From Solitalea lacus (GTDB lineage: Bacteria > Bacteroidota > Bacteroidia > Sphingobacteriales > Sphingobacteriaceae), in NCBI RefSeq assembly GCF_022014595.1, contig NZ_CP091740.1:1240001-1304000 (forward strand): a stretch of 64,000 bases of DNA. Reading direction: 5' to 3'. The notes under the pieces were generated by a model. That model saw only the letters and a list, made by a program, of their open reading frames with translations. It made no database searches and was not told the DNA's origin. Both the position numbers and the translations under genes were made by a program. Positions 1-64,000 of the stretch are shown here, in pieces; the first letter of the stretch is position 1; each line of letters starts with the position of its first letter.

Positions 1-2289
1 GCACCAACGGCTAATCAGAAGTTTAATCAGAATACCGACATTACTATAACCGCTACGGCTACCGACGTGGGTGGTTCGATTGCTAAAGTGGAGTTTTTTG
101 ACGGTGCAACTAAAATTGGGCAAGTAGTAGCACAGCCATACACATTTACGTTTAAGACCACTGTAGGGGGAACACATTCATTAAGAGTGGTGGCTACAGA
201 TAATTTGGGCGCAAAAGCATCTTCGTCAACAATCAATGTAATTGTTACAGATGGTATCGGTCCGGTTGTTAGCACATTACCAGGTGCATTAGATGCCACA
301 CTGGCATGTAGTGATGCTGCAGGTCTTGCTACTGCTTTAGCCATGGCGCCTGTGGCTACTGATAATAAGACAGTAAATCCGGTGCGGAATGTAGTTAGTG
401 ATATCACTGTTACCGGAAATGAAGTTGAATTTGTTCGTACCCGCGTATGGAATTTCACCGATGAAGACGGCAATGTTTCAAATAACTTTACACAGGTTAT
501 TAAAGTAACTGATAAAGTTTTCCCGGTGTTAACAGCAACTGACCAAGTTCACCCTAATTTTGTTATCTCAGAAGTATACACAGTTCCGGCTATTACTTCA
601 ACTGATAACTGCGGTATTAAAACATTAACCTATGAGATAACCGGTGCCACAACCAGAAGTGGTAATGGGCCTGATGCAAGCGGTAATTTCAATGTGGGAC
701 AATCAACCATTGTTTGGAACGCTTTCGATAAAGCCGGTAATGTAAGCACTATTCAAACTGTTGTTACAATCGATCCTCCGGCAAATCGCTTTGATCAAAC
801 CATTAATTTCCCGGCCTTAACTACCAAAACATATGGAGATGCAAGTTTTGATTTAACAGGAACTGCATCCTCGAATTTGAGCTTAAGCTATTCATCAAGC
901 GATGCTTCTATTGCATCGATCAGTGGTAATAAAGTAACCATCCGTAAAGCCGGAACGGTTACCATTACAGCCAGCCAGGGCGGAAATGCAGTATATAAAC
1001 CGGTTTCAGTATCGCAGATCCTAACTATAGGCAAAGCGAACTTAACAGTAAGTGCGGATAATAAGTCAAAGGCTTACGGCGCTTTCAATCCGGCCTTAAC
1101 GGTATCATACAGCGGTTTTGTGAACGGCGATAATGCTTCAAGCTTAACAACTGCTGCAACAGCTACGACCAATGCCACATCAGCAAGTGCCGCAGGTACT
1201 TATGCGATTACAGCCAGCGGAGCTGCCTCTTCAAACTATACGTTTGCATATCAAAACGGCAACTTAACGGTAGATAAAGCGAGCTTAATAGTAAGTGCGG
1301 ATAATAAGTCAAAAACGTATGGTGCAGCCAATCCAGCCTTAACGGTATCGTACAGCGGTTTTGTGAACGGCGAAAATGTTTCAAGCTTAACATCTGCTGC
1401 AACAGCTTCGACCACCGCAACAGCAGCAAGTGCAGCTGGTACGCATGCGATTACAGTCGGCGGAGCCGCTTCTTCAAACTATACTTTTGTATATCAGAAC
1501 GGCATCTTAACGATTGGTAAGGCGGAGTTAACGGCAAATGCTGATAACAAGCAAATGTGCCAGGGTAGTTTACCAACCTTTACCATAAACTATAGCGGTT
1601 TTGTGAATGGCGATAGTCCGGCTAGTTTGCAAACAGCGCCAAGTGTAAACACGACCGCTAATGCTGCATCTGTAGCAGGAACTTATTCCTTAACACCAAC
1701 GGGTGGTGTTTCCAATAATTACAACTTTAACTATGTAAACGGAAGTTTAACGATCAATGCCTCTCCTCAGTTGAGCATCAGCAGCAATAAGCCTCGGGAA
1801 ATCGTCAAAGGAGATTTTGTGGAGTTGAAGGCGGAAGGTTTGGCTTCGACTTTTGAGTGGCAAGAAGCTGCCGGAATACAATCGGTTAAAAACTCGGCGA
1901 TTTTGACGGTGCAACCTATGCAAACTACAACTTATGTAGTGAGAGGATACAATGCCTCAGGTTGTTATACAGAGCAATCGTATACGATTGATGTGGCAGA
2001 TAAGTTCAAAAAGGATATCTCCAATGTTTTAACGCCAAACGGTGATGGCCGAAATGATAAATGGGTAGTGCGCAATATTGAGTTTTATCCGAATAACGTG
2101 GTGAAGATCTTTAATAAGGTAGGACGACTCATTTACCTTAAAAAAGGGTATCTGAACGAATGGGATGGTACTTTTAATGGGACAAAATTGCAGGAAGGCA
2201 CCTATTATTATGTCGTTGATTTAGGTGACGGATCTGAGCCATTAAAAGGCTTTATCTCAATCGTGCGCGACTTAGCGACTAATGAATAA
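1..2289 (+). CDS. T9SS cargo protein with Ig-like and MBG repeats, 5'-truncated
   Basis: The frame is open from the first base of the window, so the gene starts upstream; the GTG at 67 is only an internal codon. Visible parts in order: a bacterial Ig-like domain (to about base 240), HYR/Ig-like segments, a Big-type Ig segment (about 790-1020), three MBG-type repeats (1030-1755), and from 2023 a gliding-motility-associated C-terminal domain with the motif TPNGDGRND. That last domain is known as a type B sorting signal read by the type IX secretion system, so the protein is probably a surface or secreted adhesin-like protein. The neighbouring PorP/SprF gene fits, since such genes commonly follow these cargo genes. 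The ligand is unknown. Confidence 0.93.
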   Translation, partial: APTANQKFNQNTDITITATATDVGGSIAKVEFFDGATKIGQVVAQPYTFTFKTTVGGTHSLRVVATDNLGAKASSSTINVIVTDGIGPVVSTLPGALDATLACSDAAGLATALAMAPVATDNKTVNPVRNVVSDITVTGNEVEFVRTRVWNFTDEDGNVSNNFTQVIKVTDKVFPVLTATDQVHPNFVISEVYTVPAITSTDNCGIKTLTYEITGATTRSGNGPDASGNFNVGQSTIVWNAFDKAGNVSTIQTVVTIDPPANRFDQTINFPALTTKTYGDASFDLTGTASSNLSLSYSSSDASIASISGNKVTIRKAGTVTITASQGGNAVYKPVSVSQILTIGKANLTVSADNKSKAYGAFNPALTVSYSGFVNGDNASSLTTAATATTNATSASAAGTYAITASGAASSNYTFAYQNGNLTVDKASLIVSADNKSKTYGAANPALTVSYSGFVNGENVSSLTSAATASTTATAASAAGTHAITVGGAASSNYTFVYQNGILTIGKAELTANADNKQMCQGSLPTFTINYSGFVNGDSPASLQTAPSVNTTANAASVAGTYSLTPTGGVSNNYNFNYVNGSLTINASPQLSISSNKPREIVKGDFVELKAEGLASTFEWQEAAGIQSVKNSAILTVQPMQTTTYVVRGYNASGCYTEQSYTIDVADKFKKDISNVLTPNGDGRNDKWVVRNIEFYPNNVVKIFNKVGRLIYLKKGYLNEWDGTFNGTKLQEGTYYYVVDLGDGSEPLKGFISIVRDLATNE
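1030..1755 (+). repeat. Three tandem MBG-type repeats (about 243 bp each)
   Basis: Units run 1030-1272, 1273-1515 and 1516-1755, about 81 codons each. Each unit has a GKAxL or DKASL start, a YGAxNPALTVSYSGFVNG-like core and an SNYTFxYQNG end. Units 1 and 2 are very similar at DNA level, including a shared block around TACAGCGGTTTTGTGAACGG; unit 3 has diverged (its YGA motif is replaced by CQG). This is typical of repeats that expand and contract by recombination. Confidence 0.9.
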
Positions 2290-2307
2290 TAAAAAAAGCC
2301 AGAATCA

Positions 2308-3207
2308 ATGAAAAGTATTCATATAAAGTGTATTTATAGCCTAATGACAATTGTGCTGTCATTTGGCATAAGCTTGCCGACAATGGCGCAAATGAGGTCG
2401 ATGCCGGCACAGTATTATTTTAATCAGTATCTGGGCAATGCTGCTCTTGCCGGTGCTGATTCCAGTTTGAGTATGACCATGTCATACAACAAACAAAACA
2501 ATGGCCTACCCGGAGCGCCGGTCAACGCCTTTGCCAGTGTCGATGGCTTTTTTGGGAAACGAGTTGGTTTGGGTCTAAACGTTTTGAATCAGAAAGCCGG
2601 TTTGTTTAATCAAACCCGGGTTGCACTGTCTTATGCCTATCACTTGCCGGTGGCCGAGGATAAGCGTCTGAGTTTTGGACTTTCTGCTGCGGTTGGAACC
2701 GGGAGTCTTTATTTAGATGAATCAAACGGCGATAGGGATGATGGATCGCTGACCGATTATAATGCAAGGAGTGCTTATTTTGATATTGACTTCGGATTAG
2801 CCTATGCTGCTCAGGGATTGACCCTACAGGCCGCAGTTCCTTCTTTTCGAAATCACATTATAAAGGATAGTCATCAAACGGCCGAGCGCCCGTCTTTTTA
2901 CAGCTCGGCTTCCTATAAATTTAATTTGGGCGAACAGATCAACAGCATCGAACCCAAGTTATGTTTCACTGAATTCAAAGATGATCCTAGCGTTTGGGAC
3001 CTCGGGTTCGATTTAAGATTTGCAAAAATGGTCAATTTGCAGGCCCTTTACCACACTACAAGTAACTATTCCCTTGGTTTGGGGGTTGATGTTTTATCAA
3101 GAGTTAAGGTATTGGCTATGTATACTTCAGAAGCCGGTGACCTCCAGCAGTATAGTGATGGAGGCTTGTCGGTTAATATGAGAGTTAAGTTATATAGATC
3201 CAACTAA
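2308..3207 (+). CDS. PorP/SprF family type IX secretion system membrane protein
   Basis: The 299-residue protein has a signal peptide ending near MAQ (residue 28) and the family start QYYFNQYLGNAALAGAD-like region, where most members show a Y-N-x-x-x-x-NPA-type motif. The rest is alternating beta-barrel sequence (for example GKRVGLGLNVLNQKAGLF). Members are outer-membrane proteins that help anchor or export partner proteins carrying type B sorting domains. It starts 18 bases after the stop of such a cargo gene and is surely co-transcribed with it. Length is usual for the family. It is one of many paralogues expected in such a genome, so naming it porP itself is not justified. Confidence 0.92.
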   Translation: MKSIHIKCIYSLMTIVLSFGISLPTMAQMRSMPAQYYFNQYLGNAALAGADSSLSMTMSYNKQNNGLPGAPVNAFASVDGFFGKRVGLGLNVLNQKAGLFNQTRVALSYAYHLPVAEDKRLSFGLSAAVGTGSLYLDESNGDRDDGSLTDYNARSAYFDIDFGLAYAAQGLTLQAAVPSFRNHIIKDSHQTAERPSFYSSASYKFNLGEQINSIEPKLCFTEFKDDPSVWDLGFDLRFAKMVNLQALYHTTSNYSLGLGVDVLSRVKVLAMYTSEAGDLQQYSDGGLSVNMRVKLYRSN

Positions 3208-3218
3208 AAATAATTTTT

Positions 3219-3253
3219 GCCGGAAGGCTTGCAAAACCTGCAAGCCCTCCGGC
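3219..3253 (+). terminator. Hairpin after PorP/SprF gene
   Basis: A 15-bp stem (GCCGGAAGGCTTGCA paired with TGCAAGCCCTCCGGC, one A/C mismatch) with a 5-base loop lies between the PorP/SprF stop and the next gene. No T-run follows on the plus strand, so it may be a weak terminator or an mRNA-stability hairpin. Confidence 0.6.
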
Positions 3254-3277
3254 GATTTCATTAAATCAATTTATCAA

Positions 3278-4399
3278 ATGAAACTAAAACTATTAGTTTT
3301 TTCTGCCTTATTAATGGCTGGCGGAAATCTTTATGCCCAAAGCAAAAACTTTGTGCTAAACGGAAAAATTAAAGAGCTAAAGGATGGAGAGCAAGTGTTG
3401 CTGCTTTACCGTAAAACAAAGGGAATCGATACCATTAGTTCCGCTATAGTTAAGAACGGCAGTTTTACTTTAGAGGGATCGCTTGCAAATCCAACTTTTC
3501 TGAAATTGCGCACACTTATGAGAGAAGAGGTGCCTCTTTTTATAGAAAATGCTGCTATGAGCTTTACCGGTGATTCCTTGGTTTTGGCGAAGTTGAAAGG
3601 TTCAAAATCAAACGAGGAATACCAAGTAATCGATAACTCAATGCAGCAACTGCTAAATGAAATGCGCAAAATTGGACAATCAGCACAATTGGCTTATGAA
3701 CAGAAGGATCAGGTTAAAATAGCTAAAATACAAGCAAGTATTGAGGCTTTGCAGAACCAAAGAGTTCAATTGGCGCGTTCTTATGCTATTGCAAATCCGA
3801 ACTCCTTTGTTTCTCCTGTGATTATTTTAAATACGGATAAGTTTGAATTAGACCCTGCGATTTATCTGCCTATATATGAAAAGTTTTCACTTGCAGTGAA
3901 AACCAGTGTGGCCGCCAAAGAGATAAAAAGACGTTGTGATGCCATGTTAGAGATCAAAGTTGGAGATAAAGCCCCTGCTTTGGCCGCTAAAACTCCGGAT
4001 GGAAAAGATCTTTCGCTGGCCGAGGTGTTAAAAAAAGGAGAGCTAACCCTTGTGGATTTTTGGGCATCCTGGTGTGGGCCTTGCCGCGATGAAGGTGCTA
4101 AAATCCTTAAACTGTATAAGCAGTATCATGAGAAGGGTTTTAATGTATTAGGTGTTTCATTAGATACCTCTGAAGACTTATGGAAAAAAGCCATTGCAAC
4201 GGATCAAACAGACTGGTATCATATCGCTGAACTTAAACATTCAAAGATTGCTGATGCTTATGGCGTGATAAAAATTCCAGCCATCTTTTTGATTGATAAA
4301 AATGGAAAAATAATTGCCAAGGATCCAAAAATTAAAGAACTGGAGCAGATTCTTGTTGAAAAATTAAATGGTGAATTAAGTAAAAACCTGTATAAATGA
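3278..4399 (+). CDS. TlpA-like thioredoxin-fold protein with DUF4369 N-terminus (copy 1)
   Basis: Signal peptide (residues 1-20, ending LYAQ), then a DUF4369-like N-terminal domain, a helical middle segment and a C-terminal TlpA/AhpC-TSA-type thioredoxin domain. The active site is WCGPC with Cys266 and Cys269, and the cis-proline motif KIPAIF is present. Such proteins are periplasmic or envelope-bound disulfide reductases. The gene overlaps the next by four bases (ATGA), and the two proteins share much of their C-terminal sequence, so they arose by tandem duplication. Substrate unknown; the TonB receptor downstream hints at a role in uptake, which is inference. Confidence 0.92.
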   Translation: MKLKLLVFSALLMAGGNLYAQSKNFVLNGKIKELKDGEQVLLLYRKTKGIDTISSAIVKNGSFTLEGSLANPTFLKLRTLMREEVPLFIENAAMSFTGDSLVLAKLKGSKSNEEYQVIDNSMQQLLNEMRKIGQSAQLAYEQKDQVKIAKIQASIEALQNQRVQLARSYAIANPNSFVSPVIILNTDKFELDPAIYLPIYEKFSLAVKTSVAAKEIKRRCDAMLEIKVGDKAPALAAKTPDGKDLSLAEVLKKGELTLVDFWASWCGPCRDEGAKILKLYKQYHEKGFNVLGVSLDTSEDLWKKAIATDQTDWYHIAELKHSKIADAYGVIKIPAIFLIDKNGKIIAKDPKIKELEQILVEKLNGELSKNLYK

Positions 4400-5499
4400 A
4401 AAAGCGAATACTATCGATAATAGCCTTGTTAATTGGCGGAGGGGTATGTGCTCAAACCAACCCAGGCTTTGTGTTAACAGGTAAGATTAAGAATTTAAAA
4501 GAAGGAACAAGTGTTACTCTATTGTCTTATAAACTTTCAAAAGGAGAGAAAAATGACACCCTTGGCTCAACAATTGTTCATGATGGCAAATTTCAGCTGA
4601 AAGGATCAGTTTCAGGGCCTACATATTCTAACTTACTTATTAACGGGAATTTGCCTTATCAGCTATTTATTGAAAATACAAAAATGGAGATAGTTGGCGA
4701 CTCTCTTAAATCTGCTAATGTTGCCGGCTCAACATCTGAAACGGAATATGTTGCCTTCAAAAAAACGATTGCGCCTATAAATGAAGAAATGCTTGCTATG
4801 TCAAAATCATGGCCAAAGAAACCAACAAAGGACGAGCGTGAGCAATTACTTAAAAGAACAGAGGAAATAGTGGCTAAACAAAAAGAACTGGCTCGCTTAT
4901 TTGCAACACAGCATCCTAATTCATTTGTTTCGCCTGTTGTCCTTATAACAACTGCACAATATTATCTGGATCCGGTTGATGCTTACCTTCTGGTCTATAA
5001 TAAACTCTCTGATGCGGTAAAAAGCAGTGATCCGGGTAAATTGGTTAAGTTTCGCCTCGATGATGCAACTAAGGTTCGGGTAGGAGATATAGTTCCTGCA
5101 ATATCCTCAAAAACACCTGATGGTAAGGATCTTTCTTTAGCAGAAGTATTAAAAGAAGGTAAATTAACCTTAATTGACTTTTGGGCATCTTGGTGCGGCC
5201 CTTGTCGGGCATATGGAGCAGAGGTTAAGAAATTATACACTCAATACAATGCAAAGGGCTTTAATGTTTTAGGGGTTTCAGTTGATCAGTCCTTAGAGCA
5301 ATGGAAAAAAGCGATCGCTGAAGATAAAACAGATTGGCACCATGTTACAGACGCAAATTCCAAGATTAAAAATGTGTATGGCGTGCATGCCGTCCCTGCC
5401 ACCTTTTTAGTGGATGCTAAGGGGAAAGTAATTGCCAAGAGTCCTAAAATTGAAGAATTGGCACAGATTCTTGCCAAAGAGTTGAATGAGAAACTTTAA
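4396..5499 (+). CDS. TlpA-like thioredoxin-fold protein with DUF4369 N-terminus (copy 2)
   Basis: This 367-residue paralogue of the gene before it has the same plan: signal peptide to about residue 19 (GVCAQ), DUF4369-like domain, helical linker and thioredoxin domain with WCGPC (Cys267, Cys270) and cis-Pro motif AVPATF. The shared segment TPDGKDLSLAEVLK in both copies shows recent duplication. The start overlaps the previous stop, so translation is probably coupled. A decayed third 3' end lies just downstream. Likely a periplasmic disulfide reductase; partner unknown. Confidence 0.92.
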   Translation: MKKRILSIIALLIGGGVCAQTNPGFVLTGKIKNLKEGTSVTLLSYKLSKGEKNDTLGSTIVHDGKFQLKGSVSGPTYSNLLINGNLPYQLFIENTKMEIVGDSLKSANVAGSTSETEYVAFKKTIAPINEEMLAMSKSWPKKPTKDEREQLLKRTEEIVAKQKELARLFATQHPNSFVSPVVLITTAQYYLDPVDAYLLVYNKLSDAVKSSDPGKLVKFRLDDATKVRVGDIVPAISSKTPDGKDLSLAEVLKEGKLTLIDFWASWCGPCRAYGAEVKKLYTQYNAKGFNVLGVSVDQSLEQWKKAIAEDKTDWHHVTDANSKIKNVYGVHAVPATFLVDAKGKVIAKSPKIEELAQILAKELNEKL

Positions 5500-5503
5500 A
5501 TAC

Positions 5504-5537
5504 CTTCAACTTAATTAAAGAAAAAACGAAGGGACGC
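5504..5537 (+). repeat. Copy of the terminator-proximal segment found at 8802-8838
   Basis: CTTCAACTTAATTAA (5504-5518) followed by AAGGGACGC (5529-5537) recurs as the same two blocks at 8802-8816 and 8830-8838. At the second place AAGGGAC is the left arm of a hairpin; here the right arm is missing. Confidence 0.75.
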
Positions 5538-5650
5538 TGAAATGATTTTTAAAAAATGATTGTCAACTAAAGAAATTTGAGCTTAATCTATTGTTCTTAT
5601 CGTTTGATAAAGTCAATTTCGGAACCCATGAGAGGGTTATGAAAAAGCAG

Positions 5651-5777
5651 GAGGCTTATGGCATCATAAAAAATCCAGCCATCTTTTTAATTGAGAAAAA
5701 ATGGAAAAATAATCGCCAAGGATCCAGAAATTGAAGAATTGGCGCAGATTCTTGCCAAGGAGTTGAATGTGAAATAA
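5651..5777 (+). pseudogene. Remnant of a third TlpA-like gene (3' end only)
   Basis: Translation gives AYGIIKNPAIFLIEK in one frame and then, after one extra A in the run near 5696-5701, NGKIIAKDPEIEELAQILAK in the next frame, ending at TAA 5775-5777. This is the C-terminal end of the two TlpA-like proteins just upstream: the AYGVIKIPAIFLIDK end of copy 1, and EELAQILAKELN as in copy 2. Only about 42 codons survive, with a frameshift. The stretch 5538-5650 shows no recognisable coding sequence. Confidence 0.9.
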
Positions 5778-5866
5778 GGTCTTTACGAACTTCTTGTTTT
5801 CAGTGTAGCCCTGTTGTAAACAAATTTATTGTTAGAAAGTGGTTGTTATTAAACGACCATTTTCCA

Positions 5867-6538
5867 ATGATAACTATTGATCTACAATCGCCCCAAATTC
5901 AATCAAAAACTATTAGCGAAGCCGTTTTGCCTTTAATAGCCTCAAAAAAAATAACAGTGTTCATATTGTTATTCATTCTGTTTTTTCAGTTTGAAGGGGC
6001 TGGTCTATTATTTCTTATAAGGCATCAGCAAATCAAGAATGAAGTCAAAGAGCAAATTTCATCAGGATCAATAAAGGAAATATTAACGTTTAAGCTCTCC
6101 AAACAGCAAGCTCAAAATGATCTTCAATGGAAGGAAGAACAAGAGTTTTGCTATTTAGGAAAGAGTTACGATGTAATTAAGCAGGAGCACCGTGCTGATT
6201 CTACAGTGATATACTGTATTCTTGATGCAAGGGATACATCGGCTTATGCATTGCATGAGAAAATTCAAGAGCAAAATGCTATAGATAAGGAGAAAAACCA
6301 AAAGCAAAAAGTAGAACACGTTGTTGCAAGTATTTATTTGAAAAACGACTACTTCTATCAGTTTTATGAAACTATATCAACTCCATACTCCATGGTATTA
6401 GAGAGTGATATTTTAGATCGGGCTATTTGTCCACCATATCCTCCCCCTTGGCTTTATTATTCTTCTTTAAACATTAATCCTAATTGCCAATGCGTATGGC
6501 ATTGTCTAATTTTTTACATTAATATAATAGCAGAGTAA
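5867..6538 (+). CDS. Single-span membrane protein of unknown function, upstream of TonB receptor
   Basis: I do not recognise the family. I chose the ATG at 5867 rather than an in-frame TTG at 5843, giving 223 residues. A hydrophobic segment at about residues 30-51 suggests one inner-membrane span or an uncleaved signal; a polar, Lys/Gln/Glu-rich region follows. The C-terminus is odd: a CPPYPPPW segment and then a CQCVWHC cluster before a final hydrophobic stretch. Thiols and His could bind metal, which is speculation. The stop lies 12 bases before the TonB-receptor start, so the two are probably one transcription unit. Confidence 0.75.
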   Translation: MITIDLQSPQIQSKTISEAVLPLIASKKITVFILLFILFFQFEGAGLLFLIRHQQIKNEVKEQISSGSIKEILTFKLSKQQAQNDLQWKEEQEFCYLGKSYDVIKQEHRADSTVIYCILDARDTSAYALHEKIQEQNAIDKEKNQKQKVEHVVASIYLKNDYFYQFYETISTPYSMVLESDILDRAICPPYPPPWLYYSSLNINPNCQCVWHCLIFYINIIAE

Positions 6539-6548
6539 TATAATAGCA
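6520..6548 (+). repeat. Perfect 13-bp direct repeat across a gene junction
   Basis: TAATATAATAGCA occurs at 6520-6532 and again at 6536-6548, a 16-bp period. The repeat spans the stop codon of the membrane protein gene (TAA 6536-6538) and ends two bases before the ATG of the TonB receptor at 6551. Confidence 0.85.
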
Positions 6549-6550
6549 TA

Positions 6551-8740
6551 ATGAATAAATTTTTATTAGCATCTCTTGCACTTTTTGGAACAGTGGGCGT
6601 GCAAGCACAAAATTTAACAAAGGCGAAAACAACTGATTCGGTAAAAACAAAAGCAAATGAAACGAGTCGTAAATTAGATGAAGTTGTTATTACAGAAACA
6701 TTAAACAAGCCTCATTCTACAATAGCTTTAGGGCTGGCCGATATTAAGCGTGGCCAGGGCGTTTTTATGGATGATGCAGTTAATGCCGGCATTCCAGGCG
6801 TGTTAATGATACGTCGTTCAGTATCCGGTGGACAACAATTTAATATCCGTGGCTACGGTAATGGTTTAGGTCCAAGAGGAGTGAACAACAACTTTGATAG
6901 TCAGGGACTAAAAATGTATTTGAATGGGATTCCGGTAACTGATGCGGAAGGTATTACCATAATGGATGATATCGATTTCGGATCTATTTCAAATGTTGAA
7001 GTACTGAAAGGTCCTGCAGGAAGTGCTTATGGTTTTGCAATTGCCGGAGTGGTGAATATGCAAACTCAAAAAGCCGAGCACAACAAAGTGTCAATTGGTC
7101 AGAATGTAATGGTGGGCGATTTTGGCCTTCGTCGTTACACTACCACTTTACAGGTAGGCGGTAACCATTCGTCGATATTGGTAAATTATGGCAAACTGTT
7201 ATCAGATGGTTTTATGCCACATAACGAATCAACCAAAGATTTCGTTAACATAATTGGCGATTTCCAATTGAATGAAAAGCAAAAAATCTCTTCTTATTTG
7301 GGTTATGCCAACAGCTATGACCAACGTGCCGGAGAGTTAACCGTTGATCAATATAATAATAAAGACTACTCAGGTAACCCTGCCTATATTAAAAACAACG
7401 CACATTCAGAGATTATCGGGTATCGTTTTGGTTTAGGACATTCTTATGCTTTTAATAAATACCTGGCAAACACTACTTTCGTTTTTGGTTCGTCAAACAA
7501 AAATTCCGCTAGTTCAGCTGGCGGGTGGACAGACAAGTCGCCTGTAAGCGTGGGTATCCGTACCGCATTTGATATGAAATTTAATATGTTTGGTCGCAAT
7601 TTGACTGGAACTGCAGGAATTGAAGCTCAACAGCAGACTTATGAAAGCATCGGCTACAACATGGTGGCTGATAATTTAAATCCCAATGGATACAATCTTA
7701 TTGGTTCGATGAAGAGCAATATGGCAATAACTAATAAAACCTATAATGCTTTTACTGAATGGAATCTGAAGCTGCCGTTCATGTTTGATTTCTCAGCAGG
7801 ATTGAGTTTGAGTACAATGGATGCTCGTTTGCAAGACAGATTCTATAATTCCTCTAATAATACCGCCTCACCTGAAACACACAAACCAACATCATACGGT
7901 GCAAAATATTCGAATTTGGTATCACCTCGTATTGCTTTAAACAGATCCTTGGGCCAAAACATGTCGGCTTATGTTTCTTACAGCGTAGGTTATAGAGCGC
8001 CTGTAAGTGGCAACCTGTTTATCCCTTATACGGGTAAAATTAATACTGAGTTAAAACCAGAGAGAGGTTCGCAGGTCGAAATCGGTGCAAAGGGCTCAAT
8101 GTTAAAAGACCGTTTTGCTTTCCAGGTAGCATTATTTGAAGCTGTTTTCTCGGATAAGATGAGCTCAGTTTCAGTGGCTAATCCAGGCAATACCGCTACT
8201 TTGTATTCTTACCTTGTAAATAGCGGAAGCCAGGATAATAAAGGAGTTGAAGTAATGGTGAAATACCTTGCTTACCAATCGTCAAATGGTTTCTTCCAAA
8301 CTATTCAACCGTTTGCTAACCTGACCTATAACGATTTTAAATACGATAACTATCAGTACCAGTCAAGTTCTACGAGAGTTGTATCTGATTATTCAGGTTT
8401 AGCAGTAGCCGGCGTTGCTCCTTTGACTTATAACTTAGGTATTGATGCAGTAACTAACCATGGCGTATATGCTAATGTGAATTACAATTACAGAGACGCA
8501 ATGGCAATTACTTCGGATGGTGCTTATAAGACAAAATCTTTCGATTTGTTGAATGCAAAAGTTGGATACCAGCGTAATTTTTTACAGCATTTTGTAGCTG
8601 ATATGTATGTTGGCGCGAATAATATCACCGGTTCACAAAACTACAACATGGTATTTATTAACCAGATGCCTGATGCATATATTCCGGGTCCGGATAAAAT
8701 CAATTATTACGGCGGAGTTAATTTGAAATATACCTTCTAA
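6551..8740 (+). CDS. TonB-dependent outer-membrane receptor
   Basis: The 729-residue protein has a signal peptide to about residue 20 (GVQAQ), a candidate TonB-box region near LDEVVITE, a plug domain (about residues 45-170, including NIRGYGNGLGPRG and VEVLKGPAGSAYG) and a 22-strand-type barrel ending in the aromatic residue F (NLKYTF). Unlike SusC proteins it has no N-terminal carboxypeptidase-like domain and no SusD partner, so it is closer to siderophore, metal or small-peptide receptors. It transports a ligand across the outer membrane using TonB energy. Two TlpA-like reductase genes upstream may act on the same substrate (inference). Confidence 0.93.
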   Translation: MNKFLLASLALFGTVGVQAQNLTKAKTTDSVKTKANETSRKLDEVVITETLNKPHSTIALGLADIKRGQGVFMDDAVNAGIPGVLMIRRSVSGGQQFNIRGYGNGLGPRGVNNNFDSQGLKMYLNGIPVTDAEGITIMDDIDFGSISNVEVLKGPAGSAYGFAIAGVVNMQTQKAEHNKVSIGQNVMVGDFGLRRYTTTLQVGGNHSSILVNYGKLLSDGFMPHNESTKDFVNIIGDFQLNEKQKISSYLGYANSYDQRAGELTVDQYNNKDYSGNPAYIKNNAHSEIIGYRFGLGHSYAFNKYLANTTFVFGSSNKNSASSAGGWTDKSPVSVGIRTAFDMKFNMFGRNLTGTAGIEAQQQTYESIGYNMVADNLNPNGYNLIGSMKSNMAITNKTYNAFTEWNLKLPFMFDFSAGLSLSTMDARLQDRFYNSSNNTASPETHKPTSYGAKYSNLVSPRIALNRSLGQNMSAYVSYSVGYRAPVSGNLFIPYTGKINTELKPERGSQVEIGAKGSMLKDRFAFQVALFEAVFSDKMSSVSVANPGNTATLYSYLVNSGSQDNKGVEVMVKYLAYQSSNGFFQTIQPFANLTYNDFKYDNYQYQSSSTRVVSDYSGLAVAGVAPLTYNLGIDAVTNHGVYANVNYNYRDAMAITSDGAYKTKSFDLLNAKVGYQRNFLQHFVADMYVGANNITGSQNYNMVFINQMPDAYIPGPDKINYYGGVNLKYTF

Positions 8741-8801
8741 TACCTTTATCAATAAAGGGATTATTTAAACTTGCACTAGTTGAATGAGCAACGGTAAAGA
8801 A

Positions 8802-8838
8802 CTTCAACTTAATTAATAAGTAAAATTGAAAGGGACGC
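8802..8838 (+). repeat. Copy of the segment found at 5504-5537
   Basis: Contains the same CTTCAACTTAATTAA and AAGGGACGC blocks as the segment after the second TlpA-like gene, with slightly different spacing. The two copies flank the TlpA remnant, the membrane protein gene and the TonB receptor. Confidence 0.75.
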
Positions 8839-8862
8839 AGAATTATATTTTGAGTCCCTTTC
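8828..8862 (+). terminator. Hairpin after TonB receptor
   Basis: GAAAGGGAC (8828-8836) pairs perfectly with GTCCCTTTC (8854-8862). There is no clean T-run afterwards, so termination efficiency is uncertain, but the place, after the end of a transcription unit, fits. Confidence 0.65.
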
Positions 8863-9485
8863 GCTATTTAAGGCTAAACGGTTAAAAATGTTTTTTAATT
8901 AGTAGACTTCTGATTTTTTTTCTATTTCCCCAAAAAATATTATTTGGGCATAAATGAGCAGTCTGAAATTGATGGCAACTTTAGAAATATGATGTGCAAA
9001 TAAGGTTCTGTTTTTCTTAGTTTGATCTTGCTCCTCTGTGTGGTTATTACACCTTTAATTTTATTGTCCTATTCCGTGTTTTAATTCTCTGCCTTCTTTT
9101 TAAAATAATTTATAATGATTGATGTTTTGGATTTAATTAATTGATTGTTAGTTAATTGGGTGACAATTAAACGCAATTTTAGATTAACTTTTATTTAAAA
9201 AAAGGTTAAATAATCTATACGAATAGGCAAATAGTCCATTGTTTTTATTGTGAGTTAAAGTGATTTTGGGAATCCGTTTCAAAAACAAATTTGATTACGC
9301 AAATATTTGTTTTGGTGAGTAAAAATTTTGCCCCAAAGCCGATTTGTTGCCGTCAATAAAATAAAACCAAAATACGACAAAGAGAGAAAGGAGAATGGAT
9401 GTAGAGAAATTGACTCAAGTTTAATAATCTAAGGCCGTGTGTCAACCCCATACAAGGTAAGTTCATAAATCATTGCCTTTAAATC

Positions 9486-9505
9486 AACAATAAGGATTTA
9501 TTGTT
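9486..9505 (+). promoter_or_regulatory. Leader hairpin next to the SusC start
   Basis: AACAATAA, loop GGAT, TTATTGTT forms a perfect 8-bp AU-rich stem that ends 24 bases before the SusC ATG. It could affect ribosome access or be a regulatory element; its weak base composition makes chance possible. Confidence 0.35.
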
Positions 9506-9529
9506 TTAACTCAACCAATCCTAAATCTA

Positions 9530-12500
9530 ATGAAAAAGAGTTACGTAAAAGTTAACAGCATATATCATAGTTTAAAGATATTTAGAAGCAAGGGGCTTAT
9601 TGCTTTAGTAGTTGCAGCCTCTACACTTAATACAATGGCACAATCAGTGCCTAAGCAAGCCAGCCAAGAAAAAGCTTCCGTTTCTACTAAAAAAATTTTG
9701 GTGACCGGAACGATTACCGATGAGAATAACCTTCCATTGATAAGAGTTAGCGTTGCGGAATTAGGTACTAAAAATGGAGCTTTTACGAATGAAAAAGGTC
9801 ATTTCCATTTGAATGTGGAAGAAAATGCCGTTTTGCTGGTTACCTATCTGGGAATGGAATCACAGAAAGTGCGAATTGGTGGTAAAACTACATTCAACAT
9901 AGTAATGAAGGAAAGTAATACTGCTATTAAGGAAGTGGTTGTTACTGGTATTCCTTTTACTCGTAAAGTCGAGAGCTTTACAGGTGCCTATACAAAAATT
10001 ACCGCTCAGGAATTACAAAGCGCCGGAACGCAAAATATTTTTCAAGCGTTGAAAAATTTGGAGCCTGCATTAAATCTGATTGATAATAATATCAATGGCT
10101 CTGACCCTAATAAATTGCCTGAAATGCAGATCAGAGGATCTTCTTCATTCCCTGATTTGAAAGGAGAATATGCTACCAAGCCTAACCAGCCGCTGTTCAT
10201 TGTGGATGGTTTTGAGATGGCCTTAGAAAAAGTAGGGGACTTACCTTTGACCAGGATAGAGTCGGTTACTATTTTGAAAGATGCATCGGCTAAAGCATTA
10301 TATGGAGCCAGAGCAGCAAATGGCGTTATTGTTATTGAAACATTAAAAGCGAAGACTGGGGCATTAAGAATTAGTTATTCCGGAACGGTTGGTATTGAAG
10401 CTCCTGATTTAAGCAGCTATAATTTGACCAATGCAGCTGAAAAATTGGATCTGGAAAGGCGCTTAGGCGCTTATAACCAAAAACAGCCGGTTGTAGGTTT
10501 AGAATACGAAAGTTTGTATTATGCCAATTTAAAAGAGGTGCAAAGTGGGGTAAACACTGATTGGTTGGCTCAGCCATTGCAAACCGGAATGACCAACAGG
10601 CATATGATTAACATTGAAGGTGGCGAGGAACACTGGACTACCGGCTTTTCATTATTTTCCAATGGCACCCAAGGTGCAATGAAAGGCAGTGGAAGAAATA
10701 ATTTGGGAGGAGCCCTCAATGTATCTTATCGCAAAGACAAAATTTTATTCAGAAACCAATTATCGCTGAATAAAGCGAATTCGGAAAATTCTCCATATGG
10801 TACTTTCAGTGATTATGCTCAATTGAACCCCTACTGGAGACCTTACAATGATGATGGTAGTGTTCGTAAAGTATTAGGTGTTAACCCAACTTCCTATCAA
10901 TCCGTTGTTTATAATCCAATGTATAATGCTACCCTGAATTACCGTTCGACTTCAGAGTATACAGATATTACAAACAATATGCACCTTGAGTATGCTGTCA
11001 ACAATAATATCAAGGTTGTAGGTCGTGTTGGTTTTTCTAATACAGTTAATGGTTCCGATGTGTTCATTCCGGGAAGTAGTCTCAAATTTATGAGCTATGT
11101 CGGTGATAACTTATATAACAGAGGGTCATACGATAAAACAAATGGCAAGACATCAATGGTAAGCGGTGACTTGAATGCAAGTTATAACAACAGATGGGGA
11201 AAGCACTTGCTTTATGCCAACGTTGCTACCAATATCCGTGAGGATAAAAGTGAAAACTATGCATACTCTGCTACAGGTTTTCCGAACGACAAAATGGATA
11301 ACATCATCTTCGCCAAACAGTACGCCTCATACGCACTTAAGCCGACAGGAGGTGAGTCTCTTACACGAGAACTGGGTGCAATGGCTTTGATAAACTATTC
11401 GTTTGATGAAAGGTATGTTGCAGATCTTTCTCTTCGCTCCGGAACTTCTTCTCAATACGGCACTGATAACCGTTGGGGATTATTCTGGTCGGCAGGTGCC
11501 GGCTGGAACCTTCATAAAGAGAAATTTTTAAATGATAATAAGTACCTCAATTTATTGAAACTGAGAGGTTCAATAGGTAATACAGGTTCACAAAACTTCA
11601 ATGCTTACCAGGCAATGTCATTGTATAACTACTTTGTAGACAATTCTTATCAAGGAATGCTTGGCACTTATTTGAACAACCTTAATAACCCTGGATTAAA
11701 ATGGCAACAGCGCACGGACTATAACATTGGCATTGATGCTGAGATGATGAAGCGCTTGAGTCTCCGATTGGATATTTATAAAGGTGTGACAAATAACCTT
11801 CTGACAGATATTACTACACCTCCATCACTCGGTTTTCAAACTTATAAAGCAAATTTAGGACAGATCGTAAATAATGGATATGAGTTCAGAGTGAATTACA
11901 AAATGTTTGCAAATCCTGCAAAAAGACAATCGTTGAATGTTTTTGTAAGTGGAGCTGCCAACACTAACAAAATTACAAAGATATCCAATTCATTACAGGC
12001 CACCACAAACACGTTGGATAATCAATCTAGGACCAGTAACAAGCCTTTGACCAGATTCCAGGAAGGGCAGTCGCTTAACGCTATTTGGGCAGTGCGTTCA
12101 AACGGTATCGATCCGGCTACCGGAAAAGAAATTTTTGTAAAGCAAGATGGTTCGTTAACTGATACCTGGGATGTTAATGATAAGGTTGTTGTGGGTAATA
12201 ACCTGCCTAAAATGATTGGAACTACAGGTGCAAACTTTGCTTATAAAGGTTTCAATGTTGCAGTTACAGGTCGCTACAGAGTGGGCGGTCAAACCTATAA
12301 CCAAACGCTGGTAGACAAAGTAGAAAATGCATCATTAAGCAATAACGTTGATGCACGAGCTTATTATAACAGCTGGAAACAAGCTGGTGATAATGTGCTG
12401 TTCAGAAGTATAGGCACAACCAATACGACAACCCTTGCTACTTCACGCTTTGTACAAGATTTGAGTGAGTTCTCTATATCATCGGTTAATCTTGGCTATG

Positions 12501-12661
12501 ATTTTTATAGTTATTCGTTCATTAAAAAGATGAAGTTATCAGGATTGAGGGTAGCACTTAATCTGAACGATGTGTACCAATTCAGCACCGTAAAAGTAGA
12601 AAGAGGAACTGCTTATCCGTTTGCGCGTAACTGTTCATTAACTCTCAATGCTAGCTTTTAA
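9530..12661 (+). CDS. SusC/RagA family TonB-linked outer-membrane transporter
   Basis: 1043 residues. An extended N-terminus with signal peptide (to about residue 38, NTMAQ), a carboxypeptidase-regulatory-like domain (about 53-130), a TonB-box-like IKEVVVTGI, a plug with the family motif KDASAKALYGARAANG, and a long beta-barrel ending in F. It lacks an STN domain, so direct anti-sigma signalling through this protein is unlikely. With the SusD gene 33 bases downstream it should form a pedal-bin importer for oligomers. The downstream S46 peptidase and TlpA-like genes argue for peptides, as in RagAB of Porphyromonas, rather than glycans; this is inference. Confidence 0.95.
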   Translation: MKKSYVKVNSIYHSLKIFRSKGLIALVVAASTLNTMAQSVPKQASQEKASVSTKKILVTGTITDENNLPLIRVSVAELGTKNGAFTNEKGHFHLNVEENAVLLVTYLGMESQKVRIGGKTTFNIVMKESNTAIKEVVVTGIPFTRKVESFTGAYTKITAQELQSAGTQNIFQALKNLEPALNLIDNNINGSDPNKLPEMQIRGSSSFPDLKGEYATKPNQPLFIVDGFEMALEKVGDLPLTRIESVTILKDASAKALYGARAANGVIVIETLKAKTGALRISYSGTVGIEAPDLSSYNLTNAAEKLDLERRLGAYNQKQPVVGLEYESLYYANLKEVQSGVNTDWLAQPLQTGMTNRHMINIEGGEEHWTTGFSLFSNGTQGAMKGSGRNNLGGALNVSYRKDKILFRNQLSLNKANSENSPYGTFSDYAQLNPYWRPYNDDGSVRKVLGVNPTSYQSVVYNPMYNATLNYRSTSEYTDITNNMHLEYAVNNNIKVVGRVGFSNTVNGSDVFIPGSSLKFMSYVGDNLYNRGSYDKTNGKTSMVSGDLNASYNNRWGKHLLYANVATNIREDKSENYAYSATGFPNDKMDNIIFAKQYASYALKPTGGESLTRELGAMALINYSFDERYVADLSLRSGTSSQYGTDNRWGLFWSAGAGWNLHKEKFLNDNKYLNLLKLRGSIGNTGSQNFNAYQAMSLYNYFVDNSYQGMLGTYLNNLNNPGLKWQQRTDYNIGIDAEMMKRLSLRLDIYKGVTNNLLTDITTPPSLGFQTYKANLGQIVNNGYEFRVNYKMFANPAKRQSLNVFVSGAANTNKITKISNSLQATTNTLDNQSRTSNKPLTRFQEGQSLNAIWAVRSNGIDPATGKEIFVKQDGSLTDTWDVNDKVVVGNNLPKMIGTTGANFAYKGFNVAVTGRYRVGGQTYNQTLVDKVENASLSNNVDARAYYNSWKQAGDNVLFRSIGTTNTTTLATSRFVQDLSEFSISSVNLGYDFYSYSFIKKMKLSGLRVALNLNDVYQFSTVKVERGTAYPFARNCSLTLNASF

Positions 12662-12694
12662 TGGAACTTTTTTATCAACCAAAAAGAATTTGAA

Positions 12695-14152
12695 ATGAGA
12701 AATAGAATATTTGCAAGCTTACTGACTATTGGCACACTGCTTAGCACCACTTCTTGTGAAAAATGGATGGATGTTCAACCCGCTACACAAATTAAATCGG
12801 AAGTGTTATTGCAAGATGAGCAGGGGTATAAAGATGCATTGATCGGGTCTTACACTCTAATGAAGACACAACAGCTTTACGGCCGTGAACTCACTTTTGG
12901 TTTCATGGACGCAGCCATTCTACAATACGATCTTAACAGTAATACTACTTATAAGGATTTAAGTCAAAAGCCACTAACCTATACTTCTTCGGGTATTCGT
13001 TCAATAGTAGATAATGCATGGAAAGGGATGTATAATGTGATCGCTAACGTGAATAACATCTTAGATCATATTGATGCGGACAAAGCCAAATTCACAGGGA
13101 ATAATTATCAAATCATTAAAGGTGAGGCTTTGGCCATGAGGGCTTTCATTCATTTTGATCTGTTGCGTTTATTTGGATCAACTGATATGACTAAACCAGC
13201 TATTCCTTATGTTACTACGCTTAGTACTAATGTTACGCCACGTGCAACAGGAAATCAGGTGATGGAATCTGTTTTGAAAGACTTGAAAGATGCTTCTGAC
13301 AATTTAAGTGTAGATCCAATCAAAAACGGTTTGAAGCGTTCAGCTGATATGTTCCTTGATAATCGTCACCAACGCTTAAATTATTATGCAGTTAAGGCGA
13401 TAGCAGCCAGGGCTTACTTGTGGAAGAACGATAAAGTTAATGCTCTTGCAAACGCAATGGAGGTAATCAATATTGGCAACCAGACATTTCCTTGGATTCT
13501 AACATCAAACATAACCGCAATTAACGAAAGGGACAGGGATTACACGTTTTCAACTGAAAACCTTTTTGCACTGAATGTATTTGATTTGAAATCAACAGGA
13601 AATACCTGGTTCTACGCTGCATTTGCTTCAAATCAACTTCAAAAGTCGGGTGCAGCCGCCGGTACCTCTGGTTATACTCAAATGTTTGAAACCGCAAGTA
13701 TAGGAGCCAATGATATTCGTTTGTTGTACGTTACAAAGAAAGTAGGAACTACAACATATATCGTTAATAAATTTTATCAACCCGACAACTTTAACACAGC
13801 ATTTGCAGCAATGATGCCGCTTATTCGTCGCTCGGAGATGAACTACATCGCAGCTGAATGTAATGTGGGTGTTGATAATCAGGTGGCTATTAATTACCTG
13901 AATGAAGTAAGAGCTAATAGAGGCATTACAGCTGCACTTAGTTCTACATTAACCAGTGACCAGATTCAAACTGAAATTTTGAAAGAATACAGAAAGGAGT
14001 TTCAGGGAGAAGGTCAGCTATTTGCTTATTGTAAAAGAACTAAACAGACCGTTATTCCAGGGACTCCGTCAGGAGGATATCTTGGTACTCCAATAACAGA
14101 AGCTCAAATGATACTTCCTCTGCCTGACAGCGAAGTAGAATATGGCAGATAG
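12695..14152 (+). CDS. SusD/RagB family nutrient-binding lipoprotein
   Basis: 485 residues with a lipobox TTSC (Cys21), so a lipidated surface protein. The N-terminal part (EKWMDVQP) and the TPR-like helical core (for example GEALAMRAFIHFDLLRLFG) are characteristic of RagB/SusD, and the C-terminus has the usual YRKEFQGEGQ and ILPLPDSEVEYG segments. It forms the lid over the SusC barrel and binds substrate. It follows the transporter gene closely and is co-transcribed. Confidence 0.95.
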   Translation: MRNRIFASLLTIGTLLSTTSCEKWMDVQPATQIKSEVLLQDEQGYKDALIGSYTLMKTQQLYGRELTFGFMDAAILQYDLNSNTTYKDLSQKPLTYTSSGIRSIVDNAWKGMYNVIANVNNILDHIDADKAKFTGNNYQIIKGEALAMRAFIHFDLLRLFGSTDMTKPAIPYVTTLSTNVTPRATGNQVMESVLKDLKDASDNLSVDPIKNGLKRSADMFLDNRHQRLNYYAVKAIAARAYLWKNDKVNALANAMEVINIGNQTFPWILTSNITAINERDRDYTFSTENLFALNVFDLKSTGNTWFYAAFASNQLQKSGAAAGTSGYTQMFETASIGANDIRLLYVTKKVGTTTYIVNKFYQPDNFNTAFAAMMPLIRRSEMNYIAAECNVGVDNQVAINYLNEVRANRGITAALSSTLTSDQIQTEILKEYRKEFQGEGQLFAYCKRTKQTVIPGTPSGGYLGTPITEAQMILPLPDSEVEYGR

Positions 14153-14195
14153 CGAGGATTAATTCATATTGTAAAACCTAAAAAAAATTATATAA

Positions 14196-14939
14196 ATGAA
14201 AGCAATAGTTAAAGCATGTTCTTTAGTTCTTTCATTGGGCTTTCTTTTAAGTGCCTGTTCTGAAAAGGATATTCCAGGCTATGAGAATGATCCCAGAATG
14301 TTTTTTCAAATCCCGGGAAGTGGGAACATTGCCGTGCGCGATTCTCTTATGTATTCTTTCCCGGCGCATCCAAAAGTAATTGAGGCAGATACCCTTTGGT
14401 TTAATGCCTGTATCATGGGTAATGCGACCCCTTATGATCGTGAAATTGGAATTAAGATCAATACTGAAAAAACAACTGCAGTTGAAGGAGTGAATTTTAA
14501 AATCGCAAGCAAAGTATTGCCTGCTAACGCTTTTAAAGTACGCATCCCAATTGTGATCTATAAAACAGGATTAAAAGATAAATCTGTGCGTCTTCAATTA
14601 GAAGTGCAGGATAGTAAGGATTTCAAAATAGGCTATAATCGTTATAACAAAGCCATTTTTATCTGGGGTGATAAGTACTTAAAACCAGATATCTGGGACA
14701 TTTCAAATTATAAAAATGCATTTGGTACATTTTCAGAAACCAAGTACGCTTTTATTTTGAATGCATGCGGCATAACAGACCTTCCTGATCAGGCGGATAT
14801 AGTAATGTTGGGTTATTACAATGCCGCGGTGAGAAAGGCAATAAGCGAATATAATGCCTCACATGCTATTCCATTAAAAGATGAATTTGGAATGGATATA
14901 ATAATTGGTCCTTGGTCTGGCGTTGGTGGTGTAGGTTAA
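14196..14939 (+). CDS. DUF4843-type lipoprotein
   Basis: 247 residues with lipobox LSAC (Cys21). The order FQIPGSGN..DSLMYSFPAHP, a beta-sandwich-like middle with EGVNFKI, and a C-terminal IWGDKYLKPDIW segment match the DUF4843 proteins that commonly follow SusD genes in Sphingobacteria and Bacteroidia. The role is unknown; surface-exposed accessory binding to the SusCD complex is a reasonable guess. Placed 43 bases after SusD. Confidence 0.85.
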   Translation: MKAIVKACSLVLSLGFLLSACSEKDIPGYENDPRMFFQIPGSGNIAVRDSLMYSFPAHPKVIEADTLWFNACIMGNATPYDREIGIKINTEKTTAVEGVNFKIASKVLPANAFKVRIPIVIYKTGLKDKSVRLQLEVQDSKDFKIGYNRYNKAIFIWGDKYLKPDIWDISNYKNAFGTFSETKYAFILNACGITDLPDQADIVMLGYYNAAVRKAISEYNASHAIPLKDEFGMDIIIGPWSGVGGVG

Positions 14940-14989
14940 CAGTTATTGTAAAGTAGGCCAAAAGTTATTTTTTATTAAACTGAAATTAG

Positions 14990-16543
14990 ATGAAAAGAAA
15001 ATATTGTTTCGCAGCTTTAATGTCCCTTTCGTTATTCTGGGTAGGATGCGCCAAAGATGAGGGTAATTATATTTATAAGGATGTAAGCACAAATTTTGTT
15101 GATGCAACAGGTATGCCTGACGTGTATATTGCTAAACAAAATGATGTGGTAAACATCAGTCTTTCTAAGGTAGAGGGAAGTTCGAACGATTTAACGTACG
15201 AATGGAAATTGGTGACGCAGAGTTATACTGCGGATCCTTTTACGGGGATCTTTGTTAACAAACAACTGGCTACCACAAAGGATCTTTCTTTTAAGGTAGA
15301 AGATGCTCCCGGAGATTACTATTTGATGTTGTATGTAAAGGATAATGCAAACGGAGGAGTGGCTCAGATCATTAAAAAACCGTTTACCATCAGGTCCTAT
15401 GCTTCGCCAGGCTTAATGGTTTTACATGGAGATAACAGTCAAAGTGATATAAGTATCCTGGTTAATAGTAAATTATATACCCAGTATTCAGGTGCTGACT
15501 ATGTTCAAGCAAACGTTTTTTCCGAAATCAATGGTAAGAAAATAGCGGGTGTGGGTGCAGGAATAACACATATGACCCAAAACTGGGTAGATGTATTCAC
15601 TAACAATAGTAATGGTGGATTTCGTTTAAATCAGAACGACTTGCGCATCATGAATACTTATAGCGATATGTTCGTTGTGCCTATGGCATCTGGTGACGTA
15701 CAATTTCAGGCCTATGACCGCTGGAGTTATAACGAGTTGTTGGTTAATAAGGGTGATCTTTATTTTATTTCTCAGCCGACACCTAACATTTTCAACAAAT
15801 TTGGCGTGAAATGCTTCGGCCAGGATTATGTAGCGGCTCCTTTTATCGGTGCTGTGGGTGGGTCTGGAGCAGGTTATAATTTCAGTTATTTCGGAGCGTT
15901 TTATGATGCAAAGAACAGGCGCTTCCTTTACGTTGATAATAACAAAGACGTTAAAACATTTCTTGCTCCAGGTGCAGCAGCGAAATTTGACATGAGAAAT
16001 GTTGGCAAGGATATGGTATATGCTGAAATGGGCTATGGTAGTAACGGCCCGAGATGGTATTGCGTAATGCAGAGTCCGAATAATCCGGCCACTAGACAAT
16101 TATACGTATGTCAATTTAACGTAATGGACGATGGGAATAGAGGAGTTGATCTAATCGATATCAGTGCTGCTAATGGTTTGAGCAATTCGAAATACTTTGC
16201 CTTTGGAAGCAAGGGGAACGTAATGTACCATGCTACTGATACCAAAATATACCTAAACAACTATGCTGGTTCAAAGTCATCAACAGAGCTTTACGATGTT
16301 TCAACTTCTTATGCTGGAAGTGTAATTACCGGAATGAAGTTGTTTAAACCACCGGTATCAATTCCTGTTCATCCTAACGACGGCAAAATCTTGTATGTAA
16401 CGCTTTACAATCCTACAACAAATGCAGGTACCGTTTTACAAATCGACGTGAATGAAGCAAATGGTGCTTTTGTTGGATCTGGAGCTGTAAAAGCATATAC
16501 AGGTTTCGGCAAAATTTCAGCGATTAGCTACAAGGCAAAATAA
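14990..16543 (+). CDS. PKD-like surface lipoprotein of a SusCD locus
   Basis: 517 residues with lipobox VGC (Cys20) followed by AKDEGNYIYKD, the usual start of PKD-like family lipoproteins found after DUF4843 genes. An Ig/PKD-like domain (about 40-130) precedes a larger beta-rich domain (about 140-510) with repeated strand-and-turn units, possibly a propeller. Probably a substrate-binding partner on the cell surface. The unit SusC-SusD-DUF4843-PKD ends at a strong hairpin 18 bases downstream. Confidence 0.8.
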   Translation: MKRKYCFAALMSLSLFWVGCAKDEGNYIYKDVSTNFVDATGMPDVYIAKQNDVVNISLSKVEGSSNDLTYEWKLVTQSYTADPFTGIFVNKQLATTKDLSFKVEDAPGDYYLMLYVKDNANGGVAQIIKKPFTIRSYASPGLMVLHGDNSQSDISILVNSKLYTQYSGADYVQANVFSEINGKKIAGVGAGITHMTQNWVDVFTNNSNGGFRLNQNDLRIMNTYSDMFVVPMASGDVQFQAYDRWSYNELLVNKGDLYFISQPTPNIFNKFGVKCFGQDYVAAPFIGAVGGSGAGYNFSYFGAFYDAKNRRFLYVDNNKDVKTFLAPGAAAKFDMRNVGKDMVYAEMGYGSNGPRWYCVMQSPNNPATRQLYVCQFNVMDDGNRGVDLIDISAANGLSNSKYFAFGSKGNVMYHATDTKIYLNNYAGSKSSTELYDVSTSYAGSVITGMKLFKPPVSIPVHPNDGKILYVTLYNPTTNAGTVLQIDVNEANGAFVGSGAVKAYTGFGKISAISYKAK

Positions 16544-16560
16544 TAACCCCTAATAACAAT

Positions 16561-16603
16561 AAAAAGGAATTCATCGGCATATCAGTCTGATGAATTCCTT
16601 TTT
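16561..16603 (+). terminator. Strong bidirectional-type hairpin inside the uptake locus
   Basis: AAAAAGGAATTCATC (16561-16575) pairs perfectly over 15 bp with GATGAATTCCTTTTT (16589-16603), with a T-run in the right arm. It separates the four outer-membrane genes from the redox/peptidase genes. An in-frame ATG at 16590 lies within the right arm and is not the start of the next gene. Confidence 0.85.
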
Positions 16604-16637
16604 AAATACTATCAATTATACCAAGGAAGTTAAGGAA

Positions 16638-17789
16638 ATGAGTATGAATAGACTAAAGTGGGCGATTGTTTTGGGAGGTTCACTTTTACAGTTGCAAGGT
16701 TTTGCTGGTATATATCCTGCTGTGGTGAATGGTAACATCAGTTGCTTGGAGAAAGAATCAAAAATAGTTGAGCAATATAATTACCCTAAGCCTAAAACCT
16801 TACAGGAAATGTCAGACCTGTTATCGAATGGTATAAAATCACTTACAAAAACTATTTATTTTGATGTGTCTGCTATGAATATGACAGACAATCAACTAAA
16901 AATCACTGTTCTAAATGCATATTATGATGCATTGAATAAGGATAATTCTTTAAAATATGCTTATAAGGTTGTGCCAACTCGTAAAAAAGGTACAAAGATC
17001 TTCGTGTGTGAGATTAAATATATGCCTTATAAGCTGGGTATCAACCCGAAAACAGTGCCGGCAGGTGCTAAAAAAATCAATAGCTATAACGATATCATAA
17101 CTGCAACATTAAACTCTCCATTGGGGAAGAATATTCCAATTGCTATAACCAACAAAGATCTTGATTTTACTACCCTGCAGCTTGTATTAGGATCTAATAG
17201 TGGATATGGTTATTTGGTTTATATGTTTAATGCTGACGGAACATCCATTACCTGTGCTCCTGCCCCAAAAGGTTTACCGGGTGCGCCAACAAGCATAAGC
17301 GACTGCATATCAAAGATCAATACTGTTAAAGATTCAGTTACTGCAATTTTGACTCGTATTATAACTCCCGATATGACCAATGATCAAAAATTGACTACGA
17401 TTTACAATTATGTAACACGAACTTCATACGATTTTAATTTTAATACTCCCAAGTTGCCTTTTGATTCACAAACGGCTTATGGTGTTTTTGTAAATAGAAA
17501 GGCTGTCTGCGGTGGATATTCATGGGCTTTTAATTTGTTGGCAAATGCGGCAGGAATTCAATGCTATAATGTGGGAGGTAAGGGAGATAATGTTACCCAT
17601 GCCTGGAGTTTGGCCAACTATAACGGCGGGTATTATTACTTTGATAGTACTTGGGACCGTGGCTTAAACCAGCACCCCTACAAATATTTCGGTCAAACCG
17701 AATCTTATTTCCAATCAAAAAGACATGTTTGGAACAACACAATGATCAATGCTTTGGTGGCTGAGAAGCAACAAGGTGTTAATCAGTAG
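16638..17789 (+). CDS. Secreted transglutaminase-fold protein
   Basis: I chose ATG 16638 (or 16644), preceded by a purine-rich AAGGAA, over the ATG at 16590 that sits in the terminator hairpin. A signal peptide (LKWAIVLGG..QGFAG) leads to an uncharacterised N-terminal region and a transglutaminase-like core with all three catalytic positions: Cys in AVCGGYSWAF, His in THAWSL, Asp in YYFDSTWD. Such bacterial proteins are often cysteine peptidases or crosslinkers rather than classical transglutaminases. Its place between SusCD and the S46 peptidase suggests processing of peptide substrate (inference). Spacing to the hairpin leaves only 34 bases, so it depends on read-through or a very compact promoter. 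Confidence 0.85.
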   Translation: MSMNRLKWAIVLGGSLLQLQGFAGIYPAVVNGNISCLEKESKIVEQYNYPKPKTLQEMSDLLSNGIKSLTKTIYFDVSAMNMTDNQLKITVLNAYYDALNKDNSLKYAYKVVPTRKKGTKIFVCEIKYMPYKLGINPKTVPAGAKKINSYNDIITATLNSPLGKNIPIAITNKDLDFTTLQLVLGSNSGYGYLVYMFNADGTSITCAPAPKGLPGAPTSISDCISKINTVKDSVTAILTRIITPDMTNDQKLTTIYNYVTRTSYDFNFNTPKLPFDSQTAYGVFVNRKAVCGGYSWAFNLLANAAGIQCYNVGGKGDNVTHAWSLANYNGGYYYFDSTWDRGLNQHPYKYFGQTESYFQSKRHVWNNTMINALVAEKQQGVNQ

Positions 17790-17849
17790 AATATAAGAAT
17801 TCTTATTACGGTTTATACTCATCACTTTTAACCTTTAACAATAAATAGT

Positions 17850-18974
17850 ATGAAAACGAATAAACTAAAGTGTTACTTCACAACACTTGGTATTTCCCTT
17901 TTGAGTTTGCAAGGTTTTGCACAAAGCAAAGATTGCATAGTTAGTGGAAAGATCAATGGAATAGATAAAGCATCAAAAATAACTGTTGGTCGTGACCATG
18001 GCGATCATGGGGGGCGAGAAATCTTAAAGCAATCTACAATAGATGCTAACGGAAATTTCTCCATTACGCTTCCTTCTCAATTAGCTAATGAAGTATATGA
18101 TTTGCAAATTGAAGGGATTCGAATGGGTGTTAATTTCGTGGCTGAAAAAGGTCACATTGAAATTACTGGCAATAAAAACAAACTTTACGCTTGTGAAGTG
18201 AAGGGAACTCCTCAAAACGAACATTGGAATAACTTCCAGAAGTTTTCCCTGGCACAAACCATGAAGGGAAATCAGGTGATGATGAATAGCCAGCAATATT
18301 CTAAGGAAGAAAGAGCTGCTTTTTTCAAGAAAGCAGAATCCGAAAAAAAGGCCTATACAGATTCGTTGATCAAGAATTATCCGAATTCAATTGTTTCATT
18401 GTACCTGGCTAAGGTTCCTTTAATGATGATGAAATATGATCAGATTGATGCTGTTCTAAAAAACTTTACCCCCTACTTTTCTAAGCACCCATATTATCTT
18501 GCAATGAAGCACCGTGCTGATATAATCCGTAAGACGGCTCCAGGTGCAATCGCCCCTGATTTTACTGTATTACAACCGGATGGTAAGTCAAAAATTAAGC
18601 TTTCATCTTTCCGCGGAAAGTATGTAATGCTTGACTTTTGGGCGTCTTGGTGTGTGCCTTGTCGTGCGGAAAACGTGCATACGAAAGAAATTTATGAAAA
18701 ATACCATTCTATGGGTTTAGAGGTGATTTCATTTTCATTAGATCATGAATTGGACAAATGGAAGAGTGCATTGGAGAAAGATGGTTTGGTATGGCACAAT
18801 GCATCTGACTTGGTGGGTGGTATAAAGTCACCAGTTGCAAAAGAATATGGTATTGATGGCATTCCTGCCATTTGGATTATTGATCCAAATGGAAAAATTA
18901 TCGCTGAAGGAGTAAGAGGCGAAGCGTTAAATAAAGTGTTGGAATCAATCTTTGCTCAAAAAACTAAAGGATAA
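17850..18974 (+). CDS. TlpA-like thioredoxin-fold protein with DUF4369 N-terminus
   Basis: 374 residues: signal peptide to about residue 24 (QGFAQ), DUF4369-like domain with a His/Asp/Gly-rich loop (GRDHGDHGG), helical middle, thioredoxin domain with WCVPC (Cys268, Cys271) and cis-Pro motif GIPAIW. Likely envelope disulfide reductase. The dipeptide between the cysteines is V-P, not the usual G-P of the region 2 copies, which may change redox potential. Ends 40 bases before a terminator, so it closes the transglutaminase-TlpA unit. Confidence 0.9.
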   Translation: MKTNKLKCYFTTLGISLLSLQGFAQSKDCIVSGKINGIDKASKITVGRDHGDHGGREILKQSTIDANGNFSITLPSQLANEVYDLQIEGIRMGVNFVAEKGHIEITGNKNKLYACEVKGTPQNEHWNNFQKFSLAQTMKGNQVMMNSQQYSKEERAAFFKKAESEKKAYTDSLIKNYPNSIVSLYLAKVPLMMMKYDQIDAVLKNFTPYFSKHPYYLAMKHRADIIRKTAPGAIAPDFTVLQPDGKSKIKLSSFRGKYVMLDFWASWCVPCRAENVHTKEIYEKYHSMGLEVISFSLDHELDKWKSALEKDGLVWHNASDLVGGIKSPVAKEYGIDGIPAIWIIDPNGKIIAEGVRGEALNKVLESIFAQKTKG

Positions 18975-19014
18975 TCATTCGATTTTGCCTTAGACAAAAA
19001 ACAACATTTTGTCG

Positions 19015-19053
19015 AGTTGAGTCCCGAGGTGCTCCAAGGGACTCAACTTTTTT
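19015..19053 (+). terminator. Rho-independent terminator before the S46 peptidase
   Basis: AGTTGAGTCCC pairs with GGGACTCAACT (19015-19025 with 19038-19048) over 11 bp and is followed by a T-run. It rules out the in-frame TTG at 19017 as the peptidase start. Confidence 0.9.
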
Positions 19054-19082
19054 CCTTTTTTAAACCATTCAATAGTATAAAA

Positions 19083-21239
19083 ATGTATAAGAGAACCATT
19101 TCCAAATGGTCATTGCTGATAGCTTTTTTATTGTCGTTCACTGCTCAGGTACGTGCAGATGAAGGGATGTGGCTATTGGCCTTGTTAAAAAAGAATAATG
19201 CTGAGGAGATGAAAGCAATGGGACTAAACATTCCCCTTGAAAAAATTACCGGTGAAGACGGTTCATTGAGTGAATCGGTAATTGGATTTGGTTCGGGATG
19301 TACCGGCTCTATCATTTCAGGTTCAGGCTTAATTCTTACAAATTACCACTGTTCTTACGGTGCTATTCAGCAGTATGTTTCTCCAACAAACGATATTTTC
19401 CAAAATGGTTTTTGGGCCAATACTGCTGAGCAGGAACTTCCTATTCATGATTTAACAGTTACCATCAATAAAAAGATTTTAAATATTTCTGAAGAGGTAA
19501 AGGCTCAGTTGCAAAATGGAACTCCCGGCTCTAATAACATTCAAAGCGCAATAGATGCTATTTCGAAAAAATATCAGCAAAAGTATCCTAAATATAAGGT
19601 CCTAATCAAGCCATATAAGAACAACAGTCTATTTGTTCTTTTTCTTCAACTGCAATACAAAGACGTACGTTTTGTAGGTGTAGCACCTAAAAATGTAGCC
19701 AAGTTCGGAGGTGAAACTGATAACTGGATGTGGCCTCGCCACAGCGCTGATTTTGCTTTCTTTAGGGTATATGCAGATAAAAATGGAGCGCCTACGGCTT
19801 ATTCAAAAAGCAATGTACCATTGGCGGTTAAAAACTATCTGCATATAGCAAAGAAGGGATATAAGAAAGGTGACTTTGCTATGTCAATGGGTTATCCTGC
19901 TATGTCCGACCGAAACGCTTCTTCATCAGAAATTTGGGATAAAACCCATGTGGTTAATTCGGCAATGATAGCGGCCCGTAAACTTCGTCAATCCATCCTG
20001 GAAGCTGAAATGAACAAAAGTCCGCTTGTTAAACAATTATATGCTGAAAAATATGCCACCTCGGCCAACTATTATAAGAATGCCGTAGGCATGAACTTTT
20101 GGGTAGATAAGTTAAATATCATTTCCCGAAAAGAAAATTATGAAAAGGAGTGGATGAAATGGGCCTTTCAAGATGAAAGCAAGAAAAACGCTTATGTCAC
20201 TTTATTGCAGGATCTGAAAAAAGGAACAGAAGCAAATGCGCAGTATAAAAAGGCGCTTAATTATTATGTCGAAGGCTTCGGCTCATGCGAAATGATTCAA
20301 TTTCTTTCAGCTTTTGCGAAATCATATACAAGCTATGTAGAGAATTTGAAAACCAAACCAACTCTTCAAAACGACCTTTCGAACACAGCCAGAGGATATT
20401 ATAAAAATTTCAATGCAGATGTCGACAAGAAGGTGACCAAGGCGATGCTTAAACTAATGGCAGATAGTATCCCTGAGCAATTATTGCCCGATATTTTTGC
20501 TATAAGAAACCTTCATTCTCAAGCAGCGATTGATCAATATGTTGACGACCTGTTCCAAAATTCAGTTTTTGCGGATGCTGACAGACTTCAAAATTGGTTA
20601 AAGAACCCATCCGTGCCGATTGAAAATGACCCTGCGATTTTATTAAACGAATCGATTGAGAATAAGCGTAGAGAAATTTTCAAAATAAACTCTACTAATT
20701 CAAACAAGCTAAACAGATACGCTTCTATCTACTCAAATAGCCTTGATGATTTTAGAGGAGGTCGCTATTATCCGGATGCCGATAGAACTATTCGTCTTTC
20801 GTACGGAACTGTTACAGACCTTCAGGTGGACGGTAAGACAATCCCTTATCAAACCATGTTCAGTGGGTTGATTGCCAAAGCTGCCGATACAACAATTAAA
20901 GATTATTATTTGAATAAAAAATTGAAGTCCATTTGGCAAAACAAAGACTTTGACCCTTACGCGATAAATGATGATATGCCTGTTTGTTTTGTAACCAATG
21001 GTGATGTAACGGGCGGAAATTCGGGCAGTCCGATGATGAATGCCAATGGGGAAATTATCGGCCTGGTATTCGACTGTAACTGGGAATCGATGACAAGGGA
21101 GTTCAATTTCGAAAAAGAACTTCACAAAGTAATCTGCGTAGACATTCGTTATTTACTGTTTATTACAGAGAAGTTTTCTGGTTCAAATAGAATCATAGCT
21201 GAAATTGAGAAGACTAATCAGTATAGCAACTTAAATTAA
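19083..21239 (+). CDS. S46 family dipeptidyl peptidase (DPP7/DPP11-like)
   Basis: 718 residues from ATG 19083; a further upstream TTG lies in a terminator. Signal peptide to about residue 25, then the family start ADEGMW. The chymotrypsin-like triad is recognisable: His89 in LTNYHC, the Asp region in FGGETDNWMWPRHSADF, and Ser647 in GGNSGSP. S46 enzymes remove dipeptides from the N-terminus of oligopeptides in the periplasm. The residue that sets P1 preference in P. gingivalis DPP11 (Arg673, 18 residues after Ser655) is Cys665 here, in the place that is Gly in DPP7. TNYHC replaces the more usual TNHHC, keeping the catalytic His. Located between TlpA-like genes of an uptake locus. Confidence 0.95.
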   Translation: MYKRTISKWSLLIAFLLSFTAQVRADEGMWLLALLKKNNAEEMKAMGLNIPLEKITGEDGSLSESVIGFGSGCTGSIISGSGLILTNYHCSYGAIQQYVSPTNDIFQNGFWANTAEQELPIHDLTVTINKKILNISEEVKAQLQNGTPGSNNIQSAIDAISKKYQQKYPKYKVLIKPYKNNSLFVLFLQLQYKDVRFVGVAPKNVAKFGGETDNWMWPRHSADFAFFRVYADKNGAPTAYSKSNVPLAVKNYLHIAKKGYKKGDFAMSMGYPAMSDRNASSSEIWDKTHVVNSAMIAARKLRQSILEAEMNKSPLVKQLYAEKYATSANYYKNAVGMNFWVDKLNIISRKENYEKEWMKWAFQDESKKNAYVTLLQDLKKGTEANAQYKKALNYYVEGFGSCEMIQFLSAFAKSYTSYVENLKTKPTLQNDLSNTARGYYKNFNADVDKKVTKAMLKLMADSIPEQLLPDIFAIRNLHSQAAIDQYVDDLFQNSVFADADRLQNWLKNPSVPIENDPAILLNESIENKRREIFKINSTNSNKLNRYASIYSNSLDDFRGGRYYPDADRTIRLSYGTVTDLQVDGKTIPYQTMFSGLIAKAADTTIKDYYLNKKLKSIWQNKDFDPYAINDDMPVCFVTNGDVTGGNSGSPMMNANGEIIGLVFDCNWESMTREFNFEKELHKVICVDIRYLLFITEKFSGSNRIIAEIEKTNQYSNLN

Positions 21240-21247
21240 TCAATAAA

Positions 21248-21291
21248 GATAGGGCTGTCATTTCAGTGTGAACAGCCCCATCAATTTTTTT
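21248..21291 (+). terminator. Terminator after the S46 peptidase
   Basis: GGGCTGT (21252-21258) pairs with ACAGCCC (21272-21278), extended by GAT/ATC, and is followed by TTTTTTT. It separates the peptidase from the last two TlpA-like genes, leaving only about 16 bases before the next start. Confidence 0.8.
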
Positions 21292-21307
21292 AGTTTGAAT
21301 TTTAACA

Positions 21308-22663
21308 ATGAAGAAGATATTAAGACAAGTTGCCATCATTTCATTTGGGGTGATGTTTACAATCCAAGCTTACGCTGGAGACGGCATCAAAACTATAGTG
21401 AAAGGTTCGGTTCAAGGCTCAGAAATTAAATCGGTCCTGATGTCGAGACGCGATGGGATGCGTGAAACTAAGATCACTGATTCCATCGAATCCGACGGCC
21501 AATTTCAGTTGTCAATGAATCTAAAGCAGCCTGGGTTTTACGTGTTGTCAACCAATTCGACCAACTTGGACGCAGTGGAAATGTACTTAAGGCCGGGGGA
21601 TCAAATTTCAATCAATATGGAAAAAGATCAGGTGGTAATGAGCGGTAAGGGAAGTGGGTTAAATCAGTTTCTATATAAAATTCAAAAATCGATGCCCTAC
21701 CAAGGCTCGGTTGCCAGTTTCACCCAAACTTATAATGACCGAGTAAAGGCCATTCACAATTCAAGTGATGAAGAGGTTATTCGCAACAAAGCGATCTTAT
21801 TGGGCAATGAACAAGGGAAATATCTGGATAAGGTATTTGGTCCGGTAATCGAATACAAAGCGCATGGTGGTACTCCGGATATGATGGAGGTGAATTTTGC
21901 CGATCTGAACATACGCTTGGTTCCTGAAATTACAATTCATCCTAACTGGAACCAAACTGTCACTGAGCTGATGTTTGCCAAAATGAGAGCCGGTCAGTTG
22001 AAAGTACGCAGCATCAATACCTGGATAGCAGATTTTGGAAATGCCGTTGATCATCCAAAATTGAGGGAAGAGTTTATCCTTGCCCTGATCAATTATTCTG
22101 CTTCGAATGGAGACCTCGCTCTCAATAAAGAATTGAAAGAAGCTTTGCCTTTGATTAAGGACCCAAAAAACATTGCCCGATTAAACGCAATGAAAGGCAA
22201 ACTTGCCATGAACCTGAATAATTACAAATCTGCTCCGACGGGTACTGATATGAGTGCTTACGCTTTTCATGATTTAAATGGCAAACAAGTTTCAATCAGC
22301 GATTATAAAGGCAAAATTATCTATATCGATATTTGGAATACTGGATGTAGGCCATGCATTGCAGAAATGCCTTTCTTAAAGAAAATGGAGCATGAAATGC
22401 ATGGTAAGGACATTGCTTTCCTTTCTGTTTCTTGCGACTATAATACAGAGGTTTGGAAAAACTTTTTGCAGAAGAGAAATCAGACCGATGAGCATCAACT
22501 TATCATGGGTAAAAAAGATCCATTCTTTGAAAAAATCGGCAGATCAGGAATTCCACGATTTGTGATTTTGGACAAAAATGGCAAAATGGTCAACAATAAC
22601 TGTTGCAAGCGCCCGTCTAACCCATTACTGAAAGTTTACCTTACTGAATTATTAAATCAATAA
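21308..22663 (+). CDS. TlpA-like thioredoxin-fold protein with atypical CRPC active site
   Basis: 451 residues: signal peptide to about residue 22 (IQAYAG), DUF4369-like N-terminal beta domain, a longer helical middle than the 370-residue paralogues, and a thioredoxin domain with GCRPC (Cys347, Cys350) in place of WCGPC: the Trp is replaced by Gly and the first dipeptide residue is Arg. Two extra cysteines (NNCCKRP) lie near the C-terminus. Cis-Pro motif GIPRFV is kept. Likely an envelope oxidoreductase with different partner preference. It is followed after three bases by another TlpA-like gene. Confidence 0.9.
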   Translation: MKKILRQVAIISFGVMFTIQAYAGDGIKTIVKGSVQGSEIKSVLMSRRDGMRETKITDSIESDGQFQLSMNLKQPGFYVLSTNSTNLDAVEMYLRPGDQISINMEKDQVVMSGKGSGLNQFLYKIQKSMPYQGSVASFTQTYNDRVKAIHNSSDEEVIRNKAILLGNEQGKYLDKVFGPVIEYKAHGGTPDMMEVNFADLNIRLVPEITIHPNWNQTVTELMFAKMRAGQLKVRSINTWIADFGNAVDHPKLREEFILALINYSASNGDLALNKELKEALPLIKDPKNIARLNAMKGKLAMNLNNYKSAPTGTDMSAYAFHDLNGKQVSISDYKGKIIYIDIWNTGCRPCIAEMPFLKKMEHEMHGKDIAFLSVSCDYNTEVWKNFLQKRNQTDEHQLIMGKKDPFFEKIGRSGIPRFVILDKNGKMVNNNCCKRPSNPLLKVYLTELLNQ

Positions 22664-22666
22664 ACA

Positions 22667-24028
22667 ATGAATAAATATTGTGCATTTTTTGCCTTCCTTT
22701 TGAGTGCTGTTTTTTCTGCGAATGCTCAATACACAGAAATTAACGGGGTGTCAAAAACCGCCAAGCCGAATGATGTTAGGCTATTTAAGGTGGTTATGGG
22801 CCGTATTGAAGAAATCGCGAAAACAATGCCTAATTCCGCGGGCAAATTCAACTTAAAGTTTCAACCTGAGTACAAAGGATATTATGCTATTGGCTTTGGG
22901 GATAAATATGAAATTCTGGATAAATACAAGATTTACGCAAAAGGTGATGATAAGATCAATCTTGAGTTGAATGACTCTGCCTATGTGCTCACCGGGAATA
23001 ATTCCAAGGAGAACCAGGTATTGTACCAATGGTATAAGTTAGCATACAAGGTTGAACGCAGATCGGTTTATTTTAATCGTGGTGGAAGAAGGATGCAAGG
23101 GTTCTTCCCTGAATTACAAAGCCTGGTTGAAAAATCACAAAATTGGATGGATGGAAAAGAAACAGGCAATGCCAATTTTGATCAGTTAATGAAAAGCACC
23201 ATAAATCATGATTTGGCTTATTTTACCATGGCCTATTTGATTTCTCCACGTGCATCAAAGCCAAATCCGAATGACTATACTGCTTTTGTGAAAAGCTTTA
23301 ACGCCGATAGCTATTTGCAAAATGAAGAGCTGTTAAAATTTCCTTACGGCACCACGTTGTTGAGATGTCTGGTAGCGTTTAAGAGTCAAGACTATTACAA
23401 TAGCAATTGGGAAAAGCTGTTGCCTGGAATTTCAAACGATGTTTTGAAAGGCGAATTTGTGTTAAGCAAGATGGCTGCTGTTAAATCGTATACCAATTAC
23501 CAAGAGCTATACGATGCCTATAACAAGTATTTTCTTGCTGATGATCAAAAAGAGCGTGTAAAGAAAATTGAAGCAGGATTGCAGAAATATAAGCCAGGCA
23601 CAGTAGCTATTAATTTTACTGGCTGGGATGCCTCAGGTAAAGAAATTTCACTTTCAGATTTCAAGGGTAAAATTGTATTGGTAGATGTTTGGGCAACCTG
23701 GTGCGGTCCATGTAATAAGGAAATTCCTTACTTGAAAAAAGTAGAGGAGGAGTTTCATGGGAAAGATGTCGTGTTTATAGGTGTTTCGGTAGATGAGCAG
23801 AAAGACAAAGAGAAATGGAAGAAATTCCTAGTCGATAATCAGATGGAAGGCGTTCAGCTATTCGCCGGTGGCTGGCATCAATCAACAATTGCTAAGGCCT
23901 ATGGCATCAACGGTATTCCTAGATTCATGCTGTTTGATAGAAACGGTAATATCATCAATGTTGATGCGCCGCGTCCAAGCGACCCGAAATTGAAAGCAAC
24001 TTTATTAGACTTGTTGAATAAATCGTAA
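22667..24028 (+). CDS. TlpA-like thioredoxin-fold protein
   Basis: 453 residues: signal peptide to about residue 20 (SANAQ), a diverged DUF4369-like domain, helical middle and a thioredoxin domain with the standard WCGPC (Cys346, Cys349) and GIPRFM. Its C-terminal half closely follows the protein before it (FHGKDVVFIGVSVD against MHGKDIAFLSVSCD; RPSDPKLK against RPSNPLLK), so the two are tandem duplicates that have taken on different active sites. Ends the locus before a bidirectional terminator. Confidence 0.92.
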   Translation: MNKYCAFFAFLLSAVFSANAQYTEINGVSKTAKPNDVRLFKVVMGRIEEIAKTMPNSAGKFNLKFQPEYKGYYAIGFGDKYEILDKYKIYAKGDDKINLELNDSAYVLTGNNSKENQVLYQWYKLAYKVERRSVYFNRGGRRMQGFFPELQSLVEKSQNWMDGKETGNANFDQLMKSTINHDLAYFTMAYLISPRASKPNPNDYTAFVKSFNADSYLQNEELLKFPYGTTLLRCLVAFKSQDYYNSNWEKLLPGISNDVLKGEFVLSKMAAVKSYTNYQELYDAYNKYFLADDQKERVKKIEAGLQKYKPGTVAINFTGWDASGKEISLSDFKGKIVLVDVWATWCGPCNKEIPYLKKVEEEFHGKDVVFIGVSVDEQKDKEKWKKFLVDNQMEGVQLFAGGWHQSTIAKAYGINGIPRFMLFDRNGNIINVDAPRPSDPKLKATLLDLLNKS

Positions 24029-24048
24029 AGTATCGAAAATGATGAAAC

Positions 24049-24084
24049 AAAAAGGCGAATCGTTTAATATGATTCGCCTTTTTT
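24049..24084. terminator. Bidirectional terminator between convergent genes
   Basis: AAAAAGGCGAATC (24049-24061) and GATTCGCCTTTTT (24071-24083) form a perfect 13-bp stem with A-run and T-run on either side, serving the TlpA-like gene on the plus strand and the deacetylase on the minus strand. Confidence 0.92.
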
Positions 24085-24091
24085 CATTCTA

Positions 24092-24979
24092 TTAATGAAA
24101 GCTGTTATTCATTGTCTTATTTAAGGTATTGGCACTCCAGTAACCGCTTGCAATGATGCGGCGAATGGTAAATAATGGATCTTCCTGATCTTTTTTATCA
24201 GCAAGGCTGAAAGCAGCTTTAAAACCTCTTTGTTTTAACTCCGGGAAAGCTTGTTTGTTCCACAATCCAAATGGATAAGCGAAATAATCAATCTTTTTAC
24301 CAGTAATGCTTTCAAGTGTTTTAGTCGGTTTTTCAATTTGAGTTACCCAGTCTTGTCCTTGGTATTTCTTAACGTTATGATGGTCCCAGGTATGACTCCC
24401 AATCACGTTGCCTTCGTCTGATAGTTTTTTTATCTGGTCTTTGCTCATGTATTTAGGACGGCCAATAGATACTGTCATGATAAAATAAACTCCTTTATAT
24501 CCATATTTTTTTAGTTCTTCATTGGCAACTAAAAATTGATTTTCTTCAGTATCGTCAAAAGTTAACATTACGGGTTTTGTAGGAAGCGGATCTCCGTAAA
24601 CTAAATAGTTATAAACCTGATCAGGTAGAACAGTATGATAACCGCTATCTGCAAGCATTTTCATATGAGCTTTAAACGTGCTTACTGGAATAATATAATC
24701 CTTTGCCGCTTTTGAATCTGATGCCTTCCAATCTCTGATTTGGTGATAACAAAGAATAGGGACTTCTTTTTTAGCTAAAATTTCTGCAACAGACGCCTCT
24801 TTTCTATTTGCTGCATTTTCTGTTGCTGCATTTGCAGTAGTCGAATCAATCGGTTTTTCGGTTACATGGCCTGAATTTTGGGTTGACTTCTCTTCTTCTG
24901 ATTTACCACTTTGTTGACAAGAAACCGAAGACACCAGCATTCCAGCCAGTAATGTATATTTTAAATAATTTTTAAACAT
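24092..24979 (-). CDS. Polysaccharide deacetylase family lipoprotein
   Basis: 295 residues with lipobox SVSC (Cys21), a Ser/Glu/Ala-rich linker, and a NodB-homology domain of the PgaB-like type: VPILCYHQI start, metal and base aspartates in LTFDDTEEN, metal histidines in SHTWDHHN, and FAYPFG. Motif 1 usually reads TFDDG; here Gly is Thr. Such enzymes remove acetyl groups from N-acetylglucosamine polymers or xylan-type polymers in the envelope. Substrate unknown. Monocistronic by context, with a long AT-rich upstream region. Confidence 0.87.
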   Translation of the reverse strand: MFKNYLKYTLLAGMLVSSVSCQQSGKSEEEKSTQNSGHVTEKPIDSTTANAATENAANRKEASVAEILAKKEVPILCYHQIRDWKASDSKAAKDYIIPVSTFKAHMKMLADSGYHTVLPDQVYNYLVYGDPLPTKPVMLTFDDTEENQFLVANEELKKYGYKGVYFIMTVSIGRPKYMSKDQIKKLSDEGNVIGSHTWDHHNVKKYQGQDWVTQIEKPTKTLESITGKKIDYFAYPFGLWNKQAFPELKQRGFKAAFSLADKKDQEDPLFTIRRIIASGYWSANTLNKTMNNSFH

Positions 24980-25200
24980 AAATTTTTATTAGTGCTGCAA
25001 GTTAAAAGAATGAATGCAAAACTAAAGTTGCTACATAAAAGATTTTATATAATTAGGATGGTAGCTAAAAAGTATTATTAGGTAAACGTATAATGTTTGC
25101 CAAATACGTTTTTTATATTTTAAAAATGATTATTGGCAGTAATTTTCTGCATTTGAATGGTTATAAATTAAATTTTATTAATAAAAATTAACAATAAATA

Positions 25201-25208
25201 TAAATTTG
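25201..25208 (+). promoter_or_regulatory. Candidate -7 box for the alpha-galactosidase gene
   Basis: TAAATTTG matches the Bacteroidota -7 consensus TAnnTTTG and lies 32 bases before the ATG. A matching -33 TTTG at normal distance is not seen, so this is tentative. Confidence 0.4.
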
Positions 25209-25240
25209 TTACTATTTCAATTTATACAAACTATAATTTT

Positions 25241-26464
25241 ATGAAAAAGTATTTTTTTTCAGCAGTGTTTTGCTGTCTTGTTTATTTGGGTAAGGGGCAA
25301 AATATGGCACAAACCCCGCCAATGGGCTGGATGACCTGGAATTATTTTGCGGATAACATCAATGAAAAAGATATTAAAGAGATTGCAGATGCATTAGTCA
25401 GTTCAGGAATGGCCAAAGCAGGCTATAATCATATTTTTATTGACGATGGATGGCAGGGAGGGAGGGATAATCGAAATAATATTATTCCAGATCCGATGAA
25501 ATTTCCTTCTGGAATAAAGGCTCTTGCTGATTACGTTCATAGTAAAGGTCTTAAGTTAGGAATTTATTCTGATGCGGCATCTTTGACATGTGCAGGTTAT
25601 ACGGCTAGTTTGAATTTTGAGCAACAAGATGCTAAAACATTTGCTTCTTGGGACATTGATTATTTGAAGTATGATTATTGTGGAGCTCCGGAAGATACGG
25701 AAACAGCAAAGAAAAGATATGCCGCCATGGCCAATGCCTTACGCGAAAGCAAAAGGGAAATTGTTCTTGGCGTTTGCGAATGGGGAGACAGACAACCTTG
25801 GCTTTGGGCCAAAGAAGCCGGAGGACAATTATGGAGAACTACTGCGGATATACGTGATAAATGGAAGAGCTCACAACTTGCAAGTAAACCGTCAGATTTA
25901 CACAGACTTGGAGCCGGTATTATGGATATCTACGATATTAATGTTGAGTTAACCCAGTACGCGGGTACAGGAGGATGGAATGATCCGGATATGCTGATGG
26001 CAGGTTTATATGGCAAAAAAGGTCCTTCTGGCGAATTGGGAGGTAAAGGTTGTACCGATGTTGAATATAGGAGTCAGATGAGTTTGTGGGCAATGATGTC
26101 TTCTCCTTTGATTGCAAGTAATGATGTTAGAACAATGAACGAAGTAACTAAACGTATTTTGATGAATAAAGAAGTGATCGCTATTAATCAGGATGCTTTA
26201 GGAAAACCTGCAGTGCGGAAAATAAAAATTGAAACTTATGACGTACTAATGAAGCCGTTGAGTAATGGTGATATTGCAATTGCTATACTTAACAGAAGTG
26301 ATAAAACGCAAACAATTAAAATTAACCTGGAGGCCTTTGGTTTAACCGGTAATTATTTAATAAATGATTTGTGGCTAAATAAAATGATTGGTAAAGGCAA
26401 ATCATGGAACGGAACCGTTGAAAGCCATGAAACGAAATTGTTTAGATTACAAGCTTCTAAATAA
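25241..26464 (+). CDS. GH27 family alpha-galactosidase
   Basis: 407 residues with a signal peptide to about residue 20. The GH27 start PPMGWMTWN, IDDGWQ, and the nucleophile segment YLKYDYC (Asp145) are clear; the acid/base is expected at Asp203 in WRTTADIRD. A C-terminal beta domain follows (about 310-407). Family members release terminal alpha-D-galactose from galactosides; some GH27 enzymes act on other alpha-linked sugars, so the exact sugar is open. It stands alone with no SusCD pair next to it, between a promoter candidate and a strong terminator. Confidence 0.95.
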   Translation: MKKYFFSAVFCCLVYLGKGQNMAQTPPMGWMTWNYFADNINEKDIKEIADALVSSGMAKAGYNHIFIDDGWQGGRDNRNNIIPDPMKFPSGIKALADYVHSKGLKLGIYSDAASLTCAGYTASLNFEQQDAKTFASWDIDYLKYDYCGAPEDTETAKKRYAAMANALRESKREIVLGVCEWGDRQPWLWAKEAGGQLWRTTADIRDKWKSSQLASKPSDLHRLGAGIMDIYDINVELTQYAGTGGWNDPDMLMAGLYGKKGPSGELGGKGCTDVEYRSQMSLWAMMSSPLIASNDVRTMNEVTKRILMNKEVIAINQDALGKPAVRKIKIETYDVLMKPLSNGDIAIAILNRSDKTQTIKINLEAFGLTGNYLINDLWLNKMIGKGKSWNGTVESHETKLFRLQASK

Positions 26465-26500
26465 AACCTGAGTAAATCAAAGATCAAAATAGTGTCAATG

Positions 26501-26540
26501 AAAAAGGCGGTCATCCAATATGATATGACCGCCTTTTTTT
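26501..26540. terminator. Bidirectional terminator
   Basis: AAAAAGGCGGTCAT (26501-26514) pairs perfectly over 14 bp with ATGACCGCCTTTTT (26525-26538), between the convergent alpha-galactosidase and barrel protein genes. Confidence 0.92.
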
Positions 26541-26557
26541 ATAAAAAATGATTTCGA

Positions 26558-27121
26558 TTAAAGTTTAAGAGCAAGGCCTAAGTTTAGGTAGGTTACCCCG
26601 TATCCAAGTTCCATCATTGCAGCCAAGTTATCGTTAAAGTAGTAACGACCGCCAATGTTTAAACCTACAAACATTCCGCTTCCTGCAACGTAGTTGAAAC
26701 CAGAATCTTTCCATGATACGTTTTCATATCCTAACATAAGTCCGGCGTAAGTATCTAATTTTTTTGCAAGTTCATAGTGTACATTGCCATTAACACCAAT
26801 AACTAAATCAGTCAATTTTGTTTTGGTGGCTCCAAAGCCGAAGTTATAACCATAATTGTAGCTGGCATATCCGATATAAGGAGCTACACCAAGTCCACAC
26901 TTGCTGTCGTTGAATAAATTATCTTTTACTGCAAACTCCATAGAAACAGAAAGAGGAGGAACAGTAGTGCTATAGCCATTTCCCGAGTAGCCGGTGCTTG
27001 CTAAACCAACACCAAAATTTAATACTTTGTCTCCTTTTAAAAATGTTGAGCTTTGAGCTTTTAATTGGGTACTTGCCGCAATGAAGATGAATAAAAGTGC
27101 TAGTTTGATTTTTAGTTTCAT
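26558..27121 (-). CDS. Outer-membrane beta-barrel protein
   Basis: 187 residues, signal peptide to about residue 22 (QLKAQ), then alternating amphipathic strands rich in Gly, Tyr and Asn (for example GYASYNYGYNFGFGATK, MLGYENVSWKD), typical of a small 8-strand porin-like or OmpW/OprF-like barrel. The end ALKL is less canonical than a terminal aromatic. No enzymatic motif. Function unknown; such proteins are often abundant envelope proteins. Confidence 0.8.
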   Translation of the reverse strand: MKLKIKLALLFIFIAASTQLKAQSSTFLKGDKVLNFGVGLASTGYSGNGYSTTVPPLSVSMEFAVKDNLFNDSKCGLGVAPYIGYASYNYGYNFGFGATKTKLTDLVIGVNGNVHYELAKKLDTYAGLMLGYENVSWKDSGFNYVAGSGMFVGLNIGGRYYFNDNLAAMMELGYGVTYLNLGLALKL

Positions 27122-27454
27122 TTCAGTGTTTGTTTAAAATTTAATAATAGGTGTAATTTTTAATAAATAGATAAGTTTTGTTCTTTAATAGATAATATTT
27201 ATTGAGCCAAAGTTATTTAAATGTTCTATAAATGAAAATGTTTTAAAAGGTAAAACTTCGGATACTATTAGAGATTTACTTACTAATTGGACAATTACTT
27301 TGTATATCTAACCTCGTGGAAACACTAAATTCGATTTGTTTAGATCTAAAGAACACAAGAAAAGTTCTTTCTCATAATTAAAATGAGTATGTATGTGATT
27401 AAAACCTATTATATATTTTAGAAACAGAACAGCCGTTTTTTTTCTCATAAATTG
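27122..27454. other. 333-bp intergenic region
   Basis: No credible ORF. Near the barrel gene it holds a candidate minus-strand promoter (27208-27215). The rest is AT-rich with no clear hairpin; the upstream gene set (27455 onward) ends in a run of T/A near 27436 without a stem. Confidence 0.5.
27208..27215 (-). promoter_or_regulatory. Candidate -7 box for the barrel protein gene
   Basis: CAAAGTTA on the plus strand reads TAACTTTG on the minus strand, matching TAnnTTTG, 87 bases before the start. No good -33 TTTG at standard spacing. Confidence 0.4.
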
Positions 27455-27730
27455 TTAATTAAATTTTGCCAATCCATAGATAATGTGCCCAATCAAAAGA
27501 AGTAAAGCAATGATGTGCAAAACAGTATTTTCTTGCTTTCCGTTTATCAGCAGAATTATTTCATAGATTATCAGAAACCCGACTGCAAAAAATGCATAAT
27601 AAAGCTTTGCCAAATTATAACTGCCTCCACCAATGCCTGAAGATGATCCTTCTTCGTGCAAGAAAATAAGCATGATTACAACCAACGGAATTATTAATAA
27701 CAGGCTTTTAATGATTAAACTGGTATTCAT
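27455..27730 (-). CDS. Small three-span membrane protein, unknown
   Basis: I chose the ATG at 27730 (protein MNTSLII...), 91 residues, because upstream codons are charged and unlikely to be part of a signal. Three hydrophobic segments (about residues 4-22, 40-57 and 68-85) are separated by short polar loops, one Ser/Gly-rich (EEGSSSGIGGGS). No family recognised. It follows the barrel gene upstream by 20 bases and may be its partner. Confidence 0.65.
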   Translation of the reverse strand: MNTSLIIKSLLLIIPLVVIMLIFLHEEGSSSGIGGGSYNLAKLYYAFFAVGFLIIYEIILLINGKQENTVLHIIALLLLIGHIIYGLAKFN

Positions 27731-27750
27731 TGTATATCGTTCATTTAATT

Positions 27751-28338
27751 TTAGCTTCCTTTTCCAATGCATAGTTTTAGTATTAGGGCATTTCCTCTTA
27801 AGCTGACGTTTTGTAAGGCTGAGTGATTGTAATTGGCAATATTATATTGAAGCTTGAGTTGGTAGAAAGCTCGTTTTCTTACAAACCTCATTGTCAATAC
27901 CGGTGCTATTACAACGCTATGCTTCGTTATATCAGTTTTTACATCAGGATTATAGTAAATTATGTTTCCATAACCCAAAGCGGCTCCTGCCGTAAGAATA
28001 TAATGCTGTCGAGCTAAAAGTTGTGCGTCATATTCCAGGGTTATTTGTGCGCCAGAAGCTTTGTTTCTTTCAATAATTTCATTATTGTGTTGAAGGTAGA
28101 GAGGCTGTTGTGTTTTAGGGAAAATCAGATAATCGACATTCAAGCCCCAAAGCTTTTTTTCTAATTTAATATCAGCATTTATGCCAAGTAAAACAGGGTT
28201 ACCCAGTAAACAGTTTCCTCCCGTCGCGAACCATGTGCCAGTTGAAATTCCATAATACAAATCAGTATCCTTCACCTGGGCATGCAGAAATGCGCTATTA
28301 AAGCCAAAGAATAAAAAAATAAATAGTTGCTTTTTCAT
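27751..28338 (-). CDS. Outer-membrane beta-barrel protein, unknown
   Basis: 195 residues with a signal peptide to about residue 21 (FLHAQ). The rest is strand-like sequence with alternating aromatic and polar residues (GLNVDYLIFPK, YILTAGAALGYGNIIYY, FYQLKLQYNIANY), consistent with an 8- to 10-strand barrel. No motif gives a function. Separated from the next upstream gene by 97 bases with no clear terminator. Confidence 0.7.
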   Translation of the reverse strand: MKKQLFIFLFFGFNSAFLHAQVKDTDLYYGISTGTWFATGGNCLLGNPVLLGINADIKLEKKLWGLNVDYLIFPKTQQPLYLQHNNEIIERNKASGAQITLEYDAQLLARQHYILTAGAALGYGNIIYYNPDVKTDITKHSVVIAPVLTMRFVRKRAFYQLKLQYNIANYNHSALQNVSLRGNALILKLCIGKGS

Positions 28339-28435
28339 GGTAAAGCAAGTGCAATAATTATATCAGGCCTCTCCAAAAAATAATAGTAGGATTATCGATA
28401 ATGGGTACCTCTTTTTATAGAATTTGTTCATGGTT

Positions 28436-28993
28436 TTAAAAGCTTTGCGGAAAGTTGTAGATAATCAGTATTAGAATTCCGATTAAGGGATAGCCAAACA
28501 CAATTAATTTTCTCAATAAAAGTATTTTGTTCGATTTAAAAAGAAGACTAATTAAACACAGCAACCAAATAATTGGCATTAAAAAAGGAATAGGAAGCAG
28601 AACAAGGGAAAATGGAATCCAAAACTTATCAATGCCGTAGTTTACATTATACCATCGGGTTATAAAAACTGGAATCAGTTTCTTTTTGTTCAATGTAGAT
28701 TTAAAATCTGACTCATTGTTAAATTCTTCTATTGTATTATTCTTTTCATTAACGATATAAAATGTAGAATCAATTTCTGCAATGATATGTCTTTTGTAAA
28801 AGTAAAAGTGCTTAAACCAAATGCTTGAATCCTTTACTGTTAGTTCTATTAGTCCACCTGCTTCTCCATCATGGTAAAGTTTGTTGCCATTAGGAGTACA
28901 CTCTTCCCATGCAGAAAGCCCCCCGGCAAAACAGGTGCTCGTAAGTGTAATAAGCATAAATAAGCAGTTGAATAAGTACCTACTCTTTTGCAT
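28436..28993 (-). CDS. Secreted or membrane protein with C-terminal spans, unknown
   Basis: Start taken at ATG 28993 (MQKSRYLFN), giving 185 residues; the alternative at 29041 would overlap the neighbouring TPR gene and precede the signal peptide by 16 residues. Signal peptide to about residue 24 (STCFAGG), a small beta-rich extracytoplasmic domain, then two strong hydrophobic segments (about 124-150 and 160-180). Family not recognised. Starts 19 bases after the TPR gene, so co-transcribed. Confidence 0.65.
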   Translation of the reverse strand: MQKSRYLFNCLFMLITLTSTCFAGGLSAWEECTPNGNKLYHDGEAGGLIELTVKDSSIWFKHFYFYKRHIIAEIDSTFYIVNEKNNTIEEFNNESDFKSTLNKKKLIPVFITRWYNVNYGIDKFWIPFSLVLLPIPFLMPIIWLLCLISLLFKSNKILLLRKLIVFGYPLIGILILIIYNFPQSF

Positions 28994-29012
28994 TTTATAA
29001 AGTTGTTGTGGA

Positions 29013-30446
29013 TTATTGATCAATTGCTTCTTCCCAAGCACTAATTATTTTCTCAGAATAGTAGTAGTTGCCGGTTTTTATCAAACTGTTTAAAGTGGAA
29101 GTATTGATCGGGATTTCTGGAAATTGTAGTTTGGCATTCTCGATATATTCCTTTTTTTTCTTTGTGTCACCCAGCAAATAGGCTGATAGTATCAGGCCAA
29201 CATGAGTGTCAATACTCTGAGGGTCTATTTTAAATGATTGTTCAAATGTTTTTTGAGCCTCTTTGTAGCGTTCTGCATCAAGCAAAAGGTAACCATAGTT
29301 ACTGATTTGTATTGCATCATCTGGATTATGATTGATGTATTTTAGATAAGCTCCTTCTGCTTTTTTGTAATCATGAAGTTCCTGGTACACCTGAGCCATG
29401 TTGGTTAATAAAATGGTTTCAGTGGTATCTAACTTCATGGCAACTTCAAAGTCTCGGATAGCTTCTAACCAATCCTTCTTTTGCTGATAAAGCCTTCCGC
29501 GTTGAGCATAGTAACCATAAACATTAGGAAGAATTACAATTAGTCTGTTATAAATTTTGAGAGCCGTATTTAAGTCTCCGACTTGTTGATAGGCTTGTCC
29601 GGCGTAAAACTCTAAATCGCTGGGGAAATTATCTTCATAACCTACGGGAGCGGTTAGTTCATTTATGCGATATAGGTATAGTTTGTAAACCTCGATTGCT
29701 CTTTGGGGATTGGGTACATCGATCAGGCATTTTATATAATTGTGGTAAATTCTGGGATTGTTTTCTCTTTCGTATTCGATTGCTTTATCATAGTTCTTAA
29801 TTGCATTTTCGTTGTCATTCAATAAATAAAAATTGTTGGCTATAATTTCGAATAATTCTGGCTTTGAGCGGTCCATTTCAAGTGCAAACGTTGCTTCGTC
29901 TGTTGATTGTTGGTAGCGTTTCAAATTACCCAAACAAAGCGCTTTGAGTTCATGAAAGTCAGGGTGAAGTGTGTTTATTACAATTGCTTTGTTAATGGTG
30001 TCTATTGCGGCATCATATTTCCCTTTGTTGAATAGTTTTAATGCCTCATCATAAAATTTTTCATCTTCTCCTGTTGCCGTAGCCCTTGCTACAGCAATGT
30101 CAAATTCAGGTTGAAGTTGTTTGTATTTTTCTTCCTCAATTTTCCCTAAAACTCTAAGAAATTTTATGTTGTTTGTTTTCTCCTCAATTCCTATCTCAAA
30201 TAATTTTCTGCTTTTGAAATAATCTTTTTGCCCATACGGTTTTATTAGTGCCGCGTACTTTGCGAAATTGGGGTTGTTCTTCATTTGCAGGAAGCAAAGT
30301 CTGGGGCTATTGCCCAGTTCTACTATAATTTTATTAGTTTCCTTTCGGAAGCTACGTACATAGTTGATTTCTTTTTGAATTTTATTTTGCCCTAAACTGA
30401 CTAAAGACATTAGTGTAAGTAGTGCAGTAAGTAAATGTTTCATCAT
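29013..30446 (-). CDS. Secreted tetratricopeptide-repeat protein
   Basis: 477 residues with a signal peptide to about residue 20 (SLGQ). From about residue 120 the protein is a series of TPR-like helical pairs, for example YDAAIDTINKAIVINTLHPD, NAIKNYDKAIEYE, LEAIRDFEVAMKLDTTE and YKKAEGAYLKYINHNPDD. TPR arrays are scaffolds for protein contacts, so the partner may be one of the neighbouring unknown secreted proteins. No catalytic domain. The start has two Met codons (30446, 30443). Confidence 0.85.
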   Translation of the reverse strand: MMKHLLTALLTLMSLVSLGQNKIQKEINYVRSFRKETNKIIVELGNSPRLCFLQMKNNPNFAKYAALIKPYGQKDYFKSRKLFEIGIEEKTNNIKFLRVLGKIEEEKYKQLQPEFDIAVARATATGEDEKFYDEALKLFNKGKYDAAIDTINKAIVINTLHPDFHELKALCLGNLKRYQQSTDEATFALEMDRSKPELFEIIANNFYLLNDNENAIKNYDKAIEYERENNPRIYHNYIKCLIDVPNPQRAIEVYKLYLYRINELTAPVGYEDNFPSDLEFYAGQAYQQVGDLNTALKIYNRLIVILPNVYGYYAQRGRLYQQKKDWLEAIRDFEVAMKLDTTETILLTNMAQVYQELHDYKKAEGAYLKYINHNPDDAIQISNYGYLLLDAERYKEAQKTFEQSFKIDPQSIDTHVGLILSAYLLGDTKKKKEYIENAKLQFPEIPINTSTLNSLIKTGNYYYSEKIISAWEEAIDQ

Positions 30447-30485
30447 TAATGTTTTTTGGTATATGGAAAGTTTTTTCTCGATCTT

Positions 30486-31463
30486 TTATTCAGCATGCTT
30501 ATTCGCCACTTTCAAAAACATGGATTGATATTTTGAACAAAGTGATTCTAACTCGTCGATTTGTTTTTTGCTGTAGTAATGTGTTTTCATTCCATTGGTG
30601 TATTCGTTCTTGAGTTGTTCAAATACCCTTGCAGATTTAGTATCATTTCCGTTTGCAAAGCGTTCGTAGTATCCACAAAATGAAGTAATCAAATGGTTCC
30701 ACAATATTTCTGTTCTCTCGTCATTTGCACTTATTGTTGATGCCTTGATGCAAATTTCGGGCTTGTTAATGTTGCTGAATTGCGGATTATATTCAGGTAT
30801 TACAGCTGCTTTTTCATCTTCTTTGTGCATCCAAATTTCCTGAGCGGGCATACTTTGATTAGAGACCAATTGAGTCATTGTTACTGCTTCTTCAATGTTA
30901 TCTTGGGTCATTTGTATAAGGCAAATCAACTCATTGTCTTTCCAGTTGGGCTCTAAACAAGTTGGTTGATAAATGCTAAAAAGCTTTGAATTGATTTCAT
31001 CGAAGTTTGTTTGCGTTTCTGCTGCAATGGTATAGATGTTGAACGTTGCATTAGCCTCCTTATCATGATAGAAATAACGAGACATATTATCAAACTTAGC
31101 ATTCTTGTAGTAAGAATCATCTGTCTGCATTTTATCCTGAAAATTTCTATTCTTTACCTTCGCATCCTTCTCATTGCTTATAAAATAGTTGTTGTTAACA
31201 ATATAACCGCCCGTCTCATTTTTCTTGCCTTCATATTCAACGTTAATTACCACCATATTAGGAAAATACTCTATTCCTGAACTATCTAAATATTGGTAGA
31301 GACAAGGAGTGGGTACCTCATTGTTGTATAAGAATTTTCCTTTAAGATTATTGGCCACTGGGGATACATAAACTAACTCTCCGTTGTACCTGAGAACAGA
31401 GAGTTCTTGTGCAAAAACTATTTTCGTAGCAAGCAAAAATATAACAATGAATAATGGTCTCAT
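30486..31463 (-). CDS. Secreted protein of unknown function
   Basis: 325 residues with a signal peptide to about residue 18 (IVFAQ). The N-terminal 170 residues are beta-rich with many Tyr and Asn; the C-terminal third is helical (ELESLCSKYQSMFLKVANK). Four cysteines are scattered. No motif recognised. It lies 39 bases upstream of the TPR gene and 52 bases downstream of the lipoprotein gene, all on the minus strand. Confidence 0.7.
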   Translation of the reverse strand: MRPLFIVIFLLATKIVFAQELSVLRYNGELVYVSPVANNLKGKFLYNNEVPTPCLYQYLDSSGIEYFPNMVVINVEYEGKKNETGGYIVNNNYFISNEKDAKVKNRNFQDKMQTDDSYYKNAKFDNMSRYFYHDKEANATFNIYTIAAETQTNFDEINSKLFSIYQPTCLEPNWKDNELICLIQMTQDNIEEAVTMTQLVSNQSMPAQEIWMHKEDEKAAVIPEYNPQFSNINKPEICIKASTISANDERTEILWNHLITSFCGYYERFANGNDTKSARVFEQLKNEYTNGMKTHYYSKKQIDELESLCSKYQSMFLKVANKHAE

Positions 31464-31515
31464 TTTTGGTTAATTGGTTGATTTTTAGTAAGAGGATGGT
31501 AAAGGTAATATGTGC

Positions 31516-32385
31516 CTACAGAACCTTCAGTCTTAGATATTGGTACTGAGCATTTAATTTTCCATCTTGGTGCCAAAATTCCTTTGAATGAAAGGCTACA
31601 AAATAGAAATAACCATCAGTGCTCCAGAAGGCAACGTCTTCTTCAGTAGCAGGCATCCAATTGGTAAAGCTTGCTCCCATAATGAACTTCATCTTTCCGT
31701 TGTTGATAGAGTATAATTCGAGGTCTCCTGTAGTTTCGTATGGGTTGGGCTTAATACAAACAATGCTCTTTTTATCAGCTGAAATAAAGGGGTAGTCTCC
31801 GAAGGTTTCTGACTCACCGCTTGTTTTGTCGATAAGTTTATAATCCGAATCCTCCCAGTAAGAACCAGAAATAACATACTTATTCAGGAACTCTATTTGC
31901 CCTACATAATTGTAAACCTGACGGTCCTCTTCTGCATCCGGCTTATCGACATATTGCACGGTATTCTTCTTGCATATAAGTTCAATTACACCGTCGTTTT
32001 TGGTGAGGGCTAAGGTGTCGGCAAGTAAGAAATCTACACTTGAGACTTTCTTTGCTTCAAAAAGCGATTGGTCAATTACTTCTAGCTCTAGGTATTGCTT
32101 GAGAGGTTTTCCATCTTTATAGTGTTCAAGCTTTTCACCCTCCTGTAAAAAAGAGACCATGTTTAAATCCTGACTTGTAAGTTTAGCTAAATCGAATTCA
32201 GTATTATTTAAATGATTTGAATCAATTTCAGCCTTTTTATATACACTTGGAGTTATTTTAACAGTGTCTGTAACAAGGGCGCTATTCTGAGATTTGACAG
32301 TTGTTTTGGCATTGTCACAACCCAAAATTAGAAGTGCAGAATACAAAATAGTTAAATAACGAAATGACGGATGCTGATAGTTCAT
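31516..32385 (-). CDS. Lipoprotein of unknown function
   Basis: 289 residues with lipobox ILGC (Cys23). The mature part has strand-rich, Tyr/Trp-containing segments (VISGSYWEDSDYKLIDK, MGASFTNWMPATEEDVAFW) that look like blades or a sandwich reading out a status value. No family recognised. Its start is four bases from the stop of the ankyrin gene upstream, so translation is coupled. Confidence 0.7.
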   Translation of the reverse strand: MNYQHPSFRYLTILYSALLILGCDNAKTTVKSQNSALVTDTVKITPSVYKKAEIDSNHLNNTEFDLAKLTSQDLNMVSFLQEGEKLEHYKDGKPLKQYLELEVIDQSLFEAKKVSSVDFLLADTLALTKNDGVIELICKKNTVQYVDKPDAEEDRQVYNYVGQIEFLNKYVISGSYWEDSDYKLIDKTSGESETFGDYPFISADKKSIVCIKPNPYETTGDLELYSINNGKMKFIMGASFTNWMPATEEDVAFWSTDGYFYFVAFHSKEFWHQDGKLNAQYQYLRLKVL

Positions 32386-32389
32386 TGTA

Positions 32390-33145
32390 TTAACTAAGTA
32401 GCTTAACTATTTCTACGTGTTTTAACTTCTTTGCTATTTTAATTGGTTTTTCGCCATAGTAAATGTCGTCACCGCAATCATAAGTCTCGGGTTTGTTTTT
32501 ATCAGCCCCTAATCTCAAAAGGTATTTTACCATTGAAACATTGTTCATTTTTACCGCTATTATCAGTGAGGTTTCACCCTCACAATTGTTAGCGTTTATC
32601 TCCTCCTTGTTTAGTCTTAGGACATTCAAAACTTCGTAATCTGATCGTCTTGTAGCTGTTTCAAGTACCTTTAATTTACCATCTATTGAGCCTAGTTCCT
32701 GGTTGGCGCCTTTAAGTAATAAGAGCCTGGCGCAATCATAATTATTATTCGCCCCAGCTTTACTAAAGGCTTCGGTGTTCTTAATGTCACCGCCTTTGCT
32801 AATCAAATACTCCAGAATCTTTAACTCACCTCGCTCTGCCGCTTCTATAACAGCTGATTGTTCTTTACTATTAATATTAGCCCCACCTTCTACAAGCCAT
32901 TTTATTACAGTAATGTTTTTTTGCCAAATAGCCGCACGTAACGGTGAGGTTTTGCTCCGAGGCTCATAAGATGCAGGGAAATATTTGTTGACAAGTAATT
33001 GTTTTACTTTCTCATTGTTATCAGCAAAAATGGCGTCGTAAAACTCTTCTATAGCTTTTTCTGAAGGAACAGAGCTTTTCTGTGCTATAGCTAAATGACC
33101 AATTATGATCAATAAAAAAGAGAGGACTAGTTTTATTTTGTTCAT
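32390..33145 (-). CDS. Secreted ankyrin-repeat protein
   Basis: 251 residues with a signal peptide to about residue 21 (LAIAQ). Ankyrin-type repeats fill the remainder, for example SPLRAAIWQKNITVIKWLVE, SAVIEAAERGELKILEYLIS, TSLIIAVKMNNVSMVKYLLR and a last KPIKIAKKLKHVEIVKLL. Ankyrin stacks bind proteins. Secreted ankyrin proteins in bacteria occur as inhibitors or immunity proteins (for example with catalase or toxins), but nothing here proves such a job. Confidence 0.87.
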   Translation of the reverse strand: MNKIKLVLSFLLIIIGHLAIAQKSSVPSEKAIEEFYDAIFADNNEKVKQLLVNKYFPASYEPRSKTSPLRAAIWQKNITVIKWLVEGGANINSKEQSAVIEAAERGELKILEYLISKGGDIKNTEAFSKAGANNNYDCARLLLLKGANQELGSIDGKLKVLETATRRSDYEVLNVLRLNKEEINANNCEGETSLIIAVKMNNVSMVKYLLRLGADKNKPETYDCGDDIYYGEKPIKIAKKLKHVEIVKLLS

Positions 33146-33191
33146 TGGTTTGAAGTTGAGTTAAACATTTCTTGCTTTAATTGTGGTGCAA

Positions 33192-33418
33192 TCAATACAG
33201 ATCATTATCATGAGGATGAAAATCTTGCAGTTTAGGTAATAGCCTGATCATTCTTAAACCGGTAGATAGATTGAAGTCAATACTTGTTGAAGTATCATGG
33301 CTCCGTTGGGTTCACCAAAAAAGATTTGTAAGCGATAGAAGTTGTCCTTTGGTGCAATATTTTGCCCCGAAAGTTCCATTGATAGACAAGAAAGCAGTGC
33401 CCAGATTAGCTTTTTCAT
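33192..33418 (-). pseudogene. Short secreted ORF, probably frameshifted remnant
   Basis: ATG at 33418 begins MKKLIWALLSCLSMELSGQ, a good signal peptide, and continues to a stop at 33254-33256 (54 residues). A shift near 33272 opens another frame reading DFNLSTGLRMIRLLPKLQDF to a stop at 33192, which looks like protein-coding sequence. A single-base loss is the simplest explanation. It starts 15 bases after the neighbouring lipoprotein gene. It could instead be a genuine 54-residue peptide. Confidence 0.4.
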
Positions 33419-33433
33419 AATAGTTTACCAGAA

Positions 33434-34693
33434 TTAATTCTCATAAAAATATTCGTACACTTCGCTTATTTTATTGTCACCGTTATAATTATATACGGTT
33501 TGGGTACAGCCATTAGAGTTGTTTAATGAAATAGTTTTTGATAAAAGCTTCTCATTGTTTTTTGATATATAAACTACCATGCATTTTTCTTCCTTCCGTG
33601 TGTTTTCGGTTAATAATGCACCACTCTTTGTGCTGTATAACTTCATTGAAGAGTAAAAGTCTTCTTGTTGATTATATTCGTATTTAATCTTTTGACTTTC
33701 AGTTGTCTCTTCAATAATGCGCCCCCAATTATCATAAGTAAGAAGAGCAACTGTTAGCACATCTCCATTGTCATTTAAAGTCTCTTTCTTAAAGCATTGA
33801 AATTGGTTGTTCAAGTAAAAAATATTGGAGTGCATCTTGGTTCTCTCATCTACTGTAATGATAGAATATCTGTGCTTTTCGTATTTAAAAACACTTTTTG
33901 ATCGTGAACCTTTATTGTCAATCTTAACAATGCTATCAAGTAAGTTGTAGGCATTTCTATAATAAATGTCTTCTGAAAACAACTCTCCATTAATGAATGT
34001 CGAGTAACATTTCATTAGCCCGTTTCTATCATATAAGGTTTCAATTTGCACTGCACCTTTCTTGGTTTTGGCGCTATCCAGGAAAGTTTTAATAGTTACT
34101 TTTCCGTTGAGACAGTTTAAGTTTTGAGAGCTCTTAGGGTAAAACGAAGAGTTGGAGTGCTTTATAAACTGAGTTGCATAGTTTTGATCTACCTTAAATT
34201 TTGACTTTAGTGTTTGCTCTGATTTTTTTTGACGTTCTGCAATTTCGGTTTTACGCTTTTGTCCATAATACACTTTGTCATTAAATGGTACTTTGAAATA
34301 GACTTCGTATGTTTTGATGTATTTCTGGGGATTGGTTTCGATAATTGGATTGTCTACACCATTTGACAATATCATTCCGCATTTTGGTTTAGGGCCTTTA
34401 TTGTGAAAATAGTAATAGCCATAATTTTTAAATTCGATGACATTGTTTTTGTTGATATTCAATACAAGTACCTCTTCTGTATCTTTAAAAGCTTCAGCAA
34501 ATCGTTTATAAACAGCTACATGATCCGCTAACTCGTCGGCATTTTCGACAGTAAAAAATACTAACGAAACTTGTTCCTTGTTATTAATGGCATACAGCTC
34601 TGCATCTGGTTCGGGGTTATACGTAAGAAGTGTTTTTTTAGAACAGGCCGTTAGCATTAAGAGGCATGATATTATACAAGTAATTCTTCTCAT
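33434..34693 (-). CDS. Lipoprotein with YD-like repeat region, unknown
   Basis: 419 residues with lipobox LTAC (Cys17). The N-terminal half holds a beta-rich domain; from about residue 215 repeated strand units of the form TLYDRNGLMKCYS, LTYDNWGRIIEET, KIKYEYNQQ and VYNYNGDNKISEV resemble YD/RHS-type wrapping repeats or MORN-like output text motifs. Function unknown. Starts 17 bases after the WG-repeat gene upstream, so part of the same transcription unit. Confidence 0.7.
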   Translation of the reverse strand: MRRITCIISCLLMLTACSKKTLLTYNPEPDAELYAINNKEQVSLVFFTVENADELADHVAVYKRFAEAFKDTEEVLVLNINKNNVIEFKNYGYYYFHNKGPKPKCGMILSNGVDNPIIETNPQKYIKTYEVYFKVPFNDKVYYGQKRKTEIAERQKKSEQTLKSKFKVDQNYATQFIKHSNSSFYPKSSQNLNCLNGKVTIKTFLDSAKTKKGAVQIETLYDRNGLMKCYSTFINGELFSEDIYYRNAYNLLDSIVKIDNKGSRSKSVFKYEKHRYSIITVDERTKMHSNIFYLNNQFQCFKKETLNDNGDVLTVALLTYDNWGRIIEETTESQKIKYEYNQQEDFYSSMKLYSTKSGALLTENTRKEEKCMVVYISKNNEKLLSKTISLNNSNGCTQTVYNYNGDNKISEVYEYFYEN

Positions 34694-34710
34694 TTTGGCA
34701 CGTGAATGAC

Positions 34711-35427
34711 TTAAGGGTTCGATTTCTTCTCAACTCGCCCGTCCTTGTAAACAATGTAGTCCTCTCCGTCAGCTTTTTGCAAAATCACTTTCCCGTTTTC
34801 AAACTTATCTATGAAAGTAAATTCAGGCTTTACAATCATTTCGTTTTTGTGATTTATATATCCCCATTTTTGAGGATCAATCATTACGGCGATCATTCCC
34901 TCGTTTGCAATTCTGGCGTCCTTGTACATTAGGGGGATCACTATTTCGCCTTTCAGGTTAATCATTCCGTACAGATCATTCTTGCCCACTCGCATAAGTC
35001 CATCTTCGGCATAAGAAATGTATTCATAGGTAGGTGCTACAATTTCTTTTCCTTCAAAATTAACCAACCCTAGTTTATCCGCTTTATTCACTTGGCATAG
35101 GCTATCTACAAATCCTACACCTAAACCGTCGTAAATAATGGGGACCATGATTTCTCCTTGTCTATTTATAAGCCCCATTCCTAAAGGATTTCTATCAGAA
35201 TCCATTTTCATAACAGATGCATACTGCGAGAGACTGTCGCTAAAAGAATCAGCTTCATAGGTGGAATCTTCGCAAATCCACCTATCTTCCGCCTTATTTA
35301 AATATCCTTTTAGCTTTTCACGTTCGAAAGGCTTTGTTTGCACACTTTTATTTTTTTGAGTACAAGAAATTGCTGCAATACTCAGTAGCAGGAAAAGATA
35401 CTTTACGATTATTGTTTTATTTCTCAT
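34711..35427 (-). CDS. WG-repeat lipoprotein
   Basis: Start taken at ATG 35427 (MRNKTIIVKYL), giving 238 residues with lipobox AISC (Cys22). Four or five WG (KWG-type) repeats follow: MGLINRQGEIMVPIIYDG, LGLVNFEGKEIVAPTYEY, YGMINLKGEIVIPLMYKD, WGYINHKNEMIVKPEFTF. WG repeats form beta-propeller-like binding surfaces of unknown role. The start overlaps the end of the upstream gene by 11 bases. Confidence 0.87.
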   Translation of the reverse strand: MRNKTIIVKYLFLLLSIAAISCTQKNKSVQTKPFEREKLKGYLNKAEDRWICEDSTYEADSFSDSLSQYASVMKMDSDRNPLGMGLINRQGEIMVPIIYDGLGVGFVDSLCQVNKADKLGLVNFEGKEIVAPTYEYISYAEDGLMRVGKNDLYGMINLKGEIVIPLMYKDARIANEGMIAVMIDPQKWGYINHKNEMIVKPEFTFIDKFENGKVILQKADGEDYIVYKDGRVEKKSNP

Positions 35428-36394
35428 TGTCACATTTAGCTGTAAAAAGGCTTTTTTCATTTATTTTAAAGGGTTTAAAAGTGATGTTGCTTGGGGTTAT
35501 TTTATCATATTTAAACAAAACTCCTCTTGAATGGTAAGCGTCCTCCTTTTTTTGTGGGTATATATCTTCATCTTTTTCATAATTATATTTAGAGATATAG
35601 GCGTTTTTAGCCTCATTAAATGAATAATCCTTTTCAATGTTGATTGATGAATCCTCAAAATCATTATAAGAGGGATTGCAGTAGAGCGTTTTTGTGTTTT
35701 TAAATTTTGCAGCAAACTGAATAATCTCATTAATCTCCTTTTTTAGTTTTTTATCCATCGGCAAGTTTTTAAATCCGTGGGAAGAACCATTCAATTCAAT
35801 TTTTTTGGTTTTTTTTTCTATGAATAAATGCATTTCCTCATGGTAATCTTTTGGATTGTGATAAACGGCAATAAAATCATTGTTCCTACCTAAAGAAAAT
35901 GTATAAGTGTCCCTTGGGCTGTATTGTTTCTCAAAGCTGTTTTCTAACACTGCATCAACCAAAGAAATAGTAGTGGGTTTTTCTGAGAATAGATGAATGT
36001 AAGGATGGTTAAAACAATTAGGATCTATATTAAATACGCGTTGCATCGTATCAGTATTAGCCATGCCAATGAAGGTTTCCTTTTTCTCAAAACCATTAAA
36101 TTTTACCTTATAGCCTGCTTTTATATTAGGATTATATCTTCCGTATAAATCAAAAAAATACTCAGGGTTTTTCGGCCTCAATACAATTAGGTCCCTTCCC
36201 ATATGGTCTTTTTCTACTTTCCATGATCCCCAAATTATTGTAGCATAGGCAACTATGTAATAGGCATTGTCTTTCATTAAAAGTAAATGATCTCCCGAGC
36301 CATGGTAATACCCTACATAAGCTTTATTTTTTTGAGCACATGCGTTAAAGGATACCATTAATACTAATAATAAGATGTGTAAGCTTCTTTTCAT
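35417..36394 (-). CDS. Secreted protein of unknown function
   Basis: 325 residues with an N-terminal signal (VSFNACAQ, ambiguous between lipoprotein cleavage before Cys and type I cleavage after Gln). The mature part starts with a beta-rich region (YVGYYHGSGDHLLLMKDNAYYIV) as in small lipocalin-like or SH3-like domains and continues with a Lys-rich helical stretch (LPMDKKLKKEINEIIQFAAK). Family not recognised. Overlaps the WG gene and is 18 bases from the gene upstream. Confidence 0.7.
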   Translation of the reverse strand: MKRSLHILLLVLMVSFNACAQKNKAYVGYYHGSGDHLLLMKDNAYYIVAYATIIWGSWKVEKDHMGRDLIVLRPKNPEYFFDLYGRYNPNIKAGYKVKFNGFEKKETFIGMANTDTMQRVFNIDPNCFNHPYIHLFSEKPTTISLVDAVLENSFEKQYSPRDTYTFSLGRNNDFIAVYHNPKDYHEEMHLFIEKKTKKIELNGSSHGFKNLPMDKKLKKEINEIIQFAAKFKNTKTLYCNPSYNDFEDSSINIEKDYSFNEAKNAYISKYNYEKDEDIYPQKKEDAYHSRGVLFKYDKITPSNITFKPFKINEKSLFTAKCDNEK

Positions 36395-36412
36395 TTTGTC
36401 ATAGCTGATCTT

Positions 36413-37174
36413 TTAATTATTGCCAGTTTGTTGCATAATGTCTTCCAGTAACTTGCTATAGTTGAAGTTTTCAAAACTGGTCGGTGATTTTAATTTAATA
36501 GCGCTAGTATGCGTGCTTGAAGGCATGCTTTCTTCCATTGTATTGACTTCAGTTTCTGTTAAGGTGCCTTCCGTTTCATTTTTAGCCAGATAAGAATATT
36601 CGGAATGAGAGCCTGCACCCATAAAGTAGGCCGTTAATTCATTCAATATTAATTGATCTTCTTTCCAGATATAATCGAAATAGATATGTCCGTTGGGCCC
36701 AAGGGCATATAAATCAAATGCAATTTTCCCTTTTTCAATACTCACGTCTTCTGTGTCGAAGATTTTATAATCTTCAGTAGTGTATTCGGCAGGCATAACG
36801 GTTTCACTTCTTTTGTATAATTTGAAACCTTGCTTTTGTCCCAATAGTATGATTGTCAACCTTGGGAGGTAGTTGCCTTCTTGGCTGTTTTCTTGCAAAA
36901 CCAATACTTTGTCTTTGAACTGATCTTGATTTAGGAAACCTTTGCTTTCATACTGTATGCTATAGTTATTCTCTTGTAAAAAATGGGTTAAATTGAATTT
37001 TCCAGAGTCAGCTTCTTTAGGTAGATGTGAGGCCGATTGTTTTGATGCGTATTGTGTTGAAGAGTTTGAAGATTGTTTTTGGGAGGAAGAGTTCGAAAGA
37101 TTTCCATTGCTGCAGGAATAGATGCCAAACAAGAAGCTTAGTGAAAAATATACGTGGCAATTTTTTGAATGCAT
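36413..37174 (-). CDS. Lipoprotein of unknown function with Ser-rich linker
   Basis: Start at ATG 37174 (MHSKNCHVYF) gives 253 residues with lipobox IYSC (Cys21). An earlier start at 37252 would add 26 residues and run through the terminator hairpin. A Ser/Asn/Gln-rich linker (about 25-50) precedes a domain with LTIILLGQKQGFKLYKR and IAFDLYALGPNGHIYFDYIWK, resembling the FG-GAP-like or VCBS-free domains of small secreted proteins seen in this phylum; not identified further. First gene of the minus-strand array. Confidence 0.7.
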   Translation of the reverse strand: MHSKNCHVYFSLSFLFGIYSCSNGNLSNSSSQKQSSNSSTQYASKQSASHLPKEADSGKFNLTHFLQENNYSIQYESKGFLNQDQFKDKVLVLQENSQEGNYLPRLTIILLGQKQGFKLYKRSETVMPAEYTTEDYKIFDTEDVSIEKGKIAFDLYALGPNGHIYFDYIWKEDQLILNELTAYFMGAGSHSEYSYLAKNETEGTLTETEVNTMEESMPSSTHTSAIKLKSPTSFENFNYSKLLEDIMQQTGNN

Positions 37175-37212
37175 TTTTGGGTTAAAGTTTAGCTTGTTAG
37201 CACAAACCTCAA

Positions 37213-37258
37213 CAAAAATCCCTTGCGTATTTAAGTTGATATAAATTCGCAAGGGATT
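37213..37258 (-). terminator. Rho-independent terminator after the kinase gene
   Basis: AATCCCTTGCG (37217-37227) pairs perfectly with CGCAAGGGATT (37248-37258), with further A/T pairs inside. Read on the minus strand the hairpin is followed by TTTTTG. It separates the two-component operon from the lipoprotein array. Confidence 0.85.
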
Positions 37259-37300
37259 ACCGGCTATTCGTTAAGAATTACTTTAAATCTGTTTTAAGTC

Positions 37301-39229
37301 CTAAAGGTTTTTTATCGGGAGAATTAATAAAACACACGTTCCCTGATTATTTGAAACGATATCAACATTAGCGTTCATCTTACTTTCTTTTGCTAAAATT
37401 TCCAGTCGCTCCTTTGCAATTGTTCCTGATAAAGACTGATGACTTACTTTTTCATTAACTGTTTTTCCAAAGCCATTTCCGTTGTCAGTAATTTTTACCA
37501 ATAGTTGGTTTTCATTTGGACGAATTTCTAGCGATATCTTTCCATCATTTGGGCGGTGCCCAATGCCATGTATAATGGCATTTTCTACAAACGGCTGAAT
37601 CAGCATGGGTGGAATCAATATCGTAGAAGTATCTGTTTCGGGTTTGGTAATTTCATAATCAAAGGTGTATTCGAATCGCATTTGCTGTAAGCTCAGGTAA
37701 TTTTCTATAGCCTCCAGTTCTTCGTTAAGTGGTACGTAGTTTTGACGGCTGAGTTCAAGGCTACTTCTGAGTAATTTGCTAAACTGGCTGAGGTATTTTA
37801 TCGATTTTTCCTTATCATCAAAGCGAATAAAACTTTGCAATGCAGATAAGGTATTAAAGATGAAATGCGGCTCCATCTGGGTTCTTAACAATTGCTGTTG
37901 CAGTAAAATTTTCTCCCTTTCCTGTTTTTGTTTTCTCTGTTTTTGAATGAAATATAGCAGCAATGCCCAGGAAACTGCCAATAATGCTAATAGCCCAATA
38001 ATGAAAAGTAATAGTTTGTTCTTTTCAAGACGTTGAGTGGTGTAATCTATTGTACGGTTGAGAGTGTTGATAGAACGATCTTTTGCCTGCAATTGGTAAA
38101 TGGTTGCCATTTCTTCAGTAGCTTGTATGCCTGAGTTTTTCAGGTTGTTATCTTTTAATTCCGAAAGTTTATCTGTTGTTTTTCGAGCTTCGTCAACATT
38201 GCCAATAGCGAAATAATAATGTGCTTTCGCCTGCTTATTCAGAGCCTTTTCATAAAAGGAGAACCAATCAGCATATTGCTTTTCAAGTTCATCAGCCTCA
38301 TTTATTAGCTGTGCAGCTTCTGAAAACTGTTTAGTCTGAACATATAAATCAATAAGATTAGCAATGGTGGTGTAAGTGTTTTTTGCCGCACTTGTTTTTT
38401 GTGGATTGGCCAATAAACTTTGCTTGTCATAACCTTTTACCAGCTTATAATAAGGAATGGCTGTACCATATTGATTAAGCAATGAATAGTAATTCCCGGT
38501 ATGTTCATTAGTAAATCTTAGCTGTATAGAGTCGTGGGTTTTACTTGAAATAGTTCTCAATTCTTTCAAATACAACCGTAAAGAATCAGCATTGTAACTT
38601 CTGCTTTCAACATAGGAAGTAAAAAGCTGAGAGTAAGCTCTGAAGTAGTATTTGTAATGATTGTTTGGGAGCTTTTTTAAAAACTTCAGCGCAAGTTGGT
38701 TTTGTTGTACAGCCTTCTGGTATTGGTGAATTCTGTTGTTGCCTTGGGCTGCATTTAGCAGGCAAATTACTTTCGCCAGTGGCTTGCTTTGAAGCAAATC
38801 ATCATTCATTATGATGGCCGCAGATTTATTGAAATAATAAACAGCCTGATAAAATTTGCCTTCAGATTCGGCAATCATGCCAGCTCCATTAAAAATGGTG
38901 AATTTTAGTGCATTAAATTCCTTTTCACGTTCAATCAACTCCAGCGCAATATTGATATGGTATTTGGCACTATCGGTTGAAACCTTTGCCAGGTTTTTAG
39001 CAATATTATAATTAATAAAAGCCAGGCACGGACTGCTTTCTGAAAATTCCTTCTGTTTGAGCTGATTTGTCCATAGGCCGAGCTTGTCGATTTGTTGGTT
39101 TTGCTCTATGCTATCGTTTATGCTTTCCAGTTTTTTTAATAAATCCTGAGGAGCAACATTCTCTTTTTTAGGTTTTGATTGGCAGGAAGCTAACAGAAGC
39201 AGAAAAATAATCACAAACGCCCTGTTCAT
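37301..39229 (-). CDS. LytS-type sensor histidine kinase with lipobox and TPR sensor region
   Basis: 642 residues. The N-terminus MNRAFVIIFLLLLASC is a lipoprotein signal (Cys16). Residues about 30-390 are TPR-like helices, followed by a transmembrane span (about 395-418), a short coiled segment and a His_kinase (LytS-type) domain with phosphoacceptor His455 in EPHFIFN, then an HATPase domain (PFVENAIIHGI, DNGNGFG). Its TAATG overlap with the response regulator shows coupling. Signal would be read outside the membrane. The lipobox plus a later span is unusual for a kinase; known examples exist among Bacteroidota TPR kinases, as far as I recall. Confidence 0.92.
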   Translation of the reverse strand: MNRAFVIIFLLLLASCQSKPKKENVAPQDLLKKLESINDSIEQNQQIDKLGLWTNQLKQKEFSESSPCLAFINYNIAKNLAKVSTDSAKYHINIALELIEREKEFNALKFTIFNGAGMIAESEGKFYQAVYYFNKSAAIIMNDDLLQSKPLAKVICLLNAAQGNNRIHQYQKAVQQNQLALKFLKKLPNNHYKYYFRAYSQLFTSYVESRSYNADSLRLYLKELRTISSKTHDSIQLRFTNEHTGNYYSLLNQYGTAIPYYKLVKGYDKQSLLANPQKTSAAKNTYTTIANLIDLYVQTKQFSEAAQLINEADELEKQYADWFSFYEKALNKQAKAHYYFAIGNVDEARKTTDKLSELKDNNLKNSGIQATEEMATIYQLQAKDRSINTLNRTIDYTTQRLEKNKLLLFIIGLLALLAVSWALLLYFIQKQRKQKQEREKILLQQQLLRTQMEPHFIFNTLSALQSFIRFDDKEKSIKYLSQFSKLLRSSLELSRQNYVPLNEELEAIENYLSLQQMRFEYTFDYEITKPETDTSTILIPPMLIQPFVENAIIHGIGHRPNDGKISLEIRPNENQLLVKITDNGNGFGKTVNEKVSHQSLSGTIAKERLEILAKESKMNANVDIVSNNQGTCVLLILPIKNL

Positions 39230-39978
39230 TATTTCAAGAGGCTTAACTGGTCCAAAATAAAGTCTTTTCTGCGCGTAGCTACGGGAATTTCAGAAAGGTC
39301 TTTCATCACCATTACGCCTGTTTTTAGGTATTTGTCGATAAAGTTTTTGTTCACGATGTAGGATTGATGGGTTCGTATAAAGAATTCCGTTGGCAAAAGT
39401 TCTTCGTAATATTTTAAAGGCTTAGAAGCAGTTACCTTTTTATGGTTCTCCAAATGTATTTGTGTATATGAGCCTTCGCCCGAAAGATAGATGATTTCAT
39501 TGAGCTTTATCATCTGTAAACAGTCTATAGAAGTAATACAGACTCTGGTATCCATGTCGATGAGCTTTGTTTGGTCCTGCTCTTTTAGGATACTGATTTG
39601 ATTTATATAATCAGCTTTTTTCGTTTTGTGCAGCTTTTGAATTGCGGCTGAAAATTCTTCGTTGTCAATCGGTTTTAGAAGGTAATCCAATGCGCCAAAC
39701 TTAATGGCTTTAATTGCAAAGTGATTATACGCTGTGATAAAAATAATGTGAAAAGCAGGTTCTTCTAGCTGATTAAGAATATCGAATGCGGTGCCATCTT
39801 TTAACTGGATATCCATTAATACTAAATCAGGCTTTATCTCTTTAATGATTTGTAAAGCCTTCTCCACCGAATTTGCCGTCGCTTCGAGAATTAAATTCTT
39901 TTCTTGAGAAACAAGCCATTCTAATTCTTTTCTAACGGCAGGCTCATCTTCAATAATCAATGTTTTAAGTTGATGCAT
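39229..39978 (-). CDS. LytTR-family response regulator
   Basis: 249 residues: receiver domain with the acidic pair ED (10-11) and phosphoacceptor Asp56 in DLVLMDIQLKDG, conserved Lys in LLKPID, then a LytTR DNA-binding domain (EIIYLSGEGSYTQIHL, FIRTHQSYIVNK). Pairs with the overlapping kinase. LytTR regulators usually act on a few promoters near their genes; the barrel gene 113 bases upstream is the natural candidate target or partner. Confidence 0.94.
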   Translation of the reverse strand: MHQLKTLIIEDEPAVRKELEWLVSQEKNLILEATANSVEKALQIIKEIKPDLVLMDIQLKDGTAFDILNQLEEPAFHIIFITAYNHFAIKAIKFGALDYLLKPIDNEEFSAAIQKLHKTKKADYINQISILKEQDQTKLIDMDTRVCITSIDCLQMIKLNEIIYLSGEGSYTQIHLENHKKVTASKPLKYYEELLPTEFFIRTHQSYIVNKNFIDKYLKTGVMVMKDLSEIPVATRRKDFILDQLSLLK

Positions 39979-40091
39979 TAAGGAAAGTATTGATCGTCAA
40001 ATTTAAGCTTTAGTAATGGATGTTTATTGAATTTAATTATTCGTTAAATATATTATGATAGGCTAATTGATCTTAATGCCGGAAAGAATCT

Positions 40092-42728
40092 CTATTGAGA
40101 CTGTTTAAATTTATTAAGCCTGTAAGTAAAACTTAACATAAAGTATTGTTGTAAGTTATTGGATTGCCTGTCTTCAATCTGATTGTTGGTGATTGTTCGG
40201 TTTATGCTAGTATTTTGTTTTAATAAATCATAAGCATCTATGCTTAGTTTTGCCTGTTTACCTTTTAAGAACTCTTTGTAAATTCCTGCATTCAATAAGG
40301 TTACGCTCTTTTTTGCTGTTTGAATTTGATTGGCATTTTTTGAATAAGTTAAATCAGTATTTAAAGCAAAATTCATTGGCAAGTAGTATGAGACATTAAC
40401 GCTTGATGAGAAATTAATGTAATTCGCATCTTTTAACCCCGGTTGATCATACTGTAAATTGCTATAATTTGCATTACAGTTCATGTTCAGGTCTAAATAG
40501 TCTTTGTAGCGGTAGTTAATGTTGTAAAGTATTCCGAAGCCTGATTTTAAAGTTGTTGTTTTGGACCCATTTATATAGGTTGTATTTCTGTTAAGTTGCG
40601 CATTAATTCCTGGTTTGGTTTTCAGGTTTTTAATGGGAACTCCCATGTTAACATTGAAATTAAAATTATAATTGCCCGAAACATTTTCAGGCTTACTCAG
40701 CTGCTTACCAGTATTTATATCCAATAGACTGTTGTAGGTAATCTTATTAAAGATGGTTGAAAACGAAAGGTTAGCAAAGAGGCTTTGGTTTGATGTAGGA
40801 TCAAAGTTTCTATAATTTATAGAAAGCATGTTGTTAAACTCAGGCTGAAGATTAGGGTTTCCCATTCGTATATACAATGGGTTGCTATTATCGGGCGTAG
40901 GCTGTAATTCTGAAATAGACGGTTGGCGAATATCACCCCTATAGTCAGATCCTATACTTTCGTTTTTTGAAATTTTATAATTTAAACTGGCTTGAGGAAA
41001 GATACTTATCCTGTTTTGAGTATATGTGCTGTCCTTTGTTAATGACTTCCCCTTTAAATCTGTTTTTTGAATAGAAACACCTGCTGAATATTCCATAGGA
41101 TTGTTCAAAGAGTTTCTAGTGCTATTAAAACTTATTCCCACTCGGTTGTAATTGGTTCGATTTCGGTACTCATTGCTCATTAAACCGTTGGTTAAATCGA
41201 ATTCGTTGTTTAATTCATTGTAATCGTATGTATTTCGCGAACTGTTTTCTATGCTGTTATTAAAATCATAGGCAAATTTCAATGAATGATTTTGAGAGAT
41301 AGGTTCAGTGTACAACATATTAATCGAATGGTTTGTTGAACTGCTATTATCTGCATTTTTTTGGTTGATAAGCGTTTGTTTCAATGATCCACTAGAGTAA
41401 TAATTGCTTAGCGAATAATTGAGACCGGTTTGTTCGTTTGAGTTGTAACTGTTTCTAATATTTAAGTTCAGCCGTCTTCGCTTATTTTTAAACCTTGTAG
41501 AATAGTTTATATTATTACTAAAATCAGGTGTTTTCATGCCTGAGTTTATGGAACGATTTCCATCGTTTATTTTACCCTCAGTGTTTGATGATTCGAATAA
41601 ACTGCTTGAAAGAGAATTGCTTTTCCTAAAACTAATACTAGGCGCAATGTTTATTTTGCTAAATGTATTTATCTGGTACTCGAAATTTAAATTAATCGAA
41701 TGATTTTGGTTGCTGGAATTATTGGTAGACCGATCTGAATAGAATAAAGAACCGCTTGACAGTAGGGTGCTTCTATAAAGTTGACTCGATCTATTATTAT
41801 CCATTGAATTATATAAGTAGCCAAGAGATAATGATGTCTTTGAACTAAGAGGGGTGTTGATATTTAATCCCACTGAGTAAGTGTTAGAAATGCCTCCTTC
41901 TGAACTAACATTGTTAGCAGTTGATAGCAAGGAGAACTGCTGCTCATTATTAAATCGGTGTAGACTTAAGTTACCTTTGTATTGGTTATTACTGCCTGCT
42001 CCTGCAGATAGGTTGCCAAATGTTCCTTTCTTTTTATCCTTTTTTACCGTAAGATTAATGATTAAACCGGATTGTCCATTTTCAGATTTTTCAGGATCGA
42101 CCGTTATTACCTGAACTTTATTGATGATGTTGGCTGGCAAGCTCTGAGTTGCAATTTTTGGATCCCTTATAAAGAAAGGTTTTCCATCTACCAGTACAGC
42201 AGTCACTTTTTGCCCCTGAGTTGTAATACTGCCATCTTTTCCCACATCTACTCCAGGCAACTGTTTAATTAACTCTTCCACAGGCGCATAGTCTTTTGTT
42301 TTAAAAGAACTGGCGTTGTACTCAACGGTATCCTTTTTTAATACCACCGGAGGGGCTTCTGCAACAACTGTTATTTCATTTAGACTAATAATGGCTGAGT
42401 CGAGAAGAAGGTCTTGCTTGTGTTCTAGTTTTTCTTTGGTGATCGAAAAACTGCGACTCATAGTTTTATATCCAAAAAAATTGCAGTATAACTTATAGTT
42501 TCCTAAAGGAAGGTTTTTGATTGTATAGAGACCGTCTTTGTCAGAAAAAGTACCACGAACGGTTGAGTCTTGAGTGTTCATTATAGAAACAGCAGCACTT
42601 TCAACAACTTGTTGGGTTTTGGCTTCCTTAACTATTCCACTAATTACTCCACGATGTTGAGCATGTGTTTCATACGTAGAAAGAATACACGTACTAACTA
42701 GCACGAATAAGGAAAGTAAAAGTCTCAT
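40092..42728 (-). CDS. TonB-receptor-like outer-membrane barrel protein
   Basis: 878 residues: signal peptide to about residue 23 (THAQ), a carboxypeptidase-regulatory-like domain (GVISGIVKEAKTQQVVESA...), a plug domain (EELIKQLPGVDVGKDG, VTAVLVDGKPFFIRDPK) and a long Ser/Asn-rich barrel typical of the 'outer membrane protein beta-barrel' family (OMP_b-brl_3 type). No SusD partner. The Asp/Lys-rich NLTVKKDKKKGTFG segment is usual there. Likely imports or exports an unknown ligand; tightly followed by the two-component pair, which may sense the same ligand. Confidence 0.9.
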   Translation of the reverse strand: MRLLLSLFVLVSTCILSTYETHAQHRGVISGIVKEAKTQQVVESAAVSIMNTQDSTVRGTFSDKDGLYTIKNLPLGNYKLYCNFFGYKTMSRSFSITKEKLEHKQDLLLDSAIISLNEITVVAEAPPVVLKKDTVEYNASSFKTKDYAPVEELIKQLPGVDVGKDGSITTQGQKVTAVLVDGKPFFIRDPKIATQSLPANIINKVQVITVDPEKSENGQSGLIINLTVKKDKKKGTFGNLSAGAGSNNQYKGNLSLHRFNNEQQFSLLSTANNVSSEGGISNTYSVGLNINTPLSSKTSLSLGYLYNSMDNNRSSQLYRSTLLSSGSLFYSDRSTNNSSNQNHSINLNFEYQINTFSKINIAPSISFRKSNSLSSSLFESSNTEGKINDGNRSINSGMKTPDFSNNINYSTRFKNKRRRLNLNIRNSYNSNEQTGLNYSLSNYYSSGSLKQTLINQKNADNSSSTNHSINMLYTEPISQNHSLKFAYDFNNSIENSSRNTYDYNELNNEFDLTNGLMSNEYRNRTNYNRVGISFNSTRNSLNNPMEYSAGVSIQKTDLKGKSLTKDSTYTQNRISIFPQASLNYKISKNESIGSDYRGDIRQPSISELQPTPDNSNPLYIRMGNPNLQPEFNNMLSINYRNFDPTSNQSLFANLSFSTIFNKITYNSLLDINTGKQLSKPENVSGNYNFNFNVNMGVPIKNLKTKPGINAQLNRNTTYINGSKTTTLKSGFGILYNINYRYKDYLDLNMNCNANYSNLQYDQPGLKDANYINFSSSVNVSYYLPMNFALNTDLTYSKNANQIQTAKKSVTLLNAGIYKEFLKGKQAKLSIDAYDLLKQNTSINRTITNNQIEDRQSNNLQQYFMLSFTYRLNKFKQSQ

Positions 42729-42863
42729 TTAGTTTAGGTTTGGTTGCCAATGTGTACTGGCTGGATAAAAATATTAAACTTGATTTAGAAAAAAGAAAGG
42801 CAACTTTAATGAAGTGGTTTTGCTTAGGTATTGAAAACGGTAATAATGCGGATAGAATAATAA

Positions 42864-42895
42864 AAAACCCCCGACATGTTTGCTCCGGAGGTTTT
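42864..42895 (-). terminator. recA terminator
   Basis: On the minus strand AAAACCTCC and GGGGGTTTT form a 9-bp stem (one G-U pair) followed by T-rich sequence, 25 bases after the recA stop. Confidence 0.75.
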
Positions 42896-42919
42896 GTAAA
42901 AATAACGTTATGGGTGGAA

Positions 42920-43939
42920 TTAAGCTTCGTTAGCGGCCAGGCTTTCACCAGTAACTGCTTCACGGATCTTAGTTTCTAATTCTTCCATCAATTCAGGGTT
43001 GTCTAAAATTAACTGTTTTACAGCATCGCGGCCCTGACCTAATTTGCTGTCACCATAACTAAACCATGAGCCTGATTTTTTAATGATTTCATATTCAACT
43101 CCAAGGTCAATGATTTCACCCGCTTTAGAAATTCCTTCACCATACATGATGTCGAATTCAGCTAAACGGAAAGGAGGAGCTACTTTATTTTTTACAATTT
43201 TAACTTTTACACGGTTACCTGATACCTCTTCTCCGTCTTTAATTTGACCGGTACGACGAATATCTAAACGAATAGATGCGTAAAATTTCAAGGCATTACC
43301 TCCCGTAGTAGTCTCAGGGTTGCCGAACATTACGCCAATTTTTTCACGCAATTGGTTAATAAAAATACAACAACAACCTGTTTTATTGATGGTACCAGTA
43401 AGTTTACGTAATGCTTGCGACATTAAACGAGCTTGCAATCCCATTTTAGAATCACCCATTTCCCCTTCAATTTCCCCCTTTGGAACCAATGCGGCAACAG
43501 AGTCTATCACGATTATATCAATGGCGCCTGAACGTATCAAGTTGTCAGCAATTTCTAGTGCTTGTTCACCGTTGTCGGGTTGTGAGATCAATAAGTTGTC
43601 AACATCAACACCTAATTTTTTGGCATAAAATTTATCAAAAGCGTGCTCCGCATCAATAATAGCTGCAATGCCGCCTTTTTTCTGCGATTCGGCAATGGCG
43701 TGTATAGCTAAAGTGGTTTTACCCGATGACTCTGGACCGTAAATTTCAATGATACGACCTTTCGGTAATCCGCCAATGCCTAAGGCAATGTCCAGTCCTA
43801 AAGAACCAGTAGAGATTGCTTCGATAGGCTCAATAGCTGTATCGCCCAATTTCATAATGGTTCCTTTACCGTATGATTTTTCAAGCTTATCTAGGGTAAG
43901 CTGTAAAGCTTTTAGTTTTTCAAGTTTATTGTCGCTCAT
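42920..43939 (-). CDS. recA: RecA recombinase
   Basis: 339 residues from ATG 43939; a TTG two codons upstream is not needed. The ATPase core shows Walker A GPESSGKT, the Walker B region [10 protein letters not shown] and the L1 and L2 loops ([42 protein letters not shown]). RecA coats single-stranded DNA, drives homologous strand exchange and triggers LexA-type self-cleavage. Length and sequence are typical for Bacteroidota. Downstream of nth on the same strand with a 75-base gap. Confidence 0.99.
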
Positions 43940-44014
43940 TATCAAGTAGTTTCAGGTAATAAAAATAGTGAGATAAAAATAGAATAATATTTTTTAAAAA
44001 TGCTAAATTTTTTT

Positions 44015-44692
44015 TCAAAAAGTTAAGGTTTTGCTATTTTGTTTAGGCGTTTTTAAGAAGTTTTGCTCAAAATATTTGCAAAAGAAGGTGAGTTGGCAAG
44101 TGTCGCATTTCGGGGTTCGTGCTAAGCATGTATAGCGTCCATGAAGAATGAGCCAATGATGAGCCACATGCACTTTTTCCTTTGGAATGTATTTTATCAA
44201 TTGTTTTTCAGCAGCCAATGGTGTTTTTGCATTGCTTGTTAAACCTATGCGGGCAGCAACTCTAAAAACATGAGTATCAACGGCCATGGCCGGCATGTTA
44301 TAAATTACGGAAGCAATAACGTTTGCGGTTTTTCTGCCAACCCCTGGCATTTTTTGTAGTTGTTCGACACTCGATGGCACCTGGTTATTAAACTGTTCAA
44401 CAAGTATTTTGGCCATACCAACTAGATGTTTGGCTTTGTTGTTAGGGTAGCTAATGCTTTTAATATAAGTAAATACTTCGTCAGAAGTGGTGGCTGCTAA
44501 TGATTGGGCATTTGGATAACGTTCAAAAAGCGCAGGCGTTACCATATTTACTCTTTTATCAGTACACTGTGCAGAAAGAATTACCGCTACTAATAATTCA
44601 TACGGGTTGGAATAGTTTAATTCAGTTTCGGCATTGGGTTGATGTTCGGAGAAATAATCTATAAAAGCTGTATAACGATCTTTTTTGAGCAT
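44015..44692 (-). CDS. nth: Endonuclease III (DNA glycosylase/AP lyase)
   Basis: 225 residues from ATG 44692. Helix-hairpin-helix MPGVGRKTANV with catalytic Lys121, catalytic Asp139 in AVDTHVFRVA, and a C-terminal 4Fe-4S loop with four cysteines in the spacing C-x6-C-x2-C-x5-C (CLARTPKCDTCQLTFFC). It removes oxidised pyrimidines in base-excision repair. The tail after the iron-sulfur loop (about 15 residues) is longer than in E. coli. A TATCTTTG box lies directly before the start codon, so the mRNA may be leaderless. Confidence 0.97.
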   Translation of the reverse strand: MLKKDRYTAFIDYFSEHQPNAETELNYSNPYELLVAVILSAQCTDKRVNMVTPALFERYPNAQSLAATTSDEVFTYIKSISYPNNKAKHLVGMAKILVEQFNNQVPSSVEQLQKMPGVGRKTANVIASVIYNMPAMAVDTHVFRVAARIGLTSNAKTPLAAEKQLIKYIPKEKVHVAHHWLILHGRYTCLARTPKCDTCQLTFFCKYFEQNFLKTPKQNSKTLTF

Positions 44693-44695
44693 GTT

Positions 44696-44703
44696 CAAAG
44701 ATA
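44696..44703 (-). promoter_or_regulatory. Candidate -7 box abutting the nth start
   Basis: CAAAGATA on the plus strand reads TATCTTTG on the minus strand, a full TAnnTTTG match. It ends four bases from the ATG, which would put the transcription start at or near the start codon. A GAAA-type (TTTC) -33 match is poor. Confidence 0.4.
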
Positions 44704-44875
44704 TGGTTCTTTTTATTCCTTAGAAGAAAATAAATCAGGCATAATTAATGATGTCTCATAATTTGATTATTGCCGCTAATTTGTTAAATTTCTAACTACC
44801 TCTTTGTACTTCAGTTTGTTGTTTTGGATAGCTGATAGTAGAAAAGATACCCATAGGGTCTGATTGATCTTGCCT

Positions 44876-46555
44876 ATGCCTGATAAAGCGAATAAGTTTG
44901 GTTTATTACCCAGTTGGCTTTCTAATTATGAAAAGTCGTGGTTGAGATTTGATGTAATAGCTGGGTCAGTAGCAGCAGCTGTGGTTATTCCCAAGGCTAT
45001 GGCATATGCAACTATTGCTGGGTTGCCTGTTCAGGTAGGGTTGTATACAGTTCTAATCCCCATGGTAATTTATGCACTTAGTGGAACTTCTAGGGCTCTA
45101 AGTGTAAGTACTACCACAACTATTGCCGTGCTTACTGCAACAGAACTAGAAGATTTGAATACGATTCATAATCCCAACTTATTAATTACTGCTTTAGTTA
45201 CCTTAACATGTTTGGTTGGGATAATACTCTTGCTGTCCGCTGTAATGCGTTTGGGGTTTATTGCCAATTTTATATCTGAACCGGTACTTATAGGGTTTAA
45301 GGCAGGAATTGGGATGGTTATCATTCTTGATCAGATTTCAAAGTTGCTTGGGATTCACTTTTCAAAAGGCTCTTTTATTCATAATCTGTCATCCATAATA
45401 CAACTATTGCCAGAGTCATCCATTCCAACATTAGCGTTAGGGGTGATTATGATTATTTTGCTAATGGGATTAGAACACTTCTTTCCCAAGGTGCCAGCCC
45501 CTCTGATTGCTGTAGCACTTGGTATAACGATTATGAAGGTTCTTCATTTGCAAAGCTTTGGAATAGAGCAGGTGGGATACATTCCCAAAGGATTGCCTTC
45601 AATAGTTTGGCCAGATGTATCCTTGGTAAGTCAGCTTTGGGGTGGAGCGTTAGGCATAGCTCTGATGAGTTTTACAGAAACTATTGCCGCGGGCAGGGCC
45701 TTTTCAAAAGGTGATGAACCTCCAATTAAAGCTAATCGGGAATTGTTGGCAACAGGGTTGGCAAATACAGGTAGTGCAATATTTGGGGCCATGCCCTCTG
45801 GTGGAGGAACTTCTCAAACTGCTATAAATCGTATTGCAGGATCTAAAACACAGGTTTCTGCATTGGTCACAGCTGGAATTGCATTGTTAACCATGCTTTT
45901 TATTGCTCCACTGTTAGGGAGTATGCCTCAGGCTACTCTGGCCGCAGTTGTAATTGTCTATTCTATAGGCTTGATCAAAACCAGGGATTTTAGGGAAATA
46001 TTAAAAATAAGAAGAACAGAATTCATTTGGGCCTTAGTTGCATTGATTGGGGTGGTTTTGTTTGGCACACTCAAAGGAATCGTTGTTGCCATTATTGTTT
46101 CGTTAATAGCTCTTGCTCAACAAGTAGCCGATCCTCCTTTAAGAGTGCTGGGACGTAAGCCCGGAAGCAATGTTTTTCGGCCATTATCAGTGGAGCATCC
46201 TGAAGATGAAACCTATCCAGGATTATTAATCCTCCGGCCGGAAGGTCGTATATTCTTTTTAAATGCTTCAAGGGTAGGAGAAAAGATTAATGCCTTGCTT
46301 AGTAAGTATAAGCCTCGGGTAATTGCAATTGATTTTAGTGGGGTATTTGATCTTGAGTATACGGCTTTAAAGATGCTTATCGAAGCAGAGAAAAGGCTAA
46401 GTAATGCCGGTATTTCGGTGTGGCTGGTTGGGCTTAATCCAACAGTGTTGGAAATGGTTAATCGTTCATCGCTTAGTGAAACGCTTGGGTTAAGTCGAAT
46501 GCATTTTAGTCTTGAACTTGCAGTTAAAAAGTTTAATGAGGAAAAAGGTAATTAA
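44876..46555 (+). CDS. SulP/SLC26 family anion transporter with STAS domain
   Basis: Start at ATG 44876 (MPDKANKFG), 559 residues; the TTG at 44864 is less likely. The N-terminal signature region (AAAVVIPKAMAYATIAGLPVQVGLYT) and about 10-14 membrane spans form the SulP permease; a cytoplasmic STAS domain (about 435-550, with AIDFSGVFDLEYTALKMLIEAE) closes it. Members carry sulfate, bicarbonate or other anions; residue-level choice is not possible. It stands 47 bases before PPK2 on the same strand and may be co-transcribed. Confidence 0.93.
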   Translation: MPDKANKFGLLPSWLSNYEKSWLRFDVIAGSVAAAVVIPKAMAYATIAGLPVQVGLYTVLIPMVIYALSGTSRALSVSTTTTIAVLTATELEDLNTIHNPNLLITALVTLTCLVGIILLLSAVMRLGFIANFISEPVLIGFKAGIGMVIILDQISKLLGIHFSKGSFIHNLSSIIQLLPESSIPTLALGVIMIILLMGLEHFFPKVPAPLIAVALGITIMKVLHLQSFGIEQVGYIPKGLPSIVWPDVSLVSQLWGGALGIALMSFTETIAAGRAFSKGDEPPIKANRELLATGLANTGSAIFGAMPSGGGTSQTAINRIAGSKTQVSALVTAGIALLTMLFIAPLLGSMPQATLAAVVIVYSIGLIKTRDFREILKIRRTEFIWALVALIGVVLFGTLKGIVVAIIVSLIALAQQVADPPLRVLGRKPGSNVFRPLSVEHPEDETYPGLLILRPEGRIFFLNASRVGEKINALLSKYKPRVIAIDFSGVFDLEYTALKMLIEAEKRLSNAGISVWLVGLNPTVLEMVNRSSLSETLGLSRMHFSLELAVKKFNEEKGN

Positions 46556-46602
46556 TGGTTGATAGTTTAAGGTTGTTTTAAGTTTAAATAAATTAGTTGG
46601 TT

Positions 46603-47436
46603 ATGAAAAATAAGGATGCTAAAAAAAAGAAAGAGAAATCTGAGAATAAACCTGAACAGAATGTGAAAATGAAGGGTAAAGATTATGAGGATGAATTGGA
46701 GAAGCTTCATGTAGAATTGGTTAAACTTCAAGAGTGGGTCAAACAAGAAGGTCTAAAGGTATGTATTGTATTTGAAGGACGTGATGGTGCTGGAAAAGGT
46801 GGGACCATAAAGGCTATAACAGATCGTGTTAGTCCACGTGTTTTTAGAGTAGTGGCCTTAACAGCTCCTTCTGATAGAGAGAAAAGCCAAATGTACATTC
46901 AGCGTTATCTTCCCTACCTGCCTGCGGCGGGAGAGGTTGTGATATTTGACAGAAGCTGGTATAATAGGGCAGGGGTTGAGCGTGTGATGGGTTTCTGTAC
47001 GGAAGAAATGGCTAAGAAATTCCTGAAGGCTGTGCCTCTGGTTGAAAAAGCCATTGTTGATTCGGGAATAATACTAATTAAATATTGGTTAGAGGTTAGC
47101 CAGGAAGAGCAAACTCGCCGACTTGAGTCTAGAATTGGCGATGGCCGGAAGATATGGAAGCTTTCTCCAATGGATCTTAAATCGTATAATCGATGGTATG
47201 ATTATTCACGGGCGAGAGATGAGATGTTTTTAGCTACGGATACTGGTTTTGCACCTTGGTATGTTGCCCGCTCCGACGATAAGAAGAAAGTGCGTTTAAA
47301 TATAATCTCTCATTTACTGAGCCATATTCCTTATGAAAGCCTTCCGCATATGAAAATAAAATTGCCTAAACGCCAATCCGCCGAAGGTTACAAAGAACCT
47401 GATTATCCATTTAAATACATAAAGGAACGATTTTAG
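46603..47436 (+). CDS. ppk2: Polyphosphate kinase 2 family protein
   Basis: 277 residues from ATG 46603. A Lys/Glu-rich N-terminus (1-28) leads to the PPK2 core: Walker A FEGRDGAGKGGTIKAI (about 58-73), the lid region, Walker B VVIFDRSWYNRAGVE and the conserved WYVARSDDKKKVRLN. PPK2 enzymes use polyphosphate to phosphorylate nucleoside mono- or diphosphates, or the reverse. The length and Walker A type match single-domain class I to III enzymes; class cannot be fixed by eye. Near a phosphate-related SusCD locus. Confidence 0.95.
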   Translation: MKNKDAKKKKEKSENKPEQNVKMKGKDYEDELEKLHVELVKLQEWVKQEGLKVCIVFEGRDGAGKGGTIKAITDRVSPRVFRVVALTAPSDREKSQMYIQRYLPYLPAAGEVVIFDRSWYNRAGVERVMGFCTEEMAKKFLKAVPLVEKAIVDSGIILIKYWLEVSQEEQTRRLESRIGDGRKIWKLSPMDLKSYNRWYDYSRARDEMFLATDTGFAPWYVARSDDKKKVRLNIISHLLSHIPYESLPHMKIKLPKRQSAEGYKEPDYPFKYIKERF

Positions 47437-47454
47437 GTATATAGTTGTTCAATT

Positions 47455-47492
47455 AAAAAAGGTTTAAGCCATTCTTAAATGACTTAAACCTT
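47455..47492 (-). terminator. Terminator between PPK2 and the small minus-strand gene
   Basis: AAGGTTTAAG (47459-47468) pairs perfectly with CTTAAACCTT (47483-47492). A run of six A on its left gives a T-run on the minus strand, so it mainly serves the small gene; it may also stop PPK2 transcripts. Confidence 0.8.
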
Positions 47493-47516
47493 CTACGGAT
47501 ACTGTGAAAAGCTGAA

Positions 47517-47741
47517 TTACTTGCGGGTTGAATTCGAGTAACTTAATATGAACTCAACCGATTGCCGGCTAGGTTCTACCATAACTTGGTTCAAGGCTTC
47601 TTTAATACTTGCCAGATTTTCAAATCCTTCAGTAATAGCCTCTTCCGCTGCCAGGGATTGCTCCATCATTTCAGCTTCTTCGATTTTTTCTTGAGTGCGC
47701 AATTTTGATTTGGAATTTTGTTGAGTAAAAGTTTCTACCAT
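47517..47741 (-). CDS. Small acidic coiled protein, unknown
   Basis: 74 residues, no signal peptide, rich in Glu, Gln, Ala and Ser (KIEEAEMMEQSLAAEEAITEG). Predicted mostly helical. No family recognised. It has its own terminator and faces away from the SusC gene, which together support it as real. Function unknown. Confidence 0.55.
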   Translation of the reverse strand: MVETFTQQNSKSKLRTQEKIEEAEMMEQSLAAEEAITEGFENLASIKEALNQVMVEPSRQSVEFILSYSNSTRK

Positions 47742-48074
47742 ATATAATCATTTGTTAGCGTGAGTATTAAGATAACGATATGGGTGTATGTTTATTTTGT
47801 GTCTACCTTAAAAAATAATAAAAAATAACTTAAGCGGTTCGTTTTGTCCTTTGTTTAACTTAACGATCCGTTATTTAATGTTATTGTTTACTTTGAAAAA
47901 AATGACTCAGGTATCGTTATAGCTTTCTTTGATTTTTATTGATATAAAAAAGTTAAGAAAAGTAACCTATTGTAACGATCAATATACCTAATGGTTGTTA
48001 AATGTTAATATAGTATTAGTCATTACTTAATACTGTGAGAATAGTTTCGCGGCAAAATCAAGCTATAATAAAAA
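47742..48074. promoter_or_regulatory. 333-bp regulatory region upstream of the second SusC, with repeated TAACGAT
   Basis: No ORF. TAACGAT occurs at 47773-47779, 47861-47867 and 47973-47979 on the plus strand and as ATCGTTA at 47913-47919, four times in about 210 bases. Spacing is 88, 52 and 60 bases. Promoter-like boxes include TTTACTTTG near 47888 and TAGTTTCG near 48046. The repeats could be operator sites for a regulator of the locus. Confidence 0.45.
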
Positions 48075-51000
48075 GTGGAACTAAATTTTACTAAGCAAAA
48101 CCGTGCGACTGTTTTAACAATGATTCTATTCTTAATAGGATTTATAAGTAATGTTAAGGCGCAGGTTGCAACCATCTCAGGTACTGTTACCGACAAGAAT
48201 GGCCCATTGCCGGGTGTTACTGTTTCAATTAAAGGATCGAAAGTGGGAACAGCGACTGATATAAACGGTTCGTATTCATTAAAACTTACTGCCGGGTTAA
48301 GTCAGTTGAACTCAACTATTGAGTTTAAAAGTATTGGTTACAATACAATTGAAAAACCATTAAATGGGGATACCACAATTAGTGTGGTAATGAATGAAGA
48401 AGAAAAGATACTAGGTGAAGTTGTTGTTACTGCATTAGGAATCAAGCGCGAGGACAAGGCATTAGGTTATGCAGCCCAATCTATTAACTCAAAACAGGTG
48501 ACTGAGGCCCGTTCAAATAACTGGGTAAGTTCGTTATCTGGTAAGGTAGCAGGGTTAAATTTGATCTCAACCGGTTCTGGTCCATTAAATTCAACACGTA
48601 TCACTTTACGTGGCGACAACTCGCTAAACCCTAATGGAAATAATGCACTGATCGTATTGGATGGGGTGCCCATGAGTAGCAGTATGACAAGTGCTGGGGT
48701 AACCAACGCTTATGGCGCGGGCTCTGGTAATGATGTTCCAATTGACTTTGGGAATGGTGTTTCAGATATCAATCCAGATGATATTGAAGCTATAACAGTG
48801 CTAAAAGGAGCTAGTGCTACTGCACTTTATGGAAGCAGGGCAGCTAATGGGGCCTTGATTATTACAACCAAGTCGGGTGCTCGTAAAAATAAAGGCTTAG
48901 GTGTTACAGTAAGCTCAAATACCAGTTTTAACGATGTGTTAAAATGGCCTGATTACCAACATGAATATGGTCAGGGAGTAGGAAAAACACTTACCCCGGC
49001 TAAAGATTTATATTATTCCTATGGAGCAACAGCTGATGGAGCAAGTACCGGAGGAACAAGTAGTGCTTTTGGTCCGAAATTTAATGGGCAGTCTTATTTT
49101 CAGTATAATCCAGCAACACAAGCCGGAGGTGTGGATCGCGTCCTATGGCAACCTTATAAAAATAATATAAGCGACTTTTGGAGAACCGGATCAACAATTA
49201 CCAATAGCATTTCTTTAGAAGGAGGAAATGAAAAGGGATCGGCACGAGCTTCATTAACGCATACCAAAAATAACTGGATAATGCCAAATACCGGTTTTAA
49301 GCGTATTACGGCTGCTGTGAGTTTGAACTATAATGTTTCAGAGAAGTTGAAAATAGCTTCAAAGGTGAACTATACCAATAAGCAGAGTGATAACTTACCG
49401 GCAACAGGTTACAACAATCAGTCTATTTCGTATTTCATGATTTTCCAAAACCCAAATGTTGATTTGTCATGGTATGCACCTCGTTGGAAAAATGGAAAAT
49501 ATGAAGTTGATCAAATCCACCCGTTCAGTACGTTTATTGATAACCCTTATGTAATTGCGTACGAGATGACCAACAAAATGAATAATAATCAGGTAGTTGG
49601 TAATGTGTCGGCAACGTATGAGTTTTCTCCTAAGTTAAACTTAATGGTGCGTTCGGGTATTGATATGAATAATGAAACCCGTGCTCAGCAACGTCCGTTT
49701 AGTACGGCAAACTTCCAAAATGGATACTTCAAACAGCAGAATATCTCAAATTATGAGGTGAATACTGACGGCTTGTTAACCTATAAAGATAAATTCTTGT
49801 CAATAGTTGATCTAACAGCATCTGTAGGGGGCAACACAATGAGTCGTAAATATAATGGTGTTAATGGTTATGTTGATGGATTAGTAATTCCAGGAATATA
49901 CAAACTTTCTAATGGTATTAACTCACCAACTATGTCAACCAATATTCAAAATAAAATGGTTAACAGTTTGTATGGTATGGCATCGTTGGGGTATAAGGGT
50001 AAGATATACTTAGATTTTACCGGACGCAATGATTGGTCCAGTGCGTTACCAATACAGAATAACTCATTCTTCTATCCTTCAGTAAGTTCAAGCTTTATTC
50101 TGAACGAGCTTTTTAAGCTTCCGATGGAAGTTTCATTTGCTAAGTTGCGAGTGTCTGCTGCTCAAGTAGGAAATGATACTAATCCGTATAAAACTAGTAA
50201 ATATTATGGAGCAAGTGAGTTTCCTGGTTCCGGTTCAGTTTCAACTACCTTATACAATGTCAACTTTAAGCCAGAACTAACAACAAGTTATGAAGCAGGT
50301 TTAGATGTTCGGATGTTTGGTGGCCAACTAGGGATAGATGCAACAGTGTATAATAACTACACTCAAAATCAAATTCTTGATGTGCCTTTGGAGCCATCGA
50401 CCGGTTACTTTGCGGCGGTTCTAAACGCTGGAAAAGTTAGAAATCAGGGTGTTGAGTTAATGTTGAATGTAAAACCTTTTGATAAAGCATTTAAATGGTC
50501 TAGTACAATAACTTGGGCGAAAAATAAAAATAAAGTGCTTGAGCTGGCAGAAGGAATGATTGATCAACAGGTAATAGGTTATGGAGGAAATGCTACGTTG
50601 ATTGCTAAGGTTGGTGGCTCAACAGGAGATATCTATGGCTTTGGTTTTTTACGTTCTCCAGAAGGTAAAGTTATTTATGGTACAGATGGATTGCCTGCCC
50701 GTCCTGACGAAATACAATACATCGGTAATGCTTACGCCGATTGGAAAGGTGGATTCTCCAACGAATTCGCCTACAAAAACTTCCGTTTAAGTATTTTGGT
50801 TGATGGTCAGTATGGCGGATTGATTTACTCCCAAACTCACCATAAAATGAGTGAGCAAGGTAAATTAAAGCATACTTTGGTGGGTCGTGAAGAGGGTTAT
50901 ATTATTGGAGATGGAGTTGTGAAGAATGCTGATGGAGCCTATGCTCCTAACACTACCAAAGTCGCCGTTGGTTACTACTATGCTGATTATTATCGTCGAG

Positions 51001-51272
51001 CAAACGTTGAAGCTAACTCATTTGACGCTTCATTCTTGAAATTAAGAGAAGTAAGGTTAGAATATAATCTGCCCAAAAAATGGTTAAACAAAGTGTTTGT
51101 AAACCAGGCTAGTGTTGCACTTTATGGTCGTGATTTAGCCATGGCCACAAACTTCCCAATGTTCGATCCCGAAACTGCCGCATTAAACGGTTCAACAATT
51201 TTGCCAGGTGTTGAAATGGGACAATTACCCACTCCGCGTACGTTTGGTATGAACCTTACATTGAAATTCTAA
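48075..51272 (+). CDS. SusC/RagA family TonB-linked outer-membrane transporter
   Basis: 1065 residues. The start is GTG 48075: an in-frame stop lies one codon upstream, and the next ATG would cut off the signal peptide (ATVLTMILFLIGFISNVKAQ). Then come a carboxypeptidase-regulatory-like domain (about 33-115), TonB-box-like GEVVVTALGI, a plug with KGASATALYGSRAANGAL and the barrel ending in F. No STN domain. Together with the SusD-like gene 18 bases downstream it forms an importer, here linked with a phosphoesterase instead of peptidases. Confidence 0.95.
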   Translation: MELNFTKQNRATVLTMILFLIGFISNVKAQVATISGTVTDKNGPLPGVTVSIKGSKVGTATDINGSYSLKLTAGLSQLNSTIEFKSIGYNTIEKPLNGDTTISVVMNEEEKILGEVVVTALGIKREDKALGYAAQSINSKQVTEARSNNWVSSLSGKVAGLNLISTGSGPLNSTRITLRGDNSLNPNGNNALIVLDGVPMSSSMTSAGVTNAYGAGSGNDVPIDFGNGVSDINPDDIEAITVLKGASATALYGSRAANGALIITTKSGARKNKGLGVTVSSNTSFNDVLKWPDYQHEYGQGVGKTLTPAKDLYYSYGATADGASTGGTSSAFGPKFNGQSYFQYNPATQAGGVDRVLWQPYKNNISDFWRTGSTITNSISLEGGNEKGSARASLTHTKNNWIMPNTGFKRITAAVSLNYNVSEKLKIASKVNYTNKQSDNLPATGYNNQSISYFMIFQNPNVDLSWYAPRWKNGKYEVDQIHPFSTFIDNPYVIAYEMTNKMNNNQVVGNVSATYEFSPKLNLMVRSGIDMNNETRAQQRPFSTANFQNGYFKQQNISNYEVNTDGLLTYKDKFLSIVDLTASVGGNTMSRKYNGVNGYVDGLVIPGIYKLSNGINSPTMSTNIQNKMVNSLYGMASLGYKGKIYLDFTGRNDWSSALPIQNNSFFYPSVSSSFILNELFKLPMEVSFAKLRVSAAQVGNDTNPYKTSKYYGASEFPGSGSVSTTLYNVNFKPELTTSYEAGLDVRMFGGQLGIDATVYNNYTQNQILDVPLEPSTGYFAAVLNAGKVRNQGVELMLNVKPFDKAFKWSSTITWAKNKNKVLELAEGMIDQQVIGYGGNATLIAKVGGSTGDIYGFGFLRSPEGKVIYGTDGLPARPDEIQYIGNAYADWKGGFSNEFAYKNFRLSILVDGQYGGLIYSQTHHKMSEQGKLKHTLVGREEGYIIGDGVVKNADGAYAPNTTKVAVGYYYADYYRRANVEANSFDASFLKLREVRLEYNLPKKWLNKVFVNQASVALYGRDLAMATNFPMFDPETAALNGSTILPGVEMGQLPTPRTFGMNLTLKF

Positions 51273-51290
51273 TTACTAAAACAAGAACTG

Positions 51291-52766
51291 ATGAAATCAA
51301 CTATAAAGAAAATAGCTGTATTAATGATTGCGTTAAGTACAATTAGCGCATCATGTACCTCTGATTTTGAAGAATTGAATAAAGATCCTAACCGCATTGA
51401 TAAAATTAGTCCGGGAACTTTACTTAACCCGATTATTTACAATTTGGCAAGCTTTAATACTGCCCGAAGCGATGACTTTACCTTTGAATTAATGCAAGTA
51501 GCTTTGCCTTACCCGAGTGCTTCAGGAGGCGTACATCGCTACAATGTTTCAGAAGCGGCAGGCAATTCAACCTGGAAAACTTACTATCAATGGTTGGTGA
51601 ATACCAAAGAGATGTTGGCTGCGGCTGAGTCGTCTCAGGATAATAACTACAAAGCCATTGCCTTAACACTGAATTCATGGATTTATTCATTGCTGACAGA
51701 TTGTTTTGGCGATGTGCCTATGGACGAAGCTGCTCGAGGTGATGAGCTAATTTTTCAACCTAAGTTTAACAAGCAGCAAGAAATCTACACAAAGATTTTA
51801 ACTGATTTGGAAACTGCAAACGGTTTGTTCGATGTGTCAAAAAAAATGAGCTATGGGGTTGATATTTTGTATGCAAATGATGTGTTGAAATGGCAAAAGT
51901 TCTGTAATTCGTTGCGTTTACGTTTGTTACTGCGTGTTTCAAAGCGTGCCGAAATGAACTCATTCATCAAAATGGCAGCCATTATTAATGATGCCGCAAA
52001 GTATCCGGTTTTTACTAAAAACGATGATGCTGCAATTTTGAAAATTACGGGTGTAACCCCTAATGTTTCCCCTTGGGGTCGCGCAATTGATTTTACTACT
52101 TCCGTTTCGGCTGGAGCTTTCTTTATAGATAACCTTAATAATTTTAAAGATCCGCGTTTAGTCAAGTTAAATACACAGGCCAAAAGTACTGATGGTAAAA
52201 CCACTATCGGTTACAAGGGCATTCCGAGCGGGTATGCGGGGAATGAATCGCAGTTTAAATATCAACCATCAAACTTAAATATTGCTTTGGTTACGGCTCC
52301 AATGATTTCGGTTATTATGAGCTATGCAGAAGTAGAGTTTATTAAGGCTGAATTGGCGCAGCAAGGAAAAACTTCCGGTGATGCTAAAAGTCATTACGAA
52401 AAAGGGGTGAAGGCAGCTATTGAGCAGTGGGGAGCTGTAATGCCTGCTGATTATTTTACCAACGCCGAAACATTAATCTATACAGCTTATGATGGAACTC
52501 TTGAGCGCATTATGCTTCAAAAGTATTATTCATTGTACTTTAATGATTATCAGCAATGGTTTGAGTATCGTCGTACTGGTTTGCCAAAATTGCCGATAGC
52601 CGATGGTATGGTTAATAATAAAGTAATGCCTGTTCGATTTAAATATCCTTCAACTGTACAATCGAGCAACTACGAGAACTATAAGAAAGCGGTTGAATCA
52701 ATGGGTGGAGATGATATCAATACCAAAGTTTGGTGGGAAAAAAATAATAGTCCGATACTAAATTGA
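51291..52766 (+). CDS. SusD-like nutrient-binding lipoprotein (SusD_2/SusD-like_2 type)
   Basis: 491 residues with lipobox ISASC (Cys22). DFEELNKDPNR at the mature start and ALTLNSWIYSLLTDCFGDVPMDEA in the core are typical of the SusD-like_2 subgroup rather than RagB. The C-terminal QQWFEYRRTGLPKLP is also conserved. Surface lipoprotein lid and binder for the SusC partner. Ends 97 bases before the phosphoesterase gene. Confidence 0.94.
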   Translation: MKSTIKKIAVLMIALSTISASCTSDFEELNKDPNRIDKISPGTLLNPIIYNLASFNTARSDDFTFELMQVALPYPSASGGVHRYNVSEAAGNSTWKTYYQWLVNTKEMLAAAESSQDNNYKAIALTLNSWIYSLLTDCFGDVPMDEAARGDELIFQPKFNKQQEIYTKILTDLETANGLFDVSKKMSYGVDILYANDVLKWQKFCNSLRLRLLLRVSKRAEMNSFIKMAAIINDAAKYPVFTKNDDAAILKITGVTPNVSPWGRAIDFTTSVSAGAFFIDNLNNFKDPRLVKLNTQAKSTDGKTTIGYKGIPSGYAGNESQFKYQPSNLNIALVTAPMISVIMSYAEVEFIKAELAQQGKTSGDAKSHYEKGVKAAIEQWGAVMPADYFTNAETLIYTAYDGTLERIMLQKYYSLYFNDYQQWFEYRRTGLPKLPIADGMVNNKVMPVRFKYPSTVQSSNYENYKKAVESMGGDDINTKVWWEKNNSPILN

Positions 52767-52863
52767 GCTGTAAAACTTCACTGAGCGCATGCGGGGTTGC
52801 TTTCTGTTTTTTGATCAAAAGGTTCTGATATGTGCTCATTAATTATCAATTAAATAAGATAAA

Positions 52864-54357
52864 ATGTTTAGAAGAGATTTTCTTAAAAATATGGGTTTGT
52901 TGGGTGCTGTTGCCAGTTTACCAACTGTTCTTGTAAATGCTGCTACTACCAAAGGAAGCTTAAATGATATTGCTGCTATTACATTAAAAGGTCGAGTGCT
53001 TGAACAAGGCAAGGGAGTTGGTGGAGTTGCAGTTACCGACGGAATTAATATTGTCCTAACTGATACCAAAGGCAACTACCAATTGCTAAGCAATAAAACT
53101 GCGCAATTTGTTTATATATCAACGCCATCAGGCTATAAAATTGAACATATTGATTGGGTTGCTAGTTTTTACAAGCCGATTGAAAAAAGTGGAGCTGTTT
53201 TTAATGCCGATTTTAATCTTACCAAACTGACAAAGTCTGATCATAAACATCAGTTTGTTGTTTGGGCTGATCCGCAAATTCAGTCCCGGTCAGATGCCGA
53301 TCAATTATTGAACACTTCGGCACCCGACTTGAGAGAGCTGGTTAAAAATTATGGAGAAGATGCTTTGTTTCATGGTATTGGTTGTGGAGACCTAGTTTTT
53401 GATCGTTTTGAACTATTTGCTGATTATAAAAAAGCAGTAGCTATTTCGGGTATTCCTTTCTTTCAAGTGTTAGGTAATCATGATATGGATTTAGAAGGGG
53501 TTAGGAGTGATGAACAGTCGTCTGCAACATTTAAACAGCAGTTTGGTCCAACGTATTATTCATTTAACCGGGGTAAAATTCATTACGTGGTTTTAGATGA
53601 TGTGTTTTTTGTTGGGGCCAAGAAAAAATATATCGGTTATATTACTGAAAATCAGCTAAGCTGGTTAGAACAAGATTTAAAAAATGTCCCACATGGTTCA
53701 ACCGTTATGGTTGCCCTTCATATTCCAACTGATTCGGGTGATAAACGACGTAATGGATTAATGGAAGAAAGCATGGGTGGGGTTGTGGTTAATCGCCAAC
53801 AGCTATATAATATTCTTGAACCATATAATGTTCATATCTTATCGGGCCATACCCACTGGAATGAGCATGTGATTGTTAATGATAAATTGATGGAGCATAA
53901 TCACGGTACTGTTTGTGGAGCCTGGTGGAGCGGTCCGTTCTGTGGGGATGGAACGCCAAACGGTTATGGTGTTTATGAGGTTGACGGTGATAATGTTAAA
54001 TGGTATTATAAGTCGACCGGTAAATCAAAAGATTACCAGCTAATGGTTCACGCAAAAGGTGCTTATAAAGAATATGCCGATAGTATTATGGCTAATGTTT
54101 GGAATTGGGATCCTAAATGGAAAATTGAATGGTTGGAAGATGGCGTTTTAAAAGGTGAAATGCAGCGCATTACAGGTTATGATCCACTAACTGTTGAGTT
54201 GTATCAAGGGCCAGCAATACCGGCTTATCATAAATGGGTGGAACCAATTAAAACAGATCATTTGTTTATAGCAACACCTTCTTCTGGTGCAAAAAGCATA
54301 ACCGTTAGGGCAACCGATCGTTTTGGAAATGTATATGAGCAAACCGCTCAGGTTTAA
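52864..54357 (+). CDS. Tat-exported calcineurin-like phosphoesterase
   Basis: 497 residues. The N-terminus MFRRDFLKNMGLLG is a twin-arginine (RRxFLK) signal. An N-terminal Ig-like domain (about 40-125) is followed by the metallophosphoesterase core: ADPQ (Asp136, Gln138) where most families have DxH, GDLVFD (Asp176), GNHD (204-207), ALHIP, and GHTH (328-331). A C-terminal beta domain ends the protein. Such three-domain proteins occur beside SusCD pairs and likely release phosphate from an imported or surface-bound phosphorylated substrate. Tat export fits a metal cofactor inserted before export. Likely co-transcribed with SusCD. Confidence 0.92.
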   Translation: MFRRDFLKNMGLLGAVASLPTVLVNAATTKGSLNDIAAITLKGRVLEQGKGVGGVAVTDGINIVLTDTKGNYQLLSNKTAQFVYISTPSGYKIEHIDWVASFYKPIEKSGAVFNADFNLTKLTKSDHKHQFVVWADPQIQSRSDADQLLNTSAPDLRELVKNYGEDALFHGIGCGDLVFDRFELFADYKKAVAISGIPFFQVLGNHDMDLEGVRSDEQSSATFKQQFGPTYYSFNRGKIHYVVLDDVFFVGAKKKYIGYITENQLSWLEQDLKNVPHGSTVMVALHIPTDSGDKRRNGLMEESMGGVVVNRQQLYNILEPYNVHILSGHTHWNEHVIVNDKLMEHNHGTVCGAWWSGPFCGDGTPNGYGVYEVDGDNVKWYYKSTGKSKDYQLMVHAKGAYKEYADSIMANVWNWDPKWKIEWLEDGVLKGEMQRITGYDPLTVELYQGPAIPAYHKWVEPIKTDHLFIATPSSGAKSITVRATDRFGNVYEQTAQV

Positions 54358-54379
54358 TATATAAATTGGTTAACGATAA

Positions 54380-54404
54380 AAAAGGCTGCAATGAGCAGCC
54401 TTTT
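54380..54404. terminator. Bidirectional terminator
   Basis: AAAAGGCTGC (54380-54389) pairs with GCAGCCTTTT (54395-54404), 10-bp perfect stem between the phosphoesterase and the convergent lipoprotein gene. Confidence 0.88.
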
Positions 54405-54467
54405 ATCATTTGAACAAATGTTTGTTAACTAGAACAATAGGGTCGGAATTGCAACTTCGGTATGAGA

Positions 54468-54917
54468 TTATTTGTTTATTCGTTTGAAGGAGCTTCCAAT
54501 TCCATCATAATTCTCATCTGAAAAAGTGAGGGTATTTTCATCCAGGTTTTCAATCATTTTTATTACGGCGGGAATGTTGACACCCGGTTCTGTATTGATT
54601 GTTTTGTTAAGTTGGATAACAGGTTTTTCAGAATGGTTGTGTATGCATTTTTGCTTTGTAAAAGTGAATGAACCTTCTTCGACCAATTTGTTGTTTACAA
54701 ATATTGAGTAATGTCGCTTCGGTTTAAAAATCAGTAGCACATTTTTATCTGTTGTTGTAGGCGATTGATGGATATTAAAAGCAATACCTCCATCGGTACT
54801 TTCCCATTCCCATGTGCCGGTTAACATTTTTTCTACTGAAGCTTCAATTTCTTTGTCTTCACATGAAAATAAGAATGAACAAAAAAAGATCAATAATGCT
54901 TGTTTTATTGTTTTCAT
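54468..54917 (-). CDS. Lipocalin-like lipoprotein, unknown
   Basis: 149 residues with lipobox LFSC (Cys19). The order GTWEWESTDGG, then strands with KHYS-like and EEGSFTF motifs, and an end in ENTLTFSDEN resembles the small lipocalin-type lipoproteins common in this phylum. Ligand unknown. In a pair with the next minus-strand lipoprotein gene. Confidence 0.7.
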   Translation of the reverse strand: MKTIKQALLIFFCSFLFSCEDKEIEASVEKMLTGTWEWESTDGGIAFNIHQSPTTTDKNVLLIFKPKRHYSIFVNNKLVEEGSFTFTKQKCIHNHSEKPVIQLNKTINTEPGVNIPAVIKMIENLDENTLTFSDENYDGIGSSFKRINK

Positions 54918-54947
54918 AAGTGTGTTAGTAGTGTTGGCTTACAAAAA

Positions 54948-55358
54948 TTATTTTTCTTTTACTTCAATCGTATCGGTTTTTAGCAAATTGTCTTTGTTGT
55001 AGAATTTCAAGAAATATTTACCCATTAAAACTGATTTAAGTTGAAGCGTAGTGTCAATTGTTACTAACATTTCAGCACAGGCTTCTCCTGCCTTTGCTAT
55101 GTTTTGGCCTTTTGCCCTAATTTCCAGGTTATTTGAGCCTACATTTCTTACCTCAAAACCAGAAAACTTATAACATGGGTTAGGTAATGTTACTTTTACT
55201 TTTGAAGCAAAGGTTTCTCCTACTGTTGTTTCAGTTGGGGTAAGGGTTTGATCTATGGTTAAATCATTGTAAATAACAGGCTCCGGAATGTCTCCCTCTC
55301 CCAAACATGAAGATAAGGTGATTACACTTGCTGTTAATAAAAAGGATAAAAGTCTCAT
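54948..55358 (-). CDS. Small lipoprotein, unknown
   Basis: 136 residues with lipobox LSSC (Cys18). Mature part is a single beta-rich domain (VGETFASKVKVTLPNPCYKFSG, ILVTIDTTLQLK-like) with two cysteines that might pair. No family recognised. Upstream of the lipocalin-like gene by 30 bases, so co-transcribed. Confidence 0.65.
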   Translation of the reverse strand: MRLLSFLLTASVITLSSCLGEGDIPEPVIYNDLTIDQTLTPTETTVGETFASKVKVTLPNPCYKFSGFEVRNVGSNNLEIRAKGQNIAKAGEACAEMLVTIDTTLQLKSVLMGKYFLKFYNKDNLLKTDTIEVKEK

Positions 55359-55509
55359 GGGCTTATATTTTCAAATTATTTATCAACCTATACGAATGCC
55401 ATTGGAGGTGTGCTACAGGAAAAAGGAAATAATTTTAAATTATTGTTTGACTGTTCTATTAATGCCTATTAAACCAGTCTTGTCGTTTTTACTAAGTTAA
55501 TGTAATCCG

Positions 55510-55517
55510 TACTTTTG
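55510..55517 (+). promoter_or_regulatory. Candidate -7 box for the thioredoxin gene
   Basis: TACTTTTG matches TAnnTTTG exactly and lies 32 bases before the ATG at 55542, giving a short leader. A TTTT at the -33 position is only a partial match to TTTG. Confidence 0.5.
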
Positions 55518-55541
55518 CAATTCAAATACAAAATGATAATT

Positions 55542-55865
55542 ATGGCAGTAGTTGTAAGTACCGACCAAGATTTTAAAGATACGTTAACCTCCAATGGTAA
55601 AGTTATAGTAAAGTATTATGCCGATTGGTGTGGCTCATGCAAATTGTTTTCGCCTAAATTTAAACGTTTATCTAATGATGAGCGCTTTTCTGAAATAACC
55701 TTTTTGGATGTTAACGCCGAGGAAAATGAAACAGCTCGCAAACTTGCGGGTGTGGATAATTTACCATTCTTTGCTACTTTTAATAATGGAGAATTGGTAG
55801 AGAGTTCGGCAAGTTCAAAAGAAGAAGTTGTTGTAAAAATGATTGAAAACCTAATTGCTCAATAA
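55542..55865 (+). CDS. Thioredoxin family protein
   Basis: Start taken at ATG 55542 (MAVVVSTDQDF), 107 residues; ATG 55533 is also possible, and an earlier TTG would precede the likely transcription start. Cytoplasmic, without signal peptide. Active site WCGSC (Cys30, Cys33) in place of the classical WCGPC, and cis-Pro motif NLPFF. Reduces disulfides, probably those of the peroxiredoxin encoded next door. Its stop overlaps the next start (TAATG). Confidence 0.92.
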   Translation: MAVVVSTDQDFKDTLTSNGKVIVKYYADWCGSCKLFSPKFKRLSNDERFSEITFLDVNAEENETARKLAGVDNLPFFATFNNGELVESSASSKEEVVVKMIENLIAQ

Positions 55866-56107
55866 TGAAAATACCTGCAATAAAAAAGTTAGTTGAGGCT
55901 TACGATTTAGCTACCCTACAATTGACTGAAGAGGCATTAATGGAGGAGCAAATACCTTCGATTGAAGTGGAAGGAGATGATGAAGGCGAACAGCTAACCC
56001 ATATATTAGCCGCTATCTGGATTAAACAGGAAATGGAAAAAACAGGTGATGCATTCCCACAGGCTCTGCGTGCTTACACTTCCAGAGTTCGTACTTCTAT
56101 AAGTTAA
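55865..56107 (+). CDS. DUF6952-like small acidic protein
   Basis: 80 residues, cytoplasmic and helical: MKIPAIKKLVEAYDL, an acidic EVEGDDEGEQLTHILAAIW core and a basic end (LRAYTSRVRTSI). I recognise it as the small protein that regularly follows this thioredoxin gene in Bacteroidota (DUF6952 as far as I recall). Function unknown; the conserved pairing suggests a part in thiol peroxide defence. Translationally coupled to the thioredoxin gene. Confidence 0.82.
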   Translation: MKIPAIKKLVEAYDLATLQLTEEALMEEQIPSIEVEGDDEGEQLTHILAAIWIKQEMEKTGDAFPQALRAYTSRVRTSIS

Positions 56108-56123
56108 ATTGATTATAAAGTTT

Positions 56124-56164
56124 AGAAAAACAAAAAGGAGCCATTAGCTCCTTTTTGTTTTTCT
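56124..56164. terminator. Long bidirectional terminator
   Basis: AGAAAAACAAAAAGGAGC (56124-56141) pairs perfectly over 18 bp with GCTCCTTTTTGTTTTTCT (56147-56164), with a 5-base loop, between the convergent thioredoxin operon and peroxiredoxin gene. Confidence 0.95.
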
Positions 56165-56182
56165 ATGTGTCAATTACGACTC

Positions 56183-56815
56183 TTAGTTTTCTGAGAAGTA
56201 TGAAGCAACACCGCTGAATGTAGCGTTCATTGCTTTTTCACCTTGCTTCCAGTTTGCAGGACAAACTTCACCTTTTTCTTCAAAGTATTGTAACGCATCT
56301 ACCATACGAATTGCTTCGTCAACATTACGGCCTAATGGTAAGTCGTTTACAATTTGGTGACGAACAACGCCTTCTTTGTCAATTAAGAATAAACCACGAT
56401 AGGCAATCATTGGGCCGTTAGCAGTTAAATAACCTTCTTCTGTATATTCGTATTCGCCAGCTAAAACACCAAAATTAGTAGAGATTGCTTTGGTGGTATC
56501 AGCAACTAACGGATAGGTGATACCTTCGATACCGCCTTGTTTTTTAGGAACCTGTAACCATCCCCAGTGTGATTGCTCAGTGTCAGTTGAGCAAGCAACA
56601 ACTGCAACATTACGTTTCTCAAATTCTGCCAATTTCTCTTGGAATGCGTGTAGTTCTGTAGGACAAACGAATGTGAAATCTTTAGGGTAAAAGAAAAACA
56701 AAACGTGTTTCTTACCAATGTATTGTTCTAATGAAAAATCTTCAACAATCTCCTCGCCGTTTATAACAGCAGGAGCAATAAATTTAGGAGCCTTTTTTCC
56801 AACTAATACTGCCAT
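56183..56815 (-). CDS. Typical 2-Cys peroxiredoxin (AhpC/Prx1 family)
   Basis: 210 residues, cytoplasmic. Peroxidatic Cys51 in FTFVCPTELHAF and resolving Cys185 in GEVCPANW, with the Prx1-type C-terminal tail ending SYFSEN. Reduces hydrogen peroxide and organic hydroperoxides and is reduced by thioredoxin; the thioredoxin gene lies convergent to it. The promoter box TATCTTTG sits 55 bases upstream. No OxyR-type site was identified. Confidence 0.96.
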   Translation of the reverse strand: MAVLVGKKAPKFIAPAVINGEEIVEDFSLEQYIGKKHVLFFFYPKDFTFVCPTELHAFQEKLAEFEKRNVAVVACSTDTEQSHWGWLQVPKKQGGIEGITYPLVADTTKAISTNFGVLAGEYEYTEEGYLTANGPMIAYRGLFLIDKEGVVRHQIVNDLPLGRNVDEAIRMVDALQYFEEKGEVCPANWKQGEKAMNATFSGVASYFSEN

Positions 56816-56869
56816 GTTTTATCTGTTTTTATTGATTTTTAGCTAATTAAGCTGTTTTTAAATTATGGG

Positions 56870-56877
56870 CAAAGATA
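56870..56877 (-). promoter_or_regulatory. Candidate -7 box for the peroxiredoxin gene
   Basis: CAAAGATA on the plus strand reads TATCTTTG on the minus strand, a full TAnnTTTG match, 54 bases before the start codon. No clear -33 TTTG. Confidence 0.45.
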
Positions 56878-56956
56878 GGAATTAACTGCTAAAAATCTTC
56901 TAATACCTTTAATATGACGGATGATTTACAATATTGCAAAAAGGCAAGGGTTTGTA

Positions 56957-57610
56957 TTATTTTGAAAATGACAGGATAAACCATGAACCGTTTTTTTCAG
57001 GAAGTAACAGGTTGTCAACTCCCGAAGCTAAAATGCCATTATGGTATTCAATGCTTATTGGCTTTTTTAAAGATGAGTTGGGTATATAGATGCCTATATG
57101 ACTGCTGCTATTGGTGTTAAATGGTAAAAATCTTCTAGTTAATTTAAAGTCGGAGTCTTGTAATTCCCCACTAATTTGCTCTTTAATTAAAAAATTATGG
57201 CCGTTTTCATTTACCTCATAAGTAAGCGTAAGGTTGCTTTTCTCGGTTTTATATCCTTTAAATTTTACGATGGGGCTATATCCATAACCGCTGCTGTCAA
57301 TTAATTTTATGTCGCTGCTAATTAAATAATTTTCAAAGAAAATATCACCACTAGCTGTAATTATTGAGTCTGAAGGAGAAAATCCTCCTTGCCAAATCTT
57401 ATACAATCCGCACTGAACCGTATCAATAGCCAGGTATAAATCATCGGCTATTGAAAAGGTTAATACCTCGCTTGCGTTATCAATGGCATGTTGCACACGG
57501 TGTACAATATGGCCAGGCTTAACCTGACTATTGCCACAAGCGTACTGAATTAAGATGAGAAAGGCTAATAATGCAGTAAGCTTTGTTAGAGGGAATATAA
57601 AATAGCGCAC
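56957..57610 (-). CDS. Lipoprotein of unknown function
   Basis: I chose a GTG start at 57610, which gives MRYFIFPLTKLTALLAFLIL and a weak lipobox QYAC, over a TTG at 57676; 217 residues. The segment EVLTFSIADDLYLAIDTVQC and LYKIWQGGFSPSDSI resembles a domain found in PQQ-type sugar dehydrogenase/ThuA-linked proteins (TIALhdDLWvAYD...LYKaWkGG); if so this is that domain alone. The similarity is by eye and should be treated as weak. Monocistronic. Confidence 0.6.
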   Translation of the reverse strand: MRYFIFPLTKLTALLAFLILIQYACGNSQVKPGHIVHRVQHAIDNASEVLTFSIADDLYLAIDTVQCGLYKIWQGGFSPSDSIITASGDIFFENYLISSDIKLIDSSGYGYSPIVKFKGYKTEKSNLTLTYEVNENGHNFLIKEQISGELQDSDFKLTRRFLPFNTNSSSHIGIYIPNSSLKKPISIEYHNGILASGVDNLLLPEKNGSWFILSFSK

Positions 57611-57776
57611 AATTACAGAGTTTCTACTGTACTTGCAGAAACTATTCCGTAGTAAAATAACATTGAAACTGTTCAATCAATTTGGTTTTTGAGATTGATA
57701 GTTTTTAATTGTATACAAATAAAGAATGCTTTTGTATTGTTTAATGAATGATAGATGATTATCCTCTGAGGTTGAA

Positions 57777-58106
57777 TTAGGTAATTCGTTGACCGTTTTC
57801 AACTTTACGCTCAGGCTGAAGTAAGGTAACGGTTTTGTCGTTTCCAACAATACCAAGTACTAAACATTCTGAGAAAAAGTTAGCAATCTGTTTAATTGGA
57901 AAGTTAACAACAGCAATAACCTGCTTGCCTTTTAGCTCCTCCAAAGAATAAAGCTTGGTGATTTGTGCAGATGATCGTTTTATACCTAATGGTCCGAAAT
58001 CAATCGTTAGCTGATAAGATGGGTTTTTAGCCTTCGGAAATTCATCAATTTCAAGAATAGTTCCAACTCTAATGTCAATCTTCTCAAAATCATGGTATGT
58101 AATCAT
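57777..58106 (-). CDS. CsaA-like tRNA-binding protein
   Basis: 109 residues forming a single OB-fold tRNA-binding domain of the CsaA type: FEKIDIRVGTILEIDEFPKAKNPSYQLTIDFG, SSAQITKLY, and GKQVIAVVNFPIKQIANFFSECLVLG. CsaA proteins bind tRNA and are described as secretion chaperones in Bacillus. The gene name csaA is probably right, but activity is not shown here. Located between terminators with its own short transcription unit. Confidence 0.92.
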   Translation of the reverse strand: MITYHDFEKIDIRVGTILEIDEFPKAKNPSYQLTIDFGPLGIKRSSAQITKLYSLEELKGKQVIAVVNFPIKQIANFFSECLVLGIVGNDKTVTLLQPERKVENGQRIT

Positions 58107-58112
58107 AAAAAA

Positions 58113-58144
58113 TAACTTGGCGTGTCTCCCGACGGGCCAAGTTA
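58113..58144 (-). terminator. Terminator after the barrel protein gene
   Basis: TAACTTGGC (58113-58121) pairs perfectly with GCCAAGTTA (58136-58144). On the minus strand a TTTTTT run follows, so it ends the transcript of the gene at 58178-58789. Confidence 0.85.
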
Positions 58145-58177
58145 ATTAGTTATATAAAGAAAAGGAAAAACAAAATT

Positions 58178-58789
58178 TTAATATCGATAAACAAAGCCAA
58201 TGTTAAATCCCAGATAGCTAAGTTCATTTACCTGATCTGTTTCAAAATTATAATTGTATCTAACATTAAAATTTATGCCAGAAAGTGGATTTATTTTATA
58301 AACTAATCCTAGTTCAGGAAACAATCCAAACATCCAGCCGTCTCTATAAAATCCATTGATGCCGAAGTAGGTATTTTCCTTTTGCCATGTGGTGCCCAAA
58401 CCAAGGCTCAAATAGGGCACCATTACTTCTCCCTTAGGCTCTTTAAAGTAATAGTGCGCTTTAGCTATTATAGGAATTGCATTGATGTAATTATATGGCG
58501 TACCGGTAATCGCTGTTCCTCCCTCAAAGTTGTAAGTATTGCGATCTTTTGCTTCGTAAAATACATTCCATCCAATGTTTAGGCCTAAGCTAACTTGAGG
58601 CTTCACAAATCCACCCCATTCAATGCCTGCGCCTCTTACACTATATTTTCCAATATAATCACTGGTTGAACCCATGGGCAAAGCTGTATTCCATGAAAAA
58701 CCGAAATAATACTGCTGTGCCTTACAGGGGCTGGCCATAATACTAATCATGCCAACCGCAATTAAAAGTGTATATATTAAATGTTTCAT
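58178..58789 (-). CDS. Outer-membrane beta-barrel protein
   Basis: 203 residues with signal peptide to about residue 24 (PCKAQ). OmpA-like or porin-family barrel pattern: YYFGFSWNTALPMGSTSDYIGKY-like start (paralogous families show the same S-D-x-x-x-x-y turn), GLGTTWQKEN, GINFNVRYNYNFETDQ and a terminal aromatic (GFVYRY). No function assignable. Starts 17 bases after the DUF4136 lipoprotein gene and is likely co-transcribed with it. Confidence 0.85.
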   Translation of the reverse strand: MKHLIYTLLIAVGMISIMASPCKAQQYYFGFSWNTALPMGSTSDYIGKYSVRGAGIEWGGFVKPQVSLGLNIGWNVFYEAKDRNTYNFEGGTAITGTPYNYINAIPIIAKAHYYFKEPKGEVMVPYLSLGLGTTWQKENTYFGINGFYRDGWMFGLFPELGLVYKINPLSGINFNVRYNYNFETDQVNELSYLGFNIGFVYRY

Positions 58790-58806
58790 GTTGTTTTGAT
58801 GTGGGG

Positions 58807-59463
58807 TTAATTAACTTTTAAATAAGGAGATTGAGCATAAGCCTGCCCTATACCATCAATTGCTCGTGGAAGGTTAGAGGTAGTCCCGTTTAAAACTCCT
58901 TTTACTGCACCAAGCCATATGGTTTTTGTGGTATGATCGGCTGTTGCTTCTGGAGAACTAATGTTCATTACCAACGTTCCGGTGTCAAAAGTGTAATAGT
59001 AAACACCGCCAGGATACCAGCCCGGCCCCCAAGGGTATCCCCAGTATCCCCAGTACCACCAGCCCCAGTAATCCCACCAATAATTATAATATCCGCCAAC
59101 ATAAGTGGTTTCAAAAACAGCAGTTGTAAGTGCAACATCAGGTTTTGTGGGGTTATTAGGCTTAATTTCTGTATAACCATAATTGGCCATCTGAGTTCTG
59201 ATCTCGGCCAAAATAGGCTGTGCTACTGCAGCAAGCAGGGTGTCCCCTGGCAATGGCGCTTCTCCTTTAATAATTGGGATACGCGTAGGGAGCGTATAGG
59301 TTTTATGCTGCTTAAAGTTGTAATCCTTTCTAGGAATGGTTGCTACAACATCTAAATCTTCAACATAAACATCGCTGTCTGGGTAGCATGAGTTTAAGAT
59401 AAGCGTACCTATGAACGCATAGATACCTAATCCCAGTTTTTTAAGTGGAAATGTTTTATTCAT
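58807..59463 (-). CDS. DUF4136 domain lipoprotein with Trp-rich insert
   Basis: 218 residues, lipobox LNSC (Cys26). The DUF4136 hallmarks are the F/Y-x-x-x-KTY pattern (NFKQHKTYTL), LAEIRTQMANYGY and GTLVMNI near the C-terminus. Residues 121-157 are a Trp/Tyr/Gly-rich insert (WWDYWGWWYWGYWG) with eleven Trp codons. Aromatic inserts like this are found in several DUF4136 proteins, but the density is high. Probably periplasmic-facing; role unknown. Confidence 0.85.
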   Translation of the reverse strand: MNKTFPLKKLGLGIYAFIGTLILNSCYPDSDVYVEDLDVVATIPRKDYNFKQHKTYTLPTRIPIIKGEAPLPGDTLLAAVAQPILAEIRTQMANYGYTEIKPNNPTKPDVALTTAVFETTYVGGYYNYWWDYWGWWYWGYWGYPWGPGWYPGGVYYYTFDTGTLVMNISSPEATADHTTKTIWLGAVKGVLNGTTSNLPRAIDGIGQAYAQSPYLKVN

Positions 59464-59594
59464 ATGAGAGCGTTTTTATTGAATTTAAAAAACTGTTTTG
59501 TAGATTAAAAATCATTGAATGTTATAGTATGGAAATAAAACCATCGCTTATTGTATCTAAATAAAAGTTTATAAATGTTATTGATCTTGCTGCC

Positions 59595-59628
59595 TTTGAA
59601 ATAGTTTGTTTGATGAATACTATATTTG
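59595..59628 (+). promoter_or_regulatory. Bacteroidota-type promoter for the gene at 59666
   Basis: TTTG (59595-59598), a 22-base spacer and TATATTTG (59621-59628) match the -33/-7 consensus TTTG / TAnnTTTG. The expected start of transcription is near 59633, leaving a leader of about 33 bases. Confidence 0.55.
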
Positions 59629-59665
59629 AATGTTTAGAGTTTATGGAATGTAGTTGGAGTCAAAA

Positions 59666-60406
59666 ATGAAAAAAGGGCTTATAGTTATTTTTCTGCTTAC
59701 AATTAGTTGGGCGACTTATGCTCAAAGTCTTTTGTCGGGTAAGATTTACGATCGTGATAAGGCCAAACCCTTGGAGTTTGCACAAATTTTTAACAAGACG
59801 GCTAACTATCAAATTACGGCTGATAAAGAAGGAAATTACCGTGTTTATGTGAATCTCGGGGATACAATTCTGTTTTCAGCATTAGGCTTTGAAACCCAGA
59901 AACTCATTATCGACAAATCTGTGAATTTTCTAAATAAGAATATTTACATGCAGGCTCGCTACTTGTACTTGCCTGAAGTGATGGTCTCAGGTAAAAAATC
60001 GTACAAGGCAGATTCTTTGGAGCAAAGGCAGGATTTCGCAAGGGTATATAACTATAAAGATAAGTCGTTCGGAAATTTAGTTGGAACGGCTATTTTTCAT
60101 CCGCTTACTTTTATTGAATATTTATACAGCGGAAATAAGCGAAAAAATATTCGCAGTTTTCAAAATCGACTTAAAAGCTACGAACAGGAAAAGTTTGTTG
60201 ATAATTATTACAATGCTGAACTGGTTGGGCGCATTTCTAAAATTACTGATGAAAAGGAATTGGACGCATTTGTTAAATACAGCCGGCCTCAGTACGATTT
60301 CTTAAAGTCAGCAAATCAGTACGATTTATATTATTACATAAATACCCGTTATAAGAAGTTTAAAGCAGATGTTGTTAAGATCGACTCTTTAGGGGTTAAA
60401 CAATAG
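59666..60406 (+). CDS. Carboxypeptidase-regulatory-like domain protein
   Basis: Start at ATG 59666, 246 residues, signal peptide to about residue 21 (ATYAQ). A CarboxypepD_reg-like domain fills about residues 22-105 (SGKIYDRDKAKPLEFAQIF, NLGDTILFSALGFETQ), followed by a helical Lys/Tyr-rich C-terminal half without recognised motif. Similar stand-alone proteins are common in Bacteroidota. The stop is directly next to the stop of the convergent deacetylase gene with no gap. Confidence 0.82.
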   Translation: MKKGLIVIFLLTISWATYAQSLLSGKIYDRDKAKPLEFAQIFNKTANYQITADKEGNYRVYVNLGDTILFSALGFETQKLIIDKSVNFLNKNIYMQARYLYLPEVMVSGKKSYKADSLEQRQDFARVYNYKDKSFGNLVGTAIFHPLTFIEYLYSGNKRKNIRSFQNRLKSYEQEKFVDNYYNAELVGRISKITDEKELDAFVKYSRPQYDFLKSANQYDLYYYINTRYKKFKADVVKIDSLGVKQ

Positions 60407-61015
60407 TTATAAGGCTTTAAAGTTAAAACCTTTACTACTCCAATGCTCTAATGCCTTGGGCAAAACATAGCGTAAACGGGGGGCTGCTTTTAAGCTATCA
60501 TGAAATACAATAATGGAGCCATTCTCAGCATGCTTAATTACGTTTTCATAACAACTTTGCGGAGACAGGTTTATGTCGAAATCTCCACTTAGAACATCCC
60601 ACATGATAATTTTGTAGTTTTTTTTCAAATTGTGGATTTGTGTTGGACGAATTTTGCCATAGGGAGGCCTAAATAGTTGAGCATTGATCAAGGAATTACA
60701 CTTTTCTATATTCTTCACGTATTCGGCTGTAGGTGTTTGCCAACCATTTAAATGGTTATAAGTGTGATTGCCAATTGAATGCCCGCCTTCTACAACTTGA
60801 TTAAACACCTCTGGATGTTTACGAATGTTATCGCCTATGCAAAAAAAAGTAGCCTTTGCATTATATTTTTTTAATTCTTCTAAAACAAAAGGAGTTACTT
60901 CAGGGATAGGGCCATCATCAAAGGTGATATACAACGTTTTTTCTGCCCGGTTTAAGTTCCAGGTAAGTGAAGGATAAAGTTTTTTTATTAAGTAGGGTGT
61001 TTTAACCGGGTACAT
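60407..61015 (-). CDS. NodB-type polysaccharide deacetylase
   Basis: 202 residues without a signal peptide, nearly all NodB domain: TFDDGP (motif 1 with base and metal Asp), GNHTYNH (metal His), RPPYG, WDVLSGDFD and a late IIVFHDS motif. All motifs are intact, in contrast to the lipoprotein deacetylase at 24092-24979. Likely deacetylates a peptidoglycan or GlcNAc polymer precursor; such short cytoplasmic-like forms are common in Bacteroidota and may use an uncleaved N-terminal anchor. Confidence 0.92.
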   Translation of the reverse strand: MYPVKTPYLIKKLYPSLTWNLNRAEKTLYITFDDGPIPEVTPFVLEELKKYNAKATFFCIGDNIRKHPEVFNQVVEGGHSIGNHTYNHLNGWQTPTAEYVKNIEKCNSLINAQLFRPPYGKIRPTQIHNLKKNYKIIMWDVLSGDFDINLSPQSCYENVIKHAENGSIIVFHDSLKAAPRLRYVLPKALEHWSSKGFNFKAL

Positions 61016-61040
61016 GCCTGCAAAGGTAGAACTTTAATCA

Positions 61041-61454
61041 TTACGAGCTAAAGACGGGGGGGCAATTAAACATCAGCCTAAGCACACTGCCTTCATTTTC
61101 TTTTGAGTCGACAACGATGGAGCCTTTGTTTAATTGCATAATTTGACGAGATAAGCTTAATCCAATACCCGAGCCATTTTTGCGAGTTGTGAAAAAGGGA
61201 ATGAAGATTTGGTCTTTAATCTCAGCAGGTATTCCAATGCCGTTGTCAATTACCTCAATTATAGGGTGATTCTCTTTGTTTAAGAATGAGACCAATTTTA
61301 TTTTAGGATGTTCACATTCTTTTACAGCTCGGAAGCATTTAAAATAAGATTGATTAACACCTGCTCAATTAATGCAATGTCAATTTCAAGATTGAGTGCT
61401 GGATCTTTAATTGATTTTGCTCAAGCTGCGGTAGGTTTCGGCAAATTTTAACAG
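61041..61454 (-). pseudogene. Remnant of a sensor histidine kinase (C-terminal part)
   Basis: An open frame 61041-61295 gives the end of an HATPase domain (IIEVIDNGIGIPAEIKDQIF, FTTRKNGSGIGLSLSRQIM). Further up, pieces in other frames read LLKFAETYRSLSKI and LEIDIALIEQVLINLILNA, the X-region and N box of the same kinase type, interrupted by frameshifts and lost codons. The 5' part, with the phosphoacceptor His and sensor, is absent. A decayed gene. Confidence 0.85.
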
Positions 61455-61545
61455 GCTGTAACCAAAAAATTACTACAGAGTAATTAGTTTTAACTATCAA
61501 TAAAGAAAAATTATAATAAATTCAGCCACATAAAATTAGAATACC

Positions 61546-62910
61546 TTGAAGAAGCCAATTATCCTATTTGTAGCCTCGATTTTTTTACTATTTAATAAGG
61601 TTTATGCTCAAGATAAATTTACACTGGAGCAATGTGTGAGCTATGCTTTGGAGCATAATCTCAATATCAAACAAGCAAAGTATACCCAAGCAATATCTGA
61701 AGTGAATTATTCACAGTCGAAGTTGAATCTGGCTCCTACTGTTAATGCTAATATTTCTCAGTATAATAACTTTGGAAGAAGTGTAAATCAAGTTACGTAT
61801 GCTTATTCAAACAATACAACTAATAACTTGAATTACGGAGCTGGTGCCAATTGGGAAATTTTTGGTGGATTACAAAGACTAAATCAGCTTAAACAAACAA
61901 AGTTTACTTTGATGGCTGACCAGACTTATGTTGAGAAAATTAAACAGGATGTTTCTTTAAATGTTGTAAATCAGTTTTTGTTAACAATGTTTGGGGAGGA
62001 ACAGGTTAATAACTTGACTAATCAGCTTAAAGTTAGTCAGGAGCAATTGGCAATCGCAAAGAAAAAGGCTGACGTTGGTACTATTACTGAAGCAGATTAC
62101 CTGCAATTTAAAGCACAGGTGGCAAACGATGAAACCAACCTAACCAGTGCTCAAAATCAATTAGAGATTGCCTCATTAGAATTGAAACAATTGCTCAATT
62201 TAGAACCGCAACAAACATTCGGAATAATTCGGCCAAGCGATGCTGCAATGGTAGAGGCTTCTAAAAGTGCTTACGAGGCAGTTTATGTATACAATGAAGC
62301 TTTGAAAATAAACCCAAGTATTAAGGTGGCAGAATATCAATCCTTGGCTTCAGAAAGAGCTGTAAGTGTTGCCAAAGGAGCATTTTATCCATCATTGAAC
62401 CTGAGTGCCAATGTGGGTTCTTATTACTCTTGGAACTATTATTTGCCAGTTGATCCGGCTAATCCTAATGGTCCTGATTATAGACCAACCTTCAAAGATC
62501 AGTATAACACCTTTTTAGGTAAGTCAATTAACTTGAGTTTAAACATTCCAATTTTTAACGGACTTCAATCTAGAAATTCGGTTAAGAAGGCAAAAATAAG
62601 TTATGAAAACACTAAAGCTTCTGAAGTACTTGCCAAGAATCAGTTAAACAAAACTATTGCGCAATCAGTGGCTGATTTAAAAGCTGCAGAGAAAAAGTAT
62701 GCATCGGCTCAAATTTCTTTTGAATCGCTTAAAAAAGCCTATGAATTTAGTCAAAAGCGTTTTGACGTTGGTTTGATTAATAGCTTGGACTTAAATATTG
62801 CAAAAACCAATTACAGTAAAGCTGAATCGGAGGCTTTGCAGGCAAAATACGATATGGTTTTTAAAAGCAAAGTAATTGATTATTATTTAGGAAAGCCCTT
62901 AACTTTATAA
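61546..62910 (+). CDS. TolC family outer-membrane efflux protein
   Basis: 454 residues from TTG 61546, which begins a good signal peptide (MKKPIILFVASIFLLFNKVYAQ is the start in pieces: MKKPIILF...KVYAQ). No in-frame ATG is placed correctly. Two OEP repeats follow: FTLEQCVSYALEHNLNIKQA and a second half with SVAKGAFYPSLNLSANVGSY, then long coiled helices (SQEQLAIAKKKADVGT). Forms the trimeric outer-membrane duct of a tripartite exporter. The membrane-fusion gene begins 38 bases downstream. Confidence 0.95.
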   Translation: MKKPIILFVASIFLLFNKVYAQDKFTLEQCVSYALEHNLNIKQAKYTQAISEVNYSQSKLNLAPTVNANISQYNNFGRSVNQVTYAYSNNTTNNLNYGAGANWEIFGGLQRLNQLKQTKFTLMADQTYVEKIKQDVSLNVVNQFLLTMFGEEQVNNLTNQLKVSQEQLAIAKKKADVGTITEADYLQFKAQVANDETNLTSAQNQLEIASLELKQLLNLEPQQTFGIIRPSDAAMVEASKSAYEAVYVYNEALKINPSIKVAEYQSLASERAVSVAKGAFYPSLNLSANVGSYYSWNYYLPVDPANPNGPDYRPTFKDQYNTFLGKSINLSLNIPIFNGLQSRNSVKKAKISYENTKASEVLAKNQLNKTIAQSVADLKAAEKKYASAQISFESLKKAYEFSQKRFDVGLINSLDLNIAKTNYSKAESEALQAKYDMVFKSKVIDYYLGKPLTL

Positions 62911-62948
62911 GAAATATATATATAGGTGTAGCAATAACTAGAAACTAA

Positions 62949-64000
62949 ATGAAGAAGAAGAATAAAATTCTATGGTACTTGTTAGGTGCTATAGCGCTGT
63001 TAATTACTGTTGCTTTTGTTGGTAAGAAGAAAGGCTGGATTGGAGGCAAAAATGAAATAGAGGTTGGTGTTGATCAGGTAACTCGTCGTACAATTACTGA
63101 AACCGTTTCTGCCAGTGGTAAAATACAGCCAGAAGTCGAAGTAAAATTAAGCCCGGAGGTTTCAGGAGAGTTGATTGAAATTTATGTAAAGGAAGGCGAA
63201 CGTGTTAAAAAAGGTCAGCTCCTATGTAAAATTCGACCTGACTTTTATGCTTCCGATTACAGTCGTTCCGAAGCGATGGTGAATGAGGTGAAAGCTAACT
63301 TAGCTAATAGTCAAGCCCAGTTGGCTTCAGCTGAGGCCAGTTTTAAAAATGCTGAGGCTTCATACAAAAGAAACCTGCAATTATTTAAAGAAAAAGTTAT
63401 TTCACAATCAGAATATGATGCAGTCTTAGCGCAATATGAACAGTCTAAAGAAAGCGTTGCCGCTGCAAAACAAAGCGTTCAGGCTGCTAAGTATAGTGTG
63501 GCGTCAACTCAGGCCTCCTTACAGCAATCAGGAGTGAATTTGGCTAAAACTACAATCTACTCACCAATTGATGGTATTATTTCTTTATTAAGCGTTAAAA
63601 AAGGCGAACGTGTTTTAGGAACCGCCCAGATGCAGGGTACTGAAATTATGCGTATCGCAGATCTGAAAAGCATGGAAGCTGTTGTAGACGTAAATGAGAA
63701 CGATATTAACCGTGTTTCTATTAATGACACGGCAGATGTAGAAGTAGATGCATTCTTAGGTAAGAAATTTAAAGGAATCGTTACGTCAATTGCTAATTCC
63801 GCTTCTACAGCCAGTTCAACGGCAACTACTGATCAGGTTACTAACTTCCAGGTTAAAGTTCGTTTGTTGCCTTCATCATATGAAGCATCATTAAAGGTAG
63901 GGCAGGAATCACCATTCCGTCCGGGGTTGTCTACAACAGTTGATATTCAAACTAACAAGGTAACTAAAGTGTTGGCAGTTCCAATTCAGTCGGTAACTAC
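62949..64000 (+). CDS. RND/MacA-type periplasmic adaptor subunit, 3'-truncated
   Basis: Open from ATG 62949 to the window end (350 codons and two bases), no stop seen. Inner-membrane anchor (KILWYLLGAIALLITVAF), then the barrel/lipoyl start VTRRTITETVSASGKIQPE and VKLSPEVSGELIEIYVKEGE, a coiled-coil hairpin rich in Ala, Gln and Ser, the second lipoyl half (KTTIYSPIDGIISLL) and a beta-barrel part. It joins the TolC protein to an inner-membrane pump, probably MacB- or ABC-type encoded beyond the window. Confidence 0.93.
   Translation, partial: MKKKNKILWYLLGAIALLITVAFVGKKKGWIGGKNEIEVGVDQVTRRTITETVSASGKIQPEVEVKLSPEVSGELIEIYVKEGERVKKGQLLCKIRPDFYASDYSRSEAMVNEVKANLANSQAQLASAEASFKNAEASYKRNLQLFKEKVISQSEYDAVLAQYEQSKESVAAAKQSVQAAKYSVASTQASLQQSGVNLAKTTIYSPIDGIISLLSVKKGERVLGTAQMQGTEIMRIADLKSMEAVVDVNENDINRVSINDTADVEVDAFLGKKFKGIVTSIANSASTASSTATTDQVTNFQVKVRLLPSSYEASLKVGQESPFRPGLSTTVDIQTNKVTKVLAVPIQSVT

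Follow-up and report, generated by a model that had tools for sequence, protein, structure and literature searches.

A candidate peptide uptake and processing operon in Solitalea lacus combines a SusCD pair with TlpA-like proteins and a distinct S46 peptidase

Nine adjacent genes at positions 9530-24028 of the window (the whole 64,000-nucleotide stretch of Solitalea lacus DNA analysed here) form a conserved unit, which we read, with a probability of roughly 0.55, as a SusCD-type operon for peptide uptake and processing, with periplasmic reduction and release of dipeptides. The observations beneath this reading are the gene content, its order and conservation, intact catalytic and CXXC residues, distinct residues in a substrate pocket, and a DsbD homologue in the genome. 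The most distinctive feature of the locus is a cysteine in the S1 pocket of its S46 peptidase, which an earlier sequence-only reading of the region had missed. The peptidases that carry this cysteine form a clade tied to SusCD loci, and this clade is what is new here.

Gene content and boundaries

All nine genes that the sequence-only reading had listed are present, in the order claimed and all on the + strand, according to the open reading frame list and a profile search; the gaps between them range from 3 to about 110 bases. The first (9530-12661) encodes a SusC/RagA outer-membrane TonB-dependent transporter of 1043 aa that scores 574 bits against TIGR04056 (curated cut-off 368), and since a SusD gene adjoins it, the pair is assigned to the SusCD transporters. 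Profile searches found Plug and CarbopepD_reg_2 domains in this SusC but no N-terminal STN domain; four of six other SusC proteins tested do have one. The best solved relative is 8aa4, another SusC homologue, with RagA second at 174 bits. A separate TonB receptor gene lies upstream (6551-8740), with weak siderophore/PqqU-type matches. The SusD/RagB surface lipoprotein, or lid (12695-14152; PF14322 and PF07980, both above curated cut-offs), has among its best solved matches some that the depositors named as binding sugars or carbohydrates. A DUF4843 lipoprotein follows (14196-14939; PF16132, 111.8 bits, above curated cut-off), and the lipobox cysteine, Cys21, is kept in both lipoproteins at all 11 loci described below.

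The fourth gene (14990-16543) encodes a PKD_2 lipoprotein (PF16407, above curated cut-off) whose predicted structure (pLDDT 80.7) has an N-terminal part and a BtuG-like beta-propeller at about residues 139-517. In VIA-align the modelled propeller matches 8blw_B at Z 25.8 (3.3 A over 302 residues, 14% identity), against Z 21.9 for the first unrelated propellers, and a Z of at least 8 was reached by 952 of the 971 chains aligned after Foldseek preselection. Searching solved structures by sequence returned nothing for DUF4843 and nothing useful for PKD_2. The idea that the two correspond to the extra lipoproteins Bt2261-62 was not borne out: no such chain appeared among the sequence or fold matches listed, though that absence does not rule the idea out. 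Apart from the lipobox, a single conserved cysteine occurs in each of SusD, DUF4843 and PKD_2 across the 11 loci, and none in SusC.

The fifth gene (16590-17789) encodes a secreted transglutaminase-fold protein that matches PF01841 (Transglut_core) at 32.6 bits (cut-off 23). The Cys, His and Asp of the catalytic triad are invariant in all six aligned sequences, placing it in the transglutaminase superfamily, and two further cysteines are conserved. Its structure model (pLDDT 49.5) was not reliable enough for analysis. Because the gene is optional, occurring in 6 of the 11 loci, it cannot be central.

Three TlpA-like proteins are encoded at 17850-18974 (motif WASWCVPC), 21308-22663 (WNTGCRPC) and 22667-24028 (WATWCGPC). 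AhpC-TSA and Redoxin domains were found above curated cut-offs in all three and DUF4369 in two. All 30 TlpA-like proteins encoded at the 11 loci carry the CXXC motif, as do 51 of 53 in a wider set; redoxin domain and CXXC together assign the three to the TlpA/ResA thiol-disulfide oxidoreductases. Named families score below their curated cut-offs (TlpA NF047696, at best 78.6 against 230 bits; ResA NF002854, 78.2 against 170 bits). The third protein matches solved putative thiol-disulfide oxidoreductases, best 2lja, and the genome encodes one DsbD_TM protein.

Between the first two TlpA-like genes lies the S46 dipeptidyl peptidase (19083-21239). Its listed start, TTG at 19017, is probably too early, and the ATG at 19083 is the likelier one. 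The S1-pocket cysteine is encoded by TGT at 21075-21077; it is residue 687 of the 740-aa listed frame and position 673 in DPP11/SmDPP7 numbering. A terminator-like hairpin of 15 pairs follows the last gene (24049-24083, + strand). Terminator-like sites in the region number 12 against 11.0 expected from shuffling, so only the strength and place of this hairpin speak for it, not the count; promoter-like sites (42 against 50.5 expected) show no excess. No glycan-enzyme family was found among the nine proteins by profile search, as the sequence-only reading had claimed. Outside the unit lie a polysaccharide deacetylase gene (24092-24979, - strand) and an alpha-galactosidase gene (25241-26464), and the flanking DNA fetched for the other ten loci showed no relatives of these two neighbours.

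Conservation of the gene set

The order SusC-SusD-DUF4843-PKD_2-TlpA-S46-TlpA is kept at 11 loci (the window's own and ten others) in 10 genomes of two taxonomic orders, Sphingobacteriales and Chitinophagales. One conserved unit, as had been proposed, is supported; because the arrangement recurs at ten other loci, it is not due to chance. Scattering of TlpA and S46 genes in relatives had been named beforehand as evidence against such a unit, and it is not the case for S46 enzymes of the cysteine type. Identities to the window's proteins are as low as 38% (PKD_2) and 48% (S46). An exact-motif scan of 400 genomes from the order found the combination in 8, this genome included; a phylum-wide motif scan, which fixed a Leu codon as CTN and was too strict to serve as a denominator, matched 5 of 395. 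Where upstream DNA was read, an ECF sigma/FecR pair lies 5' of SusC in seven of nine loci.

The sequence-only reading had regarded dedicated disulfide reduction within a SusCD locus as non-standard for peptide systems, a view that finds no support here: thiol reductases beside SusCD are common in this lineage, occurring in 11 of 40 SusC runs of this genome and in 28 of the 33 regions around homologues of the third TlpA-like protein. Of those 28 SusCD-type runs, 22 carry a peptidase gene (aspartyl, trypsin-like, subtilase or DUF4953 met-zincin) and six have no recognised peptidase; the remaining five regions are not of SusCD type. Some related TlpA runs continue into non-peptidase genes; at one locus these encode a GDPD/GH16 protein and one resembling phospholipase C. 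Directly upstream in this genome stand two further SusCD/DUF4843/PKD_2/TlpA loci, followed by a DPP IV (S9, after a 633-base gap) or an aspartyl protease, and at every one of the genome's five PKD_2 loci a TlpA gene belongs to the run. Accessory genes of TlpA-bearing SusC runs in this genome (n = 24, a set that includes two regulator genes from the adjacent locus and, in place of one gene, its uncut copy) include two met-zincins and one each of DPP IV, trypsin-like and aspartyl protease among the 25 of 33 families listed. Those of TlpA-less runs (n = 98, after 7 of 105 genes cut by a region end were left out) include two GH3, a fucosidase, a GH35/GH43 protein and two C39 peptidase domains among the 25 of 139 families listed. 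The comparison agrees in direction with the peptidase link and is given little weight.

A cysteine-type clade of S46 peptidases

The S46 protein has a full-length PF10459 (Peptidase_S46) domain (615.6 bits, cut-off 22). We compared 113 S46 sequences, 11 from these loci and 102 others. All 113 retain the catalytic residues expected of S46 enzymes: His, the two Asp in the aligned motif, and Ser655. Position 673 is Cys in all 11 locus enzymes and Gly or Arg in the 102 others, and Val650, Val670, Arg680, Glu681 and Val691 are likewise fixed in the cysteine type. The 11 enzymes form a clade of their own in the S46 tree. All 11 lie in runs with SusC/SusD and TlpA; none of the 102 others lies in a SusC/SusD run, and five of them have a TlpA-like gene in a run without SusCD.

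A third S46 group reportedly exists in Bacteroides; from DPP7, DPP11 and the 102 compared enzymes the cysteine type appears, by its sequence, to be set apart. PMC8041751 and PMC8048996 give Gly at position 673 in DPP7 and Arg or Ser in DPP11. The residue expected of DPP7 (S46.001), Gly at 673 (666 in PgDPP7), is replaced here by Cys, and the NCBIfam Dpp7 equivalog scores 557 bits, below its cut-off of 1200. Nor is the Arg, or Shewanella-type Ser, of DPP11 (S46.002) present in any of the 11. In size cysteine comes near the Ser673 found in Shewanella-type DPP11, and on that ground our first guess, a low-confidence one, is a P1 residue that is polar or acidic. A class-wide scan for FDxNWE matched 178 of 295 genomes; among the matches listed, which need not be S46 and do not include the window's own Cys site, no Cys codon was seen by eye and most were Gly or Arg.

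Proposed peptide uptake and its alternatives

Recurrent peptidase partners and SusCD/RagA kinship make peptides the likeliest cargo, as had been proposed, and this context supports them well; the cargo may also be rich in disulfides or cysteine. SusD, DUF4843 and the PKD_2 propeller lipoprotein would capture oligopeptides at the cell surface, and SusC would draw them into the periplasm. There TlpA-like proteins, recharged by inner-membrane DsbD, would reduce disulfides, either those of the peptides brought in or those of the enzymes acting on them, and the S46 enzyme would take off dipeptides from the N terminus. Its P1 preference would depend on the S1 pocket, whose Cys and Arg set it apart from the pockets of DPP7 and DPP11. 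PMC8048996 describes P. gingivalis dipeptidyl peptidases as thought to act on RagAB-imported peptides. Several findings weigh the other way: the nearest solved SusC relative is not RagA, some SusD matches are named as carbohydrate binders, the PKD_2 fold resembles a B12-capture protein, some related TlpA runs lead into non-peptidase genes or show no recognised peptidase, and TlpA-like genes also occur outside SusCD-type runs.

The TlpA-like proteins may act on other periplasmic thiols instead of cargo, and one version of this, which we think improbable and yet the strongest competitor, has them serve the operon's own cysteines. Lone periplasmic cysteines oxidise easily, and candidates are at hand in the transglutaminase-fold protein, with its invariant catalytic Cys and two more conserved ones, and in the conserved extra Cys of the S46 pocket. 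However, TlpA genes persist where the transglutaminase gene is missing (5 of 11 loci), and they occur in 28 SusCD-type runs where no gene is labelled transglutaminase-fold or S46; SusC, SusD, DUF4843 and PKD_2 offer no conserved cysteine pair to reduce. Slightly less probable again is a cargo other than a nutrient peptide, captured by the propeller lipoprotein: a cofactor or a carrier of metal, such as a corrinoid-like compound or a peptidic one that binds iron. The modelled PKD_2 fold is nearest to BtuG-type B12 lipoproteins, ECF sigma/FecR pairs like those before SusC are also typical of iron uptake, and the upstream TonB receptor has siderophore/PqqU-type matches, if weak ones. Against this, propellers are widely alike, as the high Z values across the preselected chains indicate, the nine proteins include no cofactor enzyme, and the recurrent partner is a peptidase, drawn from several unrelated families.

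That S46 and TlpA merely stand beside SusCD, with no joint function, seems to us very improbable. The patchiness of the combination in the exact-motif scan fits such a neighbourhood, but the same order recurs in two taxonomic orders and the window's flanking genes were not found in the flanks fetched for the other loci, the link between cysteine-type S46 and SusCD is exclusive in the compared set, and the S46 enzymes form a separate clade. A single very recent transfer would be needed, and the low identities between loci oppose it.

A bolder extension of the peptide reading is speculative and, in our estimate, unlikely. The cysteine type would be a third S46 specificity class, with a redox-sensitive Cys and an Arg in the S1 pocket, working only in SusCD operons whose dedicated TlpA reductases open disulfide-bonded peptides. 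Reduction and cleavage would be coupled, with P1 being Cys or another residue exposed only on reduction, or with a thiol-switched pocket. On a broader scale, SusCD-propeller-TlpA-peptidase loci would do for protein scavenging in general what polysaccharide utilisation loci do for glycans.

SusCD loci are commonly read as glycan systems, and the recurrent SusC-SusD-DUF4843-propeller-TlpA-peptidase layout could provide a sequence rule for peptide systems in environmental Bacteroidota. The S46 clade with its new S1 pocket offers a single-residue test of P1 specificity at a position that already separates DPP7 from DPP11.

Comparison with known systems

Among the matches listed from a literature collection that covers a minority of subscription journals, no description was found of SusCD/SusD loci with TlpA, DUF4843, DUF4369 or S46. 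Oligopeptide ligands are reported in PMC7782687 for RagAB of Porphyromonas gingivalis and Bt2261-64 of Bacteroides thetaiotaomicron. The locus shares the SusC/SusD pair with both, RagA being a clear SusC relative, but differs in joining it to DUF4843, a PKD_2 propeller, TlpA-like reductases and S46. With polysaccharide utilisation loci it shares SusC/SusD and, in relatives, the upstream ECF sigma/FecR; it falls outside that class in having a peptidase and reductases and no carbohydrate-active enzyme among its nine proteins.

BtuG and BtuK are beta-propeller B12 lipoproteins that pair with a TonB-dependent transporter, an arrangement that the modelled PKD_2 protein would share; this likeness is one of fold, and the PKD_2 protein differs in its extra N-terminal part, low identity and SusD neighbour. 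TlpA/ResA-type oxidoreductases of Bacteroidota (DUF4369-redoxin) have the C-terminal redoxin domain and CXXC in common with the locus proteins, which differ in their long N-terminal part, their several copies per nutrient-uptake operon and their scores below the curated cut-offs. With DPP7 and DPP11 the locus enzyme shares the full-length S46 domain and the catalytic His, Asp and Ser, but it carries Cys673 and sits in a SusCD run, as none of the 102 Gly or Arg enzymes does.

Organization and conservation of the operon

The nine-gene order and family assignments of the sequence-only reading were borne out: SusC, SusD, DUF4843, a PKD_2 protein, a transglutaminase-fold protein, TlpA-1, an S46 peptidase, TlpA-2 and TlpA-3 follow one another on the + strand at window 9530-24028. 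Genes are spaced 3 to about 110 bases apart, a 789-base gap lies 5' of SusC, and a terminator-like hairpin of 15 pairs is found 3' of TlpA-3 (window 24049-24083); we infer that the nine genes are one transcription unit. An alpha-galactosidase gene (window 25241-26464) is located shortly 3' of the operon, outside it.

In a protein search of public species genomes with the S46 product as query, from which the best 80 of 593 relatives were kept, the top four (two Pinibacter, Pedobacter nyackensis and Sphingobacterium lumbrici) had S46 identities of 48-64% and the remaining 76 had identities of 33-38%. All four share the layout SusC-SusD-DUF4843-PKD_2-(transglutaminase-fold)-TlpA-S46-TlpA. A scan of 400 genomes of the order for the Cys variant of the S46 motif yielded 9 sites in 8 genomes, own genome included, and all 9 fall within the operon layout. 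With the loci of Pedobacter nyackensis and Sphingobacterium lumbrici, which both searches recovered, counted once, the layout is shared by 11 loci in 10 genomes of Sphingobacteriales and Chitinophagales. Six of the 11 were found through the Cys motif only, so their Cys reflects selection, whereas their SusCD linkage does not; neither the window nor the four closest S46 relatives were chosen on Cys.

Six loci have the transglutaminase-fold gene and five lack it. TlpA-3 is missing from both Pinibacter loci and the Sphingobacterium locus, where one other TlpA-like gene lies 3' of S46, and TlpA-2 is shortened at locus L111. One genome (G033) carries two diverged operon copies. At the locus of same-genus genome G169, TlpA-1 and TlpA-3 are 85-86% identical to those of the window, versus 51% for SusD and 40% for PKD_2, which suggests a mosaic locus and exchange of the surface part.

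The S46 pocket and clade

S46 residue numbers follow SmDPP7: the FDxNWE motif was set as 671-676, and the other positions of the window protein were counted from it. Of the 113 aligned sequences, 73 have Gly at position 673, 29 have Arg and 11 have Cys. In the cited portion of PMC8041751, residue 673 is crucial to the P1 preference of SmDPP7, and the S1 subsite includes residues 650, 670, 673, 680, 681 and 691; the cited portion of a review (PMC8048996) assigns Gly to DPP7, Arg to DPP11 and Ser to the Shewanella type, and Cys at 673 is named in neither portion. The Cys class is also invariant for Val650, Val670, Arg680, Glu681, Phe682 and Val691, residues absent from the other 102 enzymes except for Phe682 in one sequence. 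Those 102 carry Ile, Asn, Gln or Thr at 650, Ala, Gly or Asn at 670, Gly, Ser or Asn at 680, Asp at 681, and Cys, Ala, Thr, Ser or Met at 691.

In a 41-sequence tree the 11 Cys enzymes group together on one side of a branch with SH-aLRT 100; their stem measures 1.53 changes per column by a quick tree method, with long branches flagged in the result. A third S46 group in Bacteroides reportedly exists, to judge from a paper's title. All 11 Cys enzymes lie in runs with SusC/SusD, versus 0 of the 102 others, among which SusC occurs elsewhere in the fetched region in 3 and a TlpA-like gene in the run in 5 (flanks of at least 5 kb on both sides were fetched for 69 of the 102). Two more S46 genes in the own genome, one Gly type and one Arg type, are not near SusCD. 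Pocket residues make it somewhat probable that the operon enzyme has a P1 preference unlike those of DPP7 and DPP11; a bold reading would have it Cys-directed or thiol-switched.

Accessory proteins and regulation

Every one of the 30 TlpA-like proteins encoded at the 11 loci keeps CXXC, as do 51 of 53 in a wider set, and we infer that the one DsbD_TM protein of the own genome could supply electrons. All six transglutaminase-fold proteins retain Cys, His and Asp. Outside CXXC and lipobox, Cys conserved in at least 80% of loci numbers none in SusC (nine compared) and one each in SusD, DUF4843 and PKD_2, which argues against the TlpA proteins serving outer-membrane parts. The confidently predicted PKD_2 structure (pLDDT 80.7) has BtuK1 (9s6c) as its best Foldseek match and is nearest to BtuG-type B12 lipoproteins (8blw_B at Z 25.8, with 302 residues aligned at 3.3 A and 14% identity); since unrelated propellers come next at Z 21.9, the match indicates a propeller lipoprotein, not B12.

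An ECF sigma/FecR pair stands just 5' of SusC at 7 of the 9 loci with upstream DNA read, all outside Pinibacter. It is absent upstream of SusC in the window (8741-9700) and in same-genus genome G041, and SusC of both lacks the STN domain. Among six other SusC scanned, STN is present in L180, L006, L084 and L183 and absent from L184, the G041 region; SusC of L186 has no STN at threshold, yet the pair is present there. The two losses thus occur together in the window and in its closest relative, an imperfect match given L186, and both operons are apparently uncoupled from sigma/anti-sigma control.

SusCD-TlpA-peptidase runs beyond the operon

Directly upstream, sister loci L084 and L085 carry ECF sigma, FecR, SusC, SusD, DUF4843, PKD_2 and TlpA genes, followed 3' by a DPP IV-type S9 peptidase (633-base gap) or an aspartyl protease. 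About 58 kb (G000:C1, about 1206000-1264000), comprising both loci and window 1-24028, is dense in such genes. Two adjacent TlpA-like DUF4369 genes occupy window 3278-5499. A very large protein (L085:15103 to window 2289, two halves scanned apart) has sortilin/BNR repeats, F5/8, Ig and MBG domains and a CHU_C type IX secretion signal; a PorP/SprF gene is next (window 2308-3207).

The window spans bases 1240001-1304000 of the own genome, a single contig of 4.4 Mb. Across this genome, 11 of 40 SusC runs include a TlpA-like gene, all five PKD_2 loci among them, and 12 of 17 DUF4369 domains are no more than 10 kb from a SusC (circular-shift null, 20,000 shifts: mean 3.1, with 0.14% reaching 12). 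TlpA-3 was searched for in 61 genomes of the order; 20 of these had matches, at 57 places in all. Thirty-three regions, three from the own genome, were hand-picked to cover different places and labelled by BLAST to window proteins and Pfam-checked representatives. The TlpA gene is in a run with SusC, SusD, DUF4843 or PKD_2 in 28 and not in the other 5; a recognised peptidase occurs in 23, and together with a SusCD-type run in 22. These peptidases belong to unrelated families (aspartyl PF13650, trypsin-like PF13365, subtilase PF00082, met-zincin PF16313). An aspartyl protease and a thioredoxin_7-type protein recur after TlpA in many SusCD runs, and in G045 a lantibiotic dehydratase-like gene (L145:11615-14413) lies ~620 bases after a DUF4843/PKD_2/met-zincin/TlpA run.

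Proposed function and comparison with known systems

SusD, DUF4843 and the propeller lipoprotein would capture cargo at the surface for TonB-driven import via SusC; TlpA-like proteins would then reduce it and S46 release dipeptides, to be taken up by general transporters elsewhere. We put the probability that the cargo is a peptide at about 0.75; that TlpA reduces this cargo is about an even chance. A purely peptidic reading is weakened by the 6 of 28 SusCD-type TlpA runs in which no recognised peptidase was found, and by L121, where genes for a GDPD/GH16 protein and a phospholipase C-like one continue the run. The 3' genes of L123 and L124 are similar to those of L121; in all three the thioredoxin_7-type protein is followed by proteins of 501 aa and 789-790 aa, which in L121 are GDPD/GH16 and phospholipase C-like, respectively.

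Every gene family here is already known, as are SusCD peptide importers. Among the literature matches listed, all open-licence papers, none describes what appears to be new: the conserved combination of SusCD and TlpA reductases, which here also includes a distinct S46 clade.
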